A DNA stretch of 64,000 bases. Source: Oceanispirochaeta crateris. GTDB lineage: Bacteria; Spirochaetota; Spirochaetia; DSM-2461. Under the pieces are notes generated by a model. It made no database searches. It was not told the origin of the DNA and saw only the letters and a program-made list of their open reading frames with translations. Position numbers and translations under genes: made by a program. The stretch is taken from contig NZ_CP036150.1 in the NCBI RefSeq assembly GCF_008329965.1, positions 3,204,439 to 3,268,438 of the forward strand. The letters are read 5' to 3'. Positions within the stretch are counted from its first letter, which is position 1; each line of letters starts with the position of its first letter. Below, one piece after another: positions 1 to 64,000 of the stretch.

Positions 1-435
1 TCAGGACAGCGTGAATTGGAAATGTCTAGAAGAAATGGACAATCTTTTTCGCTCGTTATGATGGATGTCGATTATTTTAAGGAAATTAATGATACCTACG
101 GACATGATATTGGGGACCATGTCATCATTGAACTTACCAGGGTAATTTCATCCAGTATTCGAGGAAGTGATATTTTGACAAGGTTTGGGGGAGATGAGTT
201 CGTTCTTCTTTTACCTCAGACAGGAATCAATGAAGCTTTTCTTGTTGCTGAGAAGTTGAGAGGGATGGTCGAAAAGTCTGCTATACCAATAAACAAAGAT
301 GCAGATATAAAAATTACTCTTAGTTTGGGAGTGTCCTGTACAAGCGATGAGGTTCAATCTTTTGATGAACTCATGCGACTAGCGGATCAAATGCTATATA
401 AATCCAAGGAAAAGGGCAGAAATTCGGTTTGTTGA
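1..435 (+). CDS. Diguanylate cyclase, C-terminal GGDEF domain (5' end outside window)
   Basis: The reading frame is open from the first base, so the gene begins outside the window and only the last ~144 residues are visible. They form most of one GGDEF domain, which makes cyclic-di-GMP from two GTP. Visible hallmarks are the metal-binding segment MMDVDYFKEIND, the following YGHDIGD stretch, the intact catalytic loop RFGGDEF, and the terminal segment ADQMLYKSKEKGRNSV typical of the last helix. The active-site signature is complete, so activity is expected. No RxxD inhibitory site is evident just before the GGDEF loop (the residues there are SDILT). The N-terminal sensor is unseen. The next gene encodes a small cysteine-rich protein, followed by a convergent chemoreceptor-like gene, so the neighbourhood is signalling-related. 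Confidence 0.93.
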   Translation, partial: SGQRELEMSRRNGQSFSLVMMDVDYFKEINDTYGHDIGDHVIIELTRVISSSIRGSDILTRFGGDEFVLLLPQTGINEAFLVAEKLRGMVEKSAIPINKDADIKITLSLGVSCTSDEVQSFDELMRLADQMLYKSKEKGRNSVC

Positions 436-507
436 GTTTTTAAAATGTAAGCGGATTACTATTATTAGAAAATAAGTATTCATTTATATTTGTTGAAATC
501 CTCCAAT

Positions 508-534
508 TTGCGATATTTTAATATTGAGTATAAT
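508..534 (+). promoter_or_regulatory. Possible promoter of the small Cys-rich gene
   Basis: A perfect -10 hexamer TATAAT lies at 529-534, with a weak TTGCGA at 508-513 upstream (15-bp spacer, shorter than ideal). A transcript starting near 541 would begin after the upstream in-frame ATG at 524 but before the ATG at 587. This supports the later start of the next gene. Confidence 0.35.
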
Positions 535-586
535 ATGGCTGGTAACTAAAATGAACTATCGATTAAAATTTGCTTTGGAGATACTA

Positions 587-805
587 ATGGCTGATTGTAA
601 AAATTTAGCGGGTTGTCCGTTTTTCAATGATAAAATGTCCGAGAAACCTGCTCTGGCTTCAATGATGAAAAAAAGGTATTGCCTGGGAGAGAGTACACTC
701 TGCGCCCGATATATTGTATGTGAAGCTCTTGGTAAGGATAATGTACCAGGTAACCTCTTTCCTAATATGCAGGACAAAGCTCAAGTATTAATCGGAGCAA
801 AATAG
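587..805 (+). CDS. Small cysteine-rich protein of unknown function (72 aa)
   Basis: I do not know a named function. The start is placed at the ATG at 587, because a GGAG ribosome-binding site sits 6 bases upstream and the longer in-frame start at 524 falls inside a probable promoter. The 72-residue product has five cysteines (4, 10, 32, 39, 45) arranged CX5C and CX6CX5C. Its conserved-looking blocks are GCPFFNDKM, a KKRYC segment, CARYIVCEALG and VPGNLFPNMQ. There is no signal peptide or membrane segment, so it is probably cytosolic. The spacing could bind zinc or an iron-sulfur cluster, but that is inference. I have the impression that similar small proteins occur next to sensor proteins in other bacteria; that is unverified. 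It lies between a diguanylate cyclase and a convergent chemoreceptor-like gene. Confidence 0.75.
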   Translation: MADCKNLAGCPFFNDKMSEKPALASMMKKRYCLGESTLCARYIVCEALGKDNVPGNLFPNMQDKAQVLIGAK

Positions 806-942
806 ATTATTAACAAATCTTCCATTTGGTAGGCAGTCCCCAAGATTGTCCAGACTTATGATCACATTGGCAGAAATGAATGCAATTATAGGGAATGGAC
901 CGGGGAATCAATAATCATAGTAGTCTCTTCATAGAAAATTGC

Positions 943-2025
943 TTAGGAATTATTTTTTATCGTCTGTGTGATTATACCGTACCAGCCGGTTGCATAAGTT
1001 TCAAACCCTGGAGAGTATCCGAAGGCGGTAATCTGAATCGTATCATCGATATGAGTCAGGAAATGCCCCATACTATTGCTATCCAGAATTTTATTCAGGT
1101 TCTTGTTTGATAAAATTTTACCACTCTCTCCTTTCTCAGAAGAGGCAAGAATTTTGCCGGTTTCATCGATAATACGGGATTCTGTTTTCAACCTCAGAAC
1201 CTTAATATCATCATGTAGGTCTATTGTACTTATTTTCTCCAGAACGGCTTCTCCCAGGCTTTTCCAGTTAAAGTAGATCCCCAGTGCACCAAGAGGGGCC
1301 TTACCAGTAGTTTCTTCATTATCCACCCGGCAGCCATAAATAAGAACTTCCTGCCCATTCAGAAGTTCGCTTTGATGTGTGGACGTAAAACTATATTCTT
1401 GTCCATTAGGAGAAGACATTGCTTCTTTAAACCAGGACTCATCCTTTATTGTTTTTCCTTTGACAAAGAAGTGCTCCGGTCGGCCATTGGCAACAATACA
1501 GCCGTCTTTATTCACAAGAAAGAGGTCCAAATAGACCGTATAAGCATCAAGGATGACAGCTAGTCTTTTACTTGCAAAGTTTTCTTTCTGTTCTCCAGGC
1601 TGTTCCAGGGCTTCTACAACAGAGGAGTCTGTAGCCCACCATCGAACATCACAGGTCCTCTCGTAGAGGTTTCTATCCACAACATCCATAATGGATAGGC
1701 TGATTTGAGAGAGTCTGTCTCCTCGTACCTGTTTTGCCATGCCGTCGCTTAATTCCATAAGGATTTGGGTTTCATTGCTAATGCTTTCGCCCAGGGTTCT
1801 TGAAATCTGAGCAATCTCATTGTTTAGGTTTCCGAATTCATCAGCTACTATCTTGAATCCCAAGCCGTGGACTCCACTTCTTGCAGCCTCAATCCTGGCA
1901 TTGATAGAGAGTACGTGAGTCCGTTCATGCACATCTTGAATTTCATGAATGGATTGTTGTAACTGTTTCTGTATGGAAGAGGCAATGTCAAAGATATGCT
2001 CAGGTCTATAATTCTGGTTTTCCAT
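943..2025 (-). CDS. Soluble chemoreceptor-like protein: MCP-tip segment followed by Cache/PAS-like sensor domain
   Basis: A 360-residue protein without signal peptide or obvious membrane helices. Residues ~35-75 resemble the cytoplasmic tip of methyl-accepting chemotaxis proteins: LSINARIEAARSGVHGLGF followed by KIVADEFGNLNNEI. The usual long N-terminal helical half of the hairpin is missing; only about 35 helical residues precede the tip. Residues ~110-355 look like a Cache/PAS-type sensor, with DLFLVNKDGCIVANGR, FKEAMSSPNGQEY and ESRIIDETGKILASSE matching the strand pattern of that fold. The order is therefore inverted compared with ordinary chemoreceptors. It may dock onto chemoreceptor arrays or CheW while sensing a cytoplasmic ligand. 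It is convergent with the preceding cysteine-rich gene. Confidence 0.72.
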   Translation of the reverse strand: MENQNYRPEHIFDIASSIQKQLQQSIHEIQDVHERTHVLSINARIEAARSGVHGLGFKIVADEFGNLNNEIAQISRTLGESISNETQILMELSDGMAKQVRGDRLSQISLSIMDVVDRNLYERTCDVRWWATDSSVVEALEQPGEQKENFASKRLAVILDAYTVYLDLFLVNKDGCIVANGRPEHFFVKGKTIKDESWFKEAMSSPNGQEYSFTSTHQSELLNGQEVLIYGCRVDNEETTGKAPLGALGIYFNWKSLGEAVLEKISTIDLHDDIKVLRLKTESRIIDETGKILASSEKGESGKILSNKNLNKILDSNSMGHFLTHIDDTIQITAFGYSPGFETYATGWYGIITQTIKNNS

Positions 2026-2234
2026 TTGATACCTTTTTCGCTTGTTTATAAATAAGCGTATATGAATTCATTATATCCTCAAAAAAAACAGGGTCAAAAG
2101 ATCGGATTTGTGTAAAAACATCAAATTGTATTTTGAGTTTCCCAGCATCCCCTTTTTATTGATTTTGAGATTATTATAAAACAAGAAGATACGAAAATGT
2201 AAGAAATGTGGCGTGGTCACAGATACTGAGACTT

Positions 2235-3413
2235 TCAGGGTATTAATTCTTCTATTGCCTTTAATAGAATGTCATAGCTGATAAATTCCTGTTCAAGTCT
2301 GAGTGACACTGCATATTTATCCTGAATTAAATTATTGAATAGTATTGCTTCCTCAGAAGATAAATGAGCCGGTAAAGAAGGATACTGTTTCGGTTCAACT
2401 CCCCAATGCTCCTTATGCGAAAGCAAAATAGATGAATCCATCAGGAAAGAACGGGTCTGAGGATAATAAGACCTGAATTGGCTCAGAATAGCCAGTCCGT
2501 GTGTATCCAGGTCTCCCCAGTAATAGATCTCTTTATTCTTCAGACATCTCATCTTTTGAAGAGAATCAAAATTATATCCCCGTCCATAGATAAGCAATGC
2601 ATCCTTTACTGGTGGAAATGCCAAAGCTGTCACATCATTTTCAATAACAAAAATATACTTTACTAAAGGCTGGAACAAAACCAATTCATCCGAACGAACA
2701 GCAAGTTCTGAAAGGCCGTTTATATAGTGAGCCTTATCTAGAAACCTGAAACGGATCATCTCAGGCTTTGACTTAAATCCATAGCGCTTTTCAAACCTGG
2801 CAGCACCTTTATACTGAGCACAAATTGCTGATTCCGGCAGAATAGGATCAAGAAACCAGGAGAGAAGCGATCTGTTTTTCTCAATAAATTTTGTATCCAC
2901 ACTGGGCAAAGACAGCTCTCTTAAATAAATATCAGGTTTGGGATTCTCACAGATCCATAAAGCAATAGCAATGATTCTATCTAGTTTGGAAAGATTATCC
3001 AGGATTTTATGCGGCTTTTCCAGGGCCACTTTTTCCCAGACTGGAAACGTCTGCCCAAGGTTCTTCACTGCGTCTGCCCACTTTTTATAAGTATTTTCCT
3101 TACCTATGAACTTTAAAAGCTCAACCGGAGTGTCAAAGATCCAGGCGGAAGGTATTCGATTCCGGCCCAGAACTCTGTTATTAGTTTCTTTCTTCTGCAG
3201 TGAACCCGGCAGCTGAGTCTCTTTCTCGTCCCACTCTTTAACCCATATCCGTACAGCCTCAAAAGACTCAGTTATTTGCCCTGCTGTTGGACCTTTAATG
3301 AAAAAGGAACAGGGAAAAACAAGCGTTCCCTCATAAAGCTGAGTGAGTAAAGTTCCACTATCCCAACTCTTAGTCAGTTTGATCCGGAGTGTCTCGGCAT
3401 TCCCCCAGCTCAT
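2235..3413 (-). CDS. jetD: Wadjet defence nuclease subunit JetD (DUF3322/DUF2220, Toprim-like)
   Basis: Last gene of a four-gene Wadjet operon; its ATG overlaps the stop of jetC by 4 bases. In Wadjet systems JetD is the nuclease that cuts circular DNA such as plasmids after the SMC complex JetABC extrudes a loop. The 392-residue product has an N-terminal DUF3322-like region (WVKEWDE, RIPSAWIFDTPVELLKFIG) and a C-terminal Toprim-like DUF2220 domain. In the latter, FVIEN carries E258 and YYWGDLDTHGLAIL carries D301 and D303, the expected metal-binding acidic residues, as in topoisomerase VI A. All catalytic acids are present and the length is normal for the family, so the nuclease looks intact. 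Confidence 0.93.
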   Translation of the reverse strand: MSWGNAETLRIKLTKSWDSGTLLTQLYEGTLVFPCSFFIKGPTAGQITESFEAVRIWVKEWDEKETQLPGSLQKKETNNRVLGRNRIPSAWIFDTPVELLKFIGKENTYKKWADAVKNLGQTFPVWEKVALEKPHKILDNLSKLDRIIAIALWICENPKPDIYLRELSLPSVDTKFIEKNRSLLSWFLDPILPESAICAQYKGAARFEKRYGFKSKPEMIRFRFLDKAHYINGLSELAVRSDELVLFQPLVKYIFVIENDVTALAFPPVKDALLIYGRGYNFDSLQKMRCLKNKEIYYWGDLDTHGLAILSQFRSYYPQTRSFLMDSSILLSHKEHWGVEPKQYPSLPAHLSSEEAILFNNLIQDKYAVSLRLEQEFISYDILLKAIEELIP

Positions 3414-6400
3414 ACAGGGCTCTCATTCTGATTTTGCCTGAACTCCTGAATGGTAAAATTCCTGAGCAATGACCGTTTCCCCTCTTCATTATGAACAAAT
3501 CCGACACTGGAAACATAGGGTTCTATAATATGTATTTTCTGCAGAGGAGTAATGACCAGAAGCTGAAGATTCAGTTTTTTGAATAATTCCAGACCGTAAC
3601 GGGCGGATTCATCACTCCCTCTTCCAAAGGCTTCATCAATAACTACAAAACGAAAGCTTCTGGAGCGGACTTCATTAAACTCAAGACCAAACTGATAGGC
3701 CAGACTGGCTGCCAGAACTGTATAGGCCAGTTTCTCCTTCTGTCCTCCGGATTTTCCGCCAGAATTGGTATGGTGTTCGTATTCAGAATCATCCTCTTTC
3801 CATCTTTCTGATGCAGCAAAATCAAACCAGTTTCGAACATCTGTGACTTTAGCCGTCCAACGGCGGTCCAGATCGGAACTGCCCTCCCGTCCCCTGAAAC
3901 GGTCAATAATTTTACTGACCTGAAGAAACTTCAGTTCGGTATACTGATCATCCTCATTGCCCCCGAGAGTGCCTTCGGTACAGCTTTTCAGGTCCTGGCG
4001 GAACTGCCTGATTTCAGTATCATTGGATTTCATGGCATCCAGTATGATATATCTGTCTTTATTGTATTCAATGGAAGACATGGAGCGGTTAATTTTCTCA
4101 ATCCTGTCCTCTATTATTTTTCTTTCCCGGTTCAGCTGTGCCTGAAAATTGGCAATCTCCCTAATAGTATTTTCATTAAGCAGTTCTTTAAAGCGAACTT
4201 CAAACTGTGGTAAATCGTCCTGATGTAGCCGATCTGCGAGAGAACGAAATTCCTCCTGCCCTTCAAGAGATGCATCCATTTCGGCTGTTTCAGAAGGATA
4301 TAAATTCCTGAACTCCTGCATCTGCCGGACAATGGATTGTGACAGGCGGGCCACCTTTCTGTCACGTGAATCTATACGGTTCTGCAGGCTGATTCTGATA
4401 TCCTGCTGCCGGGCATCACAGTTTTCTACACTGAGCTTAAAGTCTCCCAGGATATCCTTCATAAGGGCTTGAATAACGGGCTGCCATTGTTCCGAAGAGA
4501 GAGGGGAGGCGGCGATCTTTTCTTCAAGATCTTGAATCTGTTTGGAGTAGGTGCTGATTCTCTCCTCCAGTCTGGCTGTTTCATCATAAAGCTTATCCAG
4601 TCCTACACGGAGGGTTTTCCGTTCTTCTTCAATATTCTTCAGTTTCTCATTGAGCTGATGAAGGATATCGGATGCCGATTCCAGAGATTTCATCTCTTTT
4701 TTTAATACTTCCGCCTGTGCAGCAGTATCCTGCCAGTCAAGTTCTCTAAATGAAGTGTAATTTCTCAGTGCATATAATGACTTGAGCCCCTGATCCCTCT
4801 TTTTTCTTTCACGATCCAGGGCATCAAGATTTTCAGCGATAAGATTCATAGCCCTTTTTAAATCAGCCTGTCTCCCTTTCAAAGCGGATATTTTGTCTTT
4901 ATTTATCCAACCCAGGACATAACGGCTCCGGTCTGTTAAAGAGTGCCGGTCATCCTTTTCATGACGGTGACCTCCACCTTTAATCAATCCCTTTGGGGTC
5001 AGAGCCTTCCGGGCTCTTCTGAAAGCCGTCATATCAGTACAGCAGCTGAAATTAAAGCGTTTCCTCAATTCCTCTTCCAGCCAGTTCAAAAATGGACTCC
5101 CCTCTTTCAGCTCCAGTTTTCCCAATAGAGAGTCATCATCAATGTCATAGGACTTTTGTGCCAGGGAGGAAGCCGTCTTAAAAAATACCAGTCTCCCCTG
5201 CAGCCGGTTTCCGTTTACCCAGTCCGAAACAGCGGTATAATGTGTTTCCGGTACCAGCAGACTCTGAGCAAAGTTATGCATCACACGCTCTATGGCGCCT
5301 TCCCAAGCCGACTCACTGTCCCTGACTTTTATCAATTCTCCGGCAAAAGGCAGTTCTTCATCATGGATAGACAGTGCCCGGCATAACTGCTGCCTGATAT
5401 TCAGCTGTCTGTAGGGAATATTACTCTTTCTGCTTTCCAGAGAGATGATTTCTTTTTCCAGTTCCTGATTCTGTCTATTCTGATCTGCAAAATCAACCTG
5501 CAGTTCACTCCTTCTGTTTTCGGCATCTCTTTCCTCCTGATCCCAGCGTGTCTCCATTTTTTCCAGGAGCTTCCTGTTTTCCGTAAAAGATTCCTCACTG
5601 GCCGGAGCTTTGAGTCCGACAGGTTCCGAGTGTTCAGAATAATGATTAAACCGGTTCAGTCTCTGATTTTTTTCATCTTCAAGTCTGTTCACATCCAGTT
5701 TTAGTTTTTCCAGTCGGTTTCCGCCATTCTCATAGATTGCCTGTTTCAAACTGTCGCGCTCATCATCGAATCCGCGCCATTTATGTTCCAGCTTCTCTTT
5801 TCTGGCTGATTTCTTCTCCAGCTGTTCATTCAAAGAAAGAAGACGCTCCTCAACCAGTCCTTTCTTCAGGTGGGAAAAATAAGGGAGGAGCCCGTCCCGG
5901 CTTTCCCTGTCTCTTAAATTGTCGTCAGAGATCTCTTTGTACTGGTCCAGTTCTTCTAGAAGCGGGTCAAGACGCTCTATCTGATCCTTGGCCTTCAGGA
6001 CAGCCTGATGAGACCTGTCCAGATCGGAAAAATGACTGATTAAAGCCTGTATTCGGGTCTCCACATCGAAGGCTTCCAGCATATGCTCTCTTACAAAAGA
6101 AGTCAGATTCCCTATGGATTTCATGGAAACTGTCTGATGAAATAATTCCAGAGCCTGTTCATTCTGCAGACCGAAACGCCTTTGGAAAGCAGCACCGTAT
6201 GTTGAGAAACTATCAAAAGGTTTTTCTGTATGGGGGAGATTTCGCAGCTGCTTCCGAAGGGTGTTCATATCCCCTCCAAAATCGGAAAAATGTTCTTTTA
6301 TGCTCAGAGCAATATCCGAAATAACATACATACGGGCCGGCGGACCGGCACTCTCCTTCTGCCAGAAGATCTGAGCCAGGGTCGTCTGCTGATTATATCC

Positions 6401-6781
6401 GTCATTCCGGAAAACGGCGAGAATGACTGTATAGTGCGTCTTCCCCCTGAGAGGGACAGGTTTAGCGGCATGACCTTCATCACTGCGCTCAGACTTGTAA
6501 TGACCCAGAACATAGGATTTCAAGCTTCTCTCTTTTCTTTCGGCACCTGCCGCCTTGTTATACCGTATTTTGGAAGGAGGAACCAGTAAGGTAGTGACAG
6601 CATCCACAACTGTTGATTTTCCTGAACCGATATCCCCTGTAAGAAGACCATTCCGTCCCTTTAACGGGAATTCCCAAACCGTATCGTGAAAAGTTCCCCA
6701 GTTATATAGTTCAATCCTGTCCAGTCTGAAACCGGCAAGCCCGTCATCTTCTGAAAACTCCAGAAAGCCGTCCAGTTCCAT
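3410..6781 (-). CDS. jetC: Wadjet SMC-like ATPase JetC (MukB-like)
   Basis: A 1123-residue SMC-like protein, the motor of the Wadjet loop-extrusion complex. Visible parts in order: N-terminal ATPase half with Walker A GDIGSGKS at 49-56; a long coiled coil rich in E, K, R and L; a central hinge-like region around residues 450-600; a second coiled coil; and the C-terminal ATPase half with signature SGGQKEKLAY at about 1011 and Walker B FVVIDEAFGRGSD at about 1045. The set is complete, so it should hydrolyse ATP. Its start codon shares one base with the jetB stop (TAATG), and its end overlaps jetD by 4 bases, indicating translational coupling. MukB/EptC-like proteins have the same layout, but the JetA/B/D neighbours identify it as JetC. 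Confidence 0.95.
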   Translation of the reverse strand: MELDGFLEFSEDDGLAGFRLDRIELYNWGTFHDTVWEFPLKGRNGLLTGDIGSGKSTVVDAVTTLLVPPSKIRYNKAAGAERKERSLKSYVLGHYKSERSDEGHAAKPVPLRGKTHYTVILAVFRNDGYNQQTTLAQIFWQKESAGPPARMYVISDIALSIKEHFSDFGGDMNTLRKQLRNLPHTEKPFDSFSTYGAAFQRRFGLQNEQALELFHQTVSMKSIGNLTSFVREHMLEAFDVETRIQALISHFSDLDRSHQAVLKAKDQIERLDPLLEELDQYKEISDDNLRDRESRDGLLPYFSHLKKGLVEERLLSLNEQLEKKSARKEKLEHKWRGFDDERDSLKQAIYENGGNRLEKLKLDVNRLEDEKNQRLNRFNHYSEHSEPVGLKAPASEESFTENRKLLEKMETRWDQEERDAENRRSELQVDFADQNRQNQELEKEIISLESRKSNIPYRQLNIRQQLCRALSIHDEELPFAGELIKVRDSESAWEGAIERVMHNFAQSLLVPETHYTAVSDWVNGNRLQGRLVFFKTASSLAQKSYDIDDDSLLGKLELKEGSPFLNWLEEELRKRFNFSCCTDMTAFRRARKALTPKGLIKGGGHRHEKDDRHSLTDRSRYVLGWINKDKISALKGRQADLKRAMNLIAENLDALDRERKKRDQGLKSLYALRNYTSFRELDWQDTAAQAEVLKKEMKSLESASDILHQLNEKLKNIEEERKTLRVGLDKLYDETARLEERISTYSKQIQDLEEKIAASPLSSEQWQPVIQALMKDILGDFKLSVENCDARQQDIRISLQNRIDSRDRKVARLSQSIVRQMQEFRNLYPSETAEMDASLEGQEEFRSLADRLHQDDLPQFEVRFKELLNENTIREIANFQAQLNRERKIIEDRIEKINRSMSSIEYNKDRYIILDAMKSNDTEIRQFRQDLKSCTEGTLGGNEDDQYTELKFLQVSKIIDRFRGREGSSDLDRRWTAKVTDVRNWFDFAASERWKEDDSEYEHHTNSGGKSGGQKEKLAYTVLAASLAYQFGLEFNEVRSRSFRFVVIDEAFGRGSDESARYGLELFKKLNLQLLVITPLQKIHIIEPYVSSVGFVHNEEGKRSLLRNFTIQEFRQNQNESPV

Positions 6782-7377
6782 TATCCGTCTCTCCTTTTAC
6801 CATACTCTCTATATTCTGCCAGTTTTGCGTCAAATTCATTCAGCCATTGAGCATCCACAAAGGCTTTGAGAATACGTTTTATCTCAATTTTTTCCTTGTT
6901 CTCCCCAATAAAACGGATAAATCCCATTTCCTGTATTCTGTTCAGGTAACTGTCTATCTTTTTGACATACTGAACTTCATTATTTCCTTTGGAAAAATAA
7001 ACTGATACCATATCCAGAATATCCTGCCTATCCAGAATAATCCTCACTTCTGAACTGCTGGCATCGTGTTCGGCCATAGAGCGGCGCAATAATGCCAAGA
7101 GCAGGCTGACAGGATAAGAAAGTGCTCTCCTGCTGATCAGACGGGGAATCTCATACGCCTCGTCCTGATCATCCACAATCTGGTTTCTTAAAAATGCATA
7201 TCCCTCATCTTCATAAATAACCGCTTCCAATCCCATCCGGGACAGATAGTCTCTCAGCTCTGCCTGCTGCTCCATCAGAATCTGCCATCTGATAGGGTGA
7301 TCTTCTCGATAGACAACTCCCCTCAACAATGATACCAGTACCAGTGAAAAATCTTTATGTATATTACTGCTGCTCAT
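6781..7377 (-). CDS. jetB: Wadjet KITE-like subunit JetB (DUF4194)
   Basis: A 198-residue protein matching the DUF4194 family, the MukE/KITE-like subunit that bridges the kleisin JetA and the SMC JetC. Recognisable segments are YLSRMGLEAVIYEDEGYAFL, SRRALSYPVSLLLALLRRS and NEVQYVKKIDSYLNRIQEMG, consistent with tandem winged helices. It overlaps jetA by 14 bases and jetC by one base. No truncation is visible. Confidence 0.92.
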   Translation of the reverse strand: MSSSNIHKDFSLVLVSLLRGVVYREDHPIRWQILMEQQAELRDYLSRMGLEAVIYEDEGYAFLRNQIVDDQDEAYEIPRLISRRALSYPVSLLLALLRRSMAEHDASSSEVRIILDRQDILDMVSVYFSKGNNEVQYVKKIDSYLNRIQEMGFIRFIGENKEKIEIKRILKAFVDAQWLNEFDAKLAEYREYGKRRDG

Positions 7378-8824
7378 AACCTTTCCTGTGATACACTATT
7401 CTATGGATTCCTGCTCTTCTAAAATGATCATTTTTATCCATCCAGGTAACAAAATCGGTTTCCCTTTCATCAATGAAGGAATAGGGACTTTCTTCTGCAA
7501 TGGTTATGTACATGATTAATTCAGCCAATCCTTCCTCCAGGGGATGATCTACCAATACTCCTGACAGAGTTACCTGCGCCTCTTCTTTTAAGAGCCTGTT
7601 TATCCGTAGTTTAAGTTTTTTCTTATCTACAACTGTCTGATTGAATAAAACCTCTGTATCCAGACCACTAAGATCAACATCCTCCATTATATGGCTTAAT
7701 GCCTCTGGGTAGGGAGGTGAAAACAGTGGAAGTTCCATGGGCATTCGTATCTCGGGCTTCCAGCCTTCCATTTCCATAAAATCCCCATCTGGCTGATCGT
7801 CTCTCAATTCCAGAGCGTTACTCTCTATACTGTCCAGCAAAGAGGATATTCTCCTGTTCTCATAATAGGCTTTATCATCCAGAAAACGGCGCAGCTGCTG
7901 ACTCAATCTGGCAACCGTTCTCTGAGTCCGTTCCCCTGCAAGCATCCAGTCAAAGTGAATCCTTTTATAGGCTGAGGACTCTTCTATTTCCCTTACCTGT
8001 TCAATAGAACAGACTTTATCCAACAGTTCAGATAGCTCTTCCTGACTGTCTGATGACAAAAGGAAATTCCAGAAAGCATTAAAACTGCGGCCTTCATCCG
8101 AATCGGAAATGGAATCCCGTTCACCGAACAATGCCTTTAACAGACTGCTTTTATCTCCATTCCAACTTGTAATTTTTTCTCTTGTTTTTCTATCCAGATT
8201 TCGGAAATTCTGTTCGACGGCTCTGAAGTCTCCCAAAATTTCCCTGGACATCTTTTCAAACTGAATAAAGCGTTCCCGAACTTCCCTATCATCCAATAAA
8301 GAAAGATTTCCATCCTTTACAGCCTGTATTTCTTCGTCAATTTTCTTTTTCCGTGCCTCAAGGCGCTCAATCCGTATGTCCTTATCCGTTTCCAGCCCGT
8401 GAGCAATCTGTTTTAACAGATCGATACTGCTGTAAAGGCGGCTTTCAGTTCCGATAAAATTTTTGTTGAATAACTCCCTCATCCAGCCGAGAGCTTTTTC
8501 ACTCTCCGGGGTTAAGTCGTAATATGGTTCATCATATCCAGGCAGATAAAATTTTCTCAGCCAGCCACGGTCATTACGGCTCCACTCAGCCAGATAGGCT
8601 GATGTATCCCTGGCAAAACGATCTTCCTGATCTGTTTCTCTCAGCGTATAAAGATAATCTTCCAGTTTCATGTGAATCTCGGATTCCCGAATCTGTCGGA
8701 TCTTTATATCAGAAAAGACAAGATCCAGAAATCCGGCGATAAAGGGGGCGTGTTCTGCTGCCATTAAACGCCAGGCCGGATGGAGATTCCGCATGTTTTT
8801 CAGCTCATAATAATCTAAAGGCAT
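7364..8824 (-). CDS. jetA: Wadjet kleisin subunit JetA (DUF3375)
   Basis: First gene of the Wadjet operon and the kleisin (MukF-like) partner of JetC. The 486-residue product matches DUF3375: an N-terminal winged-helix-like segment with NMRNLHPAWRLMAAEHAPFI, a YLAEWSRNDRGWLRKFYLPG block, a coiled-coil middle (ARKKKIDEEIQAVKDGN), and a C-terminal part with INRLLKEEAQVTLSGVLVDH. The gene order jetA-B-C-D with these domain families defines type I Wadjet. The ATG at 8824 has only a weak purine-rich stretch upstream. The 174-bp gap to mazF leaves room for a separate promoter, but read-through from the toxin-antitoxin genes, which point the same way, is possible. Confidence 0.93.
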   Translation of the reverse strand: MPLDYYELKNMRNLHPAWRLMAAEHAPFIAGFLDLVFSDIKIRQIRESEIHMKLEDYLYTLRETDQEDRFARDTSAYLAEWSRNDRGWLRKFYLPGYDEPYYDLTPESEKALGWMRELFNKNFIGTESRLYSSIDLLKQIAHGLETDKDIRIERLEARKKKIDEEIQAVKDGNLSLLDDREVRERFIQFEKMSREILGDFRAVEQNFRNLDRKTREKITSWNGDKSSLLKALFGERDSISDSDEGRSFNAFWNFLLSSDSQEELSELLDKVCSIEQVREIEESSAYKRIHFDWMLAGERTQRTVARLSQQLRRFLDDKAYYENRRISSLLDSIESNALELRDDQPDGDFMEMEGWKPEIRMPMELPLFSPPYPEALSHIMEDVDLSGLDTEVLFNQTVVDKKKLKLRINRLLKEEAQVTLSGVLVDHPLEEGLAELIMYITIAEESPYSFIDERETDFVTWMDKNDHFRRAGIHRIVYHRKGYEQQ

Positions 8825-8998
8825 TTCAATACTTTCTCTTTATTCTGGTGCAATTTCTTTTTCTCCAAACATTCAGTTTTTACATCCATAAAAAGGCGTC
8901 ACGGCAAAATAATCATCAAAAGACTGAATTATCGGGCGGCCAAGTTAGGCCCGGATAGGTTCTCCGCTGTAATGCCTTATGGGCCAGACATAAATGGA

Positions 8999-9340
8999 TT
9001 ATTGCATATTCAGAATGATTCTTAATCCATAATCAACTTCAATCATCAAAGTTGAAGGTAGAATTGCCGCTTTTTCAATTAAGCGCTGTTTATCTAAAGT
9101 AACTATTTGAGAAATATTTATAACGCTGTCTTTTGGTAATTTAGATTCTTCTTTTTCCAGATAAACGTTACCCGGAGCATCTGCTAAACTTAGGTTTGAA
9201 GTGACAGATGCTACTATTACTGTTTGTATTCTGCTTTTATTGAAAGAATCTTCCTGGATTACGACAACAGGTCTTTTATAACCGGGCTCACTTCCAAAGG
9301 GGATTCCTAAATCAACCCACCATATTTCACCACGTATCAT
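8999..9340 (-). CDS. MazF/PemK-type endoribonuclease toxin
   Basis: The 113-residue product matches the MazF/PemK (CcdB-like fold) family, mRNA interferases that cut single-stranded RNA. Diagnostic parts are the start IRGEIWWVDLG, the KRPVVVIQEDSFN strand, VIVASVTSN, and KDSVINISQIVTLDKQRL near the C-terminus. The conserved arginine and serine/threonine positions of the active groove appear present. It overlaps the upstream antitoxin gene by 14 bases, the usual coupled toxin-antitoxin arrangement. It precedes jetA on the same strand. Confidence 0.92.
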   Translation of the reverse strand: MIRGEIWWVDLGIPFGSEPGYKRPVVVIQEDSFNKSRIQTVIVASVTSNLSLADAPGNVYLEKEESKLPKDSVINISQIVTLDKQRLIEKAAILPSTLMIEVDYGLRIILNMQ

Positions 9341-9569
9341 TTTCTGTGGCCTTTCTTAATTGTTCTACTCCGATATTGGATAAATCATTGTCATCATTCT
9401 GGACGGAATAAATATCATTCAACTTTTCAGTTATTCTGTCCTTATTATGATGTTCAATAAACTCTTTTATGGCTTTCACATAAAGTTGACTTCTGGCCAA
9501 TCCTAGCTGTTTCGCTGTGACTTCAGCCTCATTAAATAACTGATCTGGTATGGATATAGCTGTTTTCAT
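9327..9569 (-). CDS. Ribbon-helix-helix antitoxin (MazE-like)
   Basis: An 80-residue partner of the adjacent MazF toxin. Residues 1-45 form a ribbon-helix-helix DNA-binding unit: the strand MKTAISIPDQLF followed by two helices with the AKQLGLARSQLYVKAIKEFI pattern. The acidic, flexible tail (VQNDDNDLSNIGVEQLRKA) is expected to wrap the toxin. The tail ends WITHIN the toxin start region because of the 14-base overlap. It probably represses its own promoter through the repeats just upstream. Confidence 0.9.
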   Translation of the reverse strand: MKTAISIPDQLFNEAEVTAKQLGLARSQLYVKAIKEFIEHHNKDRITEKLNDIYSVQNDDNDLSNIGVEQLRKATENDTW

Positions 9570-9575
9570 ACTTAG

Positions 9576-9594
9576 AGTATAACTTTAGTATAAC
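9576..9594 (-). promoter_or_regulatory. Direct-repeat operator/promoter of the toxin-antitoxin pair
   Basis: On the minus strand, GTTATACT occurs twice, at 9594-9587 and 9583-9576, separated by 3 bases. The 11-base period places both copies on the same DNA face, as expected for a ribbon-helix-helix repressor. Each copy contains TATACT, a good -10 hexamer. The repeats lie 7-25 bases ahead of the antitoxin ATG. Confidence 0.5.
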
Positions 9595-9669
9595 GATTTT
9601 ACAATTAAAAGATTTTCTATATATTTCTGATGATTTTTTATGGTGTGCCCCACGAAAAGTGGACACGCT

Positions 9670-10518
9670 TTATGCTACAACCTTTAATTGCTCCTCATAT
9701 TCCATAGGACTTTTGTAGTTCAATAAAGAATGTCGACGTTTACGATTATAGAATATCTCTATATATTCAAAAATACCAGATTTTAAATCATCAATGCGCT
9801 GAAAGTTATTTGGATAAACCATTTCTACCTTCAATCTGCTAAAAAATGATTCCATAGGCGCATTATCCCAACAATTTCCACGGCGACTGATGCTTAACTG
9901 AAATCCATGCCTATGAGCAAAATCGATATATTTTTGTGATCTGTATTGAACTCCTCTATCAGAATGAAGAATTGTATTCTCTGTGTCACCTCGTCTGCTA
10001 ATTGCGACTGATAAGGCCTCCATTATCAGTTCATAAGTCATGCTTGAACCCAGTGCCCAACCGACTATCTTTCTTGAGTAGAGGTCCATAACGACAGCAA
10101 GGTACATCCATCTATCCTTAACCCATATGTAAGTAATATCTGAAGTCCATTTTTCATTTATTGTGCTTGCCGAAAAGTTCCTCCATAAAATATTATCACT
10201 GACATTATTCATCGAGAGGCTTCTTTTGGGATATTTGAATCCTTTACCATTATGGGCCTTAATATCGCTGTCATGCATGATTTTAGCCACGTAATTGACA
10301 CTACAGCTATATCCCAGGGCTTTAAGTTCTTCAGTAATCCTTCTGGAGCCATACCTAGCTTTAAATTCTTCATAGGTATCCAGGATTCTCTTTTTAACCA
10401 CTCTCTTCTTATACTCATATGAACTCTCGGGGCTGTTAAACCATTGGTAATATCCTGATCTAGCTACGTTTAATGCCTTACACATAGTTTTAATTGAATA
10501 CTGGCCTTTATGATCCAA
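9670..10518 (-). CDS. IS3-family transposase OrfB (DDE integrase domain)
   Basis: Catalytic half of the transposase, 282 residues from the nominal start. An N-terminal HTH_21 segment (ARSGYYQWFNSPESS, RYGSRRITEELKALG) is followed by an rve DDE domain: WTSDITYIWVKDRWMYLAVV with the first Asp, LHSDRGVQYRS with the second, and CWDNAPMESFFSRLK with the catalytic Glu. It lies in the -1 frame relative to orfA, and that frame is open back through the A7G slippery run at 10565-10572. The functional protein is therefore probably an OrfAB fusion made by ribosomal frameshifting. All three acidic residues are present. Confidence 0.92.
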   Translation of the reverse strand: MDHKGQYSIKTMCKALNVARSGYYQWFNSPESSYEYKKRVVKKRILDTYEEFKARYGSRRITEELKALGYSCSVNYVAKIMHDSDIKAHNGKGFKYPKRSLSMNNVSDNILWRNFSASTINEKWTSDITYIWVKDRWMYLAVVMDLYSRKIVGWALGSSMTYELIMEALSVAISRRGDTENTILHSDRGVQYRSQKYIDFAHRHGFQLSISRRGNCWDNAPMESFFSRLKVEMVYPNNFQRIDDLKSGIFEYIEIFYNRKRRHSLLNYKSPMEYEEQLKVVA

Positions 10519-10532
10519 GATGGCTGCATATT

Positions 10533-10841
10533 TTACTTTTGGCCGTTCGCAAAATATGCAGCCACTTTTTTTAAGAATTCAATCTCATCTTTGAGTTTTT
10601 TATTCTCTCTTTTGAGTGCTCTTAGTTCATTAGATTCATCTTTTGAATAATCGACTCCAGCTAAAGTATTAAATTGTTTTTCACTGAGTCGGGTAAATTG
10701 TCTTTTCCAATTGTAAATTTGCTGAGCACTGATCCCTAATTCATCAGCAACGATCTTGGCAGAACTGCCTTCCAATTCTGACCGTCTGATTGCTTCTCTG
10801 CGAAAATCCTCTGTGTACGCTTGAGTTTTTTTTCTACTCAT
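10533..10841 (-). CDS. IS3-family transposase OrfA (helix-turn-helix)
   Basis: A 102-residue DNA-binding subunit with HTH_Tnp_1 sequence (YTEDFRREAIRRSELEG, IVADELGISAQQIYNWKRQF) and a leucine-zipper-like tail (LRALKRENKKLKDEIEFLKK). An A7G heptamer inside the LKK codons (10565-10572) is a classic -1 frameshift site, and reading -1 from there runs directly into OrfB. Confidence 0.92.
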   Translation of the reverse strand: MSRKKTQAYTEDFRREAIRRSELEGSSAKIVADELGISAQQIYNWKRQFTRLSEKQFNTLAGVDYSKDESNELRALKRENKKLKDEIEFLKKVAAYFANGQK

Positions 10842-11127
10842 TTGAAACTCCCTTATATAGTTTAATCTAACTTATAAAGGTGTCCAAATTTCGTGGGGCA
10901 GTCTGTTTATTAACGCCAAAACTCTGGCTGTCGCGTAATGACAATTGAATATGCGAGAAGAAAATCAGGACAGAAATATTGAATCTTTAAGGTGCTTCAA
11001 TATTTTAAGGAAATTGAATCATCAGAACTTCTGTATTTCTATTGTTGAAAACCGGGAAAATATTTGATTTCGTCATGTTCTGGAAACACCTGTCCCATGG
11101 TGAATGGTGATAGTTTTCCAAATTAGA

Positions 11128-11369
11128 TCAAGAGGCTCTGTAATAGTGGTGATAGAGGCCAAATCGTATTGGCATCTTCATAATTTTACCTGACGCAACT
11201 GGAGGTCTGTCTTCCGAAATGGAATGAATGCCTTGATACGGTCGATATTTATTATAATATTCCATGTAGGATTTCAGGATATTCCGCAATTGTTTTTCTG
11301 AGAAGATTGCAAACCAATCCAAGCATTCCTGACGGATGGATCTGCTGAACCTCTCAGCATATGCAATTT
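11128..11369 (-). pseudogene. C-terminal fragment of a DDE integrase joined to truncated istB
   Basis: Only the tail of an rve-type integrase remains: AYAERFSRSIRQECLDWFAI with the catalytic Glu region, then EYYNKYRPYQGIHS. The family belongs to a different transposase from the IS21 genes upstream. The fragment begins in the middle of istB near 11366-11372, where the two sequences meet in different frames. It is therefore a recombination or deletion scar, not a functional gene. Confidence 0.75.
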
Positions 11370-11899
11370 GCTTCTTTACGATCAATAGGCGTGTAGCCAA
11401 TTTCATCAATAATCAGAACATCTGCTTTCATGATCCGGTTAATTCGAAATGTGCTGGACCTTTGGACTTCCATAGTTTTCAGGAGTTTTATCAATGTCGT
11501 TATTCTTTCAAAACAGACTTTGTAACCTGCCTGGATCGCCTTCAAACCAAATTCGATGGACATATGGGTTTTCCCCAATCCGGGAGGTCCGAAAAAGAGA
11601 AGGTTTTCATGTTTATCAATCCACCTGAAATCCATTAGGTTTTTGACTTGCAGTTCCGTAATTCCTTCCAGTCTTGAAAAATCAAATGTCTCAAGTTCCT
11701 TGAAAACAGGAAAATGAGTGCCGGCCATATTCCTCTTCAATCTACGGTCAGTCCTGTAATCAATTTCACTACTGAGTAGTTCTTCCAGAAATTTTAGATG
11801 GGATAGATTTTCCTTTTCAGAAAGGTCATCCAGGGCTGAGACCATTCCTTTTAGGTTGAGGCTATCCATTACTCTAGTACAGTATTTAAAGTGGCTCAT
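11366..11899 (-). pseudogene. IS21-family helper ATPase istB, 3' truncated
   Basis: An AAA+ ATPase of the IstB/DnaC type. Walker A FFGPPGLGKT and Walker B DVLIIDEIGY are clear. Homology stops just after GYTPIDRKEAN at about residue 178, where a full protein should continue for about 70 more residues with sensor motifs. The rest is replaced by an unrelated integrase tail. Its start overlaps the istA stop by 4 bases, the usual IS21 coupling. Confidence 0.85.
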
Positions 11900-12983
11900 A
11901 GAGCACCTCCTAAGAGGCTAACAAGCGATGTGTAATAGGACATCTTCCGTTTTTCCACTTTAGGATTTCGGGATTCGCTCTTAATTTTGCGTACTCCGGA
12001 TAACAGTACTGGTAGAATATCCGGTTGTTGGTATTCCTCGATTCCCTTGAAGTACTGATATGCTTCTGCAAGATCATTAGCTGAATACTTACCACTATCA
12101 ATACAGAACTGAATTGCTGATTTTAATAATTCAGACTCATACCCATTATCTAAGAACTTGGAAAATACGTGATGCTGATCTCGAAAATACCGTGAAAACC
12201 GACTGTAGTTTCCTTCAATGAGATCCTCCCATTGTTCGTTATCTTTGAGCTTGCTCTTCAACTCTTTTTTCAGATCAGAAGCCTTCACAGAGGTATTTCT
12301 GAAATGATTTCTCTGGATTATGTTTTCTCCCGGTATAAGGGACAATCTGTGCCGAGCTATTTCCTTTCAATCCTGTGACCCATAAATGATTGGATTTTTG
12401 TGGGATCGATAAATCCATACTTTTCTCTTGAGATATTCCTGAGGTACTGAATATGAGCTCCCACCTACGCAGATCAAGCCTTTCTCTGAAACCTTCCTAT
12501 CTTCTCTTCCCAGGATCTGGTCTTTTCTGTAGATCGAAGAACGTATGGGAGACATCATTTCCTGTTCCCGCTCAAGAAGATTTCTGGGCACCATATCTGT
12601 TGCCTAACAGATCTTACCATTGGCTCTTCTCTCAAGCCAGCTATCCAGACGAGGAGAGATCTCTTCGAATGAATTGAATTGTCTGCCTGAGAAGAAACTC
12701 GTTTTCACGAACTTGACCAGATTCTCTACCTTCCCCTTTGACTCCGGATCTGCTTTTCGGCAGACATACAAAGAAAAACCCATCTCTTTTTTGAAATCCT
12801 TGAACTGTTTTGTCAGGATGATATCATCTTGATTTTCACTGACGACCAGAGCTCTGTCCTGATCGATTACTATTTCATGTGGGATACCTCCGATATATTC
12901 AAAACAATTCAAAAGGTGCTGAAATATATCGATTGTACGAAAGGGTGTATAGTGAGCCCTTTCGTCAACGCAACAACAGATAG
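11896..12983 (-). pseudogene. IS21-family transposase istA, 5' truncated with two in-frame stops
   Basis: One continuous frame reads as the C-terminal two-thirds of IstA. It begins with CCVDERAHYTPFRTIDIFQ and LLNCFEYIGGIPHEIVIDQ (rve domain), then KADPESKGKVENLVKFVKTS with the catalytic Glu, and ends with SYYTSLVSLLGG. Two in-frame stops break it: TAG at 12604-12606 and TGA at 12367-12369. The 5' part is missing; the frame abuts an IS3 element at about 12984, and no istA N-terminus appears on the other side of that element. Confidence 0.85.
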
Positions 12984-13008
12984 TTTTAAGGTGTATTCCT
13001 TCCCTTTA

Positions 13009-13848
13009 TTAAGCAGCTCTCATAACAGCTGACATAAATGTTCTATAGTAGATTTCGTCCGGTGTTTCATAATCCAGGGACTGATGAAATCTTTCCTTAT
13101 TGTAAAAATTGAAGTATCTGTTAACAGATGTTCTCAGTTCAATGATGCTGTCATAACTATGGAGGTAAATTTCTTCATACTTGAGAGTCCTCCACAATCG
13201 TTCTACATAAATATTATCCAGAGCACGACCTTTACCATCCATGCTAATTTGTATTCCATGCTCTTTTAGAACACCCACAAATGCGTCGGAAGTAAACTGG
13301 CTCCCTTGATCTGTGTTAAATATTGCAGGAATCCCATACTGCATAAGAGCCTCTTCTAGTGCATCGACACAAAAACTCACATCCATTGTATTTGAAATTC
13401 TCCAGGATAAGACCTTCCGGCTATATAGGTCTAGAACAGCTACCAAATACACAAAGTTATTGTTTATTTTTAGATAAGTCACATCTGTAGCCCAAACTTG
13501 GTTTGGAAACAGTATTCTTTTTCCTCTCAGCAAATAGGGATACTTCTTATGCTCCTTTCTGGCTTTAGAAAGGTTCCTCTTTGGGTAAATAGCACTCAAA
13601 CCCATCCTCTTCATAAGACGCCGTACTTGTTTTCTAGTAATCTTATAACCTTTATCATTCAATGCGACGGCGATCTTTCTATACCCATAGAATGGGGTTT
13701 TTCCTAACTTCTCTATAATTAGAATAATCATATCCAGTTCCCATGCCTCATTTGAATTTGTAGGCTTGTAATAGAAGCTTGAACGAGAGATATCAAGCAA
13801 CTTGCACTGTTTCTTGATTGAAAGATTCAAATTATCCGGTTCTATCAA
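13009..13848 (-). CDS. IS3-family transposase OrfB
   Basis: A 279-residue DDE transposase. HTH_21 segment: LSIKKQCKLLDISRSSFYY and YGYRKIAVALNDKGYKITR. Catalytic domain: VWATDVTYLKINNNFVYLVA (first Asp), IFNTDQGSQFTSDAFVGVLK (second Asp), RALDNIYVERLWRTLKYEEI (Glu). A TTG serves as nominal start. Relative to orfA it lies in the +1 frame, not the -1 frame used by IS3-type frameshifting; see the orfA entry. Confidence 0.88.
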   Translation of the reverse strand: MIEPDNLNLSIKKQCKLLDISRSSFYYKPTNSNEAWELDMIILIIEKLGKTPFYGYRKIAVALNDKGYKITRKQVRRLMKRMGLSAIYPKRNLSKARKEHKKYPYLLRGKRILFPNQVWATDVTYLKINNNFVYLVAVLDLYSRKVLSWRISNTMDVSFCVDALEEALMQYGIPAIFNTDQGSQFTSDAFVGVLKEHGIQISMDGKGRALDNIYVERLWRTLKYEEIYLHSYDSIIELRTSVNRYFNFYNKERFHQSLDYETPDEIYYRTFMSAVMRAA

Positions 13849-14149
13849 TCCGGATCGTGCCCGTACAGTTCCTTGTTCTTTTTTTTAGAAATTGATTCTC
13901 TACCTGTAATTGAACAATATTCTTATAGAGTTCGGACTCTTTCAATTCTGATTCAGAAATATTTGTCTTCTTTTTATTTGGCCGTTCAAATATATCCTCA
14001 ACACCATCCAAGAGATGCTTTTTCCATAGGCTGATCTGGTTTGCATGAATACCATAGAGCTGAGCTAACTCCTGTAAGCTCTTTTCACCACGGATAGCCT
14101 CAAGTGCTACCTTTGCCTTAAATTTCTTGTCGTAACTCTTTCGTTTCAT
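13832..14149 (-). CDS. IS3-family transposase OrfA with altered A-run
   Basis: A 105-residue HTH_Tnp_1 protein (KSYDKKFKAKVALEAIRGEK, YGIHANQISLWKKHLLDGV) with a zipper segment (LYKNIVQLQVENQFLKK). After LKK the frame continues RTRNCTGTIRIDRTG, which looks unlike an OrfA tail. The A-run at 13879-13886 is eight long. With nine As the -1 relation to orfB would be restored and the tail would read KNKELYGHDPD; with seven, orfA and orfB would be one frame. A single-base slippage in this copy is therefore likely. Confidence 0.78.
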   Translation of the reverse strand: MKRKSYDKKFKAKVALEAIRGEKSLQELAQLYGIHANQISLWKKHLLDGVEDIFERPNKKKTNISESELKESELYKNIVQLQVENQFLKKRTRNCTGTIRIDRTG

Positions 14150-14228
14150 AATAATAATTTATTCCTCCCAGATAATTGTTACAAGGAGAAACCCACCTTA
14201 AACCTGTGTCTTAATATCTGGGCTCATT

Positions 14229-14344
14229 ATAATGGTCTATGCCACTTCGGAACTGGACACCTGCTATGAATAGATTCGCCATAGAATATGAAGGGCGATT
14301 TGACATATGAAGAATGGGCTTTACACAAAAAACTTTACAGGCTC
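14229..14344 (+). repeat. IS256-family 3' end remnant (solo end)
   Basis: This stretch aligns with the last coding bases and right terminal repeat of the full IS256 copy at 33374-34700. Both share TGCCACT..GGA.ACCTGC.ATGAAT, a GAATATG.AG.GCGATTT block, and the terminal AACTTTACAGGCTC. Many substitutions show decay. It sits between two IS3 elements. Confidence 0.8.
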
Positions 14345-14362
14345 AAAAAAACGGAGTATCAG

Positions 14363-15247
14363 TTAAGCCACATTTCCCGTTTCATAATACTTACTTTCTT
14401 TCTCATCAGGAGTCAACCAATTATTTTCTGTGTGCTTCCTGATCCTGTTGTAGTAAATTTCAATATACCAATAAAGATCCTTATTCAATTCTTCCATCGT
14501 TCGGTATTTCCGGTGATAAATCAATCGTGTTTTCAGTGTATGAAAGAATGATTCTGCAACGGCATTGTCCCAACAATTTCCTTTTCGGCTCATACTTTGG
14601 ACAGCATCCACTGACTCTAAAAGGGATCTGAATTGTTCTGATGCATACTGGATACCTCGATCGCTATGAACAAGCATTCCCTTTGGATTATTATTCCGAT
14701 ATAGATATTTTTTAAAGGCATTACAGGTAGAGTCCGCAGAGAGACTTTTGTTAAGATCCCAGCCAACAACTTTACGAGAATAAAGGTCTATAAATACAGA
14801 TAAATACATCCACTTGGATGCAACCTTGATATATGTGATATCCCCAACTACGGCAACATTGGGCATTTCTGGATTAAAATGACGATTCAAAATGTTGTCA
14901 GGAATCCATTCTTTATGATCTGAATCTGTTGTAACGACAAACTGCTTCTGTATCTTGCATCTAAGCCCCATTTCCTTCATAAGAGCTGCTACACGGCTTC
15001 TATAGACAGTTTTATACTGAGGATCATCATGCAAATCCTCTGTGATCAAAGGACTTCCTGCCATTTGTTTGTGCTTAATATAAAAAAGCTCACTGATCTT
15101 GGTCATCAGTTTTTCTTTGGCTATCCTTCTGGAAGATTTTGATTGTCCTTGCCAGTCATAAAATCCGCTCTCAGAGACATTAAGATTATGGCACATTCTC
15201 ACCACCGGAAATTCAGAGCGACACTCTTGTATAAAGAAGTATTTCAT
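14363..15247 (-). CDS. IS3-family transposase OrfB
   Basis: A 294-residue DDE transposase: MCHNLNVSESGFYDWQGQSK (HTH_21), VVGDITYIKVASKWMYLSVF (first Asp), LVHSDRGIQYASEQFRSLLE (second Asp), CWDNAVAESFFHTLKTRLIY (Glu). Its ATG overlaps the orfA TGA (ATGA). The frame is open upstream through the A7G run at 15276-15283, so an OrfAB fusion by -1 frameshifting is expected. It looks intact. Confidence 0.91.
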   Translation of the reverse strand: MKYFFIQECRSEFPVVRMCHNLNVSESGFYDWQGQSKSSRRIAKEKLMTKISELFYIKHKQMAGSPLITEDLHDDPQYKTVYRSRVAALMKEMGLRCKIQKQFVVTTDSDHKEWIPDNILNRHFNPEMPNVAVVGDITYIKVASKWMYLSVFIDLYSRKVVGWDLNKSLSADSTCNAFKKYLYRNNNPKGMLVHSDRGIQYASEQFRSLLESVDAVQSMSRKGNCWDNAVAESFFHTLKTRLIYHRKYRTMEELNKDLYWYIEIYYNRIRKHTENNWLTPDEKESKYYETGNVA

Positions 15248-15549
15248 TTCGGTGTTTTGCTGAAAATGGCCAATGCTTTTTTTAATATATCGCGGTCCAT
15301 CTCTGCATCATAAAGCTGCTTTTCAAGATCTCGAATCTTTCTTTGATCAGGAGTCAAAGCCTCGATTCCATTACCAGGAAATGCCAAGTTACCATTTGTT
15401 GAAAGTTGACGCTTCCAGTTCCCAATCAAACCATTTGCAATTCCCAAGGATTGCTCTACGCTGTGAGCTGTCCGACCTGGTTCTTCTGAAAGTGCTATCG
15501 CGTTTCTTTTGAATTCTGCATCATAGCGACGTCTTTTTTTCTCATTCAT
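15244..15549 (-). CDS. IS3-family transposase OrfA
   Basis: A 101-residue HTH_Tnp_1 protein (RRYDAEFKRNAIALSEEPGR, EQSLGIANGLIGNWKRQL) with a coiled-coil tail (RKIRDLEKQLYDAEMDRDIL). An A7G slippery heptamer at 15276-15283 within the LKK codons directs -1 frameshifting into OrfB. Confidence 0.91.
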   Translation of the reverse strand: MNEKKRRRYDAEFKRNAIALSEEPGRTAHSVEQSLGIANGLIGNWKRQLSTNGNLAFPGNGIEALTPDQRKIRDLEKQLYDAEMDRDILKKALAIFSKTPK

Positions 15550-15620
15550 AGTTATTACCTCATTTTATTAAAAATCGGTCTTAACTACTACTCCGGGAAA
15601 TCAAGGCAGGATCACATTCC

Positions 15621-15858
15621 GTACCACGAATGCAATAGAATCGTTAAACAGTGTAATCCGAAAAGCCATAAAGAATCGTAAAATCTTTTCCAATAATAAA
15701 TCTACATTTAGGATCGTAAACTTGGGCTATACAGCAGGCCTCCAAAAAAAGGACAATGTCATTTCGAAATTGGAAACCTGCTATGAATCGATTCCAGCTG
15801 GAATATGGAGATCGATTTTCTAATGAATAGGTTAGGCATTTACACAGGACACTTTACT
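15621..15858 (+). pseudogene. IS256-family transposase C-terminal remnant
   Basis: About 240 bp match the 3' end of the intact IS256 transposase at 33441-34667, from the TTNAIESLN region (ACGAATGCAATAGAATCG) to a degenerate terminal repeat ending CACTTTACTGT. Frame-breaking changes are present, such as an extra G in the CTTGGGCTATACAG stretch. The remnant ends five bases before the stop codon of the SIS gene, so the transposon end abuts the catabolic region. Confidence 0.85.
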
Positions 15859-15862
15859 GTAT

Positions 15863-16456
15863 TCATCTATTTAGTTTTTCTCCTACAGCACCTCCAGGAT
15901 GTATGAGTGCAAACTGTTTTTCCTGATAGTCTATTTCCTCTATAAGCGCAGCTTGCAGGGAATCAAATATCACTGATAATACCACAAAACTGGTTGTACC
16001 CTGGCTGTTATATTTATCTGTTTCTCGTTGGACATGCATCTTGATTACAATATCTGAACCTAAAGACAAAGGGGATTCCATATTCTCTGTAATACTGATG
16101 ACAGTCACTTCTTTATTTTTGCAAATTTGCATAATTGGAAGTAATTCTGAAGTTTTACCACCTCGCGAAGCTAATATTATAACATCCCCTTTTTTTAAAA
16201 ATCCACTGGCTCCATGTACTGCCTCGGATGGAGAAATAAATCTTGCAGGTAGCTCAATACAGCACATCAAATGGGCAAAATGTTGACAGGCTATACCCGA
16301 ATGGCCACATCCGCTGGCAGCAATTCTTTCAGCTTTACTAAGAACATCCACTGCTTTCTCAAAAGCAGTTTTATTGATGGCCTTAAAGGTTTGTTTAATA
16401 GCATTAGACTCAATTGTAAATGATTCTTTGGCATATCCCCATGAACTAAGTTTCAT
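15863..16456 (-). CDS. SIS-domain sugar-phosphate isomerase-like protein (KpsF/GutQ-type)
   Basis: A 197-residue single SIS domain, the fold that binds phosphorylated sugars. The nucleotide/phosphate loop IAASGCGHSGIACQHFAHLM, the ILASRGGKTSELLPIMQICK segment and the C-terminal LIHPGGAVGEKL match the KpsF/GutQ/KdsD group of aldose-ketose isomerases. The CBS domains of full KdsD are absent, as in the short catabolic members. The ATG at 16456 has AAAGGG upstream. It is the last gene on the minus strand of the kinase cluster but is separated by 291 bp, so it may have its own promoter. Substrate unknown. Confidence 0.85.
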   Translation of the reverse strand: MKLSSWGYAKESFTIESNAIKQTFKAINKTAFEKAVDVLSKAERIAASGCGHSGIACQHFAHLMCCIELPARFISPSEAVHGASGFLKKGDVIILASRGGKTSELLPIMQICKNKEVTVISITENMESPLSLGSDIVIKMHVQRETDKYNSQGTTSFVVLSVIFDSLQAALIEEIDYQEKQFALIHPGGAVGEKLNR

Positions 16457-16469
16457 TATTTACCCTTTC

Positions 16470-16494
16470 CTGATAATCCTTAATTATTTATCAG
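16470..16494. promoter_or_regulatory. Palindrome in the leader of the SIS gene
   Basis: CTGATAA (16470-16476) and TTATCAG (16488-16494) form a 7-bp inverted repeat with an 11-base spacer, 14-38 bases ahead of the SIS start. The TGATAA half-site recurs ahead of the DeoR gene and the ABC binding-protein gene, so this could be a DeoR operator. Confidence 0.4.
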
Positions 16495-16747
16495 ATTCCT
16501 CTATTTCATACTCTTCACATTTTATTACTAAATATTGCAGTTATCATATCATCATTTCTGGTTTAAAGATGAAGGCTCACATTTCTGGGATGTATTTGTC
16601 CCAAGGGAATGATAAAATATAGTAAAGACCGATCAATAAACTTTTATTTTAGGTACTATTAATTGGGAGCTCTCTATTTCTTCTACTACCTTAACCTGTC
16701 TGCAATGATGTACAAGCCAGGTAAGGAAGTGTAATAATGGTTTCTCT

Positions 16748-17251
16748 CTATTCTCCCATAACCTGAACCTGACAAGTTCTCTTTCTAGCCCGAACTTGGT
16801 CCCAGTCTATAAAATAGATGTATCCAAAATCACCAAGTTGTAATTCTCCATCTACAATCAAAATAGTTTCTGATCGTCCAAAAAAAACAGAACGGAGATG
16901 TGCCTCTGTATTCAGACTTGTCCACTCTCCTTCTTCAGAACCAAGGCTCATGGCAAAATCTATATGTTCCTTCCCTGGGTGCATGTACTGCCCTTCGACC
17001 CGACAAGTGGGTATCAGTTTCTCCATAACATTACAAAGATCCTGTTGCAAAAACTCTAGTCCGAAATATGTCTTGTCATGGGAACATTCCTGGGTCATTA
17101 CAGAACATGTTGTGTGGTGAGAATAGACAACACAAGTTCCATTTTTAATACCTGAATTTTCTACCATCCCTTTTACCTTCTTAGTTACATCATGGAACGT
17201 AGGATGCAGACCATCTGATTGCATTTCAAATCTTTCATTTAATACTTTCAT
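16748..17251 (-). CDS. YjbQ/UPF0047 family protein, copy 1
   Basis: A 167-residue UPF0047 protein. Family members have secondary thiamine-phosphate-synthase activity, but the physiological role is unclear. The family signature is seen as VVYSHHTTCSVMTQE, FLQQDLCNVMEKLIP, SLNTEAHLRSVFFGRSE and ELQLGDFGYIYFIDWD, including the metal-binding histidines of the SHHTT and AHLR motifs. It follows a paralogue at 17318-17815 and is about 60 per cent similar by eye. Association with sugar kinase and isomerase genes suggests a role in carbohydrate metabolism. Confidence 0.88.
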   Translation of the reverse strand: MKVLNERFEMQSDGLHPTFHDVTKKVKGMVENSGIKNGTCVVYSHHTTCSVMTQECSHDKTYFGLEFLQQDLCNVMEKLIPTCRVEGQYMHPGKEHIDFAMSLGSEEGEWTSLNTEAHLRSVFFGRSETILIVDGELQLGDFGYIYFIDWDQVRARKRTCQVQVMGE

Positions 17252-17317
17252 ATTATTTCTCCTTAATATTTAAAAAACAGAATTTTATTTTGATGCTCCT
17301 TATCATTGAAGTTAAGG

Positions 17318-17815
17318 TTATTCACCAATAATCTGTACATATACCTTTCGTTCACGAGCACGAGTATGATCAAAATCAACAAAATAAATATGCCCGAATT
17401 CTCCCAATTCCAGATTCCCTTCTATAATCGGGATGGTCTCGCTTCGCCCGACAATAGATGATCTGAGATGGGCATCAGTGTTGAGTGTTCCTGGTTTATC
17501 TTCACCATGTTCGGCTGCAAAGACTGTAAGCTCCGGCCCGGGATGCATGTACTGTCCTTCTTTGCGGCATGTCGGGATTATTTTCTCAAATACATCTGTG
17601 AGATCCTGTTGAAGAAATGTCATACCTGTATAAGCTTTGTCAAAAGAGTCTTCATCGATCATTACAGAACATGTGGTATGACGTGAATAGATCAGACACA
17701 TACCATTTTTCACTTGTGAAACTTCTACAATTTCCTTTACTTTCTCGGTAAGGGTATGAAAAGTTGGTCTCATTCCTGTAGATTTTACTTTAATTGTTTC
17801 ATTTGTTATTTTCAT
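17318..17815 (-). CDS. YjbQ/UPF0047 family protein, copy 2
   Basis: A 165-residue paralogue of the downstream copy with the same motifs: LIYSRHTTCSVMIDEDS, FLQQDLTDVFEKIIPTCRKE, TLNTDAHLRSSIVGRSE and ELGEFGHIYFVDFD. SRHTT replaces SHHTT. It overlaps the upstream TIM-like gene by 4 bases, so it is translationally coupled to it. A tandem duplication retained with divergence suggests either different substrates or a hetero-oligomer. Confidence 0.88.
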   Translation of the reverse strand: MKITNETIKVKSTGMRPTFHTLTEKVKEIVEVSQVKNGMCLIYSRHTTCSVMIDEDSFDKAYTGMTFLQQDLTDVFEKIIPTCRKEGQYMHPGPELTVFAAEHGEDKPGTLNTDAHLRSSIVGRSETIPIIEGNLELGEFGHIYFVDFDHTRARERKVYVQIIGE

Positions 17816-18543
17816 TTCTTATGTCCTTTCGATTTCTCAAGTTCATCTTTTGCTTTTCTGACGTTGTATACCATCTCATCCAGTAGTTTGTAAGGATCTG
17901 GAGAGTTCAATATTCCCGATGCGGAACCTGCAGCGTCATTTCCAGCCATAATGAAATCATATATCTGACGACCAGTTGTTATTCCTGCTGCCTGTTCTAC
18001 TAAAATATTTGGAAAAATTTCTTTGACAACCTTGAGGGTCTCTACCACATAATCCATATTACTTGCCTGATCTGTTCCAATGAGCTCACTTGGTTCGGGG
18101 TTAATAATATCAGGCTGAAACTGGGCAATTGCTTTTGTCTCTGAAATGGAATCAGCGCAAGCAAAAGTAATCAAGCCAAGCTCGTTGGCTCGGTCTATGG
18201 TTCTTTTTATTTGAGGCAGGGTCATGGGTCTTTCACAGTGGTTAAGCATGACACCTTTTGCCCCTGCACTTTTAATAGCTTCGGGTAATACATCTGCGAT
18301 TCCCCGGCCCGGTTTTAAGGTATCCATATAGGGGGCAAATACAAAAATACGATCTGTATTTTCTGCAATCCTTCTGATTTCTGTATAGGGAGCAATAAAA
18401 ATTGCATCAACGTCATACTTCTTGGCCGCAGCATCAACTGCCAGGGCATAGTTATAGACATCATCTCCAAAAATATAGTTTTTTACACTAGTTTCAAAAA
18501 ATGGGGGTTTAGGTAATATTTTCTGTATTTCTCTTTTATTCAT
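17812..18543 (-). CDS. Triosephosphate-isomerase-like protein (archaeal type)
   Basis: A 243-residue TIM-barrel protein resembling the shorter archaeal triosephosphate isomerases. The three catalytic residues are recognisable: Lys21 in SVKNYIFG, His102 in LNHCERP and Glu150 in NPEPSELIGT. A phosphate-binding QAAGITTG and GSASGIL follow. The Cys in NHCER and Asp in IGTD differ from the canonical NHSER and IGTG, hinting at a related substrate, as in tetrulose-phosphate isomerases of polyol pathways. It sits between an FGGY kinase (17 bases upstream) and YjbQ, so it probably isomerises the kinase-derived phosphate. The housekeeping TpiA is presumably elsewhere. Confidence 0.82.
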   Translation of the reverse strand: MNKREIQKILPKPPFFETSVKNYIFGDDVYNYALAVDAAAKKYDVDAIFIAPYTEIRRIAENTDRIFVFAPYMDTLKPGRGIADVLPEAIKSAGAKGVMLNHCERPMTLPQIKRTIDRANELGLITFACADSISETKAIAQFQPDIINPEPSELIGTDQASNMDYVVETLKVVKEIFPNILVEQAAGITTGRQIYDFIMAGNDAAGSASGILNSPDPYKLLDEMVYNVRKAKDELEKSKGHKK

Positions 18544-18560
18544 ATCAATCTCCTATTGAT

Positions 18561-20033
18561 TCAGCTGTCTATTTCAAAATGTTTTATATAGTCTTTATAT
18601 ATTTTCTGATAAAGTTTACTGCGAACCGGGTCTGGTTCAATTATCAATTCCTGAGATTTGGTCTGCTCATAAGCATCATGTTCGTCAGAGTATAGGCCAA
18701 CACCAATTCCTGCGAGCATAACAGCTCCCATGGCTCCTGCATGCTGTCCTGTTTCTGGGATGACAATTGGCTGGCCAGAAACATCGGCTAGTATGGAAGG
18801 CCAGATAGAACTTTTTGTAGGACCACCTGTTAGCACAATTCTATCAATCGGCTTACCTGTCAGACTGGTAAGTTTTTCTATTCGGTTCCGGATAAGAAAT
18901 ACTATTCCTTCCATAAGTGCCCTTGCGATGTTTTTAGGTTGGATATCTTTTAATTGATCCTTCATTTGGATATAGGGTTGTTTGAATAGTTCAATGTACA
19001 ATCCATCAGCCCCTGGTTCCGCTTCCGATGCCAAACGGTCATATCTGGCAAATAGCGATTCATCCTCATTGGATCCAATACAGTTTACAAGATACTCTTC
19101 CATCTTTTCAGCAATTCCCGTCAGAGCAACCATCGATCCCCAGCAGCCGGCAGGGGATAGAAAGGGGTCTACCAACATTTTCCATTTCAATGCGGTTTCT
19201 CTATTCCTGACAGGTGAAAATGCCACCCATGAGGTTCCTGCCGAGATTAATACATTCCCTTCTTCAAAAACACCAGTACTTCTGGCTGCAGAGGGATGGT
19301 CAAAGGAACCAGTTACAATTTGAGTTTTAGTTTGAAGTCCTGTCATCTCAGTTATTTCTGGCATTATAGTCCCGCAAGCAGTTCCTGATGGAAGCATTTC
19401 TGCCAAATCATTGTCAGTAATATTTAGTAAATCAAGAAGAGATGTGTTCCAAAGACTCTTAACCTGGTCAAATAGAAAAAAGGTCGTTGCCTTAGAATAA
19501 TCAACTGCCAGCCGTCCGCAGAGGCGGTAGTAGATATAGTCGTTGAGCATCGAAAAATGCCTTGTTTTCTTCCATAATTCCGGTTTGTAATGCTTGTACC
19601 ATGAAAGGTGGGCTAATGGAAAAGTTCCTTTGAAAGGCCATCCCGTGGAGTAATACAATTTTTCCAGGTCAAGTTCAGACCAGAGTTCCATTTTTGTTCC
19701 AGCTGTTCTCCTATCCATCCAGCTGATAGCATTGTCCAGGGGTAAGTAATTCTCATCAAGGATTATTGTGTTCCCGCTGGCACCACTGAAACTTAGGGCT
19801 TTAATATTTTCAGCTTGATTTGTATTTTTAACAAATTCTCTAATTATCGAACATATGTCTTGGAAATAGCCCTCAGGGTCTATTTCAACCCTGGATTCGG
19901 CTGGGTGGTGTAAATTAACTGGACGACTGGTCTGTTCGATAATTTTACCATTAGTATTTGAAAGCAGTGCCTTTATGGTACTCGTGCCAAGATCAAATCC
20001 AATAAGAAGATCACCTTTGTCTCTTTTGATCAT
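18561..20033 (-). CDS. FGGY-family carbohydrate kinase
   Basis: A 490-residue sugar kinase of the xylulokinase/gluconokinase superfamily. Domain I starts with GFDLGTSTIKALLSNTNGK (phosphate loop); SFSGASGNTIILDENYLPL and SWMDRRTAGTK form the sugar-binding region; the C-terminal FGGY signature region reads DRIVLTGGPTKSSIWPSILA, followed by GQHAGAMGAVMLAGIG. All expected parts are present. It heads a minus-strand operon kinase-TIM-YjbQ-YjbQ, transcribed from the promoter at 20169-20210. The sugar cannot be identified from sequence. Confidence 0.92.
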   Translation of the reverse strand: MIKRDKGDLLIGFDLGTSTIKALLSNTNGKIIEQTSRPVNLHHPAESRVEIDPEGYFQDICSIIREFVKNTNQAENIKALSFSGASGNTIILDENYLPLDNAISWMDRRTAGTKMELWSELDLEKLYYSTGWPFKGTFPLAHLSWYKHYKPELWKKTRHFSMLNDYIYYRLCGRLAVDYSKATTFFLFDQVKSLWNTSLLDLLNITDNDLAEMLPSGTACGTIMPEITEMTGLQTKTQIVTGSFDHPSAARSTGVFEEGNVLISAGTSWVAFSPVRNRETALKWKMLVDPFLSPAGCWGSMVALTGIAEKMEEYLVNCIGSNEDESLFARYDRLASEAEPGADGLYIELFKQPYIQMKDQLKDIQPKNIARALMEGIVFLIRNRIEKLTSLTGKPIDRIVLTGGPTKSSIWPSILADVSGQPIVIPETGQHAGAMGAVMLAGIGVGLYSDEHDAYEQTKSQELIIEPDPVRSKLYQKIYKDYIKHFEIDS

Positions 20034-20168
20034 TATTAGGAAGCTCCTGTGTTTTCTATTGAAAAATTATCAATTCTGAGTTCGTCGATGCCTAGTATTA
20101 TTCTTTTAAATTACCAGACTATGAATGCTCTTCAACTGACTCATATATTAATTAGGATGTTCTGATTT

Positions 20169-20210
20169 AATCTATTATTTTACCATTTTAAGATTGAGTC
20201 AAGCATATTA
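20169..20210 (-). promoter_or_regulatory. Promoter element of the kinase operon, shared with the isomerase operon
   Basis: On the minus strand a -35 TTGACT (20202-20197) and a -10 AATAAT (20179-20174) are separated by exactly 17 bases. The whole 42-bp block is identical at 37 of 42 positions to 30105-30146, ahead of the isomerase operon. Such conservation beyond the hexamers suggests a shared regulator site as well as a promoter. Confidence 0.65.
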
Positions 20211-20717
20211 TGGGTGATTCATTCATAATTAAGGCTATTTTGCTAATTAAATTTTATTTTATGGTTGAATCAACTAATATTGGGTCTCAAAATTAGTTTG
20301 TATATGAAATATTGGTGTATAGTAATGGGTAAATTCAAGTTATTCTTATAGGGATGTATTTAAGAAATTGTCTAAATGAAACACCTTCAGACTCAATGTC
20401 GTCAAAACCCATCATTCAGAGTTAGATTAAAAACCTTTAGCAATATACGTGATAGTATTTAAAATATATCTCTCGTTTACAATTACTAGGATCATATTAA
20501 TGTGGCAGAAAGCTATATGAGTAGTAAGCTATCTTTTCTATTGACAGTAATGGTAAGAGAATCATACTCTTAGTCCAGATATTTGTGGCAATCAGTACAG
20601 CTATCTGATTATCATTCACCCAAAAACTGTACTTAAGGCGGTTATGAAAAAGGTATTCAGAGTAAAAGTTCTGTTGCAATTTTTTTGCATTAACCACTGA
20701 AGCTCTGATGTTAGTTT

Positions 20718-20778
20718 TTTATCAAATTTATTTTTCTGATAAAATGAGCTATTCAGTCATTAACTGTCAAAAATGACT
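20718..20778. promoter_or_regulatory. Two palindromes ahead of the deoR gene
   Basis: TTTATCA (20718-20724) and TGATAAA (20737-20743) form a 7-bp inverted repeat with a 12-base spacer. AGTCATT (20755-20761) and AATGACT (20772-20778) form another with a 10-base spacer, ending 20 bases ahead of the deoR ATG. Both are candidate autoregulatory operators. Confidence 0.45.
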
Positions 20779-20798
20779 AATTTATAGGATGTTTAATT

Positions 20799-21590
20799 AT
20801 GTCAAAAATCGAGAAAAGACAAAAGAAACTTTTAGATTTACTACAGATATATAAACGGATAGATATTTCACAAGTCTCAAAATGGTTAGATATTTCTGAA
20901 ACAACTGCGCGAAGAATGTGTTCGAAGCTAGAAGAAGACCAGAAGGTTATTCGTGTACATGGAGGAGTTCAACTAACTGAACAGTTTCTGAATGAGTTTT
21001 CTTATCAAAGTAAAGAGCTGAAACAACTGCACGAAAAAGTCTCAATAGGAAATTATAGCGCGTCACTTATCACTTCAGGTGACCGAATCTACTTAGATTC
21101 AGGTACTACAATCCACCAGTTTGCTATGGCTTTGATCAACCGGATAAAGAAGCAGGAATTTCAAGATCTTGTTGTTATTACGAACTCTCTAGCTAATTTT
21201 GATCCTTTGGCAGAGTATTGTAAGGTTATATTAGTTGGTGGTGAAGTACGTCTTCCGAGATTGGATGTTTGCGGATCAATCTCAGAAGAAATCATTAGCA
21301 AGTTTCATATCACTAAAGCCTTTTTGGGGGTGGATGGAGTACATATTCAGAAAGGATTCATGACTACTGATGAGCGGACTTCTACCTTGAATAAGCTTAT
21401 CTTAGCTGATGTTGATGAGGCTTATATCCTTTGTGACTCCACTAAATTCGGAAAAACATCTTTTATGGCATATGCCCAGCCTGACGAAGTAAAGAATGTT
21501 GTTACCGACTGGAACTTAGCAGATAAAACTGCAGAGATTTTCACTCAGGCAGGTTTTCCTTTGGTGATTACCGATGAAACTATCGTTTAG
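20799..21590 (+). CDS. DeoR-family transcriptional regulator
   Basis: A 263-residue regulator with an N-terminal DeoR helix-turn-helix (KRQKKLLDLLQIYKRIDIS, SKWLDISETTARRMCSKLEE, VIRVHGGVQL) and a C-terminal DeoRC sugar-phosphate sensor domain (DRIYLDSGTTIHQFA, VILVGGEVRLPRLDVCG, FLGVDGVHIQKGFMTTDE). DeoR proteins usually repress sugar operons until a phosphorylated intermediate binds. It lies between the kinase operon on the minus strand and the ABC importer genes on the plus strand, the natural position for a regulator of both. Confidence 0.93.
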   Translation: MSKIEKRQKKLLDLLQIYKRIDISQVSKWLDISETTARRMCSKLEEDQKVIRVHGGVQLTEQFLNEFSYQSKELKQLHEKVSIGNYSASLITSGDRIYLDSGTTIHQFAMALINRIKKQEFQDLVVITNSLANFDPLAEYCKVILVGGEVRLPRLDVCGSISEEIISKFHITKAFLGVDGVHIQKGFMTTDERTSTLNKLILADVDEAYILCDSTKFGKTSFMAYAQPDEVKNVVTDWNLADKTAEIFTQAGFPLVITDETIV

Positions 21591-22001
21591 AACTACTAGG
21601 TTTTCTGATTAGGGAACTATTGCAAAAATTTTAACTACTCAATCAAAAAACACTCCTTATTAGTCTAAAGTATATTTACTTTTAGAATTAATAATTGTGA
21701 ACCTCTCCAACGTTTGACCATTTTGAGGTCATGGGAATCAATTTCTCATTATTTCTTATTTCCATTGCTATAAAATGAATAAATCAGAGATTTTTGAATA
21801 ATTAGTTGTATTTGTAAAATAATATTATCTATGCATTAAGTATTCCTAAATTTAAGGAATTACATTTTTTATCAAAACCCTAAAAATGGCCGTTTCGTTC
21901 ATATTTTGACTAATTCAAGAATAATAAAAATTGACAACCGACTGATATGGTGATAATTTGAAGTTAAGCCATGTCTAATGGTCTATCACAAGGAGGAACT
22001 G
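21591..22001. other. Intergenic region ahead of the ABC importer operon
   Basis: AT-rich, with the importer promoter at 21931-21959 and a TTATCA at 21869-21874. No gene is seen. No obvious terminator follows deoR. Confidence 0.6.
21931..21959 (+). promoter_or_regulatory. Promoter of the ABC importer operon
   Basis: A perfect -35 TTGACA (21931-21936) and a -10 TAATTT (21954-21959) are 17 bases apart. A TGATAA half-site (21951-21956) overlaps the -10, and a TTATCA lies upstream at 21869-21874, which would suit DeoR control. Confidence 0.6.
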
Positions 22002-23282
22002 GTGAAAAAGATTATTGTCTTTATACTGCTTATAAGCGGTATTGGTTTTCTATGGGCTAATGGAGAAAATGAAACTGCTAACGGACCTGTTACATTGAGG
22101 ATAATGTCTCCAGCAAGTGATTTCACCGATGAGTGGATTGAGTCTTGGAATTCTGAAAATCCCAATATTCAGGTAGTTAGAGAAGACCTGGATCAGACTA
22201 AGTGGATTGCTGATTATATTGGTGGTTCATCTGCTGATATTATAAATTTAGGAAGTGGTGCTGAAGTTCCATATTTCGTGAAGAGAGGGATGCTCTATGA
22301 CCTAACAGACTATATTAATTCCAGCGAATTACTGAAAGATGATATTGATCTTGAAGGCTCAGGGGCTTACCTCTTTGAAGATTCATGGTATGGCTTACCA
22401 AAAGATTATAACAATGTTACTGCTATTACTTATAATAAAGAATTATTTGATAAAGCAGGCCTTCCGTACCCCAGTGCAACTGAACCGATGACATATAATG
22501 AATTCGAAACGTTGGCGAAGGAACTTTCTGCGATAGATGCGAGTGTGTTTGGTACTGAAGTTCACGGGAATTGGTTTTTGTATATGGCGGGTGATATGGC
22601 ATATATGATTAATAAAAAATTACACACTGATGGACAATCCAAAATGAATAATGATCCAGAAGTGAGAGATATCTGGAAAACTTTCCTGAGATGGAGAAAA
22701 GAAGGAATTAGCAGTAATCTGAAGAACCCTATTAGTGGTTGGGCAGGGTCTGCGTTTCAGGCAGGGAATATTGCCATGGTCCAATTAGGCTATTGGTATG
22801 GTGCATCCTGTAGTGCTGTTGACGGATATGATGAAAAGTTTGGTTGGGCACCTGCTCCTGTTATGGAAAAGGGCGGAAAGCGAGTAACAAATAGTTTAGG
22901 TGCTACTGGATTTATTGTAAGTTCACAGACCAAGTATCCGGATCAAGCATTTAAAGTATTTGAATGGTACATGGCTGGTGAGCCTGGAAAAGAACGAGCT
23001 GAAACAGGATGGGGAATCCCTCCTCTAAAGTCTCTGCAAACATTACTTCCATATGATAATGATTTCAACAAAGTACGTAAAGATATTGCAATGGAAGAGG
23101 TTAAATATATGATGCCTCCACAAACTTCTTGGTATGCAAGAAATAATGTCTATGCGGGCAACTGGAAAGCAGCAGAAAATGCCTATTTAAGAAATGAAGT
23201 GACTGAGGATGGTGCTATTGATATGTTCTTTAAATCAATGAATGAAGCTTTTGCTTTTGGAAAAGAAGAAGTTGGTGAATAA
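22002..23282 (+). CDS. ABC transporter sugar-binding protein
   Basis: A family 1 extracellular solute-binding protein, 426 residues. The GTG at 22002 is chosen because AGGAGG lies 5 bases upstream; the in-frame ATG at 21978 has none and would add eight residues before the signal peptide. The signal reads VKKIIVFILLISGIGFLW, then ANGENETANG, a spirochaete-like export signal. Later hallmarks are WIESWNSENPNIQVVRED, AITYNKELFDKAGLPYP, the AGNIAMVQLGYW segment and SLGATGFIVSSQTKYPDQAF. It would deliver a sugar or oligosaccharide to the two permeases downstream. No ATPase gene is adjacent, so a shared MsmK-type ATPase elsewhere is probable. Confidence 0.9.
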   Translation: MKKIIVFILLISGIGFLWANGENETANGPVTLRIMSPASDFTDEWIESWNSENPNIQVVREDLDQTKWIADYIGGSSADIINLGSGAEVPYFVKRGMLYDLTDYINSSELLKDDIDLEGSGAYLFEDSWYGLPKDYNNVTAITYNKELFDKAGLPYPSATEPMTYNEFETLAKELSAIDASVFGTEVHGNWFLYMAGDMAYMINKKLHTDGQSKMNNDPEVRDIWKTFLRWRKEGISSNLKNPISGWAGSAFQAGNIAMVQLGYWYGASCSAVDGYDEKFGWAPAPVMEKGGKRVTNSLGATGFIVSSQTKYPDQAFKVFEWYMAGEPGKERAETGWGIPPLKSLQTLLPYDNDFNKVRKDIAMEEVKYMMPPQTSWYARNNVYAGNWKAAENAYLRNEVTEDGAIDMFFKSMNEAFAFGKEEVGE

Positions 23283-23304
23283 CCCTTCTTAAGAGTTCTG
23301 AAAT

Positions 23305-23334
23305 ACAGGATTACTATTTTTATAGTAACCCTGT
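23305..23334 (+). other. Intercistronic hairpin after the binding-protein gene
   Basis: ACAGGATTACTAT, a TTTT loop, and ATAGTAACCCTGT form a 13-bp stem with one mismatch. No T-run follows, so it is probably a 3' mRNA-stabilising or processing hairpin that keeps the binding protein in excess over the permeases. Confidence 0.55.
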
Positions 23335-23404
23335 GTTGTCTATCTAACAACCTTGATAAAACACGTAATATATTGTTTTTACTCAACTTTTAGGAGCCTG
23401 TGAA

Positions 23405-24340
23405 ATGGTAAAAGAAAAGAATAGAAAGAATCTGATTGAGAAGGAAAAGAGGTTATCCTTCTACTGTTTCATGTCTCTATGGATTCTTGGTTTTGCAATC
23501 TTTCAATTGATTCCAATATTCTGGGGTTTTAGAGTCAGTCTCACAAATCAGATGGCATTTTCTGTTCAAACAAAATTCGTAGGTTTTGCAAACTATATAA
23601 CAGTTTTTCAGGATCCAACTATATTTGTTTCTATCACATATACATTGCTGTTTGCGCTCTTAACTACAATCTTGCAGGTGCTAATAGGTTTTATACTGGC
23701 AATGCTTGTTGAGAAGTATTTCATAATGCAAAGTTTTTTTAGGGTCATGTTTTATCTTCCCTATGTTATTCCTATCGTCGCTACAGGTTGGATATTTCGA
23801 GTTTTTCTGGATAAGAATGTGGGAACATTAAATATATTCCTCACACAGATACACCTGATTTCTGAGAATGTGAGCTGGCTTGGTGAGTATGGTTTATTAT
23901 CGATTCTCATGGCGAATTTCTGGAGAGTAGGCTGGAGTATGCTTATCTTCATTGGAGGACTTTCAACTATTCCAAGGGATCTTTATGATGCCGCATCTGT
24001 CGATGGTGCGGGCTATGTAAAAAAAATGATGATCATTACTATACCCTTTGTCAGTCCTTTTATCGCCTTTCAGATGGTTGTTAGTTTTATTTATGGAATG
24101 CAAGTTTTTATTCTGCCTTATATCCTCAATCCTGCAGCTATACGTGGTGCTCAAGTTACTGCTGAGGCTCCCCCAAAAGAGACGTTCTTCATACTTGCGA
24201 AAGGGTATGACCTCATTTTTAATAAAGGTCGTTTAGCTTATGGGTTTGCAGTATTATGGGTAACATTCATTATTGTGCTTATGTTCAGCCTGATCTATAC
24301 ACGCATGGTCAAAAAAATGACCTATTCAGAGGTGGAGTAA
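23405..24340 (+). CDS. ABC sugar permease, MalF/UgpA type
   Basis: A 311-residue inner-membrane permease with six predicted helices. The first segment is FMSLWILGFAIFQLIPIFWG. The EAA loop that contacts the ATPase is LYDAASVDGAGYVKKMMIIT (usually EAAxxDGA; here DAASVDGA). The AGGAG upstream supports the ATG at 23405. It forms a heterodimer with the next gene, three bases downstream. Confidence 0.92.
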   Translation: MVKEKNRKNLIEKEKRLSFYCFMSLWILGFAIFQLIPIFWGFRVSLTNQMAFSVQTKFVGFANYITVFQDPTIFVSITYTLLFALLTTILQVLIGFILAMLVEKYFIMQSFFRVMFYLPYVIPIVATGWIFRVFLDKNVGTLNIFLTQIHLISENVSWLGEYGLLSILMANFWRVGWSMLIFIGGLSTIPRDLYDAASVDGAGYVKKMMIITIPFVSPFIAFQMVVSFIYGMQVFILPYILNPAAIRGAQVTAEAPPKETFFILAKGYDLIFNKGRLAYGFAVLWVTFIIVLMFSLIYTRMVKKMTYSEVE

Positions 24341-24343
24341 TCT

Positions 24344-25183
24344 ATGGAAACCAAGTCACAGAAAAGACTGATAATGTCCGCAAAATATGTTGTTTTAAGT
24401 GTTCTACTATTACTCTTCTTTTTACCTCTCATCAGTATGGTCAGTGTCTCTTTGAAAGCTGAGAGTGAGATTTTTATGAAAACTGGGAAACTATTTCCAG
24501 AAAAGCTACATTTTGAAAACTACTTCAATGCTGCTACAAGAATCGATTATTTGAGATTTGTGTACAATTCATTGATCGTAGCTGTGATGTATACGGTTAC
24601 TTGTACCTTATCGAGTGCTATGGCCGGGTATGCCTTGGCACGGTTTCATATCAAAGAGAATAACCTATTCTTCACTATTGTACTCTCTTCAATTATGATA
24701 CCCTATGTTATTACTCTTATTCCATTTTATCTTCTTGTTAAGAATATGGGATTGACTGATAAACATGTTCTGTGGTTGATCTATGGTTTGGGTGGCGCTC
24801 CCTTTATGATATACCTCTATAAACAGTTTTTTTCAACAATCCCACAATCCTTTGAGGAATCAGCTCGCATAGATGGTGCTAGACGTTTTCAAATTTTCTT
24901 CCAAATCATGATGCCTCTAGTAAAGTCCGGCACTATCATAACAGCAATCTTTGCCTTCCAGTTTACCTGGCAGAACTATATCATGCCAGCATTGTTTTTA
25001 AGCTCATTGAAGACTACTCTAGCAGTGAAGATTAATGGTGCCTATGTTGATATACAGCAAAATATTCTTCTGGGTGAACTTATGGCAGGGGTCATATATT
25101 ACATCGGGATACCAGTTCTCCTGTTCTTTGTTTTTCAAAAATATATTATGAGAGGAATGCTCGAGGGAGGAGTGAAAGGTTAG
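24344..25183 (+). CDS. ABC sugar permease, MalG/UgpE type
   Basis: A 279-residue permease with the second-permease pattern: LLLFFLPLISMVSVSLKAE first helix, MAGYALARF, and the EAA loop FEESARIDGARRFQIFFQIM. It closes the importer block. The stop is followed within 75 bases by a decayed URO-D-family gene in the same orientation. Confidence 0.92.
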   Translation: METKSQKRLIMSAKYVVLSVLLLLFFLPLISMVSVSLKAESEIFMKTGKLFPEKLHFENYFNAATRIDYLRFVYNSLIVAVMYTVTCTLSSAMAGYALARFHIKENNLFFTIVLSSIMIPYVITLIPFYLLVKNMGLTDKHVLWLIYGLGGAPFMIYLYKQFFSTIPQSFEESARIDGARRFQIFFQIMMPLVKSGTIITAIFAFQFTWQNYIMPALFLSSLKTTLAVKINGAYVDIQQNILLGELMAGVIYYIGIPVLLFFVFQKYIMRGMLEGGVKG

Positions 25184-25256
25184 CTATTAATTGATCATGG
25201 AAGAAACACAATGTGTCATTGATCTATAATTTCAAGGGAGAGAGAAGCGGTCCAGC

Positions 25257-25830
25257 ATGGTGAGATCGGTCTTAACGAATGAGGGTTCATTGGCCTTGCT
25301 CATAATTCCTCGGGTTTTTAATGACCTGTTTGCAAATTGTAACTCTTTTGATGTGATCTTTGAGAAGAATACTGATGATCTCTATAGTAAACAAATTGTT
25401 CAGTTTTGTGACAATTTACCCTTATTAGAACCCTGGTTTGGGACATTATCCCATCCAGTGGCGTTTATGGTCTGATGAAGCCGCTCCCGATACGATTCAT
25501 GCATATCATTCATTTGATGACATCAATACTCTTAATTGTATGACATCTCCTTCTATACAGATGATCTTGGATACTATAGATATGTTAAAAGAGCGAACAA
25601 AGGAGTTGATCCCTATATTCTCGACAAGTAAACAATTACAGAAGGATAAAGCAACACTCATCCTTGATACCACAGAGTTCATAACTGATATGTATACTGA
25701 TTCTGAAAATGTACATGCTTTGTCGGAGACGATTACTAAAATGATAATTGAATTTTCTTATCAAGAAGAGGGTACTCCAGAAAATTATATTTCTATAAAA
25801 AATTGTATGGAGGATTGGTTTGGACAATAA
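25257..25830 (+). pseudogene. URO-D/MtaA-like protein, frameshifted and truncated
   Basis: Two overlapping frames read as one protein. The first, 25257 to about 25468, gives ALLIIPRVFNDLFANCNSF and DNLPLLEPWFGTLSHPVAF. The second, to 25830, continues WSDEAAPDTIHAYHSFDDI and ATLILDTTEFITDMYTDSEN, then VHALSETITKMIIEF. The pattern resembles uroporphyrinogen-decarboxylase-superfamily proteins (TIM barrels that include cobalamin-dependent methyltransferases). The frame breaks near 25467. The product would end at about 190 residues, well short of the ~340 normal for the family, and the MBL gene begins inside its end. A sequencing error could explain the frameshift but not the missing C-terminus. 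Confidence 0.62.
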
Positions 25831-26593
25831 TGAAGTGAAATTAAAGTACTTAGGAATCAATGGATTTGAATTCTCAGTTGGAGGAAATATCCTCCTTATT
25901 GATCCATATGTCAGTAGGACGAGAGCTGATGAGCCCTGTTCTCATCAGCAAACCGTACGTCGACATATTCATCAAGCGGATACGATTTTTCTGACACACA
26001 GCCATTGGGATCATCTTGCTGATATTCCTGAGATTGTAGAGATTACCGGTGCAGCAGTTTATGGATCTTTAACCTCCTGTAACAGTCTGAAAAGTTGCTC
26101 TGTTCCAGAGGATCGAATCAATCAGTTCATTTCTTATATTCCTTACTCCTGTGGGCCTTTTGTGGTCACACCAATACCGTCCCTTCATAAATTACCCTGT
26201 CTCTATCCCGGAGAATATGACGATATTCCAGAGCGATTACTAATGCGGCATGAATTTCTGGAAGGAGGTACTTGGGCTTTCTTAGTGGAAGTCGAATCCA
26301 CCAGTTTTCTTATACTTGGAAGCGCTAACTACATAGCATCTGAGTTAGATGGTAAGAAAACTGATTATTTAATAGTCTCAATATCAGGAAGAACTCCTGA
26401 ATTTATGACAGATTTGCATAGTATTTTCTCATTTCAATACTGTATCCCTTCACATTTTGACTTTTTTGATACTCCCCTGGAGAATGCCGGCATAAGGGTC
26501 TCTGTAGATGAGTTTACTGAAGAGATGAGAGCCATAGATCCAGAGATAGTCATATTAAAGCCGACACCATTATCCTTTATTCCAATCAAATGA
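25820..26593 (+). CDS. MBL-fold metal-dependent hydrolase (UlaG-like)
   Basis: A 257-residue metallo-beta-lactamase-fold protein. The zinc motif TIFLTHSHWDHLADIPEI is intact, with later ligands in PSLHKLPCLYPGE and SHFDFF. Short cytosolic members such as UlaG hydrolyse sugar-phosphate lactones, which would suit a sugar cluster, but the substrate is inferred. The start is TTG at 25820 with GGAGG about 9 bases upstream, inside the decayed preceding gene. The gene converges with the AEC carrier; their 3' ends overlap by 8 bases. Confidence 0.82.
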   Translation: MDNNEVKLKYLGINGFEFSVGGNILLIDPYVSRTRADEPCSHQQTVRRHIHQADTIFLTHSHWDHLADIPEIVEITGAAVYGSLTSCNSLKSCSVPEDRINQFISYIPYSCGPFVVTPIPSLHKLPCLYPGEYDDIPERLLMRHEFLEGGTWAFLVEVESTSFLILGSANYIASELDGKKTDYLIVSISGRTPEFMTDLHSIFSFQYCIPSHFDFFDTPLENAGIRVSVDEFTEEMRAIDPEIVILKPTPLSFIPIK

Positions 26594-27518
26594 AAAGATA
26601 GAGGATTATTGAGAGAGGAATCACTGACAATAGTGTGCTTATCAATATCACCTTACTGGCAAGGATCGGGTCACCGTTCATCTCTTTGGCATAGATAAAT
26701 GAAGATGATGCGGCCGGCCCTGCCAAGAAAATAAGAGCTATAAGCATCTCACCGTTTGTAAGTGAGAGTTTTTTTCCGATTAGATATCCTATTGCTGGCA
26801 ACATGAGAGCATTCATCACGGATACGAAAATCGCTGTTTTAAGGTTGCTATGGATATCCTTAAAATCCAATCTTGCGCCAACGCCAATAAGGGCTAATGG
26901 TAATGACATATTACCTAGGGCTAGAAGAACCCGGTTTATAGCATGGGGTAGGCTGATATGATAAATGGATATGGTAAAACCCAGTATACATGCTAGAATG
27001 ATTGGGCTGAGTATTATCTTCTTTAAGATTTTCAGAATATTCAGGGGTGTCAGTCTCTTGGTTCCGCAGTTCATGATTATTGTAGTCAGTGTATTATTAA
27101 ATAGAATCATAATTCCTGCAGCCATACTGGCTATCTCTGTTAGCTCGTTCCCACCCCCCTGTGGAACCAGAGAAAAAAAGATAATAGGCAATCCAATATA
27201 TGATATATTACAATGGAAGCTAGTATGTATGAATGTCTTTCTTTTTTGTCTGCTTAGCTGCATAAATCCAGATGAAATAAGACTGATTACGATGATGATG
27301 GACACCGATATAAACAGGACTGTTATTATTTTCTGGACTACAGAAATGTAAAAGGTTGCATTGCCAATGTTGTAAATCATAAGGGCAGGTAAACCAACCC
27401 AGAAGATGATCTTTGTACAACCAGAGAAGAAGGCTGAATCAAGAAATTTGATTTCAAATAGAACCTTACCCAGGCTGACTATAATAAGAACCGGGGCAAG
27501 GATGCTCAGAATATACAT
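26586..27518 (-). CDS. AEC-family (auxin efflux carrier-like) transporter
   Basis: A 310-residue membrane protein with about ten hydrophobic helices. It shows the AEC pattern: LSILAPVLIIVSLGKVL, FWVGLPALMIYNIG, NISYIGLPIIFF, PLALIGVGARLDFKDIHSNL and AGPAASSSFIYAKEMNGDP. Relatives carry carboxylates such as malate or export metabolites. It is the last gene of a minus-strand operon isomerase-amidohydrolase-carrier. Confidence 0.87.
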   Translation of the reverse strand: MYILSILAPVLIIVSLGKVLFEIKFLDSAFFSGCTKIIFWVGLPALMIYNIGNATFYISVVQKIITVLFISVSIIIVISLISSGFMQLSRQKRKTFIHTSFHCNISYIGLPIIFFSLVPQGGGNELTEIASMAAGIMILFNNTLTTIIMNCGTKRLTPLNILKILKKIILSPIILACILGFTISIYHISLPHAINRVLLALGNMSLPLALIGVGARLDFKDIHSNLKTAIFVSVMNALMLPAIGYLIGKKLSLTNGEMLIALIFLAGPAASSSFIYAKEMNGDPILASKVILISTLLSVIPLSIILYLFI

Positions 27519-27552
27519 GAGATAACTCCGAATAATGTAAGAAGAGATGCTA

Positions 27553-28599
27553 TTATTCTATATCCAAAAGCTTTGCAGCATTGCGGTAGAATATTCTCTG
27601 GATATCATCTGGAGTTGCTCCGAAACGTTTGGTTGCACGCTTACAAGCAAGAAGTTCTTCATACATGAAAAAGGTGAGTTTCTCAGACTCAGGTACGCCG
27701 ACTTCCCGCATATGAGAGTCTTGCGAGAGATCTCCATACATCCCCTTGGGTACGATATTCACATAATTTCCATCTTCACAAATCCTTCGCATTCTCATAC
27801 GTAGAATGGGAAGATCTGAGCCAAACATAACCCGGTCAGACCCCACGCAGTCCAATACACGATAGATCGCTTCATCCTGGGTCGTTGCACTAAAGTCAAA
27901 TTTCAAATGTTTTGTTTTCTTCAGGATTGTGAATGCATCTCCAAAGTCTTCAGGGCAATAGGCTCTTCCTATATGGGCATAGATTACCTTGATATCAGGA
28001 TATCTTTCTTCAATCTCAATCATCTGAGCAAGGTTGACAGGATCTCCCAATCGACCGTTACGAGGGATATGAAGCATCAGGACTTTTTTGTGAGAATTCA
28101 AGTAGGCCAATTGGTGATGAGGGATGAAATCAAAAATTCTAATTTCTGCTTCAGGAATATAGGATGGAGAGAGGTTCAGGTATACCTTTACACCATGAAA
28201 GTTTCCCTGTTCTAATTTTGTATGTAGGGTTTCAATGTTCCATTCAGGGAAAGAATATAAGAGTGCTGGGACATTATTGGCTGCAGCTGATTGTGCAATA
28301 TAGTCATTTTGAGCATCTGCATCATCACCTCTTTTGATACTGGAAAAAATTAAAGGAGTGACTCTTTTACCGGGAAACATTATTTTATATGTTTCAAGCA
28401 GTTCTTCTATTGGACTATGCTCTGCAACAAGGGATGGCCAGGTAACAGCCCTGACTATACCTTCTGGTTTTTTAGCGCGGAACTTATTCAAATAGACGTG
28501 AGTATGAATGTCTATCATTCTCTCGGGAAGATAATCAGAAAGCTCTGTATTATAAATCATCTTATCATAATCTGTCATTGGAAATAATTCTTTTTTCAT
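27553..28599 (-). CDS. Amidohydrolase-family (TIM-barrel) protein
   Basis: A 348-residue amidohydrolase_2-type enzyme. Metal-binding hallmarks are MIDIHTHVYLNKF (HxH), LMLHIPRNGRLGDP, VIYAHIGRAY and RVMFGSDLPILRMR (the Asp). Related enzymes hydrolyse lactones or decarboxylate aromatic or sugar-derived acids. Within a sugar cluster a lactonase is the simplest guess. It lies 51 bases downstream of the isomerase gene. Confidence 0.84.
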   Translation of the reverse strand: MKKELFPMTDYDKMIYNTELSDYLPERMIDIHTHVYLNKFRAKKPEGIVRAVTWPSLVAEHSPIEELLETYKIMFPGKRVTPLIFSSIKRGDDADAQNDYIAQSAAANNVPALLYSFPEWNIETLHTKLEQGNFHGVKVYLNLSPSYIPEAEIRIFDFIPHHQLAYLNSHKKVLMLHIPRNGRLGDPVNLAQMIEIEERYPDIKVIYAHIGRAYCPEDFGDAFTILKKTKHLKFDFSATTQDEAIYRVLDCVGSDRVMFGSDLPILRMRMRRICEDGNYVNIVPKGMYGDLSQDSHMREVGVPESEKLTFFMYEELLACKRATKRFGATPDDIQRIFYRNAAKLLDIE

Positions 28600-28650
28600 T
28601 TTGCCTTCCTTATATAATTTTGTGGATTATTCTCATTTTGCTTTATGTTA

Positions 28651-30021
28651 TTATTCAATAATAATAACTTCCCAGCCCATCTGTTCACCGAAAGTTTTCA
28701 TTGAGGTAATAGATTCATCATAGCAAAGTACTGAATGGTGTGTTCCACCAAACAGGCTATACTTTGTGAGGAATTCATCAATCCGTATTTTAGGCTTAAT
28801 CCATCCGCGTACATTCTTTTCAAATGTTGTAGTATCTGACTCTTCCATTCTCATTGGACAAACCAATAATCTGTATGAACGATTAAGCATCGGTATGAGG
28901 TTCAACAGTAATACCTCTCCTTTTCTGCACTCTCCTGTTATATAGAGGGGTTGTAATCCACTACTATAGGTGTATGGTTTTGCAGCTAAGGTTGCTTTTT
29001 CTTTGCAAATCCTTGGGTTGATCTCTCCCATATGGCTTAGAAATATCCTGTTATCCTTCCAGTCGGGACAGAACATCTCTGTAAAAGTGGTCTCTTTGTT
29101 TATAGATAATAGTGCATGAGCTAATGAAGCGGTCAGGATATCACCTTCTCCAGCATATCCGATCCCTTCATACATCCCTACTCCAGCAAACAGGAATGGA
29201 ACCCGATTAACAGGGCTTGAGTCTGTTACTTCTCTGAAATTACAGGTGAATGCAGTAATTCCCTTATCTGCGGTCCAGTCTTTCAGTTTTTTTGTGATTA
29301 GGACATTCTCTCTTAGAACCTCTTCTGATACGGAATCAAATGAGAACAAAGAATCAAGGTATATAAGCTCATCATTGATATCTTCAATATCAGGAGAGGA
29401 TGCAATCTCAGGGACAGGAATGACATCAATATCAAAATCCGCCTTCATCTGAGCCGGGGTTATGAAGAAATCTCCCATCCCGGTAAAGGGATCTCCAATG
29501 ACTCCTACGGTTGTATTTCTAAAGTTTTTGGCAGCTGAAATACCTCGTAGTATCTCTACCACTCTATCAATCACATCTGAGTCTTGCCAATGACCAGATT
29601 CGATCATGAAAGGCCTTTTATGACGAACGAGCATACTGCACATGTCCTGTACCCCATGGATTCCATGGTTGAAAGTGATCTGCTGCGGGTTTTGTCTGAA
29701 CCCGAACTGCGGCTCAGGTGTTGTATTGAGAATCACAAGGGGAAGATCTGTATTCAACAACGCCGGAAGCGATTCAAGAGATGGTGAGTAGGCAAGGTGG
29801 AGAGAGACAAGAGCATCAACTCCTTTGCTGTTGAACATCTTGATAGCGTCTTCAAATTCCTTCTGCACTCTACAAATAGGTGATGTTTCTACGATTATCC
29901 CCTTTGAGGATAGTTCCTGAGCAATCTTCTGGTAGAAGGGCTCTATTACTTCTCTGTTCTGTTTTGCTACCTCATCGTAAAGTGCCAGATAAAACGGGAG
30001 GAATCCTATACGAGCAGCCAT
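28651..30021 (-). CDS. L-arabinose/L-fucose isomerase-like enzyme
   Basis: A 456-residue member of the AraA/FucI isomerase fold, enzymes that interconvert aldoses and ketoses using Mn2+. Key segments are RIGFLPFYLALYDEVAKQN, ALVSLHLAYSPSLESLPALL, the metal region GIGYAGEGDILTASLAHALL (AraA has GEGD) and GGTHHSVLCYDESI with the catalytic His. The ATG at 30021 is preferred over the TTG one codon earlier because AAGGAG is then 7 bases away. It leads the operon with the amidohydrolase and AEC carrier and shares its promoter element with the FGGY kinase operon, so the product ketose is probably the kinase substrate. Confidence 0.84.
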   Translation of the reverse strand: MAARIGFLPFYLALYDEVAKQNREVIEPFYQKIAQELSSKGIIVETSPICRVQKEFEDAIKMFNSKGVDALVSLHLAYSPSLESLPALLNTDLPLVILNTTPEPQFGFRQNPQQITFNHGIHGVQDMCSMLVRHKRPFMIESGHWQDSDVIDRVVEILRGISAAKNFRNTTVGVIGDPFTGMGDFFITPAQMKADFDIDVIPVPEIASSPDIEDINDELIYLDSLFSFDSVSEEVLRENVLITKKLKDWTADKGITAFTCNFREVTDSSPVNRVPFLFAGVGMYEGIGYAGEGDILTASLAHALLSINKETTFTEMFCPDWKDNRIFLSHMGEINPRICKEKATLAAKPYTYSSGLQPLYITGECRKGEVLLLNLIPMLNRSYRLLVCPMRMEESDTTTFEKNVRGWIKPKIRIDEFLTKYSLFGGTHHSVLCYDESITSMKTFGEQMGWEVIIIE

Positions 30022-30435
30022 CAATGATCTCCTTATCTTAAAACTACTTTGCAGAAAGTCCTAATTCCTTTTAATTGAGATAAAGGACGAAGAACTTCTG
30101 TTTCAATCTATTATTTTACTATATTAAGCCTGAGTCAAGCATATTTTGCATGAATTGCTCATTACTTCAAAAATTTGATTTAATAAATATAAATCATACT
30201 CATTTTCTCTACTTTACAATTTCATTATCAATATGTGGGAAGGGGCCTATCGGAAACTAAAACTTCTAGCAATGTAAAATAAATTGAGCTATGTAACTCC
30301 TAAAAAATATAAAAACGTAATAAAACTTTTTATCATCACTTGGAGGAAGATTTGATTATCCTATTTCTGAATAGAACCTTTTCTATGGATTTTGAGAAAA
30401 TTTTGTTGTCACTAATAGATTCAAAAATTAATTTT
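30022..30435. other. AT-rich intergenic region ahead of the isomerase operon
   Basis: Contains the promoter element at 30105-30146. From 30150 to 30435 the sequence is AT-rich without a recognisable gene or clear terminator. Confidence 0.6.
30105..30146 (-). promoter_or_regulatory. Promoter element of the isomerase operon (second copy)
   Basis: TTGACT (30138-30133) and AATAAT (30115-30110) with a 17-base spacer on the minus strand, in a 42-bp block 37/42 identical to that ahead of the kinase operon. Transcription would start near 30103, about 80 bases before the isomerase ATG. Confidence 0.65.
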
Positions 30436-31596
30436 TTAAAGATTTAATAAATAATTTAAATAATTTTCTATTTGAGAAGTTTCAATGAATTCATTCGGTC
30501 TATGAGCTTCCTCGATAGAGCCAGGTCCCCAGAGGATGGAAGAAAACCCTGCTTGTGCGTAGCTACCTGCCTCGGCGCCAAATGAAACTACAGCTGGGTT
30601 TACTTTACTACCAAGACTTTGGATAAAATTCACAACATTCCTATTTGATGCTGCCGATAAGCCAGGATATGAACTGTTAATTTTCGTATCAAAAGATATC
30701 CTGGGATCAATATTCTGAAAATAATCCAGCATATAACTATTTATATCATGAATTAATACCTTTGGATTCTGCTCGGGGAGAACTCTTACTTCCCATTTAA
30801 ATTCGCAGTTTTCAGGAACAATATTTACAGCTGTTCCACCAAATATCTGGCCAACTGAATATGTTGTGTAAGGAGGATCAAAACTACATCCTAAATCAGA
30901 ATTTTTTATTGCTTGATCTTGGATTTGACGGAGATAGTTAACATAATCCATTGCATAATAAATAGCGTTTACTGCGGACGCTGGAGTACTTGAATGCCCG
31001 GAAATCCCATGAATTACTGTGGTGCATTTTATTCCACCTTTGTGTGATGAAACTGGGATGCACTCAGTAGGTTCTCCGACAATTACAAAATCAGGTTTTA
31101 AATTATTTAAATTCATTTGATGAGTTAGATAACTTACACCTTTACATCCAAGTTCTTCATCACAGGTTAATGCAAGGTGAATTGGAGTCTTTAAGTTTTT
31201 ACTTTGCCAATAAGGTATCATTGCCATGATGAGAGCAATGAAGCTCTTCATATCTACAGTCCCTCGGCCATAAAGTTTGTTATCTTTTTTGTGGAGTTCA
31301 AATGGAGGAGTGTACCACCCTTTATCCTGTGGTGGTACAACATCAATATGGCCAGAGAAACAAATACCCCCTACCTTTTTATCACTCACTGTGGCATAGA
31401 GATTTTCGATTTTTGTATTATATCCTACTGGAAAACGTAGAACTTTACATCCACAACTAAAAAGATATTCTTCTATCCAGTCCATCACCAAATTAGTTGA
31501 ACTATCACTAAGAGTCTCAAAACTGATTAGTTTCTTTAGAATCTGTTCAAAATTACTTAGTATCACAGCTCTATTGGTTCTCATATTTTTCACCAT
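30436..31596 (-). CDS. M20-family deacylase (ArgE/DapE-like)
   Basis: A 386-residue zinc peptidase/deacylase of the ArgE/DapE/acetylornithine deacetylase group. Zinc ligands and catalytic residues are visible in CFSGHIDVVPPQDKGW (His and Asp), YGRGTVDMKSFIALIM (bridging Asp), LTCDEELGCKG (catalytic Glu), FVIVGEPTECIP, and the final LWGPGSIEEAHRPNEF (His). The dimerisation domain (GISGHSSTPASAVNAIYYAM) is intact. The start could be the ATG at 31584 instead; neither has a strong ribosome-binding site. The substrate is an N-acyl amino acid or sugar-derived amide; relation to the sugar cluster is uncertain. Confidence 0.87.
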   Translation of the reverse strand: MVKNMRTNRAVILSNFEQILKKLISFETLSDSSTNLVMDWIEEYLFSCGCKVLRFPVGYNTKIENLYATVSDKKVGGICFSGHIDVVPPQDKGWYTPPFELHKKDNKLYGRGTVDMKSFIALIMAMIPYWQSKNLKTPIHLALTCDEELGCKGVSYLTHQMNLNNLKPDFVIVGEPTECIPVSSHKGGIKCTTVIHGISGHSSTPASAVNAIYYAMDYVNYLRQIQDQAIKNSDLGCSFDPPYTTYSVGQIFGGTAVNIVPENCEFKWEVRVLPEQNPKVLIHDINSYMLDYFQNIDPRISFDTKINSSYPGLSAASNRNVVNFIQSLGSKVNPAVVSFGAEAGSYAQAGFSSILWGPGSIEEAHRPNEFIETSQIENYLNYLLNL

Positions 31597-31659
31597 AATA
31601 AAATATTTATGCTTAACATCCGTGAGAATTATTTTTTAGCACCTGACCTATCCCCTATA

Positions 31660-31795
31660 TTCGACCAGCAACAGATTTAGTATTCAACTCATTTAGCTTA
31701 CTCTCAAACTCTACCGGTGTCATTCATTTTAATCTTTTTTGCGGCCTCTCTGTATTATATTCAGTCCACCAATTTTCAATTTTATTCCTAGTACC
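31660..31795 (-). pseudogene. IS3-family OrfB C-terminal remnant
   Basis: The minus strand reads KIENWWTEYNTERPQKRLK, stop, MTPVEFESKLNEL, the familiar end of an IS3-type DDE transposase (W..YN..RP...L...P.EF). It contains an internal stop. It may be the missing tail of the decayed orfB at 34725-35404, separated from it by the nested element between. Confidence 0.7.
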
Positions 31796-31845
31796 CTATA
31801 GTTCAAGATAGTTGTCACAGTATTTAATATGGAGGACAACATCAA

Positions 31846-32334
31846 TTGAGTAAGTACAGTACAGGATTTCGAAACAGCATTTTACGGAAAGTTCTGCCCC
31901 CTGAGAGTAGGTCTATTGCCCAGGTAAGCCGGGAAGAAGGAATCTCAAATCAAACAATTAGGAATTGGGTTGCCAAGGCTAAAGATGGTACACTGGATGC
32001 AGCTGCTGGAGAGTTATCACCAGATCGGAGGAGCATTTCAGAAAAGATGTCCCTTCTCTTAGAGAGCCGATCAATTTCAAAAGATGAGATAGGAAATTGG
32101 CTTAGAAAGAATGGTCTCCACAGTGAACATCTATCCCTCTGGGAGCAGGAGCTGCGGCAGTCTATGACAGAAAAAGAAAAGACCATCCAGGAACAAAATC
32201 GTCAATTGAAGCTAAAGACTAAAAAGCTTGAGAAAGAGCTTGCTCGTAAAGATAAAGCCCTGGCTGAAATGGCAGCCCTACTAACTCTTAAAAAAAAAGT
32301 GGATGCTCTATTGGGGGACGACGAGGACGATTAA
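31846..32334 (+). CDS. Transposase OrfA of the IS3-type element (helix-turn-helix plus long coiled coil)
   Basis: A 162-residue OrfA larger than usual. An N-terminal HTH (SIAQVSREEGISNQTIRNW) is followed by a second helical region (LRKNGLHSEHLSLWEQELR) and a long coiled coil (QNRQLKLKTKKLEKELARKD). An A9G run at 32290-32299 lies in the LKKK codons; reading -1 from there gives an uninterrupted frame into OrfB. The start is a TTG with GGAGG 10 bases upstream. Confidence 0.82.
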   Translation: MSKYSTGFRNSILRKVLPPESRSIAQVSREEGISNQTIRNWVAKAKDGTLDAAAGELSPDRRSISEKMSLLLESRSISKDEIGNWLRKNGLHSEHLSLWEQELRQSMTEKEKTIQEQNRQLKLKTKKLEKELARKDKALAEMAALLTLKKKVDALLGDDEDD

Positions 32335-32366
32335 TTACTCAGGATCTCAGAGATCTAGCAGTTTCA

Positions 32367-33368
32367 TTGTTAGATGAAGCAATATCAGATGGAGCCAGAA
32401 GATCAGAAGCCTGTAATGTAATGGATATATCTGTCCGGACATATCATAGATGGAGTGATTCTTCTTGTGGTGACAAAAGAAAAGGAGCAGTGAAAAAGGT
32501 TAAAAGAAAGCTTGCAGAGTATGAACGTCAAGAGATTCTCAGGATTGCCTGTGAAGATAGATTTGTGGACTGTAATCCATATCAGATTGTTGTAACTCTT
32601 TTGGATGAAGGAGTATATATAGCATCTGTAAGTACTTTCTACAGAGTGCTGAGAGATGCAGACATGATTCACCACAGAAAAAGAAGTTACCCTGCAAGAA
32701 AGCAGAATAAACCTCCTGAGTTGGCAGCTACAGGCCCCAATCAGGTTTGGAGTTGGGATATTACTTTTCTCAAAACAGATGTGAATGGAATCTTCCTTTA
32801 CTGCTATATGATCGTTGATGTCTGGAGTCGTAAAATTGTTGGTTGGGAGATACACGAATCTGAATCATCGGAGCTAGCCGAGCAAATGTTTAGAAGGTTA
32901 AAAATCATTCATAAACTGGAAGGAATCAGGCTGCATTCTGATAATGGGAATCCCATGAAAGGTGGTACCATGATTATGACATTGTATGCATTAGGAGTGA
33001 TCCCATCTTTTTCAAGACCCAGAGTCAGTGATGATAATCCCTATTCTGAATCTTTGTTCAAAACTTTAAAATATACGGCCGGATACCCAAAGTATTTTAA
33101 GGATATACATCAAGCTCGTGTATGGATGGCAGATTTTGTGAATTGGTATAACAATGAGCATAAACATTCAGGAATCTCATATATTTCTCCAGCCCAAAGA
33201 CACTGTGGCGATGGTTCAGAAATAATGGAGAAAAGGAATAAGGTCATAAGAAAAGCAATTAGCAAAACTCCTGAAAGGTGGAGTTCTGATCAAAAGATAT
33301 GGGAGGATCAGAAACATGTGTATCTGAACCCATCTTTAGAGACTAAGAAGCAACTGATTTCAGCATAA
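32367..33368 (+). CDS. Transposase OrfB of the IS3-type element (DDE domain)
   Basis: A 333-residue DDE transposase: VWSWDITFLKTDVNGIFLYC (first Asp), IRLHSDNGNPMKGGTMIMTL (second Asp), PRVSDDNPYSESLFKTLKYT (Glu). An N-terminal HTH (CNVMDISVRTYHRWSD) precedes. Its frame is open back to the A9G slippery run, so the active form is probably an OrfAB fusion. A close look shows no internal damage. Confidence 0.88.
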   Translation: MLDEAISDGARRSEACNVMDISVRTYHRWSDSSCGDKRKGAVKKVKRKLAEYERQEILRIACEDRFVDCNPYQIVVTLLDEGVYIASVSTFYRVLRDADMIHHRKRSYPARKQNKPPELAATGPNQVWSWDITFLKTDVNGIFLYCYMIVDVWSRKIVGWEIHESESSELAEQMFRRLKIIHKLEGIRLHSDNGNPMKGGTMIMTLYALGVIPSFSRPRVSDDNPYSESLFKTLKYTAGYPKYFKDIHQARVWMADFVNWYNNEHKHSGISYISPAQRHCGDGSEIMEKRNKVIRKAISKTPERWSSDQKIWEDQKHVYLNPSLETKKQLISA

Positions 33369-33373
33369 AAAAA

Positions 33374-34700
33374 GACCCTGTAAATAAAACTGTGTAACTG
33401 CCTAATTCTGAATAGCCCAAAAAGGGCAATAGGAGTTAGGATGAATAGTATCATGATAGACAAAGATCGTTTGGATGAGTTAGCCACAGAATTGGCTAAA
33501 GGGGTTAAGACCGAGGCAGACTTGGCTGATCCTCTTGGCCAGCTGATGAAGCTGACAATTGAAAAAGCTCTAAATGCTGAAATGGATAATCATCTTGGTT
33601 ATGAAAAGCATTCTCGGAAAGGGCACAACAAAAAAAATAGCCGTAATGGCTACAATTCAAAGAAAGTAAAAACTGATTCAGGGGAACTTGAAATAGAAAC
33701 ACCTCGGGATAGAGACTCAGAGTTTGAACCTCAAATGGTTAAGAAAGGTCAAAGAAGACTTCTAGGTTTTGATCAGAAGATTCTCACCCTTTACGCCAAA
33801 GGCCAGACAACCAGAGATATCGCTGAGACACTTAAAGATTTATATGGTGTAGATGTCTCTCATACCCTTATTTCTCAGGTAACAGATTCTGTTCTTGAAG
33901 AAGTGGAACAGTGGCAGAACCGCCCCTTGGACAGCTTATATCCCATCATTTATCTGGATTGCATCGTAGTCAAAGTACATCAGGACAAACGGGTCATCAA
34001 AAAGGCTGTTTACCTGGCTCTAGGGATCACTACTGAAGGTATAAAGGAATTATTGGGGCTCTGGATCTCTGAGAACGAAGGAGCCAAATTCTGGCTTTCT
34101 GTGCTGACAGAGCTCCAGAACCGGGGTGTTCAGGATATCTTTATAGCGTGTGTCGATGGACTAACTGGATTTCCTGAAGCTATCAATACCGTCTATCCTA
34201 AAACAAAGATTCAGCTCTGTATTGTACATATGGTCAGGAACTCCTTGAAATATGTTTCATACAAGGATCGAAAGGAAGCTGCTAGAGATTTGAAGGCAAT
34301 CTACTCATCAATCACTCTGGATGAAGCAGAAAGAGAGCTTAATAATTTTGCTGAAAAGTGGGATAGCCAGTATGGCTCTATTAGTAAAATGTGGAAAAGA
34401 CATTGGGAAAATCTGATAGCAATTTATGATTACCCAGATGAAATCCGGAAAATCATCTATACCACTAATGCAATAGAATCTTTGAACAGTGTCATTCGAA
34501 AAGCGATCAAGAATCGGAAGATCTTTCCCAATGACAAATCTGCATTTAAGATCGTATACTTGGCTATACAGCAGGCCTCCAAAAAATGGACTATGCCACT
34601 AAGAGCATGGAAACCTGCCATGAATCGATTTCAGTTGGAATATGGAGATCGATTTACAGATGAATAAGTTAGGCATTTACACAGGAAACTTTACAGGCTC
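33374..34700 (+). mobile_element. IS256-family insertion sequence, intact (1327 bp)
   Basis: Terminal repeats match: the left end GACCCTGTAAATAAAACTGT and the complement of the right end GAGCCTGTAAAGTTTCCTGT share most positions, followed by GTAA.TGCC in both. No 8-9-bp target duplication is evident. Two decayed 3' ends of the same family occur at 14229-14344 and 15621-15858. Confidence 0.88.
33441..34667 (+). CDS. IS256-family (Mutator-like) transposase
   Basis: A 408-residue transposase. N-terminal NAEMDNHLGYEKHSRKGHN with a NSRNGYNSKKVKTDSGELEI block is typical of the family; catalytic parts are YPIIYLDCIVVKVHQDKRVI (Asp), FIACVDGLTGFPEAINTVYP (Asp) with CIVHMVRNSLKYVSYKDRK, and KIIYTTNAIESLNSVIRK (Glu). 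GGAG lies upstream of the ATG. No stop or frameshift is seen. Confidence 0.94.
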   Translation: MNSIMIDKDRLDELATELAKGVKTEADLADPLGQLMKLTIEKALNAEMDNHLGYEKHSRKGHNKKNSRNGYNSKKVKTDSGELEIETPRDRDSEFEPQMVKKGQRRLLGFDQKILTLYAKGQTTRDIAETLKDLYGVDVSHTLISQVTDSVLEEVEQWQNRPLDSLYPIIYLDCIVVKVHQDKRVIKKAVYLALGITTEGIKELLGLWISENEGAKFWLSVLTELQNRGVQDIFIACVDGLTGFPEAINTVYPKTKIQLCIVHMVRNSLKYVSYKDRKEAARDLKAIYSSITLDEAERELNNFAEKWDSQYGSISKMWKRHWENLIAIYDYPDEIRKIIYTTNAIESLNSVIRKAIKNRKIFPNDKSAFKIVYLAIQQASKKWTMPLRAWKPAMNRFQLEYGDRFTDE

Positions 34701-34724
34701 CAAAAGTTGTGACAACTATGTTGA

Positions 34725-35404
34725 AACATTCCGTAGTATCATTGATTGATTCAAAATAGTGAGAATTTAAGCATTCATTTCTGAATGTTCCATTGAAGCT
34801 TTCTATATAACAATTATCTGTTGGTTTTCCTGGCCTTGAGAAACTGATTCTTATTCCTTTCTCATAACACCATTTATCTAATTCTTTACTTCTGAATTCT
34901 GGTCCATTATCACATTGTAAGGTTTCTGGATAACCATATTTCTCTCCGGTCCTCTCCAAAATCTCAGTAACATGCCTACCATTTATTGAATAACCAGCAT
35001 GTATAATCGGTGATTTTCTTGTAGTAGGATCGATGACAGTTAGAATCTTGAGTTTCCTCTGGCTTGCAATAGAATCACTTACAAAATCAATTGCCCAAAG
35101 TTTACCAGGAGTCTTAGGAATGATAGTAGGCTCTCTATTTTCAGACGAGATTTTCTTCCTCCGTTTACTTCTGTTTAATTGCAAACCTAGGTCACTGTAG
35201 ATCCTTTCAGTGCGTTTATGGTTGATAGAGATATTGTTCTGTCTTAATTACAAATGGATCATTCCACAGCCATATTTTGAGTTCTTCTTAAGGATCTTAT
35301 ACATCTCCTTAATAATCTCACCATCATCATTTGGCTTTGAGTTATAAAAATATGTAGATCTTGGCAATTGAACTAAACGGCATGATCTTCTAATCGATAA
35401 CCCG
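34725..35404 (-). pseudogene. IS3-family OrfB, truncated at both ends with an internal stop
   Basis: The minus strand reads FGLSIRRSCRLVQLPRSTYF then an internal TAA at 35248-35250, followed by NHKRTERIYSDLGLQLNRSK, KLWAIDFVSDSIASQRKLKI (first Asp), LQCDNGPEFRSKELDKW (second Asp) and KPTDNCYIESFNGTFRNECL (Glu). It ends at SINDTTECFN, where the nested element begins. The 5' end stops at the IS copy starting at 35414, and no orfA is found. Confidence 0.82.
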
Positions 35405-35413
35405 AAGTGCTTT

Positions 35414-36611
35414 TGTTATCCCCCCATTTATAGAGAACGACTTAAGTAGAATTATTTAAACAGCTGGTATTTTCAATCTGGGAGGAATACCTCCAACTGC
35501 TGTATGAGGTCGCTCATTATTATATGTCCATAACCATTTGGTCGCAAGATCCTGTGCATGAGCGATAGATTGAAAGTTCGTTAAATCTAACCATTCATGT
35601 CTTACTGTTCTATTAAATCTTTCAATATAAGCATTCTGAGTCGGTTTTCCTGGCTGAATAATAGAAGTGTAATTTCCTTTTTCTCAGCCCAGTTTTGTAG
35701 TTCTGCACTGCAGTATTCAGGCCCATTATCACAGCGAATAGCTAGAGGTTTATTCCTCTATTCGAGGATCTGATCCAGTGATCTTGTAACTCTGGCTGCT
35801 GGTAGAGAGAAGTCAACATCTATTGCTAATCCTTCCTTATTAAAATTATCAATGACATTGAAGGTTCTGAAACTTCTTCCATCACCAAGGGTGTCGCTCA
35901 TAAAGTCCATAGACCACACCATGTCGGGTTTTGATGGTACTTATAGGGCATCAGGTTTATCTCTTTTAATTTTCCTTCTAGGCTTAATCCTCAGGTTCAG
36001 TCCCAATTCACGATAAATGCGGTATACCCGCTTATGATTCCATGGATAATTCTTAACATTTCTGAGATACAGAAAACACAAACCAAATCCCCACCGTTTA
36101 TATGTGGTAGTGAGCCGTAATAACCAGTCGGCTATTTGCTCATTCTCAGCTGATTGTTTAGGAATATATCTATAACAAGTTTCGCTGATAGCAAACGCTC
36201 TACAGGCCAGCTTGATTGAAATATCAGTATCTTCGACATAGAGCATGGCCATCTCCCTTCCATGAGATGGCTTTACCACTTTTTTTTTGAGGGCATCCTG
36301 AACAATTTCTGCTTTTAATCTTTCTTCAGCATACATTTTTTTGAGTTGGGCGTTTTCTGCTTCAAGTTCTTTTAATCTGGAGATCATTGATATATCCATT
36401 CCTCCATATTTTGATCGCCACTGATAAAATAAGGCTGTACTGATATTATTTTCACGGCATAACTCAGTAACAGGTATTCCACTCTCTGCCTTTTTAAGAA
36501 TTGCCATTATCTGGCTGTCTGTAAAACGAGACTTTTTCATGTAGAAACTCCTTCATTTAGAATAAAGATATTTTCTACTTATGACGACTTCTATTTTTTG
36601 GGGGGATTACA
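35414..36611 (-). mobile_element. IS3-family insertion sequence, decayed (1198 bp)
   Basis: Terminal repeats are TGTTATCCCCCC at 35414-35425 and the complement GGGGGGATTACA at 36600-36611, with further similarity inward (ACTTAAGTAGAA against CATAAGTAGAA). The right end lies only 19 bases from the -35 box of the gntR promoter. Confidence 0.85.
35456..36540 (-). pseudogene. IS3-family OrfAB, two in-frame stops plus a frameshift
   Basis: The frame runs from an OrfA-like HTH (RFTDSQIMAILKKAESG, CRENNISTALFYQWRSKYGG) without break into the OrfB N-terminus (CRAFAISETCYRYIPKQ). A TAA then follows KRDKPDAL (near 35941), and the DDE domain continues [20 protein letters not shown] to a second stop (TAG near 35760), then AIRCDNGPEYCSAELQNW. 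A frameshift near 35680 puts KPTQNAYIERFNRTVRHEWL in another frame. The transposase cannot be made from this copy. Confidence 0.85.
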
Positions 36612-36630
36612 AAGTATTTCAAAGTTTTTA

Positions 36631-36666
36631 TTGACAGATGTTAGTTGTATGATAACATACAACTAA
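36631..36666 (+). promoter_or_regulatory. gntR promoter with overlapping operator
   Basis: A consensus -35 TTGACA (36631-36636) is followed by a perfect 11-bp inverted repeat, TTAGTTGTATG / CATACAACTAA, with a 4-base centre (36641-36666). The repeat covers the spacer and any -10 (TAACAT at 36653-36658, 16-base spacer). Its inner TTGTATGATAACATACAA resembles FadR-type GntR operators, so autorepression is expected. Confidence 0.7.
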
Positions 36667-36697
36667 CTAGTAAATAAATAAGAGAGAATTCCCCTAC

Positions 36698-37390
36698 ATG
36701 CCAACTTTTGAACCATTGAAAGTCATAAAACAGAAGAAGATTTCTGACCAAGTTTATGATCAACTATTGATGCATATCAAAAATGATACTTGGAGAGAAG
36801 GGGAGAAACTTCCATCTGAGAATGAATTGAAGAATCAATTTTGTGTCAGTAGGATCAGTATTCGTCAGGCTATTCAGAAGCTTACAGCTTTAGGAATAGT
36901 CGAAACAAGACAAGGTGAAGGGACCTTTTTAAAAAAAGTTACATCTGATAATTACACAAATATGTTGTTTCCAGCTTTTATGATTAATAAGAATACCCTT
37001 ACCGAAATTCTTGAATATCGAAGTATTATGGAAGTTGGAGCTTTGGAATTAGCGTGTGATCGTATTACTGAAGAGGAAATTACCAGTCTTGAGAGAATCG
37101 TCTCTCGGATGGAAAAGAACAGTCATGATGATAAGAAGTTTGCTTCTGATGATCTTGCCTTTCACAATGTCATTGCCAGAGCTTCTAAGAATGATCTTAT
37201 CATCAATGTTAGTGTCTTTGTATTTGAGTTAATGGCTGAAAGCATGGAGCATATAGTAACCACTTTGGGAATGAAAGATGGTAAACACTTTCACCGCTTA
37301 ATTTTGGAGAAGATAAAACAGCAAGATAAAGAAGGTGCTGTTCGGGCAATGAGGGAACATGTTGCCAACACTGTCGTACGGATGGGATAA
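36698..37390 (+). CDS. GntR-family regulator, FadR subfamily (FCD domain)
   Basis: A 230-residue repressor. The N-terminal winged helix is QVYDQLLMHIKNDTWREGEK, LPSENELKNQFCVSRISIRQ, AIQKLTALGIVETRQGEGTF. The FCD ligand domain follows (LEYRSIMEVGALELACDRIT, DLAFHNVIARASKNDLI, HRLILEKIKQQDKEGAVRAM), with the Asp and three His positions that usually hold a metal and a carboxylate ligand. It is followed by the Tct transporter operon, which it presumably controls in response to an organic acid. Confidence 0.93.
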   Translation: MPTFEPLKVIKQKKISDQVYDQLLMHIKNDTWREGEKLPSENELKNQFCVSRISIRQAIQKLTALGIVETRQGEGTFLKKVTSDNYTNMLFPAFMINKNTLTEILEYRSIMEVGALELACDRITEEEITSLERIVSRMEKNSHDDKKFASDDLAFHNVIARASKNDLIINVSVFVFELMAESMEHIVTTLGMKDGKHFHRLILEKIKQQDKEGAVRAMREHVANTVVRMG

Positions 37391-37442
37391 AACCTCAGGA
37401 AATAAAGAATTTTATTCTGACCTAAAATTGTTTTGTATTTTT

Positions 37443-37464
37443 ACTTGTAGGACAACTAACAAGT
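37443..37464 (+). promoter_or_regulatory. Second GntR operator candidate, ahead of tctC
   Basis: ACTTGT (37443-37448) and ACAAGT (37459-37464) form an inverted repeat. The inner TTGTAGGACAA (37445-37455) matches TTGTATGATAA of the gntR operator at 9 of 11 positions, and both are followed by a shared ACAACTAAC. It lies about 95 bases ahead of the tctC start. Confidence 0.55.
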
Positions 37465-37559
37465 GAGCATCCCTGTGGGTATCCATGGGTAAATAAATTA
37501 TAGGATGAATTAAGAGCCGTCTTTCTGATAGCTTTTCAATTCAATTAAGGAGTGTAGAG

Positions 37560-38624
37560 ATGAAAAAGTTTCTTACTGTTTCTATTTTTCTGGTTCTGGC
37601 TGCATCAACAGTATTTGCAGCAGGTAGTTCTGAAGCAAACGCGAACAAACTTTGGCCTAAAACCAACGCTGTTGTGACTGTTGGTTTTGGTGCTGGTGGT
37701 GGAACTGATACAGCTGTTCGGCCTGTTCTTGCTGAAATGGAAAAGTATCTTGGAGAAACAATCAATGTTGTAAACCAGGCAGGTGGAGCCTCAGCTGTTG
37801 CAGCTACCAACGTTCTTGCAAAGCCTCATGATGGCTATAACATGTTTGCAACTGGTTCTGGTGCTTTTGCAGGATTTGGTGTAAATGGAACAAGTGATTC
37901 AACATGGGTCGATTGGGAAACTTTTCATCCATATAGTGGCCCAGCTGCAATTATCGTACACCCTAGTTCTGACATTAAATCCTTAGATGACCTTTTGGAA
38001 TATTTAGCAGAAGGTTCTCCAAACTTTGCTATTGGATCTTTTGGAAACGGACCTCATGTTCAGATTGAGGCTATCCTTAAGATTGCAAATGTGCCAACTC
38101 CTAACTATACGACTCTTGGTGCATGTAGGGATGTAGGTATCTCAGTTATTGCTAAAGACTCTGTAGCAGGTATTGGTTCTTTCTCTTCACTCATTGACCT
38201 TGCAAATGCTGGTGAAATAAAAGTTCTATGCGTTACCACAGCAGATTCATGGGAGTTAGATAATGGAGAAGTTATACCTTCGATCACAAGCATTCTTCCT
38301 GGATCTGAGACTGTTCCACAGTTCTGTGAAACATGGCCGATTTTGATCCCAAGAGATGCTCCAGCACACATTATAGAAAAGCTTAAAGAGGCATTCCATT
38401 ATGCTCTTGGAACCGAAGCGGTCAAGAAATATGCATCTGATATGGCTTTTAATATAGTTGCTTACACCGGTGAAGAAGCTGATCGTTTCATGGCTATTCA
38501 GACTTCTGGTTATGCTTGGACTCAGTATGATGCAGGTTTAGTTCAAATTTCTCCTGCTGATCTCGGAATCCCCAGAATGGAAGATTTTGACTGGGAAGTT
38601 GAGAAGAAAAAGCTGAGTAAATAA
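37560..38624 (+). CDS. Tripartite tricarboxylate transporter substrate-binding protein (TctC/Bug type)
   Basis: A 354-residue periplasmic binding protein. Signal peptide MKKFLTVSIFLVLAASTVFA, then AAGSSEA of spirochaetal style. Bug-family hallmarks are VGFGAGGGTDTAVRPVLAEM, INVVNQAGGASAVAATNVLA, AIIVHPSSDIKSLDDLLEYL and the terminal region. These proteins bind carboxylates such as citrate or sugar acids through carboxylate-binding water networks. AAGGAG precedes the ATG. It is followed by a strong hairpin and tctB. Confidence 0.9.
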   Translation: MKKFLTVSIFLVLAASTVFAAGSSEANANKLWPKTNAVVTVGFGAGGGTDTAVRPVLAEMEKYLGETINVVNQAGGASAVAATNVLAKPHDGYNMFATGSGAFAGFGVNGTSDSTWVDWETFHPYSGPAAIIVHPSSDIKSLDDLLEYLAEGSPNFAIGSFGNGPHVQIEAILKIANVPTPNYTTLGACRDVGISVIAKDSVAGIGSFSSLIDLANAGEIKVLCVTTADSWELDNGEVIPSITSILPGSETVPQFCETWPILIPRDAPAHIIEKLKEAFHYALGTEAVKKYASDMAFNIVAYTGEEADRFMAIQTSGYAWTQYDAGLVQISPADLGIPRMEDFDWEVEKKKLSK

Positions 38625-38662
38625 TTGATTATTTCAGGAGCATTAGTCTCCTGAGAAATCAA
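38625..38662 (+). other. Intercistronic hairpin between tctC and tctB
   Basis: TTGATTATTTCAGGAG and CTCCTGAGAAATCAA form a stem with one bulge and one mismatch, starting directly at the tctC stop. No T-run follows. It is the counterpart of the hairpin after the ABC binding protein and probably protects the tctC message. Confidence 0.6.
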
Positions 38663-38697
38663 TAATATTTATTCACTATTTGTATAAGGAATTAAGT

Positions 38698-39183
38698 ATG
38701 AACAATGAGAAGGATATGACTGGTGATATTATTATGGGGTTTCTACTCATAATAAGTGGTATCGCTATTGTTGTAGTGGCTTTAGGGATGAAGGTATTTA
38801 GAAATTTTCTTGATGCACCTGGTTTTTTCCCTTTAATGCTTGGTTGTGTTTTTGTTTTATTGGGTGCAGCCCTAAGTTTTCCCGCATTAAAAAAGGTTGG
38901 CCTTTCAACATTGAAAGACACATTTTCAAAATCTAATCTTAGCAAGTTCTTCAAGGATGACAAGACTTTACGTGTAACAATCCTCCTCGCTTTGATGTTT
39001 GTTTACGTCTATTTCTTAATTGGATGGCTTAACTTTACAGTTGCAACCTTCCTCTATCTTTTTTTTACAATGCTTTACATTAAATCCACTAAGTGGTGGA
39101 TGGTAATTATTATATCAATTGTTGCCAGTGTAACAATTAGTGTGGTTTTCAAGTACGGGTTTAGAATCCCCTTACCTAGTTAA
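38698..39183 (+). CDS. Tripartite tricarboxylate transporter small membrane subunit (TctB)
   Basis: A 161-residue protein with four hydrophobic segments, as in TctB: IIMGFLLIISGIAIVVVALG, FFPLMLGCVFVLLGAALSF, VTILLALMFVYVYFLIGWL and MVIIISIVASVTISVVF. The ATG at 38698 is preferred over 38680 because AAGGA lies about 9 bases upstream of it. It stabilises the large TctA subunit. Confidence 0.85.
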   Translation: MNNEKDMTGDIIMGFLLIISGIAIVVVALGMKVFRNFLDAPGFFPLMLGCVFVLLGAALSFPALKKVGLSTLKDTFSKSNLSKFFKDDKTLRVTILLALMFVYVYFLIGWLNFTVATFLYLFFTMLYIKSTKWWMVIIISIVASVTISVVFKYGFRIPLPS

Positions 39184-39199
39184 GTGATTGGAGAATAAT

Positions 39200-40741
39200 A
39201 TGTTGACATCATTTGCATCACAAATGAGTTTATTATGGAGTTCTGTAGGTATTGTTTCCGATCCTATGACTCTACTGATAATTTTACTTGCAACGACAAC
39301 GGGTATCGTCGTCGGTGCAATCCCCGGCCTTACCGGGACAATGGCACTAGCGCTTCTAATAAATGTCACCTACACCATGAAGTTAGAGTATGCAGTCGCG
39401 TTTCTATTAAGTGTATATGTCGGTGCCATTATGGGGGGGTGCTACTCTGCCATCATGTTAAATATTCCTGGAACGCCAGCAGCAGCCGCTACGGCGTTGG
39501 ATGGTTTTGTGCTTGCCAAACGTGGTGAGGGAGGAAAGGCTCTTGCAACCGGAATTGTATCCAGCTTTATTGGTGTGACAATTTCAGTGGTAGTGCTTTT
39601 ATTTTTTACCCCCATGATTTATTCGGTGGCTCTGAAGTTTGGGAAATGGGAATACTTTCTTCTTGCTCTCTTTGGCATCATGATTTGTGGTAGCCTATCC
39701 ACTGATAGTACACCGCTCAAAGGTTGGATCATTGGATTTCTGGGATTCTTTGCCGCGATGATCGGTTTGGACCCCATTTACTCGTATTCCCGCTTTACCT
39801 TTGGAATTCCCAATCTTATGGGAGGAATCCAACTTATACCTGCCCTGATCGGTGTCTTTGGCATTTCAGAAATTCTTACTGTCTTGCAAGAGAGTATTCC
39901 CTATTCCATGGAAGAAGACTTGGGTTCGGTTATGCCTGACAAAAAGATCCTGAAGCAAATCTGGAAACCGACTATTCGCTCTGGCTTTATTGGTGCAGCA
40001 ATAGGGGCTATTCCTGGAGCAGGAGAAGATATTGCAGCATGGGTGTCTTATGATGTAGGGAAAAGAAGAAGTAAGAACAAACGTTTTTTCGGTAAAGGTT
40101 CCTACGAAGGACTAGCCTGTGCCGAGACAGCTAATAATGCCTGTATACCTGGTGCTATGATCCCGCTGCTTACCTTGGCTATCCCTGGTAGCCCACAGGC
40201 CGCCATGTTTCTGGCCGCTATTTGGCTTCATGGAGTCAAACCAGGGCCGATGCTGGCTTTACAGAATCCTACCTTTCTATACGAGACTGGAATAACTCTC
40301 TTCTTATCTGCTGTTTGTATGCTGGTAGTTGGGCTTCTGATAACTAAACCTATGGTGAAGTTGTTAAAGATAAACAGAAAAATACTCATGCCAATCATAG
40401 TTCCAATGACAGTTATTGGTGCCTATGCAGGAAATGTGAACATTTTTGATATCAAGGTTATGTTGATCTTTGGTGTAATCGGGTTCTTTCTTCGTAAGAT
40501 GAAGTATCCTATGGCGCCGTTGGTACTTGGACTAATTTTAGGGCCAACTGCTGACCTAAATTTTCGCCAGGCGCTGATGATGGGACAGGGGTCTATTGTT
40601 CCATTGTTAGGAAGACCAGTTGGAATTGTCTTTATGTTGGTTATCACTTTCATCCTGATCACTGGAATAACAAAATCTTTTTCAAAAAAAGAAACAAACA
40701 CAATGGATTCGATGAATGTATATGAAGAGGGAATGGTATGA
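39200..40741 (+). CDS. Tripartite tricarboxylate transporter large membrane subunit (TctA)
   Basis: A 513-residue integral membrane protein, the translocation subunit. TctA hallmarks are GIVVGAIPGLTGTMALALLI, the NIPGTPAAAATALDGFVLAK loop, IGAIPGAGEDIAAWVSYDVG, and SPQAAMFLAAIWLHGVKPGP. The ATG at 39200 has GGAG 6 bases upstream; the in-frame TTG at 39188 does not. It overlaps the following SDR gene by 4 bases, linking transport and catabolism in one mRNA. Confidence 0.93.
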   Translation: MLTSFASQMSLLWSSVGIVSDPMTLLIILLATTTGIVVGAIPGLTGTMALALLINVTYTMKLEYAVAFLLSVYVGAIMGGCYSAIMLNIPGTPAAAATALDGFVLAKRGEGGKALATGIVSSFIGVTISVVVLLFFTPMIYSVALKFGKWEYFLLALFGIMICGSLSTDSTPLKGWIIGFLGFFAAMIGLDPIYSYSRFTFGIPNLMGGIQLIPALIGVFGISEILTVLQESIPYSMEEDLGSVMPDKKILKQIWKPTIRSGFIGAAIGAIPGAGEDIAAWVSYDVGKRRSKNKRFFGKGSYEGLACAETANNACIPGAMIPLLTLAIPGSPQAAMFLAAIWLHGVKPGPMLALQNPTFLYETGITLFLSAVCMLVVGLLITKPMVKLLKINRKILMPIIVPMTVIGAYAGNVNIFDIKVMLIFGVIGFFLRKMKYPMAPLVLGLILGPTADLNFRQALMMGQGSIVPLLGRPVGIVFMLVITFILITGITKSFSKKETNTMDSMNVYEEGMV

Positions 40742-41490
40742 ATGTAAAAGATAAATGCATTGTTATCACTGGAGGCTCTGGTGGTCTTGGTTCCGAGATG
40801 GCAAAGCTGCTGGCTTTTAAAGGAGCAAACGTAATCATCCTCGATTTGGATAAACAAAAAGGCGACGCTCTTGTGAAAGATATTCAGAGTGAGGGGTATA
40901 AAGCCATTTTCTATCCCATGGATTTGACCAGTGAAGAGGATTGGAAAACAGTTCTTACAACGATTATGAAAAAAGACGGAAAAATTGATGTTCTGGTAAA
41001 CAATGTAGGAATCAATATCCGTAAGCCACTCGAAGAGATGGAGCTTGAAGAATGGAACACAATGATGTTGGTAAACGTCGGAAGTGTATTCCTTGGTGCT
41101 AAACATATGATTCCTATTATGCGTAAACAGGGCGGGGGGGCTATCATTAATACCTCTTCAGTCTGTGGTCTTATTGGTCATCGATATACCCCTGAAGCCT
41201 ACACAACGACTAAGGGAGCGGTCACACTGTTGACAAAATCTATTGCCGCTCGATATGCCAAAGATGGTATCAGATGTAATTCTATCCATCCAAGTACAGT
41301 GGACACCCCCTTGGTTCAAGAAATGTTTAAGGATCCGGTAAAGAAACAGCAGAGATTGGAAGAGGTGCCACTAGGGCGTCTCGCCAAGGCTTCTGATGTT
41401 GCAAATGCGGTATTGTACCTCGCATCAGATGACGCATCCTTCATCAATGGCATTGCATTGCCTATTGATGGTGGGGTCATCTGTTGTTGA
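40738..41490 (+). CDS. Short-chain dehydrogenase/reductase (FabG-like), first copy
   Basis: A 250-residue classical SDR. The NAD(P)-binding loop is ITGGSGGLGSEMAKLL, NVGIN and INTSSVCG follow, and the catalytic Tyr and Lys are in YTTTKGAV. An Asp-rich LDLDKQKGD after strand 2 favours NAD. It overlaps tctA, so its substrate is probably the imported compound, perhaps oxidised at a hydroxyl. Confidence 0.9.
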   Translation: MNVKDKCIVITGGSGGLGSEMAKLLAFKGANVIILDLDKQKGDALVKDIQSEGYKAIFYPMDLTSEEDWKTVLTTIMKKDGKIDVLVNNVGINIRKPLEEMELEEWNTMMLVNVGSVFLGAKHMIPIMRKQGGGAIINTSSVCGLIGHRYTPEAYTTTKGAVTLLTKSIAARYAKDGIRCNSIHPSTVDTPLVQEMFKDPVKKQQRLEEVPLGRLAKASDVANAVLYLASDDASFINGIALPIDGGVICC

Positions 41491-41516
41491 AGAAGAAATA
41501 GCTAAGGAGCTAGAAA

Positions 41517-42365
41517 ATGAATTATTCTCAAGAACAAGTTACAAAATTAAAAAAGAAAGCGATCCAAGTTCGCGCAAATATATTGGAGATGATACCACCA
41601 GGTAAGGTTGGACACCTAGGAGGTAGCAGCAGTATTGCTGATGTCATGGCAGCTTTATATTTTCATGCTATGAATGTGAACGCTTCTGATCCCAAGGATT
41701 CTAAGCGTGATCGTCTGATCATGAGTAAGGGGCATGCTGTTTTGGTGCAGTATGCATGTCTAGTTGAGTTTGGTTATTTTAGCCGTGAAGAGCTGGGTAA
41801 GGTCAAAACATTTAAAGGTATGCTTCAAGGACATCCTGACATGGATAAAACTCCTGGTATTGAGGCAGTTACAGGATCTCTTGGACAAGGATTATCTGTT
41901 GCATTAGGGCTTGCATTGGGATTTCGTTTGGATAAACTTCCTAACCATGTTTATGCAATTCTAGGGGATGGTGAGCTTGCAGAAGGTCAGGTTTGGGAAG
42001 CTGTTATGGCAGCCCATGGATTTAAGGCAAATAACCTTACTGCCATCGTAGACTTCAATGGCTTGCAGGCTACCAGTACAACCAAAGAAATCTTTCCCAT
42101 TGAAAATCTTGCACAGAAATGGAGTAGTTTTGGTTGGAATGTTATTGAGATCGATGGACATAATATGGTTCAGATCCTTGATGCATTGGAGGCTGCAAAA
42201 GCCTTCACTGAGGGCCCATCAGTGATTTTAGCACATACAATAAAAGGCAAATGTTTTCCCTTTGCAGAAGGAAAAGCAAAGTACCACAATGCAGCTATGA
42301 CTGAAGACGAATACAAAGAAGCGTGGGCTTGCATTGAAAACTTAAAAAAAGAGGTAGAGGCATGA
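41517..42365 (+). CDS. Transketolase N-terminal subunit
   Basis: A 282-residue thiamine-diphosphate-binding half of a split transketolase. The PP-binding signature is ILGDGELAEGQVWEAVMAAH with NNLTAIVDFNG (GDG...N). GHLGGSSSIADVMAALYFHA and SKGHAVLVQYACL match the substrate region. It lacks the C-terminal pyrimidine domain, supplied by the next gene, with which it overlaps by 4 bases. Split enzymes like this often serve a special pathway rather than the pentose phosphate cycle. Confidence 0.93.
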   Translation: MNYSQEQVTKLKKKAIQVRANILEMIPPGKVGHLGGSSSIADVMAALYFHAMNVNASDPKDSKRDRLIMSKGHAVLVQYACLVEFGYFSREELGKVKTFKGMLQGHPDMDKTPGIEAVTGSLGQGLSVALGLALGFRLDKLPNHVYAILGDGELAEGQVWEAVMAAHGFKANNLTAIVDFNGLQATSTTKEIFPIENLAQKWSSFGWNVIEIDGHNMVQILDALEAAKAFTEGPSVILAHTIKGKCFPFAEGKAKYHNAAMTEDEYKEAWACIENLKKEVEA

Positions 42366-43300
42366 GAACGTCTGATAGTTTAAGAAAAACATATGGTGAG
42401 ACCCTTGTAGAATTGGGTAAGGATAACAAGGACATTGTGATGCTTGAGGCAGACCTCGGTAATTCGACAATGTCAGCGATGTTTGGAGCTGCATACCCAG
42501 ATCGCTATTTTCAAGTGGGTATTGCAGAGCAGAACATGGCCTCTGTTGCTGCGGGACTCTCTTTGGCAGGAAAAATTCCTTTTATTAATTCCTTTGCTGT
42601 ATTTGCAACGGGTAGAGGGTACGATCAGATTCGTTCATCAGTTGCAATTGCTAGTTTAAATGTGAAAATTTGCGGTTCCAGTGCTGGCCTATCTGACTTT
42701 GGGGATGGAAAAACACATCAGAGTATAGATGATATTGCATTGATGCAGGTACTGCCAAACATGACGGTTCTTTCTCCTTGTGATGCTATTGAAACCGAGA
42801 AGATGGCCAAGGCAATGGTAGAGTGTGATGGTCCTATCTATCTCCGGATAAACCGGAATGACCTACCTCTTGTCTCCGACCCCAAAGCAAATTACAAGAT
42901 TGGTCAGATGACCGAGATGGTTCAAGGAAAGGATGTTGTTGTTTTTGCTACTGGAGTCATGGTGCAACAGTCTATGGAAGCAGCAAAGATCCTTGAGAAA
43001 GAAGGTATCTCTATTCGTGTAGTTAATGTAAGCACCATTAAGCCTCTAGACATTGATGCTCTTGAATCCTTTTGTGATGGGGTTAAAGGTGTCGTTACTG
43101 CCGAAGAGCATAGCATTATTGGTGGTTTAGGTAGTGCTGTTTGTTCTGCTCTTTCTAATAAGAGACTACCTATTGAAGTACTTGGAGTCCAGGACCGTTT
43201 TGGTACTTCTGCAGAGAACTATTCCATTCTTTTAAAAAACTTTGGCTTGGAGAGTGAAGATGTGGCTAAGAAAGTTAGAAAAATCTTAGCGGATAATTAA
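42362..43300 (+). CDS. Transketolase C-terminal subunit
   Basis: A 312-residue pyrimidine-binding and C-terminal half of the split transketolase. QVGIAEQNMASVAAGLSLAG contains the catalytic Glu that activates the cofactor; SVAIASLNVKICGSSAGLS and the GDGKTHQSIDDIALMQVLPN loop follow. ATG and TGA overlap with the N-terminal subunit. The two should form one active enzyme transferring two-carbon units between sugars. Confidence 0.93.
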   Translation: MRTSDSLRKTYGETLVELGKDNKDIVMLEADLGNSTMSAMFGAAYPDRYFQVGIAEQNMASVAAGLSLAGKIPFINSFAVFATGRGYDQIRSSVAIASLNVKICGSSAGLSDFGDGKTHQSIDDIALMQVLPNMTVLSPCDAIETEKMAKAMVECDGPIYLRINRNDLPLVSDPKANYKIGQMTEMVQGKDVVVFATGVMVQQSMEAAKILEKEGISIRVVNVSTIKPLDIDALESFCDGVKGVVTAEEHSIIGGLGSAVCSALSNKRLPIEVLGVQDRFGTSAENYSILLKNFGLESEDVAKKVRKILADN

Positions 43301-43311
43301 GGAGATTTAAT

Positions 43312-44196
43312 ATGATAATTGGTTTTATTGGATTAGGAATTATGGGTAAACCCATGGCTAAGAACCTGATTAATGCAGGATATTCTCTTACTGTTAATGA
43401 TTTGAATCAGAACTCTGTAGATGAACTTGTTTCTTTTGGTGCAAATGCTCTATCAACTCCCAAAGAAGTAGCAGCAGTGAGTGATATCATTATTACAATG
43501 TTACCCAACTCACCGCATGTGAAAGAGGTTGTTATTGGTAAGGGTGGGGTTGTTGAAGGAGCAAAGCCAAACACTATTCTTGTTGATATGAGTTCAATCT
43601 CTCCTATTGTCAGCAGAGAGATTTCTGCTGAGCTTTCTAAAAAGCAGGTCAGTATGCTTGATGCTCCTGTAAGTGGTGGGGAGCCTAAGGCAATCGATGG
43701 TAGCCTAGCTATTATGGTCGGTGGTCCTGAGGATGCTTTTGCAAAAGTAGAAGCAATTCTCCAGGTTATGGGTGGTAGTGTCACCTTAGTAGGAGATATT
43801 GGTAGTGGAAATATTACCAAACTTGCAAATCAGATCATGGTCGCATCGAACATTGCAGGTATGTCTGAAGCTCTGGTGCTTGCAACCAAAGCCAATGTCG
43901 ATCCAGAAAAAGTCTTTAAGGCTATTCGAGGTGGTCTTGCTGGAAGTACAGTTCTAGACGCTAAGGCACCTTTAGTGCTTGCTGGAAATTTTAAGCCTGG
44001 CTTCCGTATTGATCTGCACATCAAAGATCTTCAGAATGCTCTTGATACATCCAACAGTGTTGGAACTCCTTCTCCCATTAGTGAAGCTGCCATTGAGATG
44101 ATGAAGAGCCTCTCCTCAGAAGGGAAGGGTAGTGATGACCATGGTGGTCTAATCCAGTGGTATGAGAAACTGGCTAATGTTGAAGTACGGTCTTAA
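43312..44196 (+). CDS. Beta-hydroxyacid dehydrogenase (GarR/tartronate semialdehyde reductase-like)
   Basis: A 294-residue member of the 3-hydroxyisobutyrate dehydrogenase family. Signature parts: nucleotide loop GFIGLGIMGKPMAKNLI with VNDLN, the substrate motif LDAPVSGGEPKAIDGSLAIM, and the catalytic Lys in GSGNITKLANQIMVASNIAG. GarR-type enzymes reduce tartronate semialdehyde to glycerate. With a transketolase and transaldolase nearby, it could remove a C3 semialdehyde product. Confidence 0.88.
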   Translation: MIIGFIGLGIMGKPMAKNLINAGYSLTVNDLNQNSVDELVSFGANALSTPKEVAAVSDIIITMLPNSPHVKEVVIGKGGVVEGAKPNTILVDMSSISPIVSREISAELSKKQVSMLDAPVSGGEPKAIDGSLAIMVGGPEDAFAKVEAILQVMGGSVTLVGDIGSGNITKLANQIMVASNIAGMSEALVLATKANVDPEKVFKAIRGGLAGSTVLDAKAPLVLAGNFKPGFRIDLHIKDLQNALDTSNSVGTPSPISEAAIEMMKSLSSEGKGSDDHGGLIQWYEKLANVEVRS

Positions 44197-44215
44197 TTAA
44201 TTCTTCATTGTAAGG

Positions 44216-44246
44216 GGTATTCTAGAAGAAAATCTTCTGGAATACC
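44216..44246 (+). other. Intercistronic hairpin between the GarR-like and MBL genes
   Basis: GGTATTCTAGAAGA, an AAA loop and TCTTCTGGAATACC form a 14-bp stem with one G-T pair. No T-run follows. It could set differential expression between the upstream and downstream halves of the operon. Confidence 0.5.
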
Positions 44247-44322
44247 TCCTATTGATAACAAAAATGGTGTTGTAAGTAATCTTTCCAATTTTTCAATAAA
44301 GAATGAAGGTGAATGTGAACAG

Positions 44323-45156
44323 ATGATTTCGGTAAGTATCTTAATGGAGAACTCATTGGTAGGACATCGTGGATTGAAAACTGAGCATGGACTGTCTTTT
44401 CTTATAGAGGATGAAGGTCAGTCTATCCTTTTTGATACAGCCTCATCTCCTTTCTTTTTAAACAATGCTATCAGTCTTAAAAAAGATCTAAGCAAGGTTA
44501 CTTCAGTAGTCTTGAGTCACCCTCATTATGATCATACTGGAGGTTTTCGTTCTTTTGTTGATCAATGGAAAACAACAGAAAAAAAACTCTATACGGGAAA
44601 AGATTTTTTTTTAGATCGTTTTGAAGCCAACACATTTTCTTTAACATATTTGGGTAACTCATTTTCGGAAAAGTATTTAGAGGAAAATGGAATTGTATGG
44701 AATTGCGTAAAAACTTTCACTAAAATTTCTGAACATTGTTTTGTTGTTTCTGGTTTCCGACAGCTAAATGAGCTGGAGACTGTACCTCCTCAGTTTAAAA
44801 AAAAATATGAAGATAGTCTTCTTCAGGATAATTTTTCAGATGAGTGCAGTATCGTAGTAGAAGCCTCTGATGGTTTGCATGTGATTGTAGGGTGTGCCCA
44901 TATAGGCATTTTGAATATTATTGAACAAATTTCCTGCCTATTTTCACAATCCGTCAAAGCAGTTTATGGAGGAATTCATTTGATGAATTCCACTAGAGGT
45001 GAGATTGAAGCGGTAATTGATAGACTTACCAACCTAGGGGTTGAGAAATGTGGACTATGCCATTGTTCTGGTAGAATAGTATACGAAAGTTTATGTAATC
45101 ATGCGAAAAGTATTGATGCAGCAACATTGGGTTCTGGGAGTATGTTGTTTTTATAA
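44323..45156 (+). CDS. MBL-fold metallo-hydrolase (DHPPP synthase/TM0207-like)
   Basis: A 277-residue metallo-beta-lactamase-fold protein of the 7,8-dihydropterin-6-methyl-4-beta-D-ribofuranosyl-aminobenzene-5'-phosphate synthase-like group. The metal site is VLSHPHYDHTGGFRSF, then GCAHIGILNII, GGIHLMN and CGLCHCSG. The true substrate of the group is poorly known; hydrolysis of a phosphodiester or lactone is possible. Cysteines in CGLCHCSG flank the metal-binding His, unusual but seen in relatives as I recall. It is the sixth enzyme gene after tctA. Confidence 0.8.
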   Translation: MISVSILMENSLVGHRGLKTEHGLSFLIEDEGQSILFDTASSPFFLNNAISLKKDLSKVTSVVLSHPHYDHTGGFRSFVDQWKTTEKKLYTGKDFFLDRFEANTFSLTYLGNSFSEKYLEENGIVWNCVKTFTKISEHCFVVSGFRQLNELETVPPQFKKKYEDSLLQDNFSDECSIVVEASDGLHVIVGCAHIGILNIIEQISCLFSQSVKAVYGGIHLMNSTRGEIEAVIDRLTNLGVEKCGLCHCSGRIVYESLCNHAKSIDAATLGSGSMLFL

Positions 45157-45179
45157 AAATTAAATATAGGATGGATAAA

Positions 45180-46205
45180 ATGGAACAAAATTTTCTTACT
45201 TGGTTAGCACAAAATACAAAAACTGTATGGTGGCATGATTCGGCCAATATTTCTGAACAAGAGAAAGCTTTCTCCTTAGGTGCTACAGGGATGACAACAA
45301 ATCCTTTTTTAGTAAACCAAACTCTACAAATGAATGTAGGTGATTGGAAAGGTGTAATAGCTGAAGATATTACTTCTCTTTCTGACGATGATAAAGCAAT
45401 CTCTCTCATAAAGTCAGTTACAGGGTATTACGCAGAAAAGGTTGCACCTTTATTTGATAAAGGAACGTTTGGTGCAGGATATGTATGTGCCCAAACTAAC
45501 CCTAATAAAACAGGGAATTATGCATATATGCTGGAACAAGCAAAGTGCTACGCTTCATGGTATCCAAACATAGTTATTAAATTACCAGCAACTAATGCCG
45601 GCATACGTGTATTCGAAGAATGTGTTGCATTAGGACTAAATGTTGCAGCGACGGTTAGTTTTTCAGTTCCTCAAGTTATTGCAGTAGCTGAAGCTAGAAA
45701 AAGAGGAAAGGAACTAGCTTTGTCTAATGGTATTAAACCTGGTTTAAGTATTGCTGTTCTCATGGTAGGACGATTAGATGATTATCTGAGAGATGTTGCC
45801 AATGATCAGAATTCTGTTGTTACTGAAGCAGATATTAAGCTTGCAGGAACTGCGTGTATGAAAAGAGCATATTCTATTTTTAATGAACGAGGTTACGATA
45901 CAGTTCTTATGCCTGCCGGCTGTCGTGGAGCTCATCACATTACAAGTTTAGCAGGGGCAAAGATGATAATGTCCATCTCTCCAAAAATTCAGAAGGCTCT
46001 TCTTGATCTTAAAGGACCTTTTGAGGAGAAGATCAATGAGCCGGTAGATCCAGAGGCCTTGGAGAGGCTTTCGACATTGAGAGAGTTTAGAAAGGCTTTT
46101 GAACCTGATGGTATGAGTTCAGATGAGTTTATTACTTTTGGAAGTTCAAATAGGACTATTGACCAGTTTATCAATAGTGGATGGAATCCTCTCCTCTCGT
46201 TATGA
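45180..46205 (+). CDS. Transaldolase-family protein
   Basis: A 341-residue TAL/FSA-family TIM barrel. GATGMTTNPFLVNQTL matches the family entry (normally GVTTNP); the Schiff-base Lys is in NIVIKLPATNAGIRVFEE; LNVAATVSFSVPQVIAVAEA follows. A carboxyl-terminal insertion (GCRGAHHITSLAGAKMIMSI) distinguishes it from TalB. The start at 45180 is chosen because AGGA at 45167 lies 9 bases away, while ATG 45171 abuts it. It could cleave or transfer a three-carbon unit from the carbon skeleton made by the transketolase. Confidence 0.85.
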   Translation: MEQNFLTWLAQNTKTVWWHDSANISEQEKAFSLGATGMTTNPFLVNQTLQMNVGDWKGVIAEDITSLSDDDKAISLIKSVTGYYAEKVAPLFDKGTFGAGYVCAQTNPNKTGNYAYMLEQAKCYASWYPNIVIKLPATNAGIRVFEECVALGLNVAATVSFSVPQVIAVAEARKRGKELALSNGIKPGLSIAVLMVGRLDDYLRDVANDQNSVVTEADIKLAGTACMKRAYSIFNERGYDTVLMPAGCRGAHHITSLAGAKMIMSISPKIQKALLDLKGPFEEKINEPVDPEALERLSTLREFRKAFEPDGMSSDEFITFGSSNRTIDQFINSGWNPLLSL

Positions 46206-46282
46206 GGTTTTATTTTCTGCCAGAGACATAAGGTAAAATATAAAAATCAATTGTTTTAATTACATAGAGAGGCTTAAGTAAT

Positions 46283-47047
46283 ATGAAAAAAAATCCATTT
46301 GATTTGACTGGAAAAAATGCGGTAATAACAGGTGCGTATCAAGGACTGGGATGGGGTATGGCACAAGGATTGGCAGAGGCAGGTGCACGAATCATCATGG
46401 TTGATGTTCATCCAGAGATTGATGAAAAAGCTGCTCTGTTTAGACAGCGGGGGTTTTCTGCTGAAGGTCTTTGCTCAGACTTAATGGATCGTGAGAGTCG
46501 ATCAGAACTCAAAAAAAAAATTGAATCAACTCTTGATGGGCAACTGGATATTTTAGTAAATAATGCAGGTATTCAGATTCGTCATTCAGTTCTGAAATTC
46601 CCGATTGAAGATTGGGATAAAGTCATTGAGCTTAATCTGACAGCAGTGTTTGACTTGGCTCAGTGGGCAGCTAATCTTATGGTGTCCATTGGAAATGGGA
46701 AGATCATTAATGTTGCTTCTGTTAATTCTATTGCTGCTGGGATCAATACTGTCGCCTATTGTGCAACAAAAGGTGGTGTTTTACAGCTCACCAAAACAAT
46801 GGCTAACGAGCTTTCATCTTTGGGAGTCAATGTCAATTGCATTGCTCCAGGATATATGGCAACTCCAATCAATACAGCGCTGGTCGAAGATTCAGGAAGG
46901 TTCTCTGAGCTGTCTCAGCGTATTCCTGCAAAACGGTGGGGACAACCGGAAGATATGGCTGGAGCTGTTGTATATCTAGCATCAGAAGCATCCAACTATG
47001 TTTGTGGAGTAATGCTTCCAGTAGATGGAGGATATTTGAGCAGGTAA
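46283..47047 (+). CDS. Short-chain dehydrogenase/reductase (KduD-like), second copy
   Basis: A 254-residue SDR. ITGAYQGLGWGMAQGLAEAG (TGAxQGLG) matches KduD/gluconate-5-dehydrogenase types; INVASVNS and catalytic YCATKGGVLQ follow; the end GVMLPVDGGYLSR is canonical. It closes the tct operon. Two different SDRs imply that at least two hydroxyl or keto groups of the substrate are handled. Confidence 0.9.
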   Translation: MKKNPFDLTGKNAVITGAYQGLGWGMAQGLAEAGARIIMVDVHPEIDEKAALFRQRGFSAEGLCSDLMDRESRSELKKKIESTLDGQLDILVNNAGIQIRHSVLKFPIEDWDKVIELNLTAVFDLAQWAANLMVSIGNGKIINVASVNSIAAGINTVAYCATKGGVLQLTKTMANELSSLGVNVNCIAPGYMATPINTALVEDSGRFSELSQRIPAKRWGQPEDMAGAVVYLASEASNYVCGVMLPVDGGYLSR

Positions 47048-47132
47048 GAAACAGGGAAAGATCTAATTTTTTTCTCGGAGAATCCTTCTGGGAAAAGTCC
47101 ATATCGCTTCACTTCAGGCCGGCTCCGTGACT

Positions 47133-47153
47133 AAACAAACATCCTGTTTGTTT
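47133..47153. repeat. Perfect 9-bp palindrome between the operon end and the tRNA
   Basis: AAACAAACA, TCC, TGTTTGTTT. It lies 86 bases after the last gene of the operon. It lacks a T-tract and has a low-GC stem, so I do not call it a terminator; it might be a site for protein binding or a REP-like repeat. Confidence 0.4.
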
Positions 47154-47210
47154 GCGCTCCATGATTTCGCGCCGTCTCTCCGTTTCGAGTCCTCTCTTTC
47201 CGAAGAAAAA

Positions 47211-47248
47211 AAAAGACCCAGTCACCTAAAGGTAACTGGGTCTTTTTT
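47211..47248. terminator. Bidirectional rho-independent terminator next to tRNA-Leu
   Basis: AAAAGACCCAGT and ACTGGGTCTTTT form a strong stem, extended by CACC/GGT pairs around a TAAA loop. The A-rich left side and T-rich right side give a T-tract in either direction. It ends the tRNA transcript on the minus strand and could end the catabolic operon on the plus strand. Confidence 0.85.
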
Positions 47249-47249
47249 A

Positions 47250-47333
47250 TGCCTGGAAGAGGACTCGAACCTCCACGCCCTTGCGAGCACTAGTCCCTGA
47301 AACTAGCGTGTCTACCAATTTCACCATCCAGGC
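47250..47333 (-). tRNA. tRNA-Leu (anticodon CAG)
   Basis: The minus strand gives an 84-nt cloverleaf with a long variable arm, as in leucine tRNAs. The acceptor stem is GCCTGGA pairing with TCCAGGC and the discriminator is A. The D-loop has GGTAGAC and the anticodon loop is TTCAGGG between CTAGT and ACTAG. A T-arm GGAGGTTCGAGTCCTC follows. CCA is not encoded. Confidence 0.95.
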
Positions 47334-47460
47334 AGACGTGGAGATAGTATAGTGAGGCATGTTTTTTTTGTCAACATGCTTTTTTCATTGAAAAATCAAT
47401 CTTCAAATTGCCTTGTATTAGCAATTGTTTTCCTTTGAATAATTGAGTATTTTAAGAGTC

Positions 47461-48273
47461 ATGCGCGTCTTATTTATAGGAGAGATTGTCAGTAAAGCCG
47501 GTGTTTTTACTGTCAAAAAATTGCTCCCCAAACTTAAAGTAGAAAAGAATCTCGATTTTGTGGTTGCCAATGGGAATGGTGTTACCGGTGGATTCGGTAT
47601 GGGTATGAATCATTCCCTTTACCTAAAGAAACTGGGGATTGATGCTTTCACATCGGGAGAGTGCGTCTTTTATAAAAAAGACATGGTCGGATTCATTCCC
47701 AAAGCCTCCTTTTTGATTAGACCTGCGAACTATCCTCCCGGAAGTCCGGGGAGGGGATGGGGCATCTATAATGTAGGAGAACAGAAGATTGCTATCATAA
47801 ACCTTCTTGGCCAATCCGGTTACCAGCGGGTCCATTTATCCAACCCGTTCTCCTATGTAACAGAACTGATTAAGCGTGTGAAAGAGACAACGCCTCATAT
47901 CGTTATCAACTTTCATGCCACAACAACTGCAGAAAGACAGACTCTTTCCTATATTGTTGATGGCCAGGTCAGTGCTATGATTGGGACAGGAACTAAGGCT
48001 ATCACAGCAGATGCCTCTATAATGAAAAAGGGAACTGCCATGATCACCGATGCCGGACGTTGTGGAAGCCTTCATTCTGTTGGAGGCCTGGAGATGGATG
48101 TGGAAATTAAAAAATTCCTGACACAAATTCCAGAAAGATCAAGAGATGCCTGGGATCAACTGGAGATGCAGGGCGTTGTCCTGGATCTTGATGATCAAGG
48201 AAACGCCAGGAGCATAGAAACACTAAGAATACCCTGTATGGAGAAACCCGATGATACAACCAACAATCGTTGA
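47461..48273 (+). CDS. YmdB/TIGR00282-like protein lacking the metal-binding residues (probable pseudo-enzyme)
   Basis: A 270-residue homologue of the YmdB metallophosphoesterase family. The overall pattern is clear: MRVLFIGEIVSKAGVFTVKK, FHATTTAERQTLSYIVDGQV, GTKAITADASIMKKGTAMIT and LEMDVEIKKFLTQIPER. The residues that bind the two metals differ from what I recall of the family: GD is GE at residue 8, NGEN is NGNG (39-40), GNH is GEC (66-68), and GTHTHV is GTGTKA. So phosphodiesterase activity is unlikely. The ATG at 47461 is used; the TTG at 47443 lacks support. The next gene overlaps its end by 23 bases. Confidence 0.8.
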   Translation: MRVLFIGEIVSKAGVFTVKKLLPKLKVEKNLDFVVANGNGVTGGFGMGMNHSLYLKKLGIDAFTSGECVFYKKDMVGFIPKASFLIRPANYPPGSPGRGWGIYNVGEQKIAIINLLGQSGYQRVHLSNPFSYVTELIKRVKETTPHIVINFHATTTAERQTLSYIVDGQVSAMIGTGTKAITADASIMKKGTAMITDAGRCGSLHSVGGLEMDVEIKKFLTQIPERSRDAWDQLEMQGVVLDLDDQGNARSIETLRIPCMEKPDDTTNNR

Positions 48274-48718
48274 AGAAATAAGAAGCGACAGTACTGTTTT
48301 AGTCCGATACCCTAATCCAAAGGCGGACAAGTCAAAATCCTCAAGATCCTTCTGGAAAGTCAAGGAACGCTGTTTCCCGGCAAAAAACCCAGAATCCTTC
48401 ACACTGTCAAAGGGAGATATGGTAGAGATTCTTGTAGACCCTAAGTCGTCAATCATCGCCGCCTTTATGATCTTTATGCTCCCATTACTGGGGTTTTTGG
48501 CTTTTTATGGACTGGCCACCTTTTTGACATCAGTGGAAGTGATCCTGTTTCTGGCGGGAGTCCTTGGTCTGTGTGCAGGGATGAGTGTGAATATTCTAAT
48601 GCGCAAATTGAAAGGTGCCGGAGAACTCCCTGTTATCCAAAGAAAGATGACCATTGAGGATATGAAAGTATTCATGGAGTGCCATGATGCCTGTAAATCC
48701 TGTAAGGGCTGCGGCTGA
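48251..48718 (+). CDS. RseC/MucC-family membrane protein
   Basis: A 155-residue protein with the RseC layout: an N-terminal soluble stretch (VEEIRSDSTVLVRYPNPK), two membrane helices (IIAAFMIFMLPLLGFLAFYG and VILFLAGVLGLCAGMSVNIL) and a C-terminal tail. The tail has four cysteines (ECHDACKSCKGCG), a possible metal or Fe-S site. RseC modulates sigma-E and assists the SoxR-reducing system in other bacteria; neither is evident here, so the function is inferred by family only. Confidence 0.75.
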   Translation: MIQPTIVEEIRSDSTVLVRYPNPKADKSKSSRSFWKVKERCFPAKNPESFTLSKGDMVEILVDPKSSIIAAFMIFMLPLLGFLAFYGLATFLTSVEVILFLAGVLGLCAGMSVNILMRKLKGAGELPVIQRKMTIEDMKVFMECHDACKSCKGCG

Positions 48719-48725
48719 GTCTGAT

Positions 48726-49847
48726 TTAACCTTCAGCCAGTGTACAAATTGTCTGAGCCATATCGTCTAGTGAGACGATTTTCCGGATATAATTGTGTTC
48801 TACTGCAACACGGGGCATCCCATAGACAATACAGGATTTAGAATCCTGTGCAATTGTCATCCCGCCTTCTCTGAATATATTTCCGATTTCTCTGGCTCCA
48901 TCCTTTCCCATTCCGGTCATGATGACGGCAATGGATTTGTTCCTGAACTCTTTGGCGATGGAGTTAAACAGAACTCCTGCAGAAGGCTTATGACCGTTAA
49001 TCAATTCCGAATCATGAAGGTGAATCATCGATGCCAGAGATTTCTTCTCGATAGAGATATGGGCATCTCCGGGAGCTATTAATATACGACCTGCCCGGAC
49101 AATATCTCCTTCGGCGGCTTCCTTTACTTCCAGAGGGCAGATTCTATCAAGGCTGGCAGCAAACTCCCTTGTGAAACCTGCGGGCATATGTTGAACAACA
49201 ACAATGGGAACCGATAGATTCGGATCCAATTCGGCAAAAACCTTTCTTAGAGCATTCGGACCACCAGTAGAAATGCCAATGGCAATGATTTCCGGCCTTT
49301 CCGGTTCTCTTTCGGGGCTGCTTCTGTCCCAGTCGTCCTGTTTAAAACCGGATCTCTCTGATGTCCGGGTGAATGTTTGCTGGGGTATTGCCTGTTCAAC
49401 AGCGAGAGGGGGAATCGAGTTGCCATGTTTTCTTCTGTAATCACTTCCATAGGCTTTAAGAACCGTAACAAGATGGTCACCCACTTTCTCTAGTTCATCC
49501 GAGGCAGATCCGCTGGGTTTTGTTATAAAATCGGATGCTCCCAGAGCCAGAGCCTCCATGGTGACCCGGGCTCCTTTTTTGGCTATGGATGAAAGAATTA
49601 CAACGGGAATCTTGTGCCCCCGGCTATGCATCTCTTTGAGGAAATCAATGCCATTCATCTCAGGCATTTCAAGATCCAGAACAATGACATCAGGATTTAA
49701 CCGGGGAATTTTGGTCAAGCCAAACTGGCCGTTCATGGCCGTCCCTACGACCTCTAGAGCGCTGTCTTTTTCGATCAGCCGGGATATGATATTTCTCATC
49801 AACGCTGAATCGTCGACGACCAGCACTGCAATTTTATTCTCTGACAC
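48726..49847 (-). CDS. cheB: Chemotaxis protein-glutamate methylesterase CheB
   Basis: A 373-residue CheB with an N-terminal receiver domain (VLVVDDSALMRNIISRLIEK, VIVLDLEMPEMNGIDFLKEM with the phospho-Asp) and a C-terminal esterase. The catalytic triad is visible: Ser in IGISTGGPNALR, His in VVVQHMPAGFT and Asp in AVIMTGMGKDGAREIG. It removes methyl groups from chemoreceptors upon CheA phosphorylation. CheR follows upstream in the same direction with a 16-base gap. Confidence 0.96.
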   Translation of the reverse strand: MSENKIAVLVVDDSALMRNIISRLIEKDSALEVVGTAMNGQFGLTKIPRLNPDVIVLDLEMPEMNGIDFLKEMHSRGHKIPVVILSSIAKKGARVTMEALALGASDFITKPSGSASDELEKVGDHLVTVLKAYGSDYRRKHGNSIPPLAVEQAIPQQTFTRTSERSGFKQDDWDRSSPEREPERPEIIAIGISTGGPNALRKVFAELDPNLSVPIVVVQHMPAGFTREFAASLDRICPLEVKEAAEGDIVRAGRILIAPGDAHISIEKKSLASMIHLHDSELINGHKPSAGVLFNSIAKEFRNKSIAVIMTGMGKDGAREIGNIFREGGMTIAQDSKSCIVYGMPRVAVEHNYIRKIVSLDDMAQTICTLAEG

Positions 49848-49863
49848 GGATGTCCCTCTTGAT

Positions 49864-50682
49864 TTAGTTCTGTATTTTACCGTAGATGCAAGCCCAGTCT
49901 GTTTTTATGAACTTAAACTGAGTATCCATTCCGAAAAGTGATTCGGAATGGCCTATAAATAAATAGGAATGTGGTGCCATAGAATTCCAGAAGTTATCAA
50001 TCACATTTTTCTGGGCAGGCTCGTCAAAGTAAATTAAGACATTTCTGCAGAAAACTATATCCAAGTTCCTCATATCATTCCCGAATTTCAGGTTATGATA
50101 ATCAAATTTTATAAGTTTTACGATTTCCGGCTTTACCCTATAGCTATTATCTTCTTCTGTGAAGTATTTGTTCAAATAATTATCTGGTATTCCGGTGACT
50201 CTACTCTTTAAATAGAGACCTTCCTTTGCTTTCATCAACGATTTAAGGCTGAGGTCAGAAGCGATCACTTCTATTTTAAAGTCCGGTGGAAGATGTTCCT
50301 TAAGAACCATGGCATTTGTATATGGTTCTTCTCCTGTAGAACATCCGGCGCTCCATATGGATATTTTTTTATCACCGCTCTGTCTTTTTCGCTCTACTAG
50401 ATCGGGAATTACATAGTTAATAAATGTATCGTAATGAGCCTGATTTCTAAAAAAACGGGTCAGATTTGTAGTGACAGAGTCCAGAAAATCTTTCAATTCG
50501 TTGTCACTTTTGGTCAGTGATTTATAGTACTCTCCAATGCTCTCCAAATTCTGTAGTTTCAGCCGCTCCTTCAAGCGACTTTCAAGAATCGTTCTGTTTG
50601 AATCAGAGAAATGAATACCGCTCTCATTATATATGAGATCTCTGATCCTCGTGAAATCAGAGTCACTCAAGAAGTCTGACAT
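49864..50682 (-). CDS. cheR: Chemotaxis protein methyltransferase CheR
   Basis: A 272-residue CheR. The N-terminal helical domain (RIRDLIYNESGIHFSDSNRT, LESRLKERLKLQNL) precedes a SAM methyltransferase domain (ISIWSAGCSTGEEPYTNAMV, IEVIASDLSLKSLMKAKEGL, LDIVFCRNVLIYFDEP). The AGC.TGEEPY motif is diagnostic. It methylates glutamates on receptors and forms an operon with cheB. Confidence 0.96.
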   Translation of the reverse strand: MSDFLSDSDFTRIRDLIYNESGIHFSDSNRTILESRLKERLKLQNLESIGEYYKSLTKSDNELKDFLDSVTTNLTRFFRNQAHYDTFINYVIPDLVERKRQSGDKKISIWSAGCSTGEEPYTNAMVLKEHLPPDFKIEVIASDLSLKSLMKAKEGLYLKSRVTGIPDNYLNKYFTEEDNSYRVKPEIVKLIKFDYHNLKFGNDMRNLDIVFCRNVLIYFDEPAQKNVIDNFWNSMAPHSYLFIGHSESLFGMDTQFKFIKTDWACIYGKIQN

Positions 50683-50816
50683 ATATTTTCCGTCCTTTGG
50701 CTTACCTAAGAGTCTAATTCTCAGTATTCCGTGCTGTCAACATATTAAAAGAAATTGAACTTTTTTCCAAGGATCTACCCGATCGTAAAGAGTCCTTGTT
50801 TTCCACAGCTGGTTGA

Positions 50817-50845
50817 TTGACAGCGGGAGCTTATAAAACCATAAT
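50817..50845 (+). promoter_or_regulatory. Promoter of the lpt-rpoN operon
   Basis: TTGACA (50817-50822) and CATAAT (50840-50845) with a 17-base spacer. Transcription would begin about 7 bases after the -10, near 50852, only three bases before the lptC GTG at 50855, so the transcript might be leaderless. Confidence 0.6.
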
Positions 50846-50854
50846 TTCCTGAAC

Positions 50855-51403
50855 GTGAAAAAGATAATCTTTTATGCATTAGTCGCCCTGTTCTGTATTT
50901 CCTGCTCTCTGGAATATGATACATCCGTCAGCGAGACATTGGATGAATCCATTCCTACTTCCAGGCTCTACGGAGTTAAAAGAGTTCAGGTCCAGGGCGG
51001 GCAACCCAGGGTGAGTTTTGAAGCCAGGGAAGCCGTGGTCTGGGAAAATCGGGAAGAAACTGAATTAATGGAGTTTGTGTTTAAAGAATATGGTTCTACC
51101 CGGGATATTATCACAACGGGACAAGCCGAATATCTTCTTATTTCAGATAATCAGGACGCCATCATTGAGGGGCAAATCTATGGATATTCTTTGCGGAATG
51201 AGGCCTCTGTCGAGGCAGAAAAATTGAGCTGGCTAGATGAAAAAAGAGAACTTTCAAGCCTAGGGGACACCGAGGTTGCCATTACGATGGATAATGGATC
51301 TCTTCTAGTCGGGAAGAAATTCGTGGCAGATTTATATACAAATACAACGGTTTTTTCCTCGGGAGTTCGTGGTTCTCTGGAATCTGGGAGCCAAGATGAA
51401 TAA
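50855..51403 (+). CDS. lptC: LPS transport periplasmic protein LptC (lipoprotein-like)
   Basis: A 182-residue LptC-family protein. The start MKKIIFYALVALFCISCSLE looks like a lipoprotein signal with Cys17, rather than the uncleaved helix of E. coli LptC. The beta-jellyroll pattern follows: VKRVQVQGGQPRVSFEAREA, EAVVWENREETELMEFVFKE, IEGQIYGYSLRNEASVEAEK and TVFSSGVRGS. It passes lipopolysaccharide, or another lipoglycan, to LptA. Its end overlaps lptA by 8 bases. The GTG start has no ribosome-binding site. Confidence 0.82.
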   Translation: MKKIIFYALVALFCISCSLEYDTSVSETLDESIPTSRLYGVKRVQVQGGQPRVSFEAREAVVWENREETELMEFVFKEYGSTRDIITTGQAEYLLISDNQDAIIEGQIYGYSLRNEASVEAEKLSWLDEKRELSSLGDTEVAITMDNGSLLVGKKFVADLYTNTTVFSSGVRGSLESGSQDE

Positions 51404-52088
51404 GAAGGTCATCCTTGTTCTTTTTCTTGTTCTCATCTCTTTCAATTTCCTTCAGGCCGAGCAATACAGTTTCTCAAGTGATTTTTTGAAGTCGGTCATG
51501 GCGGAAGGTCGGGAAAATACTCTTTTAGAAGGGAATGTTCTTGTTCGGTCGGAGAAGAAAGAGATAAAGGCAGACCGGGTTGAAATCCTTGGAAAAGATT
51601 TTCAGTTTTTTATCTGTGAAGGGGATGTTGAGGTCCGGGATCTGGAAAAGAACTTCACCCTCACTTCAGAAATATTTCATTATGATAATGATAACCGTAT
51701 TATCAGGATTACCGGTCCTTCTATGATGGAAGATCGGGAAAACAATATGATCATCAAATGCAGTTATCTTGAAAATCGTGAAAATGAAGACATTATAATC
51801 CTTCAGGGGGGGGTTCGAATTCTAAAAGAGGATTTAGCCTGTCGGAGTGAGTTTGCCGTGTATTATCGTGACAGGAATATGCTTGAGCTGACGGGTTTGC
51901 CAGTAGTTTATAGACAAGATGATGTTTTCAGGGCCTCTCGGATAACAGTGGATCTTAATACAGATGAAATCCGTATGGAAGGTGTTGTTGAGGGATCTCT
52001 TTTGTCCAAAAACAATGAAGATGAAGACTCAGAAGAAAATACTTCAGAGATTCTAGAGGATACATCCCGGGAGGATGGTGATGAGTGA
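51396..52088 (+). CDS. lptA: LPS transport periplasmic bridge protein LptA (OstA-like)
   Basis: A 230-residue OstA/LptA-type protein. The ATG at 51396 has GGGAG 5 bases upstream; an earlier in-frame GTG at 51369 would put nine residues ahead of the signal. Signal peptide MNKKVILVLFLVLISFNFLQ ends at AEQ. The repetitive beta pattern of the family follows: LEGNVLVRSEKKEIKADRVE, FFICEGDVEVRDLEKNF, LQGGVRILKEDLACRSEFAV and GLPVVYRQDDVFRASRITVD. An acidic tail (EDEDSEENTSEILED) is unusual. Its stop overlaps lptB by 8 bases. Confidence 0.87.
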   Translation: MNKKVILVLFLVLISFNFLQAEQYSFSSDFLKSVMAEGRENTLLEGNVLVRSEKKEIKADRVEILGKDFQFFICEGDVEVRDLEKNFTLTSEIFHYDNDNRIIRITGPSMMEDRENNMIIKCSYLENRENEDIIILQGGVRILKEDLACRSEFAVYYRDRNMLELTGLPVVYRQDDVFRASRITVDLNTDEIRMEGVVEGSLLSKNNEDEDSEENTSEILEDTSREDGDE

Positions 52089-52830
52089 CCCTAAAGTCTC
52101 TACTACTAAATCTCTTCAGGTTGATAATGTAAAAAAAGTATATGGTAAGAAGATTGCTGTAAAAACAATGAGCTTTACGATGCATCAGGGAGAAATCGTA
52201 GGCCTCCTCGGCCCGAATGGAGCCGGTAAAACCACCTGTTTTTATATTATTGCAGGGTTTATCAAAGCCACTGCCGGCCGTATCCTCTTAGATGATATAG
52301 ATATTACCAATGAGCCTATGTTCAGACGGTCCCGTCTTGGAATTTCCTACCTACCCCAGGAGCCCTCTGTTTTTCGGAAATTGACAGTAGAAGATAATAT
52401 CTGGGCAATCCTTGAGACCCGTGATGATCTTAGTAAGCTTGAAAAGAAAGAAAAAATGGAAGACCTTATTGAAGACTTGGGAATTCAGAAAGTTCGTTAT
52501 CAGAAGGCTTTTACCCTCTCCGGCGGAGAGCGGCGGCGAACCGAGATTGCCCGGTCTCTGGCAACGGATCCCCGGTTTCTGCTTTTGGATGAACCCTTTG
52601 CCGGCATAGATCCCATTGCCGTTTATGAGATAAAAAGAATCATTGAACAGCTCTCTGCCAGAGGCATCGGTATTCTCATTACAGACCATAACGTTCGAGA
52701 CACATTTACCATTACCCATAGATCATACATAACAAATCTGGGCGAAATCATTGTTAGTGGGAATAAGGAAGAGCTTCTGGACAGTGAGCTGGCCCGGACA
52801 ATTTATCTGGGGAAAGATTTTACGATGTAA
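52081..52830 (+). CDS. lptB: LPS export ABC transporter ATPase LptB
   Basis: A 249-residue ABC ATPase. The ATG at 52081 has GGGAGG six bases upstream; ATG 52075 directly abuts that site. Walker A is GLLGPNGAGKTTCF, the Q-loop region ISYLPQEPSVFRKLTVEDNI is LptB-specific, the signature is TLSGGERRRTEIARSLATDP, Walker B is FLLLDEPFAGIDP, and the His switch is in ILITDHNVRDT. It powers LptFG (not in this window). Confidence 0.96.
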   Translation: MSDPKVSTTKSLQVDNVKKVYGKKIAVKTMSFTMHQGEIVGLLGPNGAGKTTCFYIIAGFIKATAGRILLDDIDITNEPMFRRSRLGISYLPQEPSVFRKLTVEDNIWAILETRDDLSKLEKKEKMEDLIEDLGIQKVRYQKAFTLSGGERRRTEIARSLATDPRFLLLDEPFAGIDPIAVYEIKRIIEQLSARGIGILITDHNVRDTFTITHRSYITNLGEIIVSGNKEELLDSELARTIYLGKDFTM

Positions 52831-52935
52831 TCAAACATAAACTCTCTGTCTCTAAGTTCTTGCTTAAAATCGTAATAATGCTACAATTTCTCTTGTAGTT
52901 CTGTAAAATAGATGTTGAGTTAAACGGAGGTCCTT

Positions 52936-54303
52936 TTGCAGGTTCAAAGAACCGTCATATCACAGGAACAACGCCTTAAAATGAGTCCTCAGATGTATCA
53001 ATCCATACAGCTGATGGCTTTGCCCATTCAGGATCTCAGACAGAAAATTGCCGAAGAGGTTGAGAAAAATCCTGCTCTTGAAGAAGTTGAATCTTCGAAG
53101 GCCGCAACCCTGGACGATATGACTCCTAAGAAAAGTGATGAGTTTGATCCTTTTGAGAATTCCTCGGACCCGGGATATCAACGGGGAACCGTAACAGGGG
53201 AAGATACAAAGCGGAAATTCCTCGAAGGAGCTATTTCCCGCGGAGAATCTCTTCAGGATCATCTTCTCTGGCAGCTGCATATGACTGTTCTTTCTGAGGA
53301 AGAGAATCGTATTGGTGAGCTTCTCATCAGTAATTTGGATGGGAATGGATTTCACATGGAGCCTCCCAGGACTCTGGTTCGGGAGGAAGATCGGGATATT
53401 CTAGAGAAGATGATGCTATTGATTCAGGGCTTTGATCCCCTTGGTGTCTGCGCAGCCGATCATAGGGAGTCTTTGCTCATTCAGGCTCATCTCAGAGAGG
53501 ATATGCCCGTTGAAGTGGACAAGGTTCTGACCGATTTAATGGAATTGCTCGAGAAAGAGAAATATAATGAAATTATAAGACAGCTGAAGATCAGCAGAGA
53601 ACGTTGGGATGGAATCATGGAGTTTCTGAAATCTCTGGATCCTTATCCTGGCAGTATCTACTCTCAGAGTTCTTATAATTATGTGATACCGGATTTGATT
53701 GTCCGGAAGAAAGATGGTGAGTTTGTAATCGTCCTTAATGATGAGGAAATTCCGGTTCTGCGCATCAATTCTTTTTTCGAAGACATTCAAGAGGGAGGAG
53801 TTGGCGAGGACAAAAAGGTCAAACAGTTTGTGAACGGACGGGTCCGTGATGCCCGATGGTTTATTGGCAGCATCAATCAAAGAAATATGACTTTGCTTAA
53901 GACGGCTACGGCCATCCTTGAGTTTCAAAGAGAATTCTTCAGAAGAGGTCCAAAATACCTGAATCCTCTCACTCTGAAAGATGTCGCCGGTGAGATCGGA
54001 GTCCACGAAGCCACTGTTTCAAGGATCACCACGAATAAATATGTTCAGACCGAATGGGGAATCTACGAACTGAAACACTTTTTTACCAATTCCATTTCTG
54101 GAGCAGGCTCCGGTGGATCAAAGTTTTCCAAAGAGGGAGTGAAAGAGGTTATCCGCGAGATCATTGCTGAATCTTCTGAGGAACAGAAGCTGTCAGATCA
54201 GAAGATTTCTGATCTTTTGAGTAAAAAAGGAATTAGTATTGCTAGGAGGACTGTTGCCAAGTACAGAAAAGAACTTGCATTGGGCTCATCCTTCAAGCGG
54301 TAA
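52936..54303 (+). CDS. rpoN: RNA polymerase sigma-54 factor RpoN
   Basis: A 455-residue sigma-54. Region I (VISQEQRLKMSPQMYQSIQL) contacts activators; a core-binding domain follows (EVEKNPALEEVESS, SLQDHLLWQLHMTVLSEEE); the DNA-binding region ends with the RpoN box ARRTVAKYRKELALGSS. The start is TTG with GGAGG 5 bases upstream. It lies 105 bases after lptB, as in many Gram-negative bacteria. The NtrX-type activator at 58397 would be a partner. Confidence 0.96.
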   Translation: MQVQRTVISQEQRLKMSPQMYQSIQLMALPIQDLRQKIAEEVEKNPALEEVESSKAATLDDMTPKKSDEFDPFENSSDPGYQRGTVTGEDTKRKFLEGAISRGESLQDHLLWQLHMTVLSEEENRIGELLISNLDGNGFHMEPPRTLVREEDRDILEKMMLLIQGFDPLGVCAADHRESLLIQAHLREDMPVEVDKVLTDLMELLEKEKYNEIIRQLKISRERWDGIMEFLKSLDPYPGSIYSQSSYNYVIPDLIVRKKDGEFVIVLNDEEIPVLRINSFFEDIQEGGVGEDKKVKQFVNGRVRDARWFIGSINQRNMTLLKTATAILEFQREFFRRGPKYLNPLTLKDVAGEIGVHEATVSRITTNKYVQTEWGIYELKHFFTNSISGAGSGGSKFSKEGVKEVIREIIAESSEEQKLSDQKISDLLSKKGISIARRTVAKYRKELALGSSFKR

Positions 54304-54365
54304 TAATTTATATTTTGATCTTGGTGCCGTGATTTCAATATGGCGTCACTTGATAGGAGGCTACT

Positions 54366-54680
54366 ATGACTGTAGAGCTTAAAGGTGTTCATTTTGATGT
54401 ATCTGACAAAACAAGGGAGTATGTGGATAAAAAGCTGAAAAGGCTGAAACATGTGGAAGAACTGATTGTAGACTTCCATATCACTTTATTCAGAGACCCC
54501 AAGGGTCTGTATACTGCTTCATCAGACGCCCATTTTCGCTGGGGACAGAATAGCCATGTCAAGGTTGAAGATAGGGACCTGCATAAAGCAATCGATATTA
54601 TGTTTGATAAAATGGAGCATAAAGCCACGAAGGAAAAAGAAAAAATTCAGGAACATGCTACTGAGAAACCTAGCATCTAG
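54366..54680 (+). CDS. hpf: Ribosome hibernation-promoting factor HPF (short form)
   Basis: A 104-residue RaiA/HPF protein: MTVELKGVHFDVSDKTREYV, VDKKLKRLKHVEELIVDFHI, and RDLHKAIDIMFDKMEHKATK. It matches the short form without the C-terminal dimerisation domain. It binds the 30S decoding region in stationary phase. It follows rpoN as in proteobacteria and is closed by a terminator. AGGAGG precedes the ATG. Confidence 0.92.
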   Translation: MTVELKGVHFDVSDKTREYVDKKLKRLKHVEELIVDFHITLFRDPKGLYTASSDAHFRWGQNSHVKVEDRDLHKAIDIMFDKMEHKATKEKEKIQEHATEKPSI

Positions 54681-54703
54681 TTTTGATTAATTATCCTATA
54701 TTG

Positions 54704-54734
54704 AGGTCCTCTCTGCTTAGAGAGGGCCTTTTTT
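54704..54734 (+). terminator. Rho-independent terminator after hpf
   Basis: AGGTCCTCTCT, GCTT loop, AGAGAGGGCCT followed by a T-run. The stem is 11 bp with one G-T pair. It ends the lpt-rpoN-hpf operon and separates it from hprK. Confidence 0.9.
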
Positions 54735-54825
54735 CTGTCTAGGCGGTACTTTGTAATTCTAAAAAAGAGTAGAATTTTCACGAAATAGAAGATAAAATCA
54801 AAGTTCCCGATGTATTCGGAGAAAG

Positions 54826-55827
54826 TTGAGGAACCTGTTGGGTAAATTTACAGTCCTGGATCTTCTGGATCTGGATCTGCATGACTATAACGCGTTAAAA
54901 CTCAAATGTCTTGCCGGAAGGAAAGGTCTGGTAAAAACAATTGATCATATGGAATTAAACCGACCAGGCTTGGCTTTGACTGGTTTTTTCAAAACCTTTG
55001 CTCCTCAGAGAGTTCAGGTTTTCAGTGCTGCCGAGCATGAATATTTAAAGGAAATGGAAAAAAAAGGAGACTTTTCTTCAGTGGAAAAGCTGTTTTCCTT
55101 CCCCATTCCCTTTTGTGTGTTTTGCCGGGATATGACACCTGCAGACTGGTTTCTTGCTGTGGCCGAAAAGGCCGGAATCCCGGTTCTTCAAACTCCGCTG
55201 CCATCCAATGAGTTCTCTGTCAGGATTATAAGAACCTTGGGGGATATTCTGGCCCCACAGGAAAAACAGCATGCCGTACTGGTTGAAGTATTCGGGATGG
55301 GAGTCCTTATAAAGGGAGATAGCGGCGTTGGGAAGAGTGAGACTGCTCTGGAGCTGCTGGAACGGGGGCATCGATTGATCTCAGACGATTCGGTCCTTTT
55401 AAAATGCCTCAGCGGAAAGATCATTATGGGTTACAGTGACGACCGTATTCTGGGGCATCATATGGAGATCCGGGGGTTGGGAATCATTAATGTCTCCCAG
55501 ATTTTTGGAGTTCGGGGTATTCGTGACAGAAAGCAGGTACAGATGGTCATTAATCTGGAAGAATGGGATTCTTCAAAAAATTATGATCGACTTGGTACAG
55601 TGGATCTTACATCTGATATACTGGGAGTGAAGATCCCCACTTTTAATATCCCTGTCAAACCGGGCAGGAATATTCCGGTGATCATCGAAACCGCGGCATT
55701 AAATGAACGATTGAAACATAAAGGTCATTATGCGGCTAAAGAATTTAATAAAAATCTGATTCAGATGCTGGAAAGTGATAATGCCAGGAAGATGTATCAG
55801 GATAATTATCTTACTAAGCAGGATTAA
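54826..55827 (+). CDS. hprK: HPr kinase/phosphorylase HprK
   Basis: A 333-residue bifunctional enzyme acting on Ser46 of HPr. The N-terminal domain (TVLDLLDLDLHDYN, GLALTGFF) precedes the catalytic domain: His149 in QHAVLVEVFGMG, Walker A GDSGVGKS at 164-171, LLERGHRLISDDSVLLK, the HprK signature EIRGLGIINVSQIFGVRGIR and the C-terminal RNIPVIIETAAL. The start is TTG with GGAG upstream. ptsH lies 3 bases downstream. Confidence 0.96.
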   Translation: MRNLLGKFTVLDLLDLDLHDYNALKLKCLAGRKGLVKTIDHMELNRPGLALTGFFKTFAPQRVQVFSAAEHEYLKEMEKKGDFSSVEKLFSFPIPFCVFCRDMTPADWFLAVAEKAGIPVLQTPLPSNEFSVRIIRTLGDILAPQEKQHAVLVEVFGMGVLIKGDSGVGKSETALELLERGHRLISDDSVLLKCLSGKIIMGYSDDRILGHHMEIRGLGIINVSQIFGVRGIRDRKQVQMVINLEEWDSSKNYDRLGTVDLTSDILGVKIPTFNIPVKPGRNIPVIIETAALNERLKHKGHYAAKEFNKNLIQMLESDNARKMYQDNYLTKQD

Positions 55828-55830
55828 AGA

Positions 55831-56097
55831 ATGGTTCAGAAAAATACGCTAGTTAAAAATAGAGCAGGGTTGCATGCCAGACCGGCAGCTTTAATTGTGC
55901 AGACTGCCTCACAGTTTGATTCATCGGTTTTCATTGAAATGGGAACTGAAAAAATAAATGCCAAGTCCATTATGGGTATTCTGACAATGGGTGCCGGATA
56001 TGATACCGAGGTGGTTATTACCGCCGAAGGTCCGGATGAGCAGGGAGCACTTGATGCGTTGTTGGCCCTTTTTGAAAGCAGGTTTGAAGAGGATTGA
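55831..56097 (+). CDS. ptsH: Phosphocarrier protein HPr
   Basis: An 88-residue HPr with both phosphorylation sites: His15 in RAGLHARPAA and Ser46 in NAKSIMGILTM. It directly follows hprK, so kinase and substrate are coexpressed. No enzyme I or EII genes are in the window, so a regulatory role (as reported for spirochaetes with incomplete PTS) is possible. Its last 44 bases overlap the next gene. Confidence 0.95.
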   Translation: MVQKNTLVKNRAGLHARPAALIVQTASQFDSSVFIEMGTEKINAKSIMGILTMGAGYDTEVVITAEGPDEQGALDALLALFESRFEED

Positions 56098-56644
56098 ATC
56101 TGTCTCGGGGGTCTTTATTGTATTGATTCTGACCCTATCAGCAGTCCCTGTCTCTGGTAAGGAGTCATTTTCGGCTTCTTACAGCATTGGAGATGAGGGT
56201 GGGCTTCTTTTTTATTATCATCCGGAGTCTATCCCTGAACAACTGATTCGAAATAATATTAATAATGGACATCAGGCTGAAATCTATATTAAATTCCGGA
56301 TTCAGCAGAGGGGTTCCTCTCTTTTTATGGGTGCGGATAATCTGGAAATCCATGTCAGGAAGACAGGTTTTCGAGATCAGATCACCGGCGACTATATATT
56401 ACTCCTGGATGGGCGGGAAGTGAATGTTTACCGGGACTGGGAGCGTTTTTTTTCGGACTTTTCGGGTCTGCTGACCTATTCATCCGGGCCCATCCTCTCC
56501 AAAGATTCAATTCCGCTTATTAAAGCAAGAGAGAAAATCATATATAAAAAATTGGTACCGCCTTTCAGCATCCTTTACCTCCTGCCGGGTAAGTATGTCA
56601 GGCAGGGCTCCTGGAATACTGTACCACTGGAGGGAAATCGTTGA
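56054..56644 (+). CDS. DUF4390-like exported protein
   Basis: A protein of about 196 residues I do not recognise beyond a DUF4390 resemblance. A hydrophobic segment (VSGVFIVLILTLSAVPVSG) suggests a signal peptide, followed by a periplasmic beta-rich domain with YHPESIPEQLIRNNINNGHQ, EIYIKFRIQQRGSSLF and DYILLLDGREVNVYRDWERF. The start is uncertain; the ATG at 56054 has GGGAG six bases upstream. Its last bases overlap the sensor kinase start (TTGA). DUF4390 proteins often lie next to NtrY-like kinases, as here. Confidence 0.72.
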   Translation: MRCWPFLKAGLKRIESVSGVFIVLILTLSAVPVSGKESFSASYSIGDEGGLLFYYHPESIPEQLIRNNINNGHQAEIYIKFRIQQRGSSLFMGADNLEIHVRKTGFRDQITGDYILLLDGREVNVYRDWERFFSDFSGLLTYSSGPILSKDSIPLIKAREKIIYKKLVPPFSILYLLPGKYVRQGSWNTVPLEGNR

Positions 56645-58422
56645 AATTCCCGGCGTTGAGAGAGTTCCTCCAAAATAGTGTGATGACTGTTGTTCTTCTC
56701 TACCTTCTTGTGATTGTTTTAATCCTCGTTTTTTCTTCCAGCATCCTGGGTGGAATGGACCAGAATACAATTGGTGAAGATGGTATTTCTCTTATCCTCT
56801 TACTGGCTATACCATTAATCCTTATTTTTTCCCTTGGATACAGTTTTATCTATGTCTGGCGCAAGGTGAGAACAAAGCACTCGACCTATCGCTTTAGGCT
56901 GCGTCTTGTCCTTTTGATATTTCTTATCATCTTTTTGGTATCCCTTCCCCAGACAGTCCTTTCCCTGCGTTTTGTCGAAATGGTTTTTAACAGATGGTTT
57001 GGTCCCGATGTGGGCATTGCCCTGGATAGTGGGCTGGAGATTGCCCTGGAATATTATTCTGATCTCAATAGGGAGTTGGTCGACATTGGAAACAGCCCCT
57101 ATTTTTCCCTCTCCGTTTCCAGGGTCTCCCAGTCTCCCGAGAGAGTGTGGAAGGAGCTGAAGTCGCAGTTTCCCTTGATTGAAGGGGTTCAGCTTCTCTC
57201 TCCCGATGATTTGTTTGTCTTTGGAGATCCCAGGTTGACCTATTCGAGAGACGATTTAGAACTCATCAGTCCCGGTCTTATACCAAAGAGAACCGTTCCC
57301 GACTTTAGTATTCTTGGTTATATGAAGGAGATGCAGGTTAGTGGTATTCCCTACAGGGTTGTGCTTTATAGAACGATTCCCCGGGAATTCGATGAACACG
57401 CCCGGAATTTGACCCAGGTTATCGAAAAATTCAAACAGTTTGAAGAGTATGATCAACTTTTCAGGATCGGTCTCTTTCTGTTTTATGCTATATTTCTTGT
57501 TCCCATGCTCTTTTTGGGATTTGTTGTGGCCTTGGTGATTAGTCAACGTATGATCAAGCCATTTCTGGGATTGGAAGATGCAACAAGGCGGGTTGCCCAG
57601 GGAGATTATTCCTACAGACTCTTGAGCCGGGAGAAGGATGATTTTTCCTTCCTCTCGGATTCCTTCAATTCCATGGTGAAAGAGCTTGAAGTTTCCCGCC
57701 GGGAAACCCTACAAACAGAAAAGGTTTCGGCCTGGCAGGATATTGCCCAGAGACTGGCTCATGAGATTCGGAATCCACTGACTCCTATCAGGTTATATGC
57801 CCAGAGAGTACTGGCCAGACTGGACGATGATGAAATCCCACAAGAGGTCATTCGTAAAGGAATGAATCGGATCCTTGTTGAGGTTGATAATTTGAACAGC
57901 CTCCTCACGGAATTTCGTGAATTTGCGAGGCAAAAGCCCCCTGCGATGGAAGATCTGAATCTCAGAAAGTTTCTTTATTCTATCGTTGAGGTTCTTGAAG
58001 AATCAAATCCTGGAGTCGTTTTTCATATGGATGACCTTCAGGAAAACCTTTATATTCATGCGGATCAGGGACAGATCAGGCAGGTATTTCAGAATCTAAT
58101 ATCCAATGCTCTGCAGGCTATTGATGGAGATGGAGTCATCATATTAAGAGCAGATCTTGTGAAGAAGGGTTATTCTGTTTACTGTAGGATACAGGTTTCT
58201 GATTCTGGCCCCGGAATCCCCGATGAGATGCAGGATAAAGTTTTTAATCCCTATTTTACGACAAGAGAAGATGGTACAGGCCTGGGCCTTTCCATAGTAG
58301 AAAGGATCATTCACGATCATAAAGGCCGTATCTGGGTTGAGTCTGTGCCGGGAGAGGGGACTACATTTTACCTGGATCTTCCTTATGAGGAGTTGTATGG
58401 AAAAGATACTGATCATAGATGA
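56641..58422 (+). CDS. NtrY-like sensor histidine kinase
   Basis: A 593-residue membrane kinase. Three N-terminal helices (MTVVLLYLLVIVLILVFSS, ISLILLLAIPLILIFSLGYS, LRLVLLIFLIIFLVSLPQTV) and a fourth at about 280-305 bracket a periplasmic sensor; a HAMP domain follows (MIKPFLGLEDATRRVAQGDY). The HisKA motif is RLAHEIRNPLTPIRLYAQRV with His374, and the ATPase has NLISNALQAI, DSGPGIPDEM and GTGLGLSIVERI. The start is TTG with GGAGGG upstream. It pairs with the overlapping response regulator. Confidence 0.92.
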   Translation: MKFPALREFLQNSVMTVVLLYLLVIVLILVFSSSILGGMDQNTIGEDGISLILLLAIPLILIFSLGYSFIYVWRKVRTKHSTYRFRLRLVLLIFLIIFLVSLPQTVLSLRFVEMVFNRWFGPDVGIALDSGLEIALEYYSDLNRELVDIGNSPYFSLSVSRVSQSPERVWKELKSQFPLIEGVQLLSPDDLFVFGDPRLTYSRDDLELISPGLIPKRTVPDFSILGYMKEMQVSGIPYRVVLYRTIPREFDEHARNLTQVIEKFKQFEEYDQLFRIGLFLFYAIFLVPMLFLGFVVALVISQRMIKPFLGLEDATRRVAQGDYSYRLLSREKDDFSFLSDSFNSMVKELEVSRRETLQTEKVSAWQDIAQRLAHEIRNPLTPIRLYAQRVLARLDDDEIPQEVIRKGMNRILVEVDNLNSLLTEFREFARQKPPAMEDLNLRKFLYSIVEVLEESNPGVVFHMDDLQENLYIHADQGQIRQVFQNLISNALQAIDGDGVIILRADLVKKGYSVYCRIQVSDSGPGIPDEMQDKVFNPYFTTREDGTGLGLSIVERIIHDHKGRIWVESVPGEGTTFYLDLPYEELYGKDTDHR

Positions 58423-59758
58423 TGAACCCTCTGTCAGAGAAGTTCTAAATGATATACTGAGTGATGAAGGGTATGAAATCCTGGAAGCTCCCGACGGTGT
58501 TGAAGGTCTTCGGATGATGAAGACCGAACCAGTGGATCTTGTTTTTCTGGATATTTGGTTGCCCAAGATGGGTGGAATCGATGTGCTGAAAGTCATACGC
58601 GAAGAGTATCCTGTTGTTTCAGTTCTTATCATATCCGGACATGCCAATGTCGATCTGGCTGTTAAAGCCATCAAAATGGGAGCCTTTGATTTTCTAGAAA
58701 AGCCCTTGGATATGACCCGGGTTCTCACGCTGAGTAGAAATGCTCTGGAACTTGAAAAACTGAGAAAAGAGAACCGTTCTCTAAAAACCACAGCTGTGCC
58801 TGATGATCAGATGGTCGGAGAAAGTGCCGAAATCAGACAGATCCGGGACATTATTAAACAGAGTGCCGATTCAGAGGCCAGAGTCATGATTCTGGGGGAC
58901 AATGGTACGGGAAAAGAGCTGGTGGCCCGGGCTCTCCATAACAACAGTTCCCGGAGGCATGAACCCTTTATAGAAGTCAATTGTGCGGCGATACCCGAAA
59001 ATCTGATTGAGAGTGAACTCTTTGGTCATGAAAAGGGCTCCTTTACCGGTGCCGCCAGATTAAAAAAAGGAAAGTTTGAGCTGGCAGACGGCGGAACTCT
59101 TTTTCTGGATGAAGTTGCCGATATGTCTCTGGGAGCTCAGGCTAAGGTGTTACGTGCCATCCAGGAGATGAAATTCGATCGAATTGGCGGAACAGAACAG
59201 GTTTCAGTGGATGTCCGTGTCATCTCTGCTACCAATAAAGATATCATGAGAGAGATCGAGGACGGCCGCTTCAGGGAAGACCTCTATTTCAGGCTCAATG
59301 TTGTTCCTATCCATGTTCCTTCCCTCAATGAGAGGGTTGAGGACATCCCTCTGCTTGTGAAGCATTTTATGAAGCTCTTTACACCGGCTGGCCAGAACCC
59401 CCGAAGTATTTCTGCCGAAGGCCTGGAAGAAATGACCCACTTCCCCTGGTCTGGAAATATACGGGAATTGAAAAATTTTATTGAAAGAATTAGTATCATG
59501 TCGGAAGGGGACATCATATCCAGAGAATCGGTGATGGAGTTTCTGGGAGAACAGAAGAGATCCCGAAAGTCGCCTCTTCTTGAAAAATTCGGAAATATGA
59601 AGCTCAATGAAGCCCGTGATGAGTTTGAACAGATCTTGCTACAGGACAGGTTGGAGACAAACGGGTATAATATATCCAAAACTGCTCAGGATCTTGGAAT
59701 CTATCCCAGTAACCTGCACAGTAAGATAAAAAAATATGGTCTGGAAATAATAAAATGA
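58397..59758 (+). CDS. NtrX-like sigma-54-dependent response regulator
   Basis: A 453-residue regulator. The ATG at 58397 gives MEKILIIDDEPSVREVLNDI; 20 codons of in-frame sequence upstream belong to the kinase. Receiver: VDLVFLDIWLPKMGGIDVLK with the phospho-Asp. AAA+ domain: Walker A ILGDNGTGKELVARAL, the sigma-54 contact ESELFGHEKGSFTGAARLKK, and Walker B GGTLFLDEVADM. A Fis-type HTH ends it (NGYNISKTAQDLGIYPSNLH). It overlaps the kinase by 26 bases. RpoN in this window is its expected partner. Confidence 0.94.
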   Translation: MEKILIIDDEPSVREVLNDILSDEGYEILEAPDGVEGLRMMKTEPVDLVFLDIWLPKMGGIDVLKVIREEYPVVSVLIISGHANVDLAVKAIKMGAFDFLEKPLDMTRVLTLSRNALELEKLRKENRSLKTTAVPDDQMVGESAEIRQIRDIIKQSADSEARVMILGDNGTGKELVARALHNNSSRRHEPFIEVNCAAIPENLIESELFGHEKGSFTGAARLKKGKFELADGGTLFLDEVADMSLGAQAKVLRAIQEMKFDRIGGTEQVSVDVRVISATNKDIMREIEDGRFREDLYFRLNVVPIHVPSLNERVEDIPLLVKHFMKLFTPAGQNPRSISAEGLEEMTHFPWSGNIRELKNFIERISIMSEGDIISRESVMEFLGEQKRSRKSPLLEKFGNMKLNEARDEFEQILLQDRLETNGYNISKTAQDLGIYPSNLHSKIKKYGLEIIK

Positions 59759-60357
59759 AAACTTTGACAAAACGACAGGGTGAGATTCTGGATTTTATCC
59801 GGACGTATATCCAAGAGAATCAATATCCTCCCTCTATCCGGGAAATCGGAAGAAATTTCAGTATTTCTGTCAAAGGAGCCTATGACCATGTGAAGGCCCT
59901 GGAGAAAAAAGAAGTCATTGCCATCAGTCATAATAAATCTAGGGCTATAACGCTGACTCCGGAAGTAGAGGAAAGTGAAGAACATAGGAAAATCCCGATT
60001 CTGGGAAGAGTCGCCGCCGGTCTTCCGCTTTTTGCAGAAGAGAACCATGATGGATTCGTCTCTCTCCCCGCCGATGTGTTAAAACAGGGAAATCTATTTG
60101 CCCTGAGGGTTCAGGGTGAGAGTATGACCGGAGCGGGTATCCTGGATGGGGATCTGGCTGTATTCATTCAGCAGCCTCTGGCTGATAATGGCGAAATTAT
60201 TGTGGCAATGGTTGATGATGCGGTCACTCTGAAACGCTTTTATAAAGAGAAAAATAGGGTTCGTCTCCAGGCTGAAAATCCGGCTTATCCTTCTATCTTT
60301 ACTCAAGATGTCAGAATCCTTGGAAAATTAATTACAATCATTAGGCAATATGGCTGA
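59755..60357 (+). CDS. lexA: LexA SOS repressor
   Basis: A 200-residue LexA. Winged-helix N-terminus: TKRQGEILDFIRTYIQENQY, PPSIREIGRNFSISVKGAYD. The self-cleavage site is Ala88-Gly89 in GRVAAGLP, with catalytic Ser123 in GESMTGAGIL and Lys160 in AVTLKRFYK. It overlaps the regulator by 4 bases and holA by 8, so SOS control of the cluster depends on upstream promoters. No LexA box is identified. Confidence 0.95.
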   Translation: MKTLTKRQGEILDFIRTYIQENQYPPSIREIGRNFSISVKGAYDHVKALEKKEVIAISHNKSRAITLTPEVEESEEHRKIPILGRVAAGLPLFAEENHDGFVSLPADVLKQGNLFALRVQGESMTGAGILDGDLAVFIQQPLADNGEIIVAMVDDAVTLKRFYKEKNRVRLQAENPAYPSIFTQDVRILGKLITIIRQYG

Positions 60358-61321
60358 AAAACAACTCCACATGCTTTTAGGTCCTGAGAAGGGACAAAAA
60401 GACCAATACCTGGATAATCTCAAAAAGGCTTTGAAAAAGAAGCACGGTGAAGCTCCAGAATCCCATCGTTTTTATCCCTTCGATACAGACATGAGCCAGA
60501 TCATCTCTATCCTCCGGAACGGCTCTCTTTTTTCATCCCATAAATTGGCTGTGATTTTAAACTGTGAAGAGATAAAAAAAGCCGCTGATTTGAAAATGTT
60601 GGCCCAATTTTGTAAGAATCTGCCAGAAGATGTGACTCTTGTTTTTTTGAGTGATTCTATCAGCGTTGATAAGAGGCTGACAGCCCTTGTTCCTGGGAGT
60701 GAAAAGAAAATTTTCTGGGAAATGTTTGATAATCAAAAGATGGGCTGGGTTCAGAAATACTTTGCCGACCAGGGAATGAAAATTGAGCCGACAGCCGTGA
60801 ATATTCTCCTTGAGATGGTTGAAAATAATACGGCCGATCTCCGGGAAGCCTGCCAGAAACTGTCCTTTTATTTTAATATTGGTGATCTCATACAGGTTGA
60901 AGACATTGATAACTTTGTATATCACAGTAAAGAAGAGAATGTTTTTACTCTATTTGAGAAGATGTTGCTTAAAGATCTTGCGGGAACCCTTGAGGTCTTT
61001 TCAAAAATAACACTCTCAGGAGAAATTGATCTCATATATCTCCTTTCTGGGCTCATGAGACAAATCAGAAGAGTCCTCAAGGTTAAGACAGCACTTGCCG
61101 AAGGTGAAACTTTACAGACTGCATTTCAGATGTATGAAGTCCGAGGGAAAAAAAATCAGAAAGTAACCGGAGACGGTCTCAGAAAATTTGGTTTAAAAGA
61201 ATTGGAAAGAGTTCAGCGGGAGGGAGAGATTTTAGACCGGAACATGAGAGAACTGAAGAAGGGTATGCAGATTGTATCTTTTCAACTCTTTCTAATTCGA
61301 TCTCTTAAAGGAAATGTGTAG
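60350..61321 (+). CDS. holA: DNA polymerase III delta subunit HolA
   Basis: A 323-residue clamp-loader delta subunit. It starts MLLGPEKGQKDQYLDNLKKA; the HolA pattern includes IISILRNGSLFSSHKLAVIL, EDVTLVFLSDSISVDKRLT and the domain-III segment DNFVYHSKEENVFTLFEKML, ending RNMRELKKGMQIVSFQLFLI. HolA lacks a Walker ATPase, as here. It overlaps lexA by 8 bases. A weak CCCTT/AAGGG hairpin follows at 61323-61335. Confidence 0.9.
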   Translation: MAEKQLHMLLGPEKGQKDQYLDNLKKALKKKHGEAPESHRFYPFDTDMSQIISILRNGSLFSSHKLAVILNCEEIKKAADLKMLAQFCKNLPEDVTLVFLSDSISVDKRLTALVPGSEKKIFWEMFDNQKMGWVQKYFADQGMKIEPTAVNILLEMVENNTADLREACQKLSFYFNIGDLIQVEDIDNFVYHSKEENVFTLFEKMLLKDLAGTLEVFSKITLSGEIDLIYLLSGLMRQIRRVLKVKTALAEGETLQTAFQMYEVRGKKNQKVTGDGLRKFGLKELERVQREGEILDRNMRELKKGMQIVSFQLFLIRSLKGNV

Positions 61322-61369
61322 TCCCTTAAAAAGGGCTCTTTTAAATTCCTTTAAAATGAAATTTAAATT

Positions 61370-62890
61370 ATGAAGAGATTCATCAAGCCGCTGATCATAT
61401 TAATTTATTATCTCATGCTGTTTGTACTCATCTTTTTGAATGTTTATTACAGTGTTTCTACAATCGTTCTGATTCCCCAAATTTTTTTAACTGTACTTAT
61501 CTCCTATCCTTTTAGCCGTTTTTATTTCAGAAATTTAAACAAAGACCGTGAACGTCTTATTGAAAAAATTTATTTTGACAGAAGAACCGGGCTTCCCAAT
61601 AGAGAAAAACTGCGCCTTGAAGCCCACCAGAATGACCTCGTTCTCTTCCTCATCAACATAGATTCCTTCAAAGAAGTCAATGATTTCTATGGAAACAATG
61701 TTGGTGATGCAGTTATTTTTTCTCTGGCAAAACGTCTTCGCAGTCTGACACAATCATCTCATTCCCGACTATTTGAAGGGGTGGAACTCTACAAGCTTGA
61801 AATTGATGAGTTTGCCTTTCTTTTTAATTTCTCCTTAGGGGAAGACCGGATTCTCAGAGTTGCAGAAGTCATTATCGAGATAGTGAATGACTATCCTTTT
61901 CAGGTAAATGATGCAGAGATTACCATCACCATTACTGTTGGCATTGCATCCGTTATTGGTAAGGACCAGATAGAGCAGCCGAGTCTCCGGACTCCTGGAA
62001 TTCTGGCTCAGGCAGACATGGCCTTGAAAAAGGCCAAGGAAAGGAGGGTCCCTTTTCTGCTATACCATCACTCCATGGATATTCCCCGGGAGTATGAAGA
62101 CAATATTTATTGGACTCATGAGGTGAAAAAAGCGATCAAAGAAGATCGTGTCGTTCCCTATTTTCAACCGATCGTCAATAATAAAACCGGAAATATAGAG
62201 AAATATGAGAGCCTTATCAGAATCATTGATGATAGAGAAGAGGTGATTTATCCGGATACCTTTCTCAAAATATCGAGAAGATCTCGCTTGTATCCGACTC
62301 TTTCACGCATTATGCTGAGGAAAATCATCAGGGAGATGAAGAACTCCTTTATGGATTATAGTTTTAATATTTCTGTAGAAGACATACAAAACAGAGACAC
62401 CGTCCTTTTTATTAAAAGAATTTTGGATAATCACTGGAAAGAAGCGCCCCGAATCAGTTTTGAAATACTCGAAAGTGAGAGTATTGAGGGTATTCCAGAG
62501 GTCCTTGAGTTTGTACGCATGGTAAAGGATTACGGATGTTCAATTGCCCTGGATGATTTTGGCACAGGGTATTCCAACTTCAATTATATGATGGCTCTGG
62601 AGGCCGATTATATCAAAATAGATGCGTCCATTATCCGAAATCTGGATCATGATAAAAATGCAATGATCATTGCCGAAACCATTGTTGGTTTTGCCAAGAG
62701 AACCGGTATAAGAACCATTGCAGAGTATGTTCACTCTAAAGAAATATACGAAACTGTGTGTTCCCTGGGAATTGATTTTTCACAGGGGTATTATCTGGGA
62801 GTTCCAATGCCCGGTTCTTTCGGTAAAAAAAATCATTCTTCTATTCCAGAGGTATCTGAGAATTCCTTTTTCCCCAATCCAATAAAGTAG
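61370..62890 (+). CDS. Membrane GGDEF-EAL protein with degenerate GGDEF
   Basis: A 506-residue protein. Two hydrophobic helices (LIILIYYLMLFVLIFLNVYY, STIVLIPQIFLTVLISYPF) anchor it. The GGDEF domain begins YFDRRTGLPNREKL and has LINIDSFKEVNDFYGNN, but its active loop reads YKLEIDEFAF instead of GGDEF, so cyclase activity is unlikely; it may bind GTP as a regulator. The EAL domain has EKYESLIRI, ISFEILESESIE, IALDDFGTGYSNFNYM, DYIKIDAS and TIAEYVHSKEIYETV, with the metal and base residues apparently complete, so it may degrade c-di-GMP. Its last 58 bases overlap the convergent rlmE gene. Confidence 0.9.
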   Translation: MKRFIKPLIILIYYLMLFVLIFLNVYYSVSTIVLIPQIFLTVLISYPFSRFYFRNLNKDRERLIEKIYFDRRTGLPNREKLRLEAHQNDLVLFLINIDSFKEVNDFYGNNVGDAVIFSLAKRLRSLTQSSHSRLFEGVELYKLEIDEFAFLFNFSLGEDRILRVAEVIIEIVNDYPFQVNDAEITITITVGIASVIGKDQIEQPSLRTPGILAQADMALKKAKERRVPFLLYHHSMDIPREYEDNIYWTHEVKKAIKEDRVVPYFQPIVNNKTGNIEKYESLIRIIDDREEVIYPDTFLKISRRSRLYPTLSRIMLRKIIREMKNSFMDYSFNISVEDIQNRDTVLFIKRILDNHWKEAPRISFEILESESIEGIPEVLEFVRMVKDYGCSIALDDFGTGYSNFNYMMALEADYIKIDASIIRNLDHDKNAMIIAETIVGFAKRTGIRTIAEYVHSKEIYETVCSLGIDFSQGYYLGVPMPGSFGKKNHSSIPEVSENSFFPNPIK

Positions 62891-63453
62891 TATTCAAAAG
62901 ACTCTTTCCGTACGGCCTTAGGTTTTAATTTTTTGACTTGTTCAAATGAGTCTTTCATTCTGTCAAAAATCTCTGATTCATCGCCTCCCTGAAATACCTT
63001 GACCGTAAAGTTTCCTCCCGGTTTGAGCCAGATCAAGGCAAAGTCGAGGATCTGCTCAACAAGGTTGTAGGAGCGTCTCGTATCCATCAGTCTGTTTCCA
63101 GATGTAGAAGGAGCCGCATCGCTTATGATGACATCAAATGGCCCTAGTTCTGAAAGGCTCTCTCTGACTTCGGCTGAGAAGACATCTCCCTGGATAAAAT
63201 GGAGTTCCCCTTTTGCTTTAAACTGCCCCAGAGGTTTTAAGTCCGCCGCGACAACCATTCCCTGACCCTTGAGCAGGCGGAGGCAGTACTGTGTCCAGCT
63301 ACCTGGTGAGGCCCCAACGTCCAAAACTCGGTCTCCGGGCCTGATGAGGCGGTTTTTAGATTGAATCTCTTCCAGCTTGTATACTGAACGGGCCATAAAA
63401 CCTTCTTTTTTGGCTTTTTGAGCATAGAAATCAGGACGGCTCCTGTTGGACAT
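62833..63453 (-). CDS. rlmE: 23S rRNA 2'-O-ribose methyltransferase RlmE (FtsJ/RrmJ)
   Basis: A 206-residue FtsJ-type methyltransferase for U2552 of 23S rRNA. RPDFYAQKAKKEGFMARSVYKLEEI contains the first catalytic Lys region; SAM-binding motif I is RVLDVGASPGSWTQYCLRL; FDVIISDAAPSTSGNRLMDT has the catalytic Asp; NFTVKVFQGGDESEIF has the Lys. AAGGAG lies upstream of the ATG. Its 3' end overlaps the GGDEF-EAL gene on the other strand, and the next gene starts divergently 42 bases away. Confidence 0.94.
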   Translation of the reverse strand: MSNRSRPDFYAQKAKKEGFMARSVYKLEEIQSKNRLIRPGDRVLDVGASPGSWTQYCLRLLKGQGMVVAADLKPLGQFKAKGELHFIQGDVFSAEVRESLSELGPFDVIISDAAPSTSGNRLMDTRRSYNLVEQILDFALIWLKPGGNFTVKVFQGGDESEIFDRMKDSFEQVKKLKPKAVRKESFEYYFIGLGKKEFSDTSGIEE

Positions 63454-63494
63454 GGCGGGTACTCCTTCTATAATGAATAAGGCGAGGTATAAAA

Positions 63495-64000
63495 CATGGA
63501 TCAGTATAGTCAGAGATTAGAAAAAATTGAAGAGGCGCTTTTTACTCTCATGCCCGAGAAGGCTACCCGGGAATGGCTTCCTTCCATGACGGACTCTCTT
63601 TTCAGTCCGGTTCCTCCGGGTATGATTGATCACTTCCATGCTCCCGGTTTGGAGCTGCTGCGACGGGGCGGGAAACGGTGGCGTCCTCTTGTCATGGTTC
63701 TGTGCTGTGAAGCGGCCGGAGGGAAAGCTGAGGATGTTTATCCCCTGACTCCTCTTGTTGAGATGGCTCATAATGGAAGCCTCATTGTGGATGATATAGA
63801 AGATAAATCTGTAGAGCGTCGGGGAAAACCGGCCGTCCATCTGTTATTTGGTGAAGATCTGGCCATCAATACAGGAACATTGATGATGTTCAATGCCACC
63901 TCTCTTGTTCGGAAAGCCAGTGGCGATGATTCTCTGAAATTTTCCATATTGGACAGCTATTGTGAGAGCCTCAGGAGGCTGCATTTCGGCCAGGGTCTGG
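63495..64000 (+). CDS. Polyprenyl diphosphate synthase, N-terminal part (runs off the window)
   Basis: The frame is open from the ATG at 63495 to the window edge, giving about 168 residues. It matches trans-isoprenyl diphosphate synthases: LLRRGGKRWRPLVMVLCCEA, the first Asp-rich motif VDDIEDKSVERRGKPAVH and the AINTGTLMMFNATSL segment. The first motif is DDIED (DDxxD). Chain length cannot be told from this half. The second Asp-rich motif is outside the window. Confidence 0.9.

Follow-up and report, generated by a model that had tools for sequence, protein, structure and literature searches.

Long YjbQ proteins beside an archaeal-type triose-phosphate isomerase homologue in a sugar operon of Oceanispirochaeta crateris: possible isomerases of a ketose 1-phosphate route

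What two YjbQ proteins are doing in a sugar operon is the question raised by a locus of Oceanispirochaeta crateris, which we analysed within a window of 64,000 nucleotides (the whole stretch of DNA under study). Of 14 well-known genomes used as controls, 10 had YjbQ/UPF0047, which the accessible part of a 2021 review lists as being of unknown function (PMC7954711). A search of the open-licence PMC literature found no link, in the portions of text available, between YjbQ/UPF0047 and a sugar pathway, and no match for YjbQ together with a kinase and triose-phosphate isomerase (TIM).

Gene content of the kinase operon and its companions

The operon lies on the minus strand, in the order FGGY kinase, TIM homologue, YjbQ1, YjbQ2 and SIS protein, and is accompanied by genes on the plus strand:

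18561..20033, minus strand: FGGY-family sugar kinase, 490 aa (PF00370/PF02782)
17812..18543, minus strand: archaeal-type TIM homologue, 243 aa (NCBIfam NF003302)
17318..17815, minus strand: YjbQ1, long UPF0047 protein, 165 aa (PF01894, TIGR00149)
16748..17251, minus strand: YjbQ2, long UPF0047 protein, 167 aa (PF01894, TIGR00149)
15863..16456, minus strand: SIS-domain sugar-phosphate isomerase, KpsF/GutQ-like, 197 aa (PF01380, 64 bits)
20799..21590, plus strand: regulator of the DeoR family, oriented divergently to the kinase operon (PF00455, PF08220)
21978..23282, plus strand: solute-binding protein (PF01547)
23405..25183, plus strand: two ABC permease genes (ORF reading, match to permease clusters)

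Family profiles confirmed the sugar operon with an FGGY kinase, an archaeal-type TIM homologue and two YjbQ proteins that a sequence-only reading of this DNA had described; its gene list was right for these four genes but left the SIS gene in the same stretch unnamed. The same reading had both YjbQ copies translationally coupled to the TIM gene. Since the TIM and YjbQ1 genes overlap by 4 bp, whereas 66 bp separate YjbQ1 and YjbQ2, such coupling is limited to YjbQ1 and does not extend to YjbQ2. A 291-bp gap lies upstream of the SIS gene.

Both YjbQ proteins, which are 59% identical to each other, scored above the cut-offs of PF01894 (107 bits for YjbQ1 and 97 for YjbQ2, cut-off 27) and TIGR00149 (93.2 and 81.1, cut-off 67.75). 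The model of YjbQ1 matched 1vmj with a Z score of 18.5; the likenesses that followed the YjbQ entries, to capsid and other beta folds, had a Z of about 4 and were discarded. The long YjbQ proteins resemble the YjbQ/UPF0047 structures 1vmj, 2p6c and 1xbf in fold (Z 15.1 to 18.5) and in conserved His, Glu, Asp and Arg, the polar residues common to the long and canonical forms being His46, Glu55, Asp71, His116, Arg152 and Arg154. They differ in carrying inserts at 59-65 and 92-108 and Cys49 for Ala, and these features flank the conserved Tyr89 and His116 or are situated between them. The canonical YjbQ of the same genome is encoded separately and has no archaeal-type TIM beside it.

The best NCBIfam profile for the kinase was XylB, with 255 bits, below the cut-off of 380 (xylulokinase, TIGR01312); those of other FGGY equivalogs were not reached either, and the closest solved structures were AI-2 kinase and xylulokinase. 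The SIS protein fell below the cut-offs of KpsF/GutQ (TIGR00393, 107 bits against 203.7) and of HxlB (6-phospho-3-hexuloisomerase, TIGR03127, 58.7 bits against 160), and matched the solved structure 3fxa at 144 bits.

A second operon was linked to the first by a repeated promoter block:

20160..20209, minus strand: promoter block preceding the kinase operon (TTGACT-17-AATAAT)
30096..30145, minus strand: the other copy of this block, preceding the AraA-like gene (TTGACT-17-AATAAT)
28651..30024, minus strand: AraA-like aldose/ketose isomerase homologue, 457 aa (PF11762, 48.6 bits)
27553..28599, minus strand: amidohydrolase, 348 aa (PF04909)

The two blocks are identical at 44 of 50 positions, and the promoter-like match is present in both copies. 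When we searched the 4.0-Mb genome with a 41-bp core, a pattern derived from the two sites themselves, there were exactly two matches at up to three mismatches and none for the reversed control. The promoter element that the AraA-like operon had been said to have in common with the kinase operon is thus borne out, and the common block, along with the same gene set in other phyla, supports the single co-regulated pathway that had been proposed. The AraA-like protein reached 95 bits against the L-arabinose isomerase equivalog NF002795, below its cut-off of 622; in an alignment to 7cwv, Glu333, His350 and His450, which we take to be three of the four AraA metal ligands, appear to be kept. The amidohydrolase gene, which the sequence-only reading had passed over, clusters with kinase, TIM and YjbQ genes in other genomes, and no solved structure was found near its product at E 0.001. 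We had considered reading the identity of the sugar from the families of the AraA-like, kinase and SIS proteins, and rejected this, all matches being under their respective equivalog cut-offs.

Position 10 of the TIM homologue

The TIM homologue passed the NF003302 cut-off of 132 with 151 bits, and its predicted model (pLDDT 93) aligned to 1hg3 with a Z score of 31.9. It is similar to the archaeal TIMs (1hg3, 1w0m, 2h6r) in fold and in the catalytic Lys, His and Glu, with 35% identity to 1hg3, but has Ser in place of Asn10 of the N-x-K motif, a loop 6 that is about three residues shorter, and another genomic context. According to our motif table, the catalytic Lys, His and Glu are kept in every covered TIM homologue. 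NHCER and IGTD had been singled out as altered motifs, but they retain the catalytic His and Glu, and the telling change is that from Asn10 to Ser. Asn10 presumably contacts the TIM substrate, on the residue numbering (10, 12, 95, 165) that we assume for these enzymes; the open-licence PMC literature held nothing useful on its role in TIM.

Among 43 archaeal-type TIM homologues, position 10 was Ser in 17, Gly in 16 and Asn in nine, one sequence being truncated. In 16 bacterial-type TIMs, those encoded beside RpiB, which come from erythritol/apionate-type loci, had Ser in nine of nine cases, and the others had Asn in seven of seven; one member of the Ser10 group is closely related, at 475 bits, to 11ef, the L-erythrulose-1-phosphate isomerase of solved structure. 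From these nine RpiB-adjoining cases we derived, in the present analysis, Ser10 as a mark of L-erythrulose-1-phosphate isomerase (EryH/LerI). The TIM homologue of the window carries this Ser10 and lacks the RpiB-type partner of EryH/LerI, YjbQ being found in RpiB's place, a substitution that had escaped the sequence-only reading. The change also favours the earlier suggestion that its substrate is probably not triose phosphate. Judging from sequence, we are fairly firm in regarding it as a probable ketose 1-phosphate isomerase and not as the housekeeping triose-phosphate isomerase.

Association of YjbQ and TIM genes in other genomes

In a survey of Bacillota, the TIM homologue and the long YjbQ occurred in the same 12 of 398 genomes, where they were adjacent, and in two YjbQ-led surveys all 17 YjbQ matches adjoined a TIM gene. 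YjbQ ORFs lay within 1.5 kb of the TIM gene in 52 of 56 cases and within 150 bp in 45, most of these loci having been found via TIM. Long YjbQ ORFs with no TIM nearby were seen at four loci (L052, L053, L056 and L048, the last near a contig end), and a distant TIM homologue occurs in one genome, G327, that lacks YjbQ. A co-occurrence P value for spirochaetes was set aside because G327 had been omitted from it. In one cluster (c12), an ORF antisense to TIM-YjbQ was discarded as spurious. RpiB was absent from all loci carrying the archaeal-type TIM homologue or the long YjbQ; RpiB genes occur elsewhere in the O. crateris genome. Long YjbQ genes also stand beside TIM homologues that keep Asn10 in eight loci where a PTS and a class II aldolase are encoded as well.

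The sequence-only reading had called for the same gene set to be sought elsewhere, and it was found in other phyla; the adjacency and co-occurrence of YjbQ and TIM across the surveys uphold its placing of YjbQ inside a sugar pathway. At four loci compared across phyla (L015, L016, L019 and L020), TIM, YjbQ1, YjbQ2 and SIS proteins remain 69-90% identical, while the kinase (50-66%), the amidohydrolase (26-52%) and the AraA-like protein (22-42%) vary, so that the isomerase core seems to handle one shared phosphate. Three Bacillota loci have the arrangement TIM-YjbQ-HxlB-Rpe, and the separate SIS protein of L076 exceeds the HxlB cut-off of TIGR03127 (205 bits against 160). HxlB is, by name, an isomerase of 3-ketose to 2-ketose phosphate.

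A possible isomerase route and its alternatives

We propose a route whose first steps vary while its central isomerases are conserved; in it, TIM, YjbQ and SIS proteins would successively shift the carbonyl of a ketose 1-phosphate. In our estimation, it falls somewhat short of an even chance. The AraA-like protein would turn an aldose into a ketose, and the FGGY kinase would phosphorylate the latter, most simply at C1. The TIM homologue would then move the carbonyl from C2 to C3, like EryH/LerI on L-erythrulose 1-phosphate, a step suggested by the Asn10 to Ser change common to both and by gene context. YjbQ, in place of the RpiB (EryI/DerI) of erythritol/apionate loci, would make the next shift, and the SIS isomerase may make one more. 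The end product would be an intermediate of the pentose-phosphate pathway, the phosphate either of a D-ketose or of a D-aldose, the cassette being without an aldolase: D-erythrose 4-phosphate in the case of a tetrose, which is a reasonable and possible substrate, and D-pentulose 5-phosphate or D-fructose 6-phosphate in that of a pentose or hexose. Against this route stand the eight PTS/aldolase loci, whose Asn10-keeping TIMs could have a plain DHAP/GAP role, as well as the TIM-less YjbQ loci, the YjbQ-less G327 and the RpiB genes elsewhere in the same genome.

We know of no YjbQ that is an isomerase; we nevertheless infer that YjbQ may act as one in a sugar-phosphate route. More tentatively, and with the balance clearly tilted against it, the long YjbQ could add a new fold class to the sugar-phosphate isomerases, one that takes the place of RpiB and, together with the Asn10-changed archaeal-type TIM and the SIS protein, walks the carbonyl along a ketose 1-phosphate to a phosphate of central metabolism.

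Erythritol catabolism in Brucella and Rhizobium (EryABC-EryH-EryI) is similar in its FGGY kinase, Ser10 TIM and DeoR regulator, and in the second small isomerase gene that directly adjoins the TIM gene. However, erythritol loci pair a bacterial-type TIM with RpiB (tpiB-rpiB in the accessible part of PMC3599248) and the cassette of the window an archaeal-type TIM with YjbQ; they have a dehydrogenase where the cassette has the AraA-like isomerase, and no SIS gene. The window TIM is 17% identical to 11ef (Z 23.0, rmsd 2.1, 212 aligned). In the LerI/DerI tetritol module, too, the isomerase of a ketose 1-phosphate precedes another isomerase, in this case DerI. The available part of its account treats LerI then DerI as an established pair, names RpiB-type proteins for the second step, suspects DerI activity for E. 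coli RpiB too, and contains no mention of YjbQ that we found (PMC10733421). The same source has an E. coli tktAB double mutant, dependent on erythrose 4-phosphate, that can use L-threitol for growth when supplied with EltD, LerK, LerI and DerI.

From the pairing of TIM and YjbQ across phyla follows a specific role for YjbQ, that of a sugar-phosphate isomerase, which can be put to the test. Its partner gene was there in every YjbQ-bearing genome of the Bacillota survey, the chemistry can be predicted and a bacterial strain for assays is established, so that an orphan family comes within reach of direct experiment. If the fold-class reading is true, rare sugars with four, five or six carbons (tetroses, pentoses or hexoses) would have an aldolase-free route, found in several phyla, and a UPF0047 protein would for the first time have a physiological function. 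Enzymes for the use of rare sugars, possibly including tetroses, would gain names; transporters and kinases for such use are called unreported in the accessible part of a 2025 paper (PMC12780249).

YjbQ could instead be a ring-opening or mutarotase-type helper, itself no isomerase, that gives the TIM homologue an open-chain ketose phosphate. A small protein next to an isomerase requiring an open-chain substrate would fit this role, and DUF4432 genes, presumably mutarotase-like, occur near some clusters. RpiB-type pathways, however, manage without a helper, and neither the absence of RpiB from the loci nor the retention of two YjbQ would be explained, which makes this reading unlikely. We also think it improbable that the TIM homologue merely serves as an extra triose-phosphate isomerase, acting on DHAP that an aldolase sets free, with YjbQ as an accessory. 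The protein does keep its catalytic Lys, His and Glu, and the class II aldolase accompanies TIM and YjbQ both in the eight PTS-type loci, all with Asn10, and on plasmids of Lacticaseibacillus and Enterococcus; but an aldolase gene is absent from the cassette (the genome has a single PF01116 gene, at 921122, outside the window), the PTS/aldolase TIMs form a clade of their own, the window TIM has Ser10, and the O. crateris genome already has an ordinary tpiA.

The adjacency and co-occurrence of YjbQ and TIM would also be expected if YjbQ formed one complex with the TIM homologue and had a structural or non-catalytic part in it, as would the 409-aa ORF of L021 that fuses TIM and YjbQ1 (possibly a sequencing or frameshift matter) and the correlation of TIM and YjbQ distances (r 0.77, n=38 pairs). 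We give this only a slight chance, since the six polar residues conserved with canonical YjbQ look catalytic and the genome's canonical YjbQ stands apart from the archaeal-type TIM. A branched sugar had earlier been envisaged, but nothing found here speaks for one, and we hold it to be very unlikely that the substrate is a sugar such as apiose and that the TIM homologue converts a branched tetrulose phosphate. In Rhizobium, TIM and RpiB genes also come after that of OiaX, the 3-oxo-isoapionate-4-phosphate decarboxylase, but that locus has RpiB, not YjbQ, and neither OiaX nor transketolase is among the cassette genes. That YjbQ supplies thiamin phosphate, in line with the family name of TIGR00149 and with a weak thiamin-phosphate synthase activity reported for YjbQ in a partly accessible source, is scarcely credible, as there is no TPP riboswitch in the window or in L015, L019 and L028, none of the scanned neighbours is a thiamin gene, and a separate canonical YjbQ exists in the genome.

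Gene groups and their common upstream block

The sequence-only reading had described a sugar operon with a kinase, a TIM homologue and a YjbQ pair, sharing a promoter element with an AraA-like operon. Gene calls, together with a block upstream of both gene groups in which 44 of 50 bases are identical, confirmed this organization:

15863-16456, minus strand, SIS-domain protein
16748-17251, minus strand, YjbQ2
17318-17815, minus strand, YjbQ1
17812-18543, minus strand, TIM homologue
18561-20033, minus strand, FGGY kinase
20799-25183, opposite direction to the kinase group, DeoR regulator and ABC transporter genes
27553-28599, minus strand, PF04909 amidohydrolase (second group)
28651-30024, minus strand, AraA-like protein (second group)

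The TIM homologue and YjbQ1 genes overlap by four bases, and 291 bp separate YjbQ2 from the SIS gene, whose membership in the same transcript is putative. The second minus-strand group lies about 8 kb from the kinase group. A search of the 4.0-Mb genome matched the 41-bp core of the block twice and the reversed control never, and each copy of the block holds a TTGACT-17-AATAAT promoter-like match, a class of match not commoner here than in shuffles. Between the ABC transporter and the amidohydrolase (25438-26593), an apparent uroporphyrinogen-decarboxylase/methyltransferase-like fragment (130 aa, weak) overlaps a metallo-beta-lactamase-fold gene.

Recurrence of the set and pairing of its proteins

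When the genome collection was scanned for the same set, 24 loci were found in Kiritimatiellia, Verrucomicrobia, Maribellus, Sphaerochaeta, another spirochaete, Clostridia and Christensenella. The amidohydrolase, FGGY, TIM, YjbQ1, YjbQ2 and SIS genes do recur elsewhere, with varying completeness and an optional AraA-like gene. The window proteins were compared with those of L015, L016, L019 and L020, which are four of the nearest loci: identity is 83-88% for TIM, 84-90% for YjbQ2, 74-84% for YjbQ1 and 69-80% for SIS, but falls to 50-66% for FGGY, 26-52% for the amidohydrolase and 22-42% for the AraA-like protein (L015, L016 and L020; not found in L019). From these sequence identities, we read the set as a variable front end that would pass different sugars to one conserved core. 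In Christensenella (L028), a malK-I RNA motif lies close to the cluster, at 5537-5719 on the minus strand (Rfam, 146.8 bits).

Since transposase genes (IS3-type rve, IS21 IstB and Mutator family) flank the 15.9-31.6 kb sugar region on both sides (window 9670-15549 and 31846-36540), and since TIM identity to other phyla reaches 83-88%, the region appears to be a transferred island. Neither of the two sampled relatives, one from the same genus and one from the same family, has the TIM homologue. A second carbohydrate cluster (36698-47047) encodes a metallo-beta-lactamase-fold protein and a TAL_FSA-family protein (45171-46205); its other genes, assigned by ORF reading, are a GntR-like regulator, split transketolase-like genes (41517-43300), two SDR-like genes, a hydroxyacid dehydrogenase-like gene and tripartite tricarboxylate transporter-like genes.

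The TIM homologue and the long YjbQ are one unit. Long YjbQ occurs in all 21 genomes searched from the 24 loci (at least two copies in 17), and in Bacillota in 12 of 398 genomes, counted as genomes and not as independent events, the same 12 that have the TIM homologue. In the window's phylum it occurs in 3 of 392 genomes, and the TIM homologue in those three and, as a distant form, in a fourth (G327). All 17 YjbQ matches of these two surveys adjoin a TIM gene; across the loci examined, a TIM gene is no more than 1.5 kb away from 52 of the 56 YjbQ ORFs, the others being in L048 (near a contig end), L052 (where YjbQ2 adjoins an AraA-like gene and an amidohydrolase), L053 and L056. The distances of paired TIM and YjbQ are correlated (r 0.77, 38 pairs; none of 2000 permutations reached this value), which common ancestry by itself may produce. 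At L021:7980-9209, TIM homologue and YjbQ1 form a single 409-aa ORF, either a fusion or a sequence error; the near relative L020 has separate frames.

Position 10 of the TIM homologue

The catalytic Lys, His and Glu are all present in the window TIM homologue, and its model (pLDDT 93) has the archaeal TIM fold (1hg3, Z 31.9, rmsd 1.4, 219 aligned). However, at position 10, in the N-x-K motif, it has Ser where ordinary TIMs have Asn. Position 10 is Ser in 17 of 43 homologues, Gly in 16 and Asn in 9, with one sequence truncated; Asn10 is found in all eight homologues of PTS and class II aldolase settings and in L041. The latter locus (6867-16237) lacks YjbQ, and its layout is reminiscent of AI-2 (Lsr) loci: the distant TIM homologue is accompanied by a ribulokinase-like FGGY kinase, an aldolase of the DeoC/LacD family and a ribose-type ABC transporter.

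In a sample of 16 bacterial-type TIMs (the genome's own tpiA and 15 picked non-randomly, by organism and annotation, from 40 listed records), Ser10 was present in 9 of 9 with an adjoining RpiB gene (one gene in between in L115) and Asn10 in 7 of 7 without. The nine, from seven Rhizobiales, one Enterococcus and one Arthrobacter, carry the motifs GTSWKMN, GTSFKMN, GISLKLY and GVSLKMY; one scores 475 bits against the solved L-erythrulose-1-phosphate isomerase 11ef, and another adjoins the 3-oxo-isoapionate-4-phosphate decarboxylase OiaX. L-erythrulose 1-phosphate differs from DHAP by an added hydroxymethyl group at the carbon that loses its proton, and position 10 is presumably a contact site with the substrate; a smaller residue there would give room for this group. 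Ser10, found in two TIM lineages and in one of them beside RpiB, makes a ketose 1-phosphate the predicted substrate of the window homologue. Gly10, in SIS/FGGY and HxlB loci, may go with larger substrates, though this is a guess.

YjbQ as a proposed stand-in for RpiB

In erythritol and apionate loci the RpiB gene adjoins a Ser10-type TIM, whereas in window-type loci YjbQ has that place. Two papers give the LerI step before the DerI step, a second isomerisation following the first (PMC10733421), and the gene arrangement eryR-tpiB-rpiB (PMC3599248). RpiB was not found in any locus with an archaeal-type TIM homologue or long YjbQ. The clearest example of this placement is on Shinella plasmids (SDR, TIM-barrel sugar isomerase/epimerase, TIM, YjbQ, FGGY), and three Bacillota loci have the order TIM, YjbQ, HxlB, Rpe, the last two by name catalysing a shift or inversion at C3 of ketose phosphates. 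With RpiB absent, YjbQ in its place and such neighbours, we therefore infer, by elimination, an internal carbonyl shift for YjbQ. The YjbQ of E. coli, when overproduced, relieves a pdxB block by a route that PMC7954711 leaves unknown, with entry suggested upstream of SerC; this fits a four-carbon-phosphate enzyme but is no proof. Compared with the canonical YjbQ that this genome also encodes, the long form has inserts at residues 59-65 and 92-108, which adjoin the conserved Tyr89, Asn112 and His116, and Cys49 for Ala.

The earlier placement of the set in a sugar-phosphate pathway is thus partly supported, and sharpened to a proposed tetrulose-type isomerase module in which YjbQ would take the position of RpiB. 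The PTS/aldolase loci, where YjbQ accompanies an Asn10-type TIM, do not fit this scheme without further assumptions. At L080:2501-10721 and L084:3507-9618, TIM and YjbQ are accompanied by a sorbitol-type (GUT) PTS, a class II aldolase and a DRL-family oxidoreductase, and plasmids of Lacticaseibacillus paracasei and Enterococcus faecium (L088:5366-10199 and L089:5984-10196) carry operons in which TIM and YjbQ are joined by a PTS and a class II aldolase.
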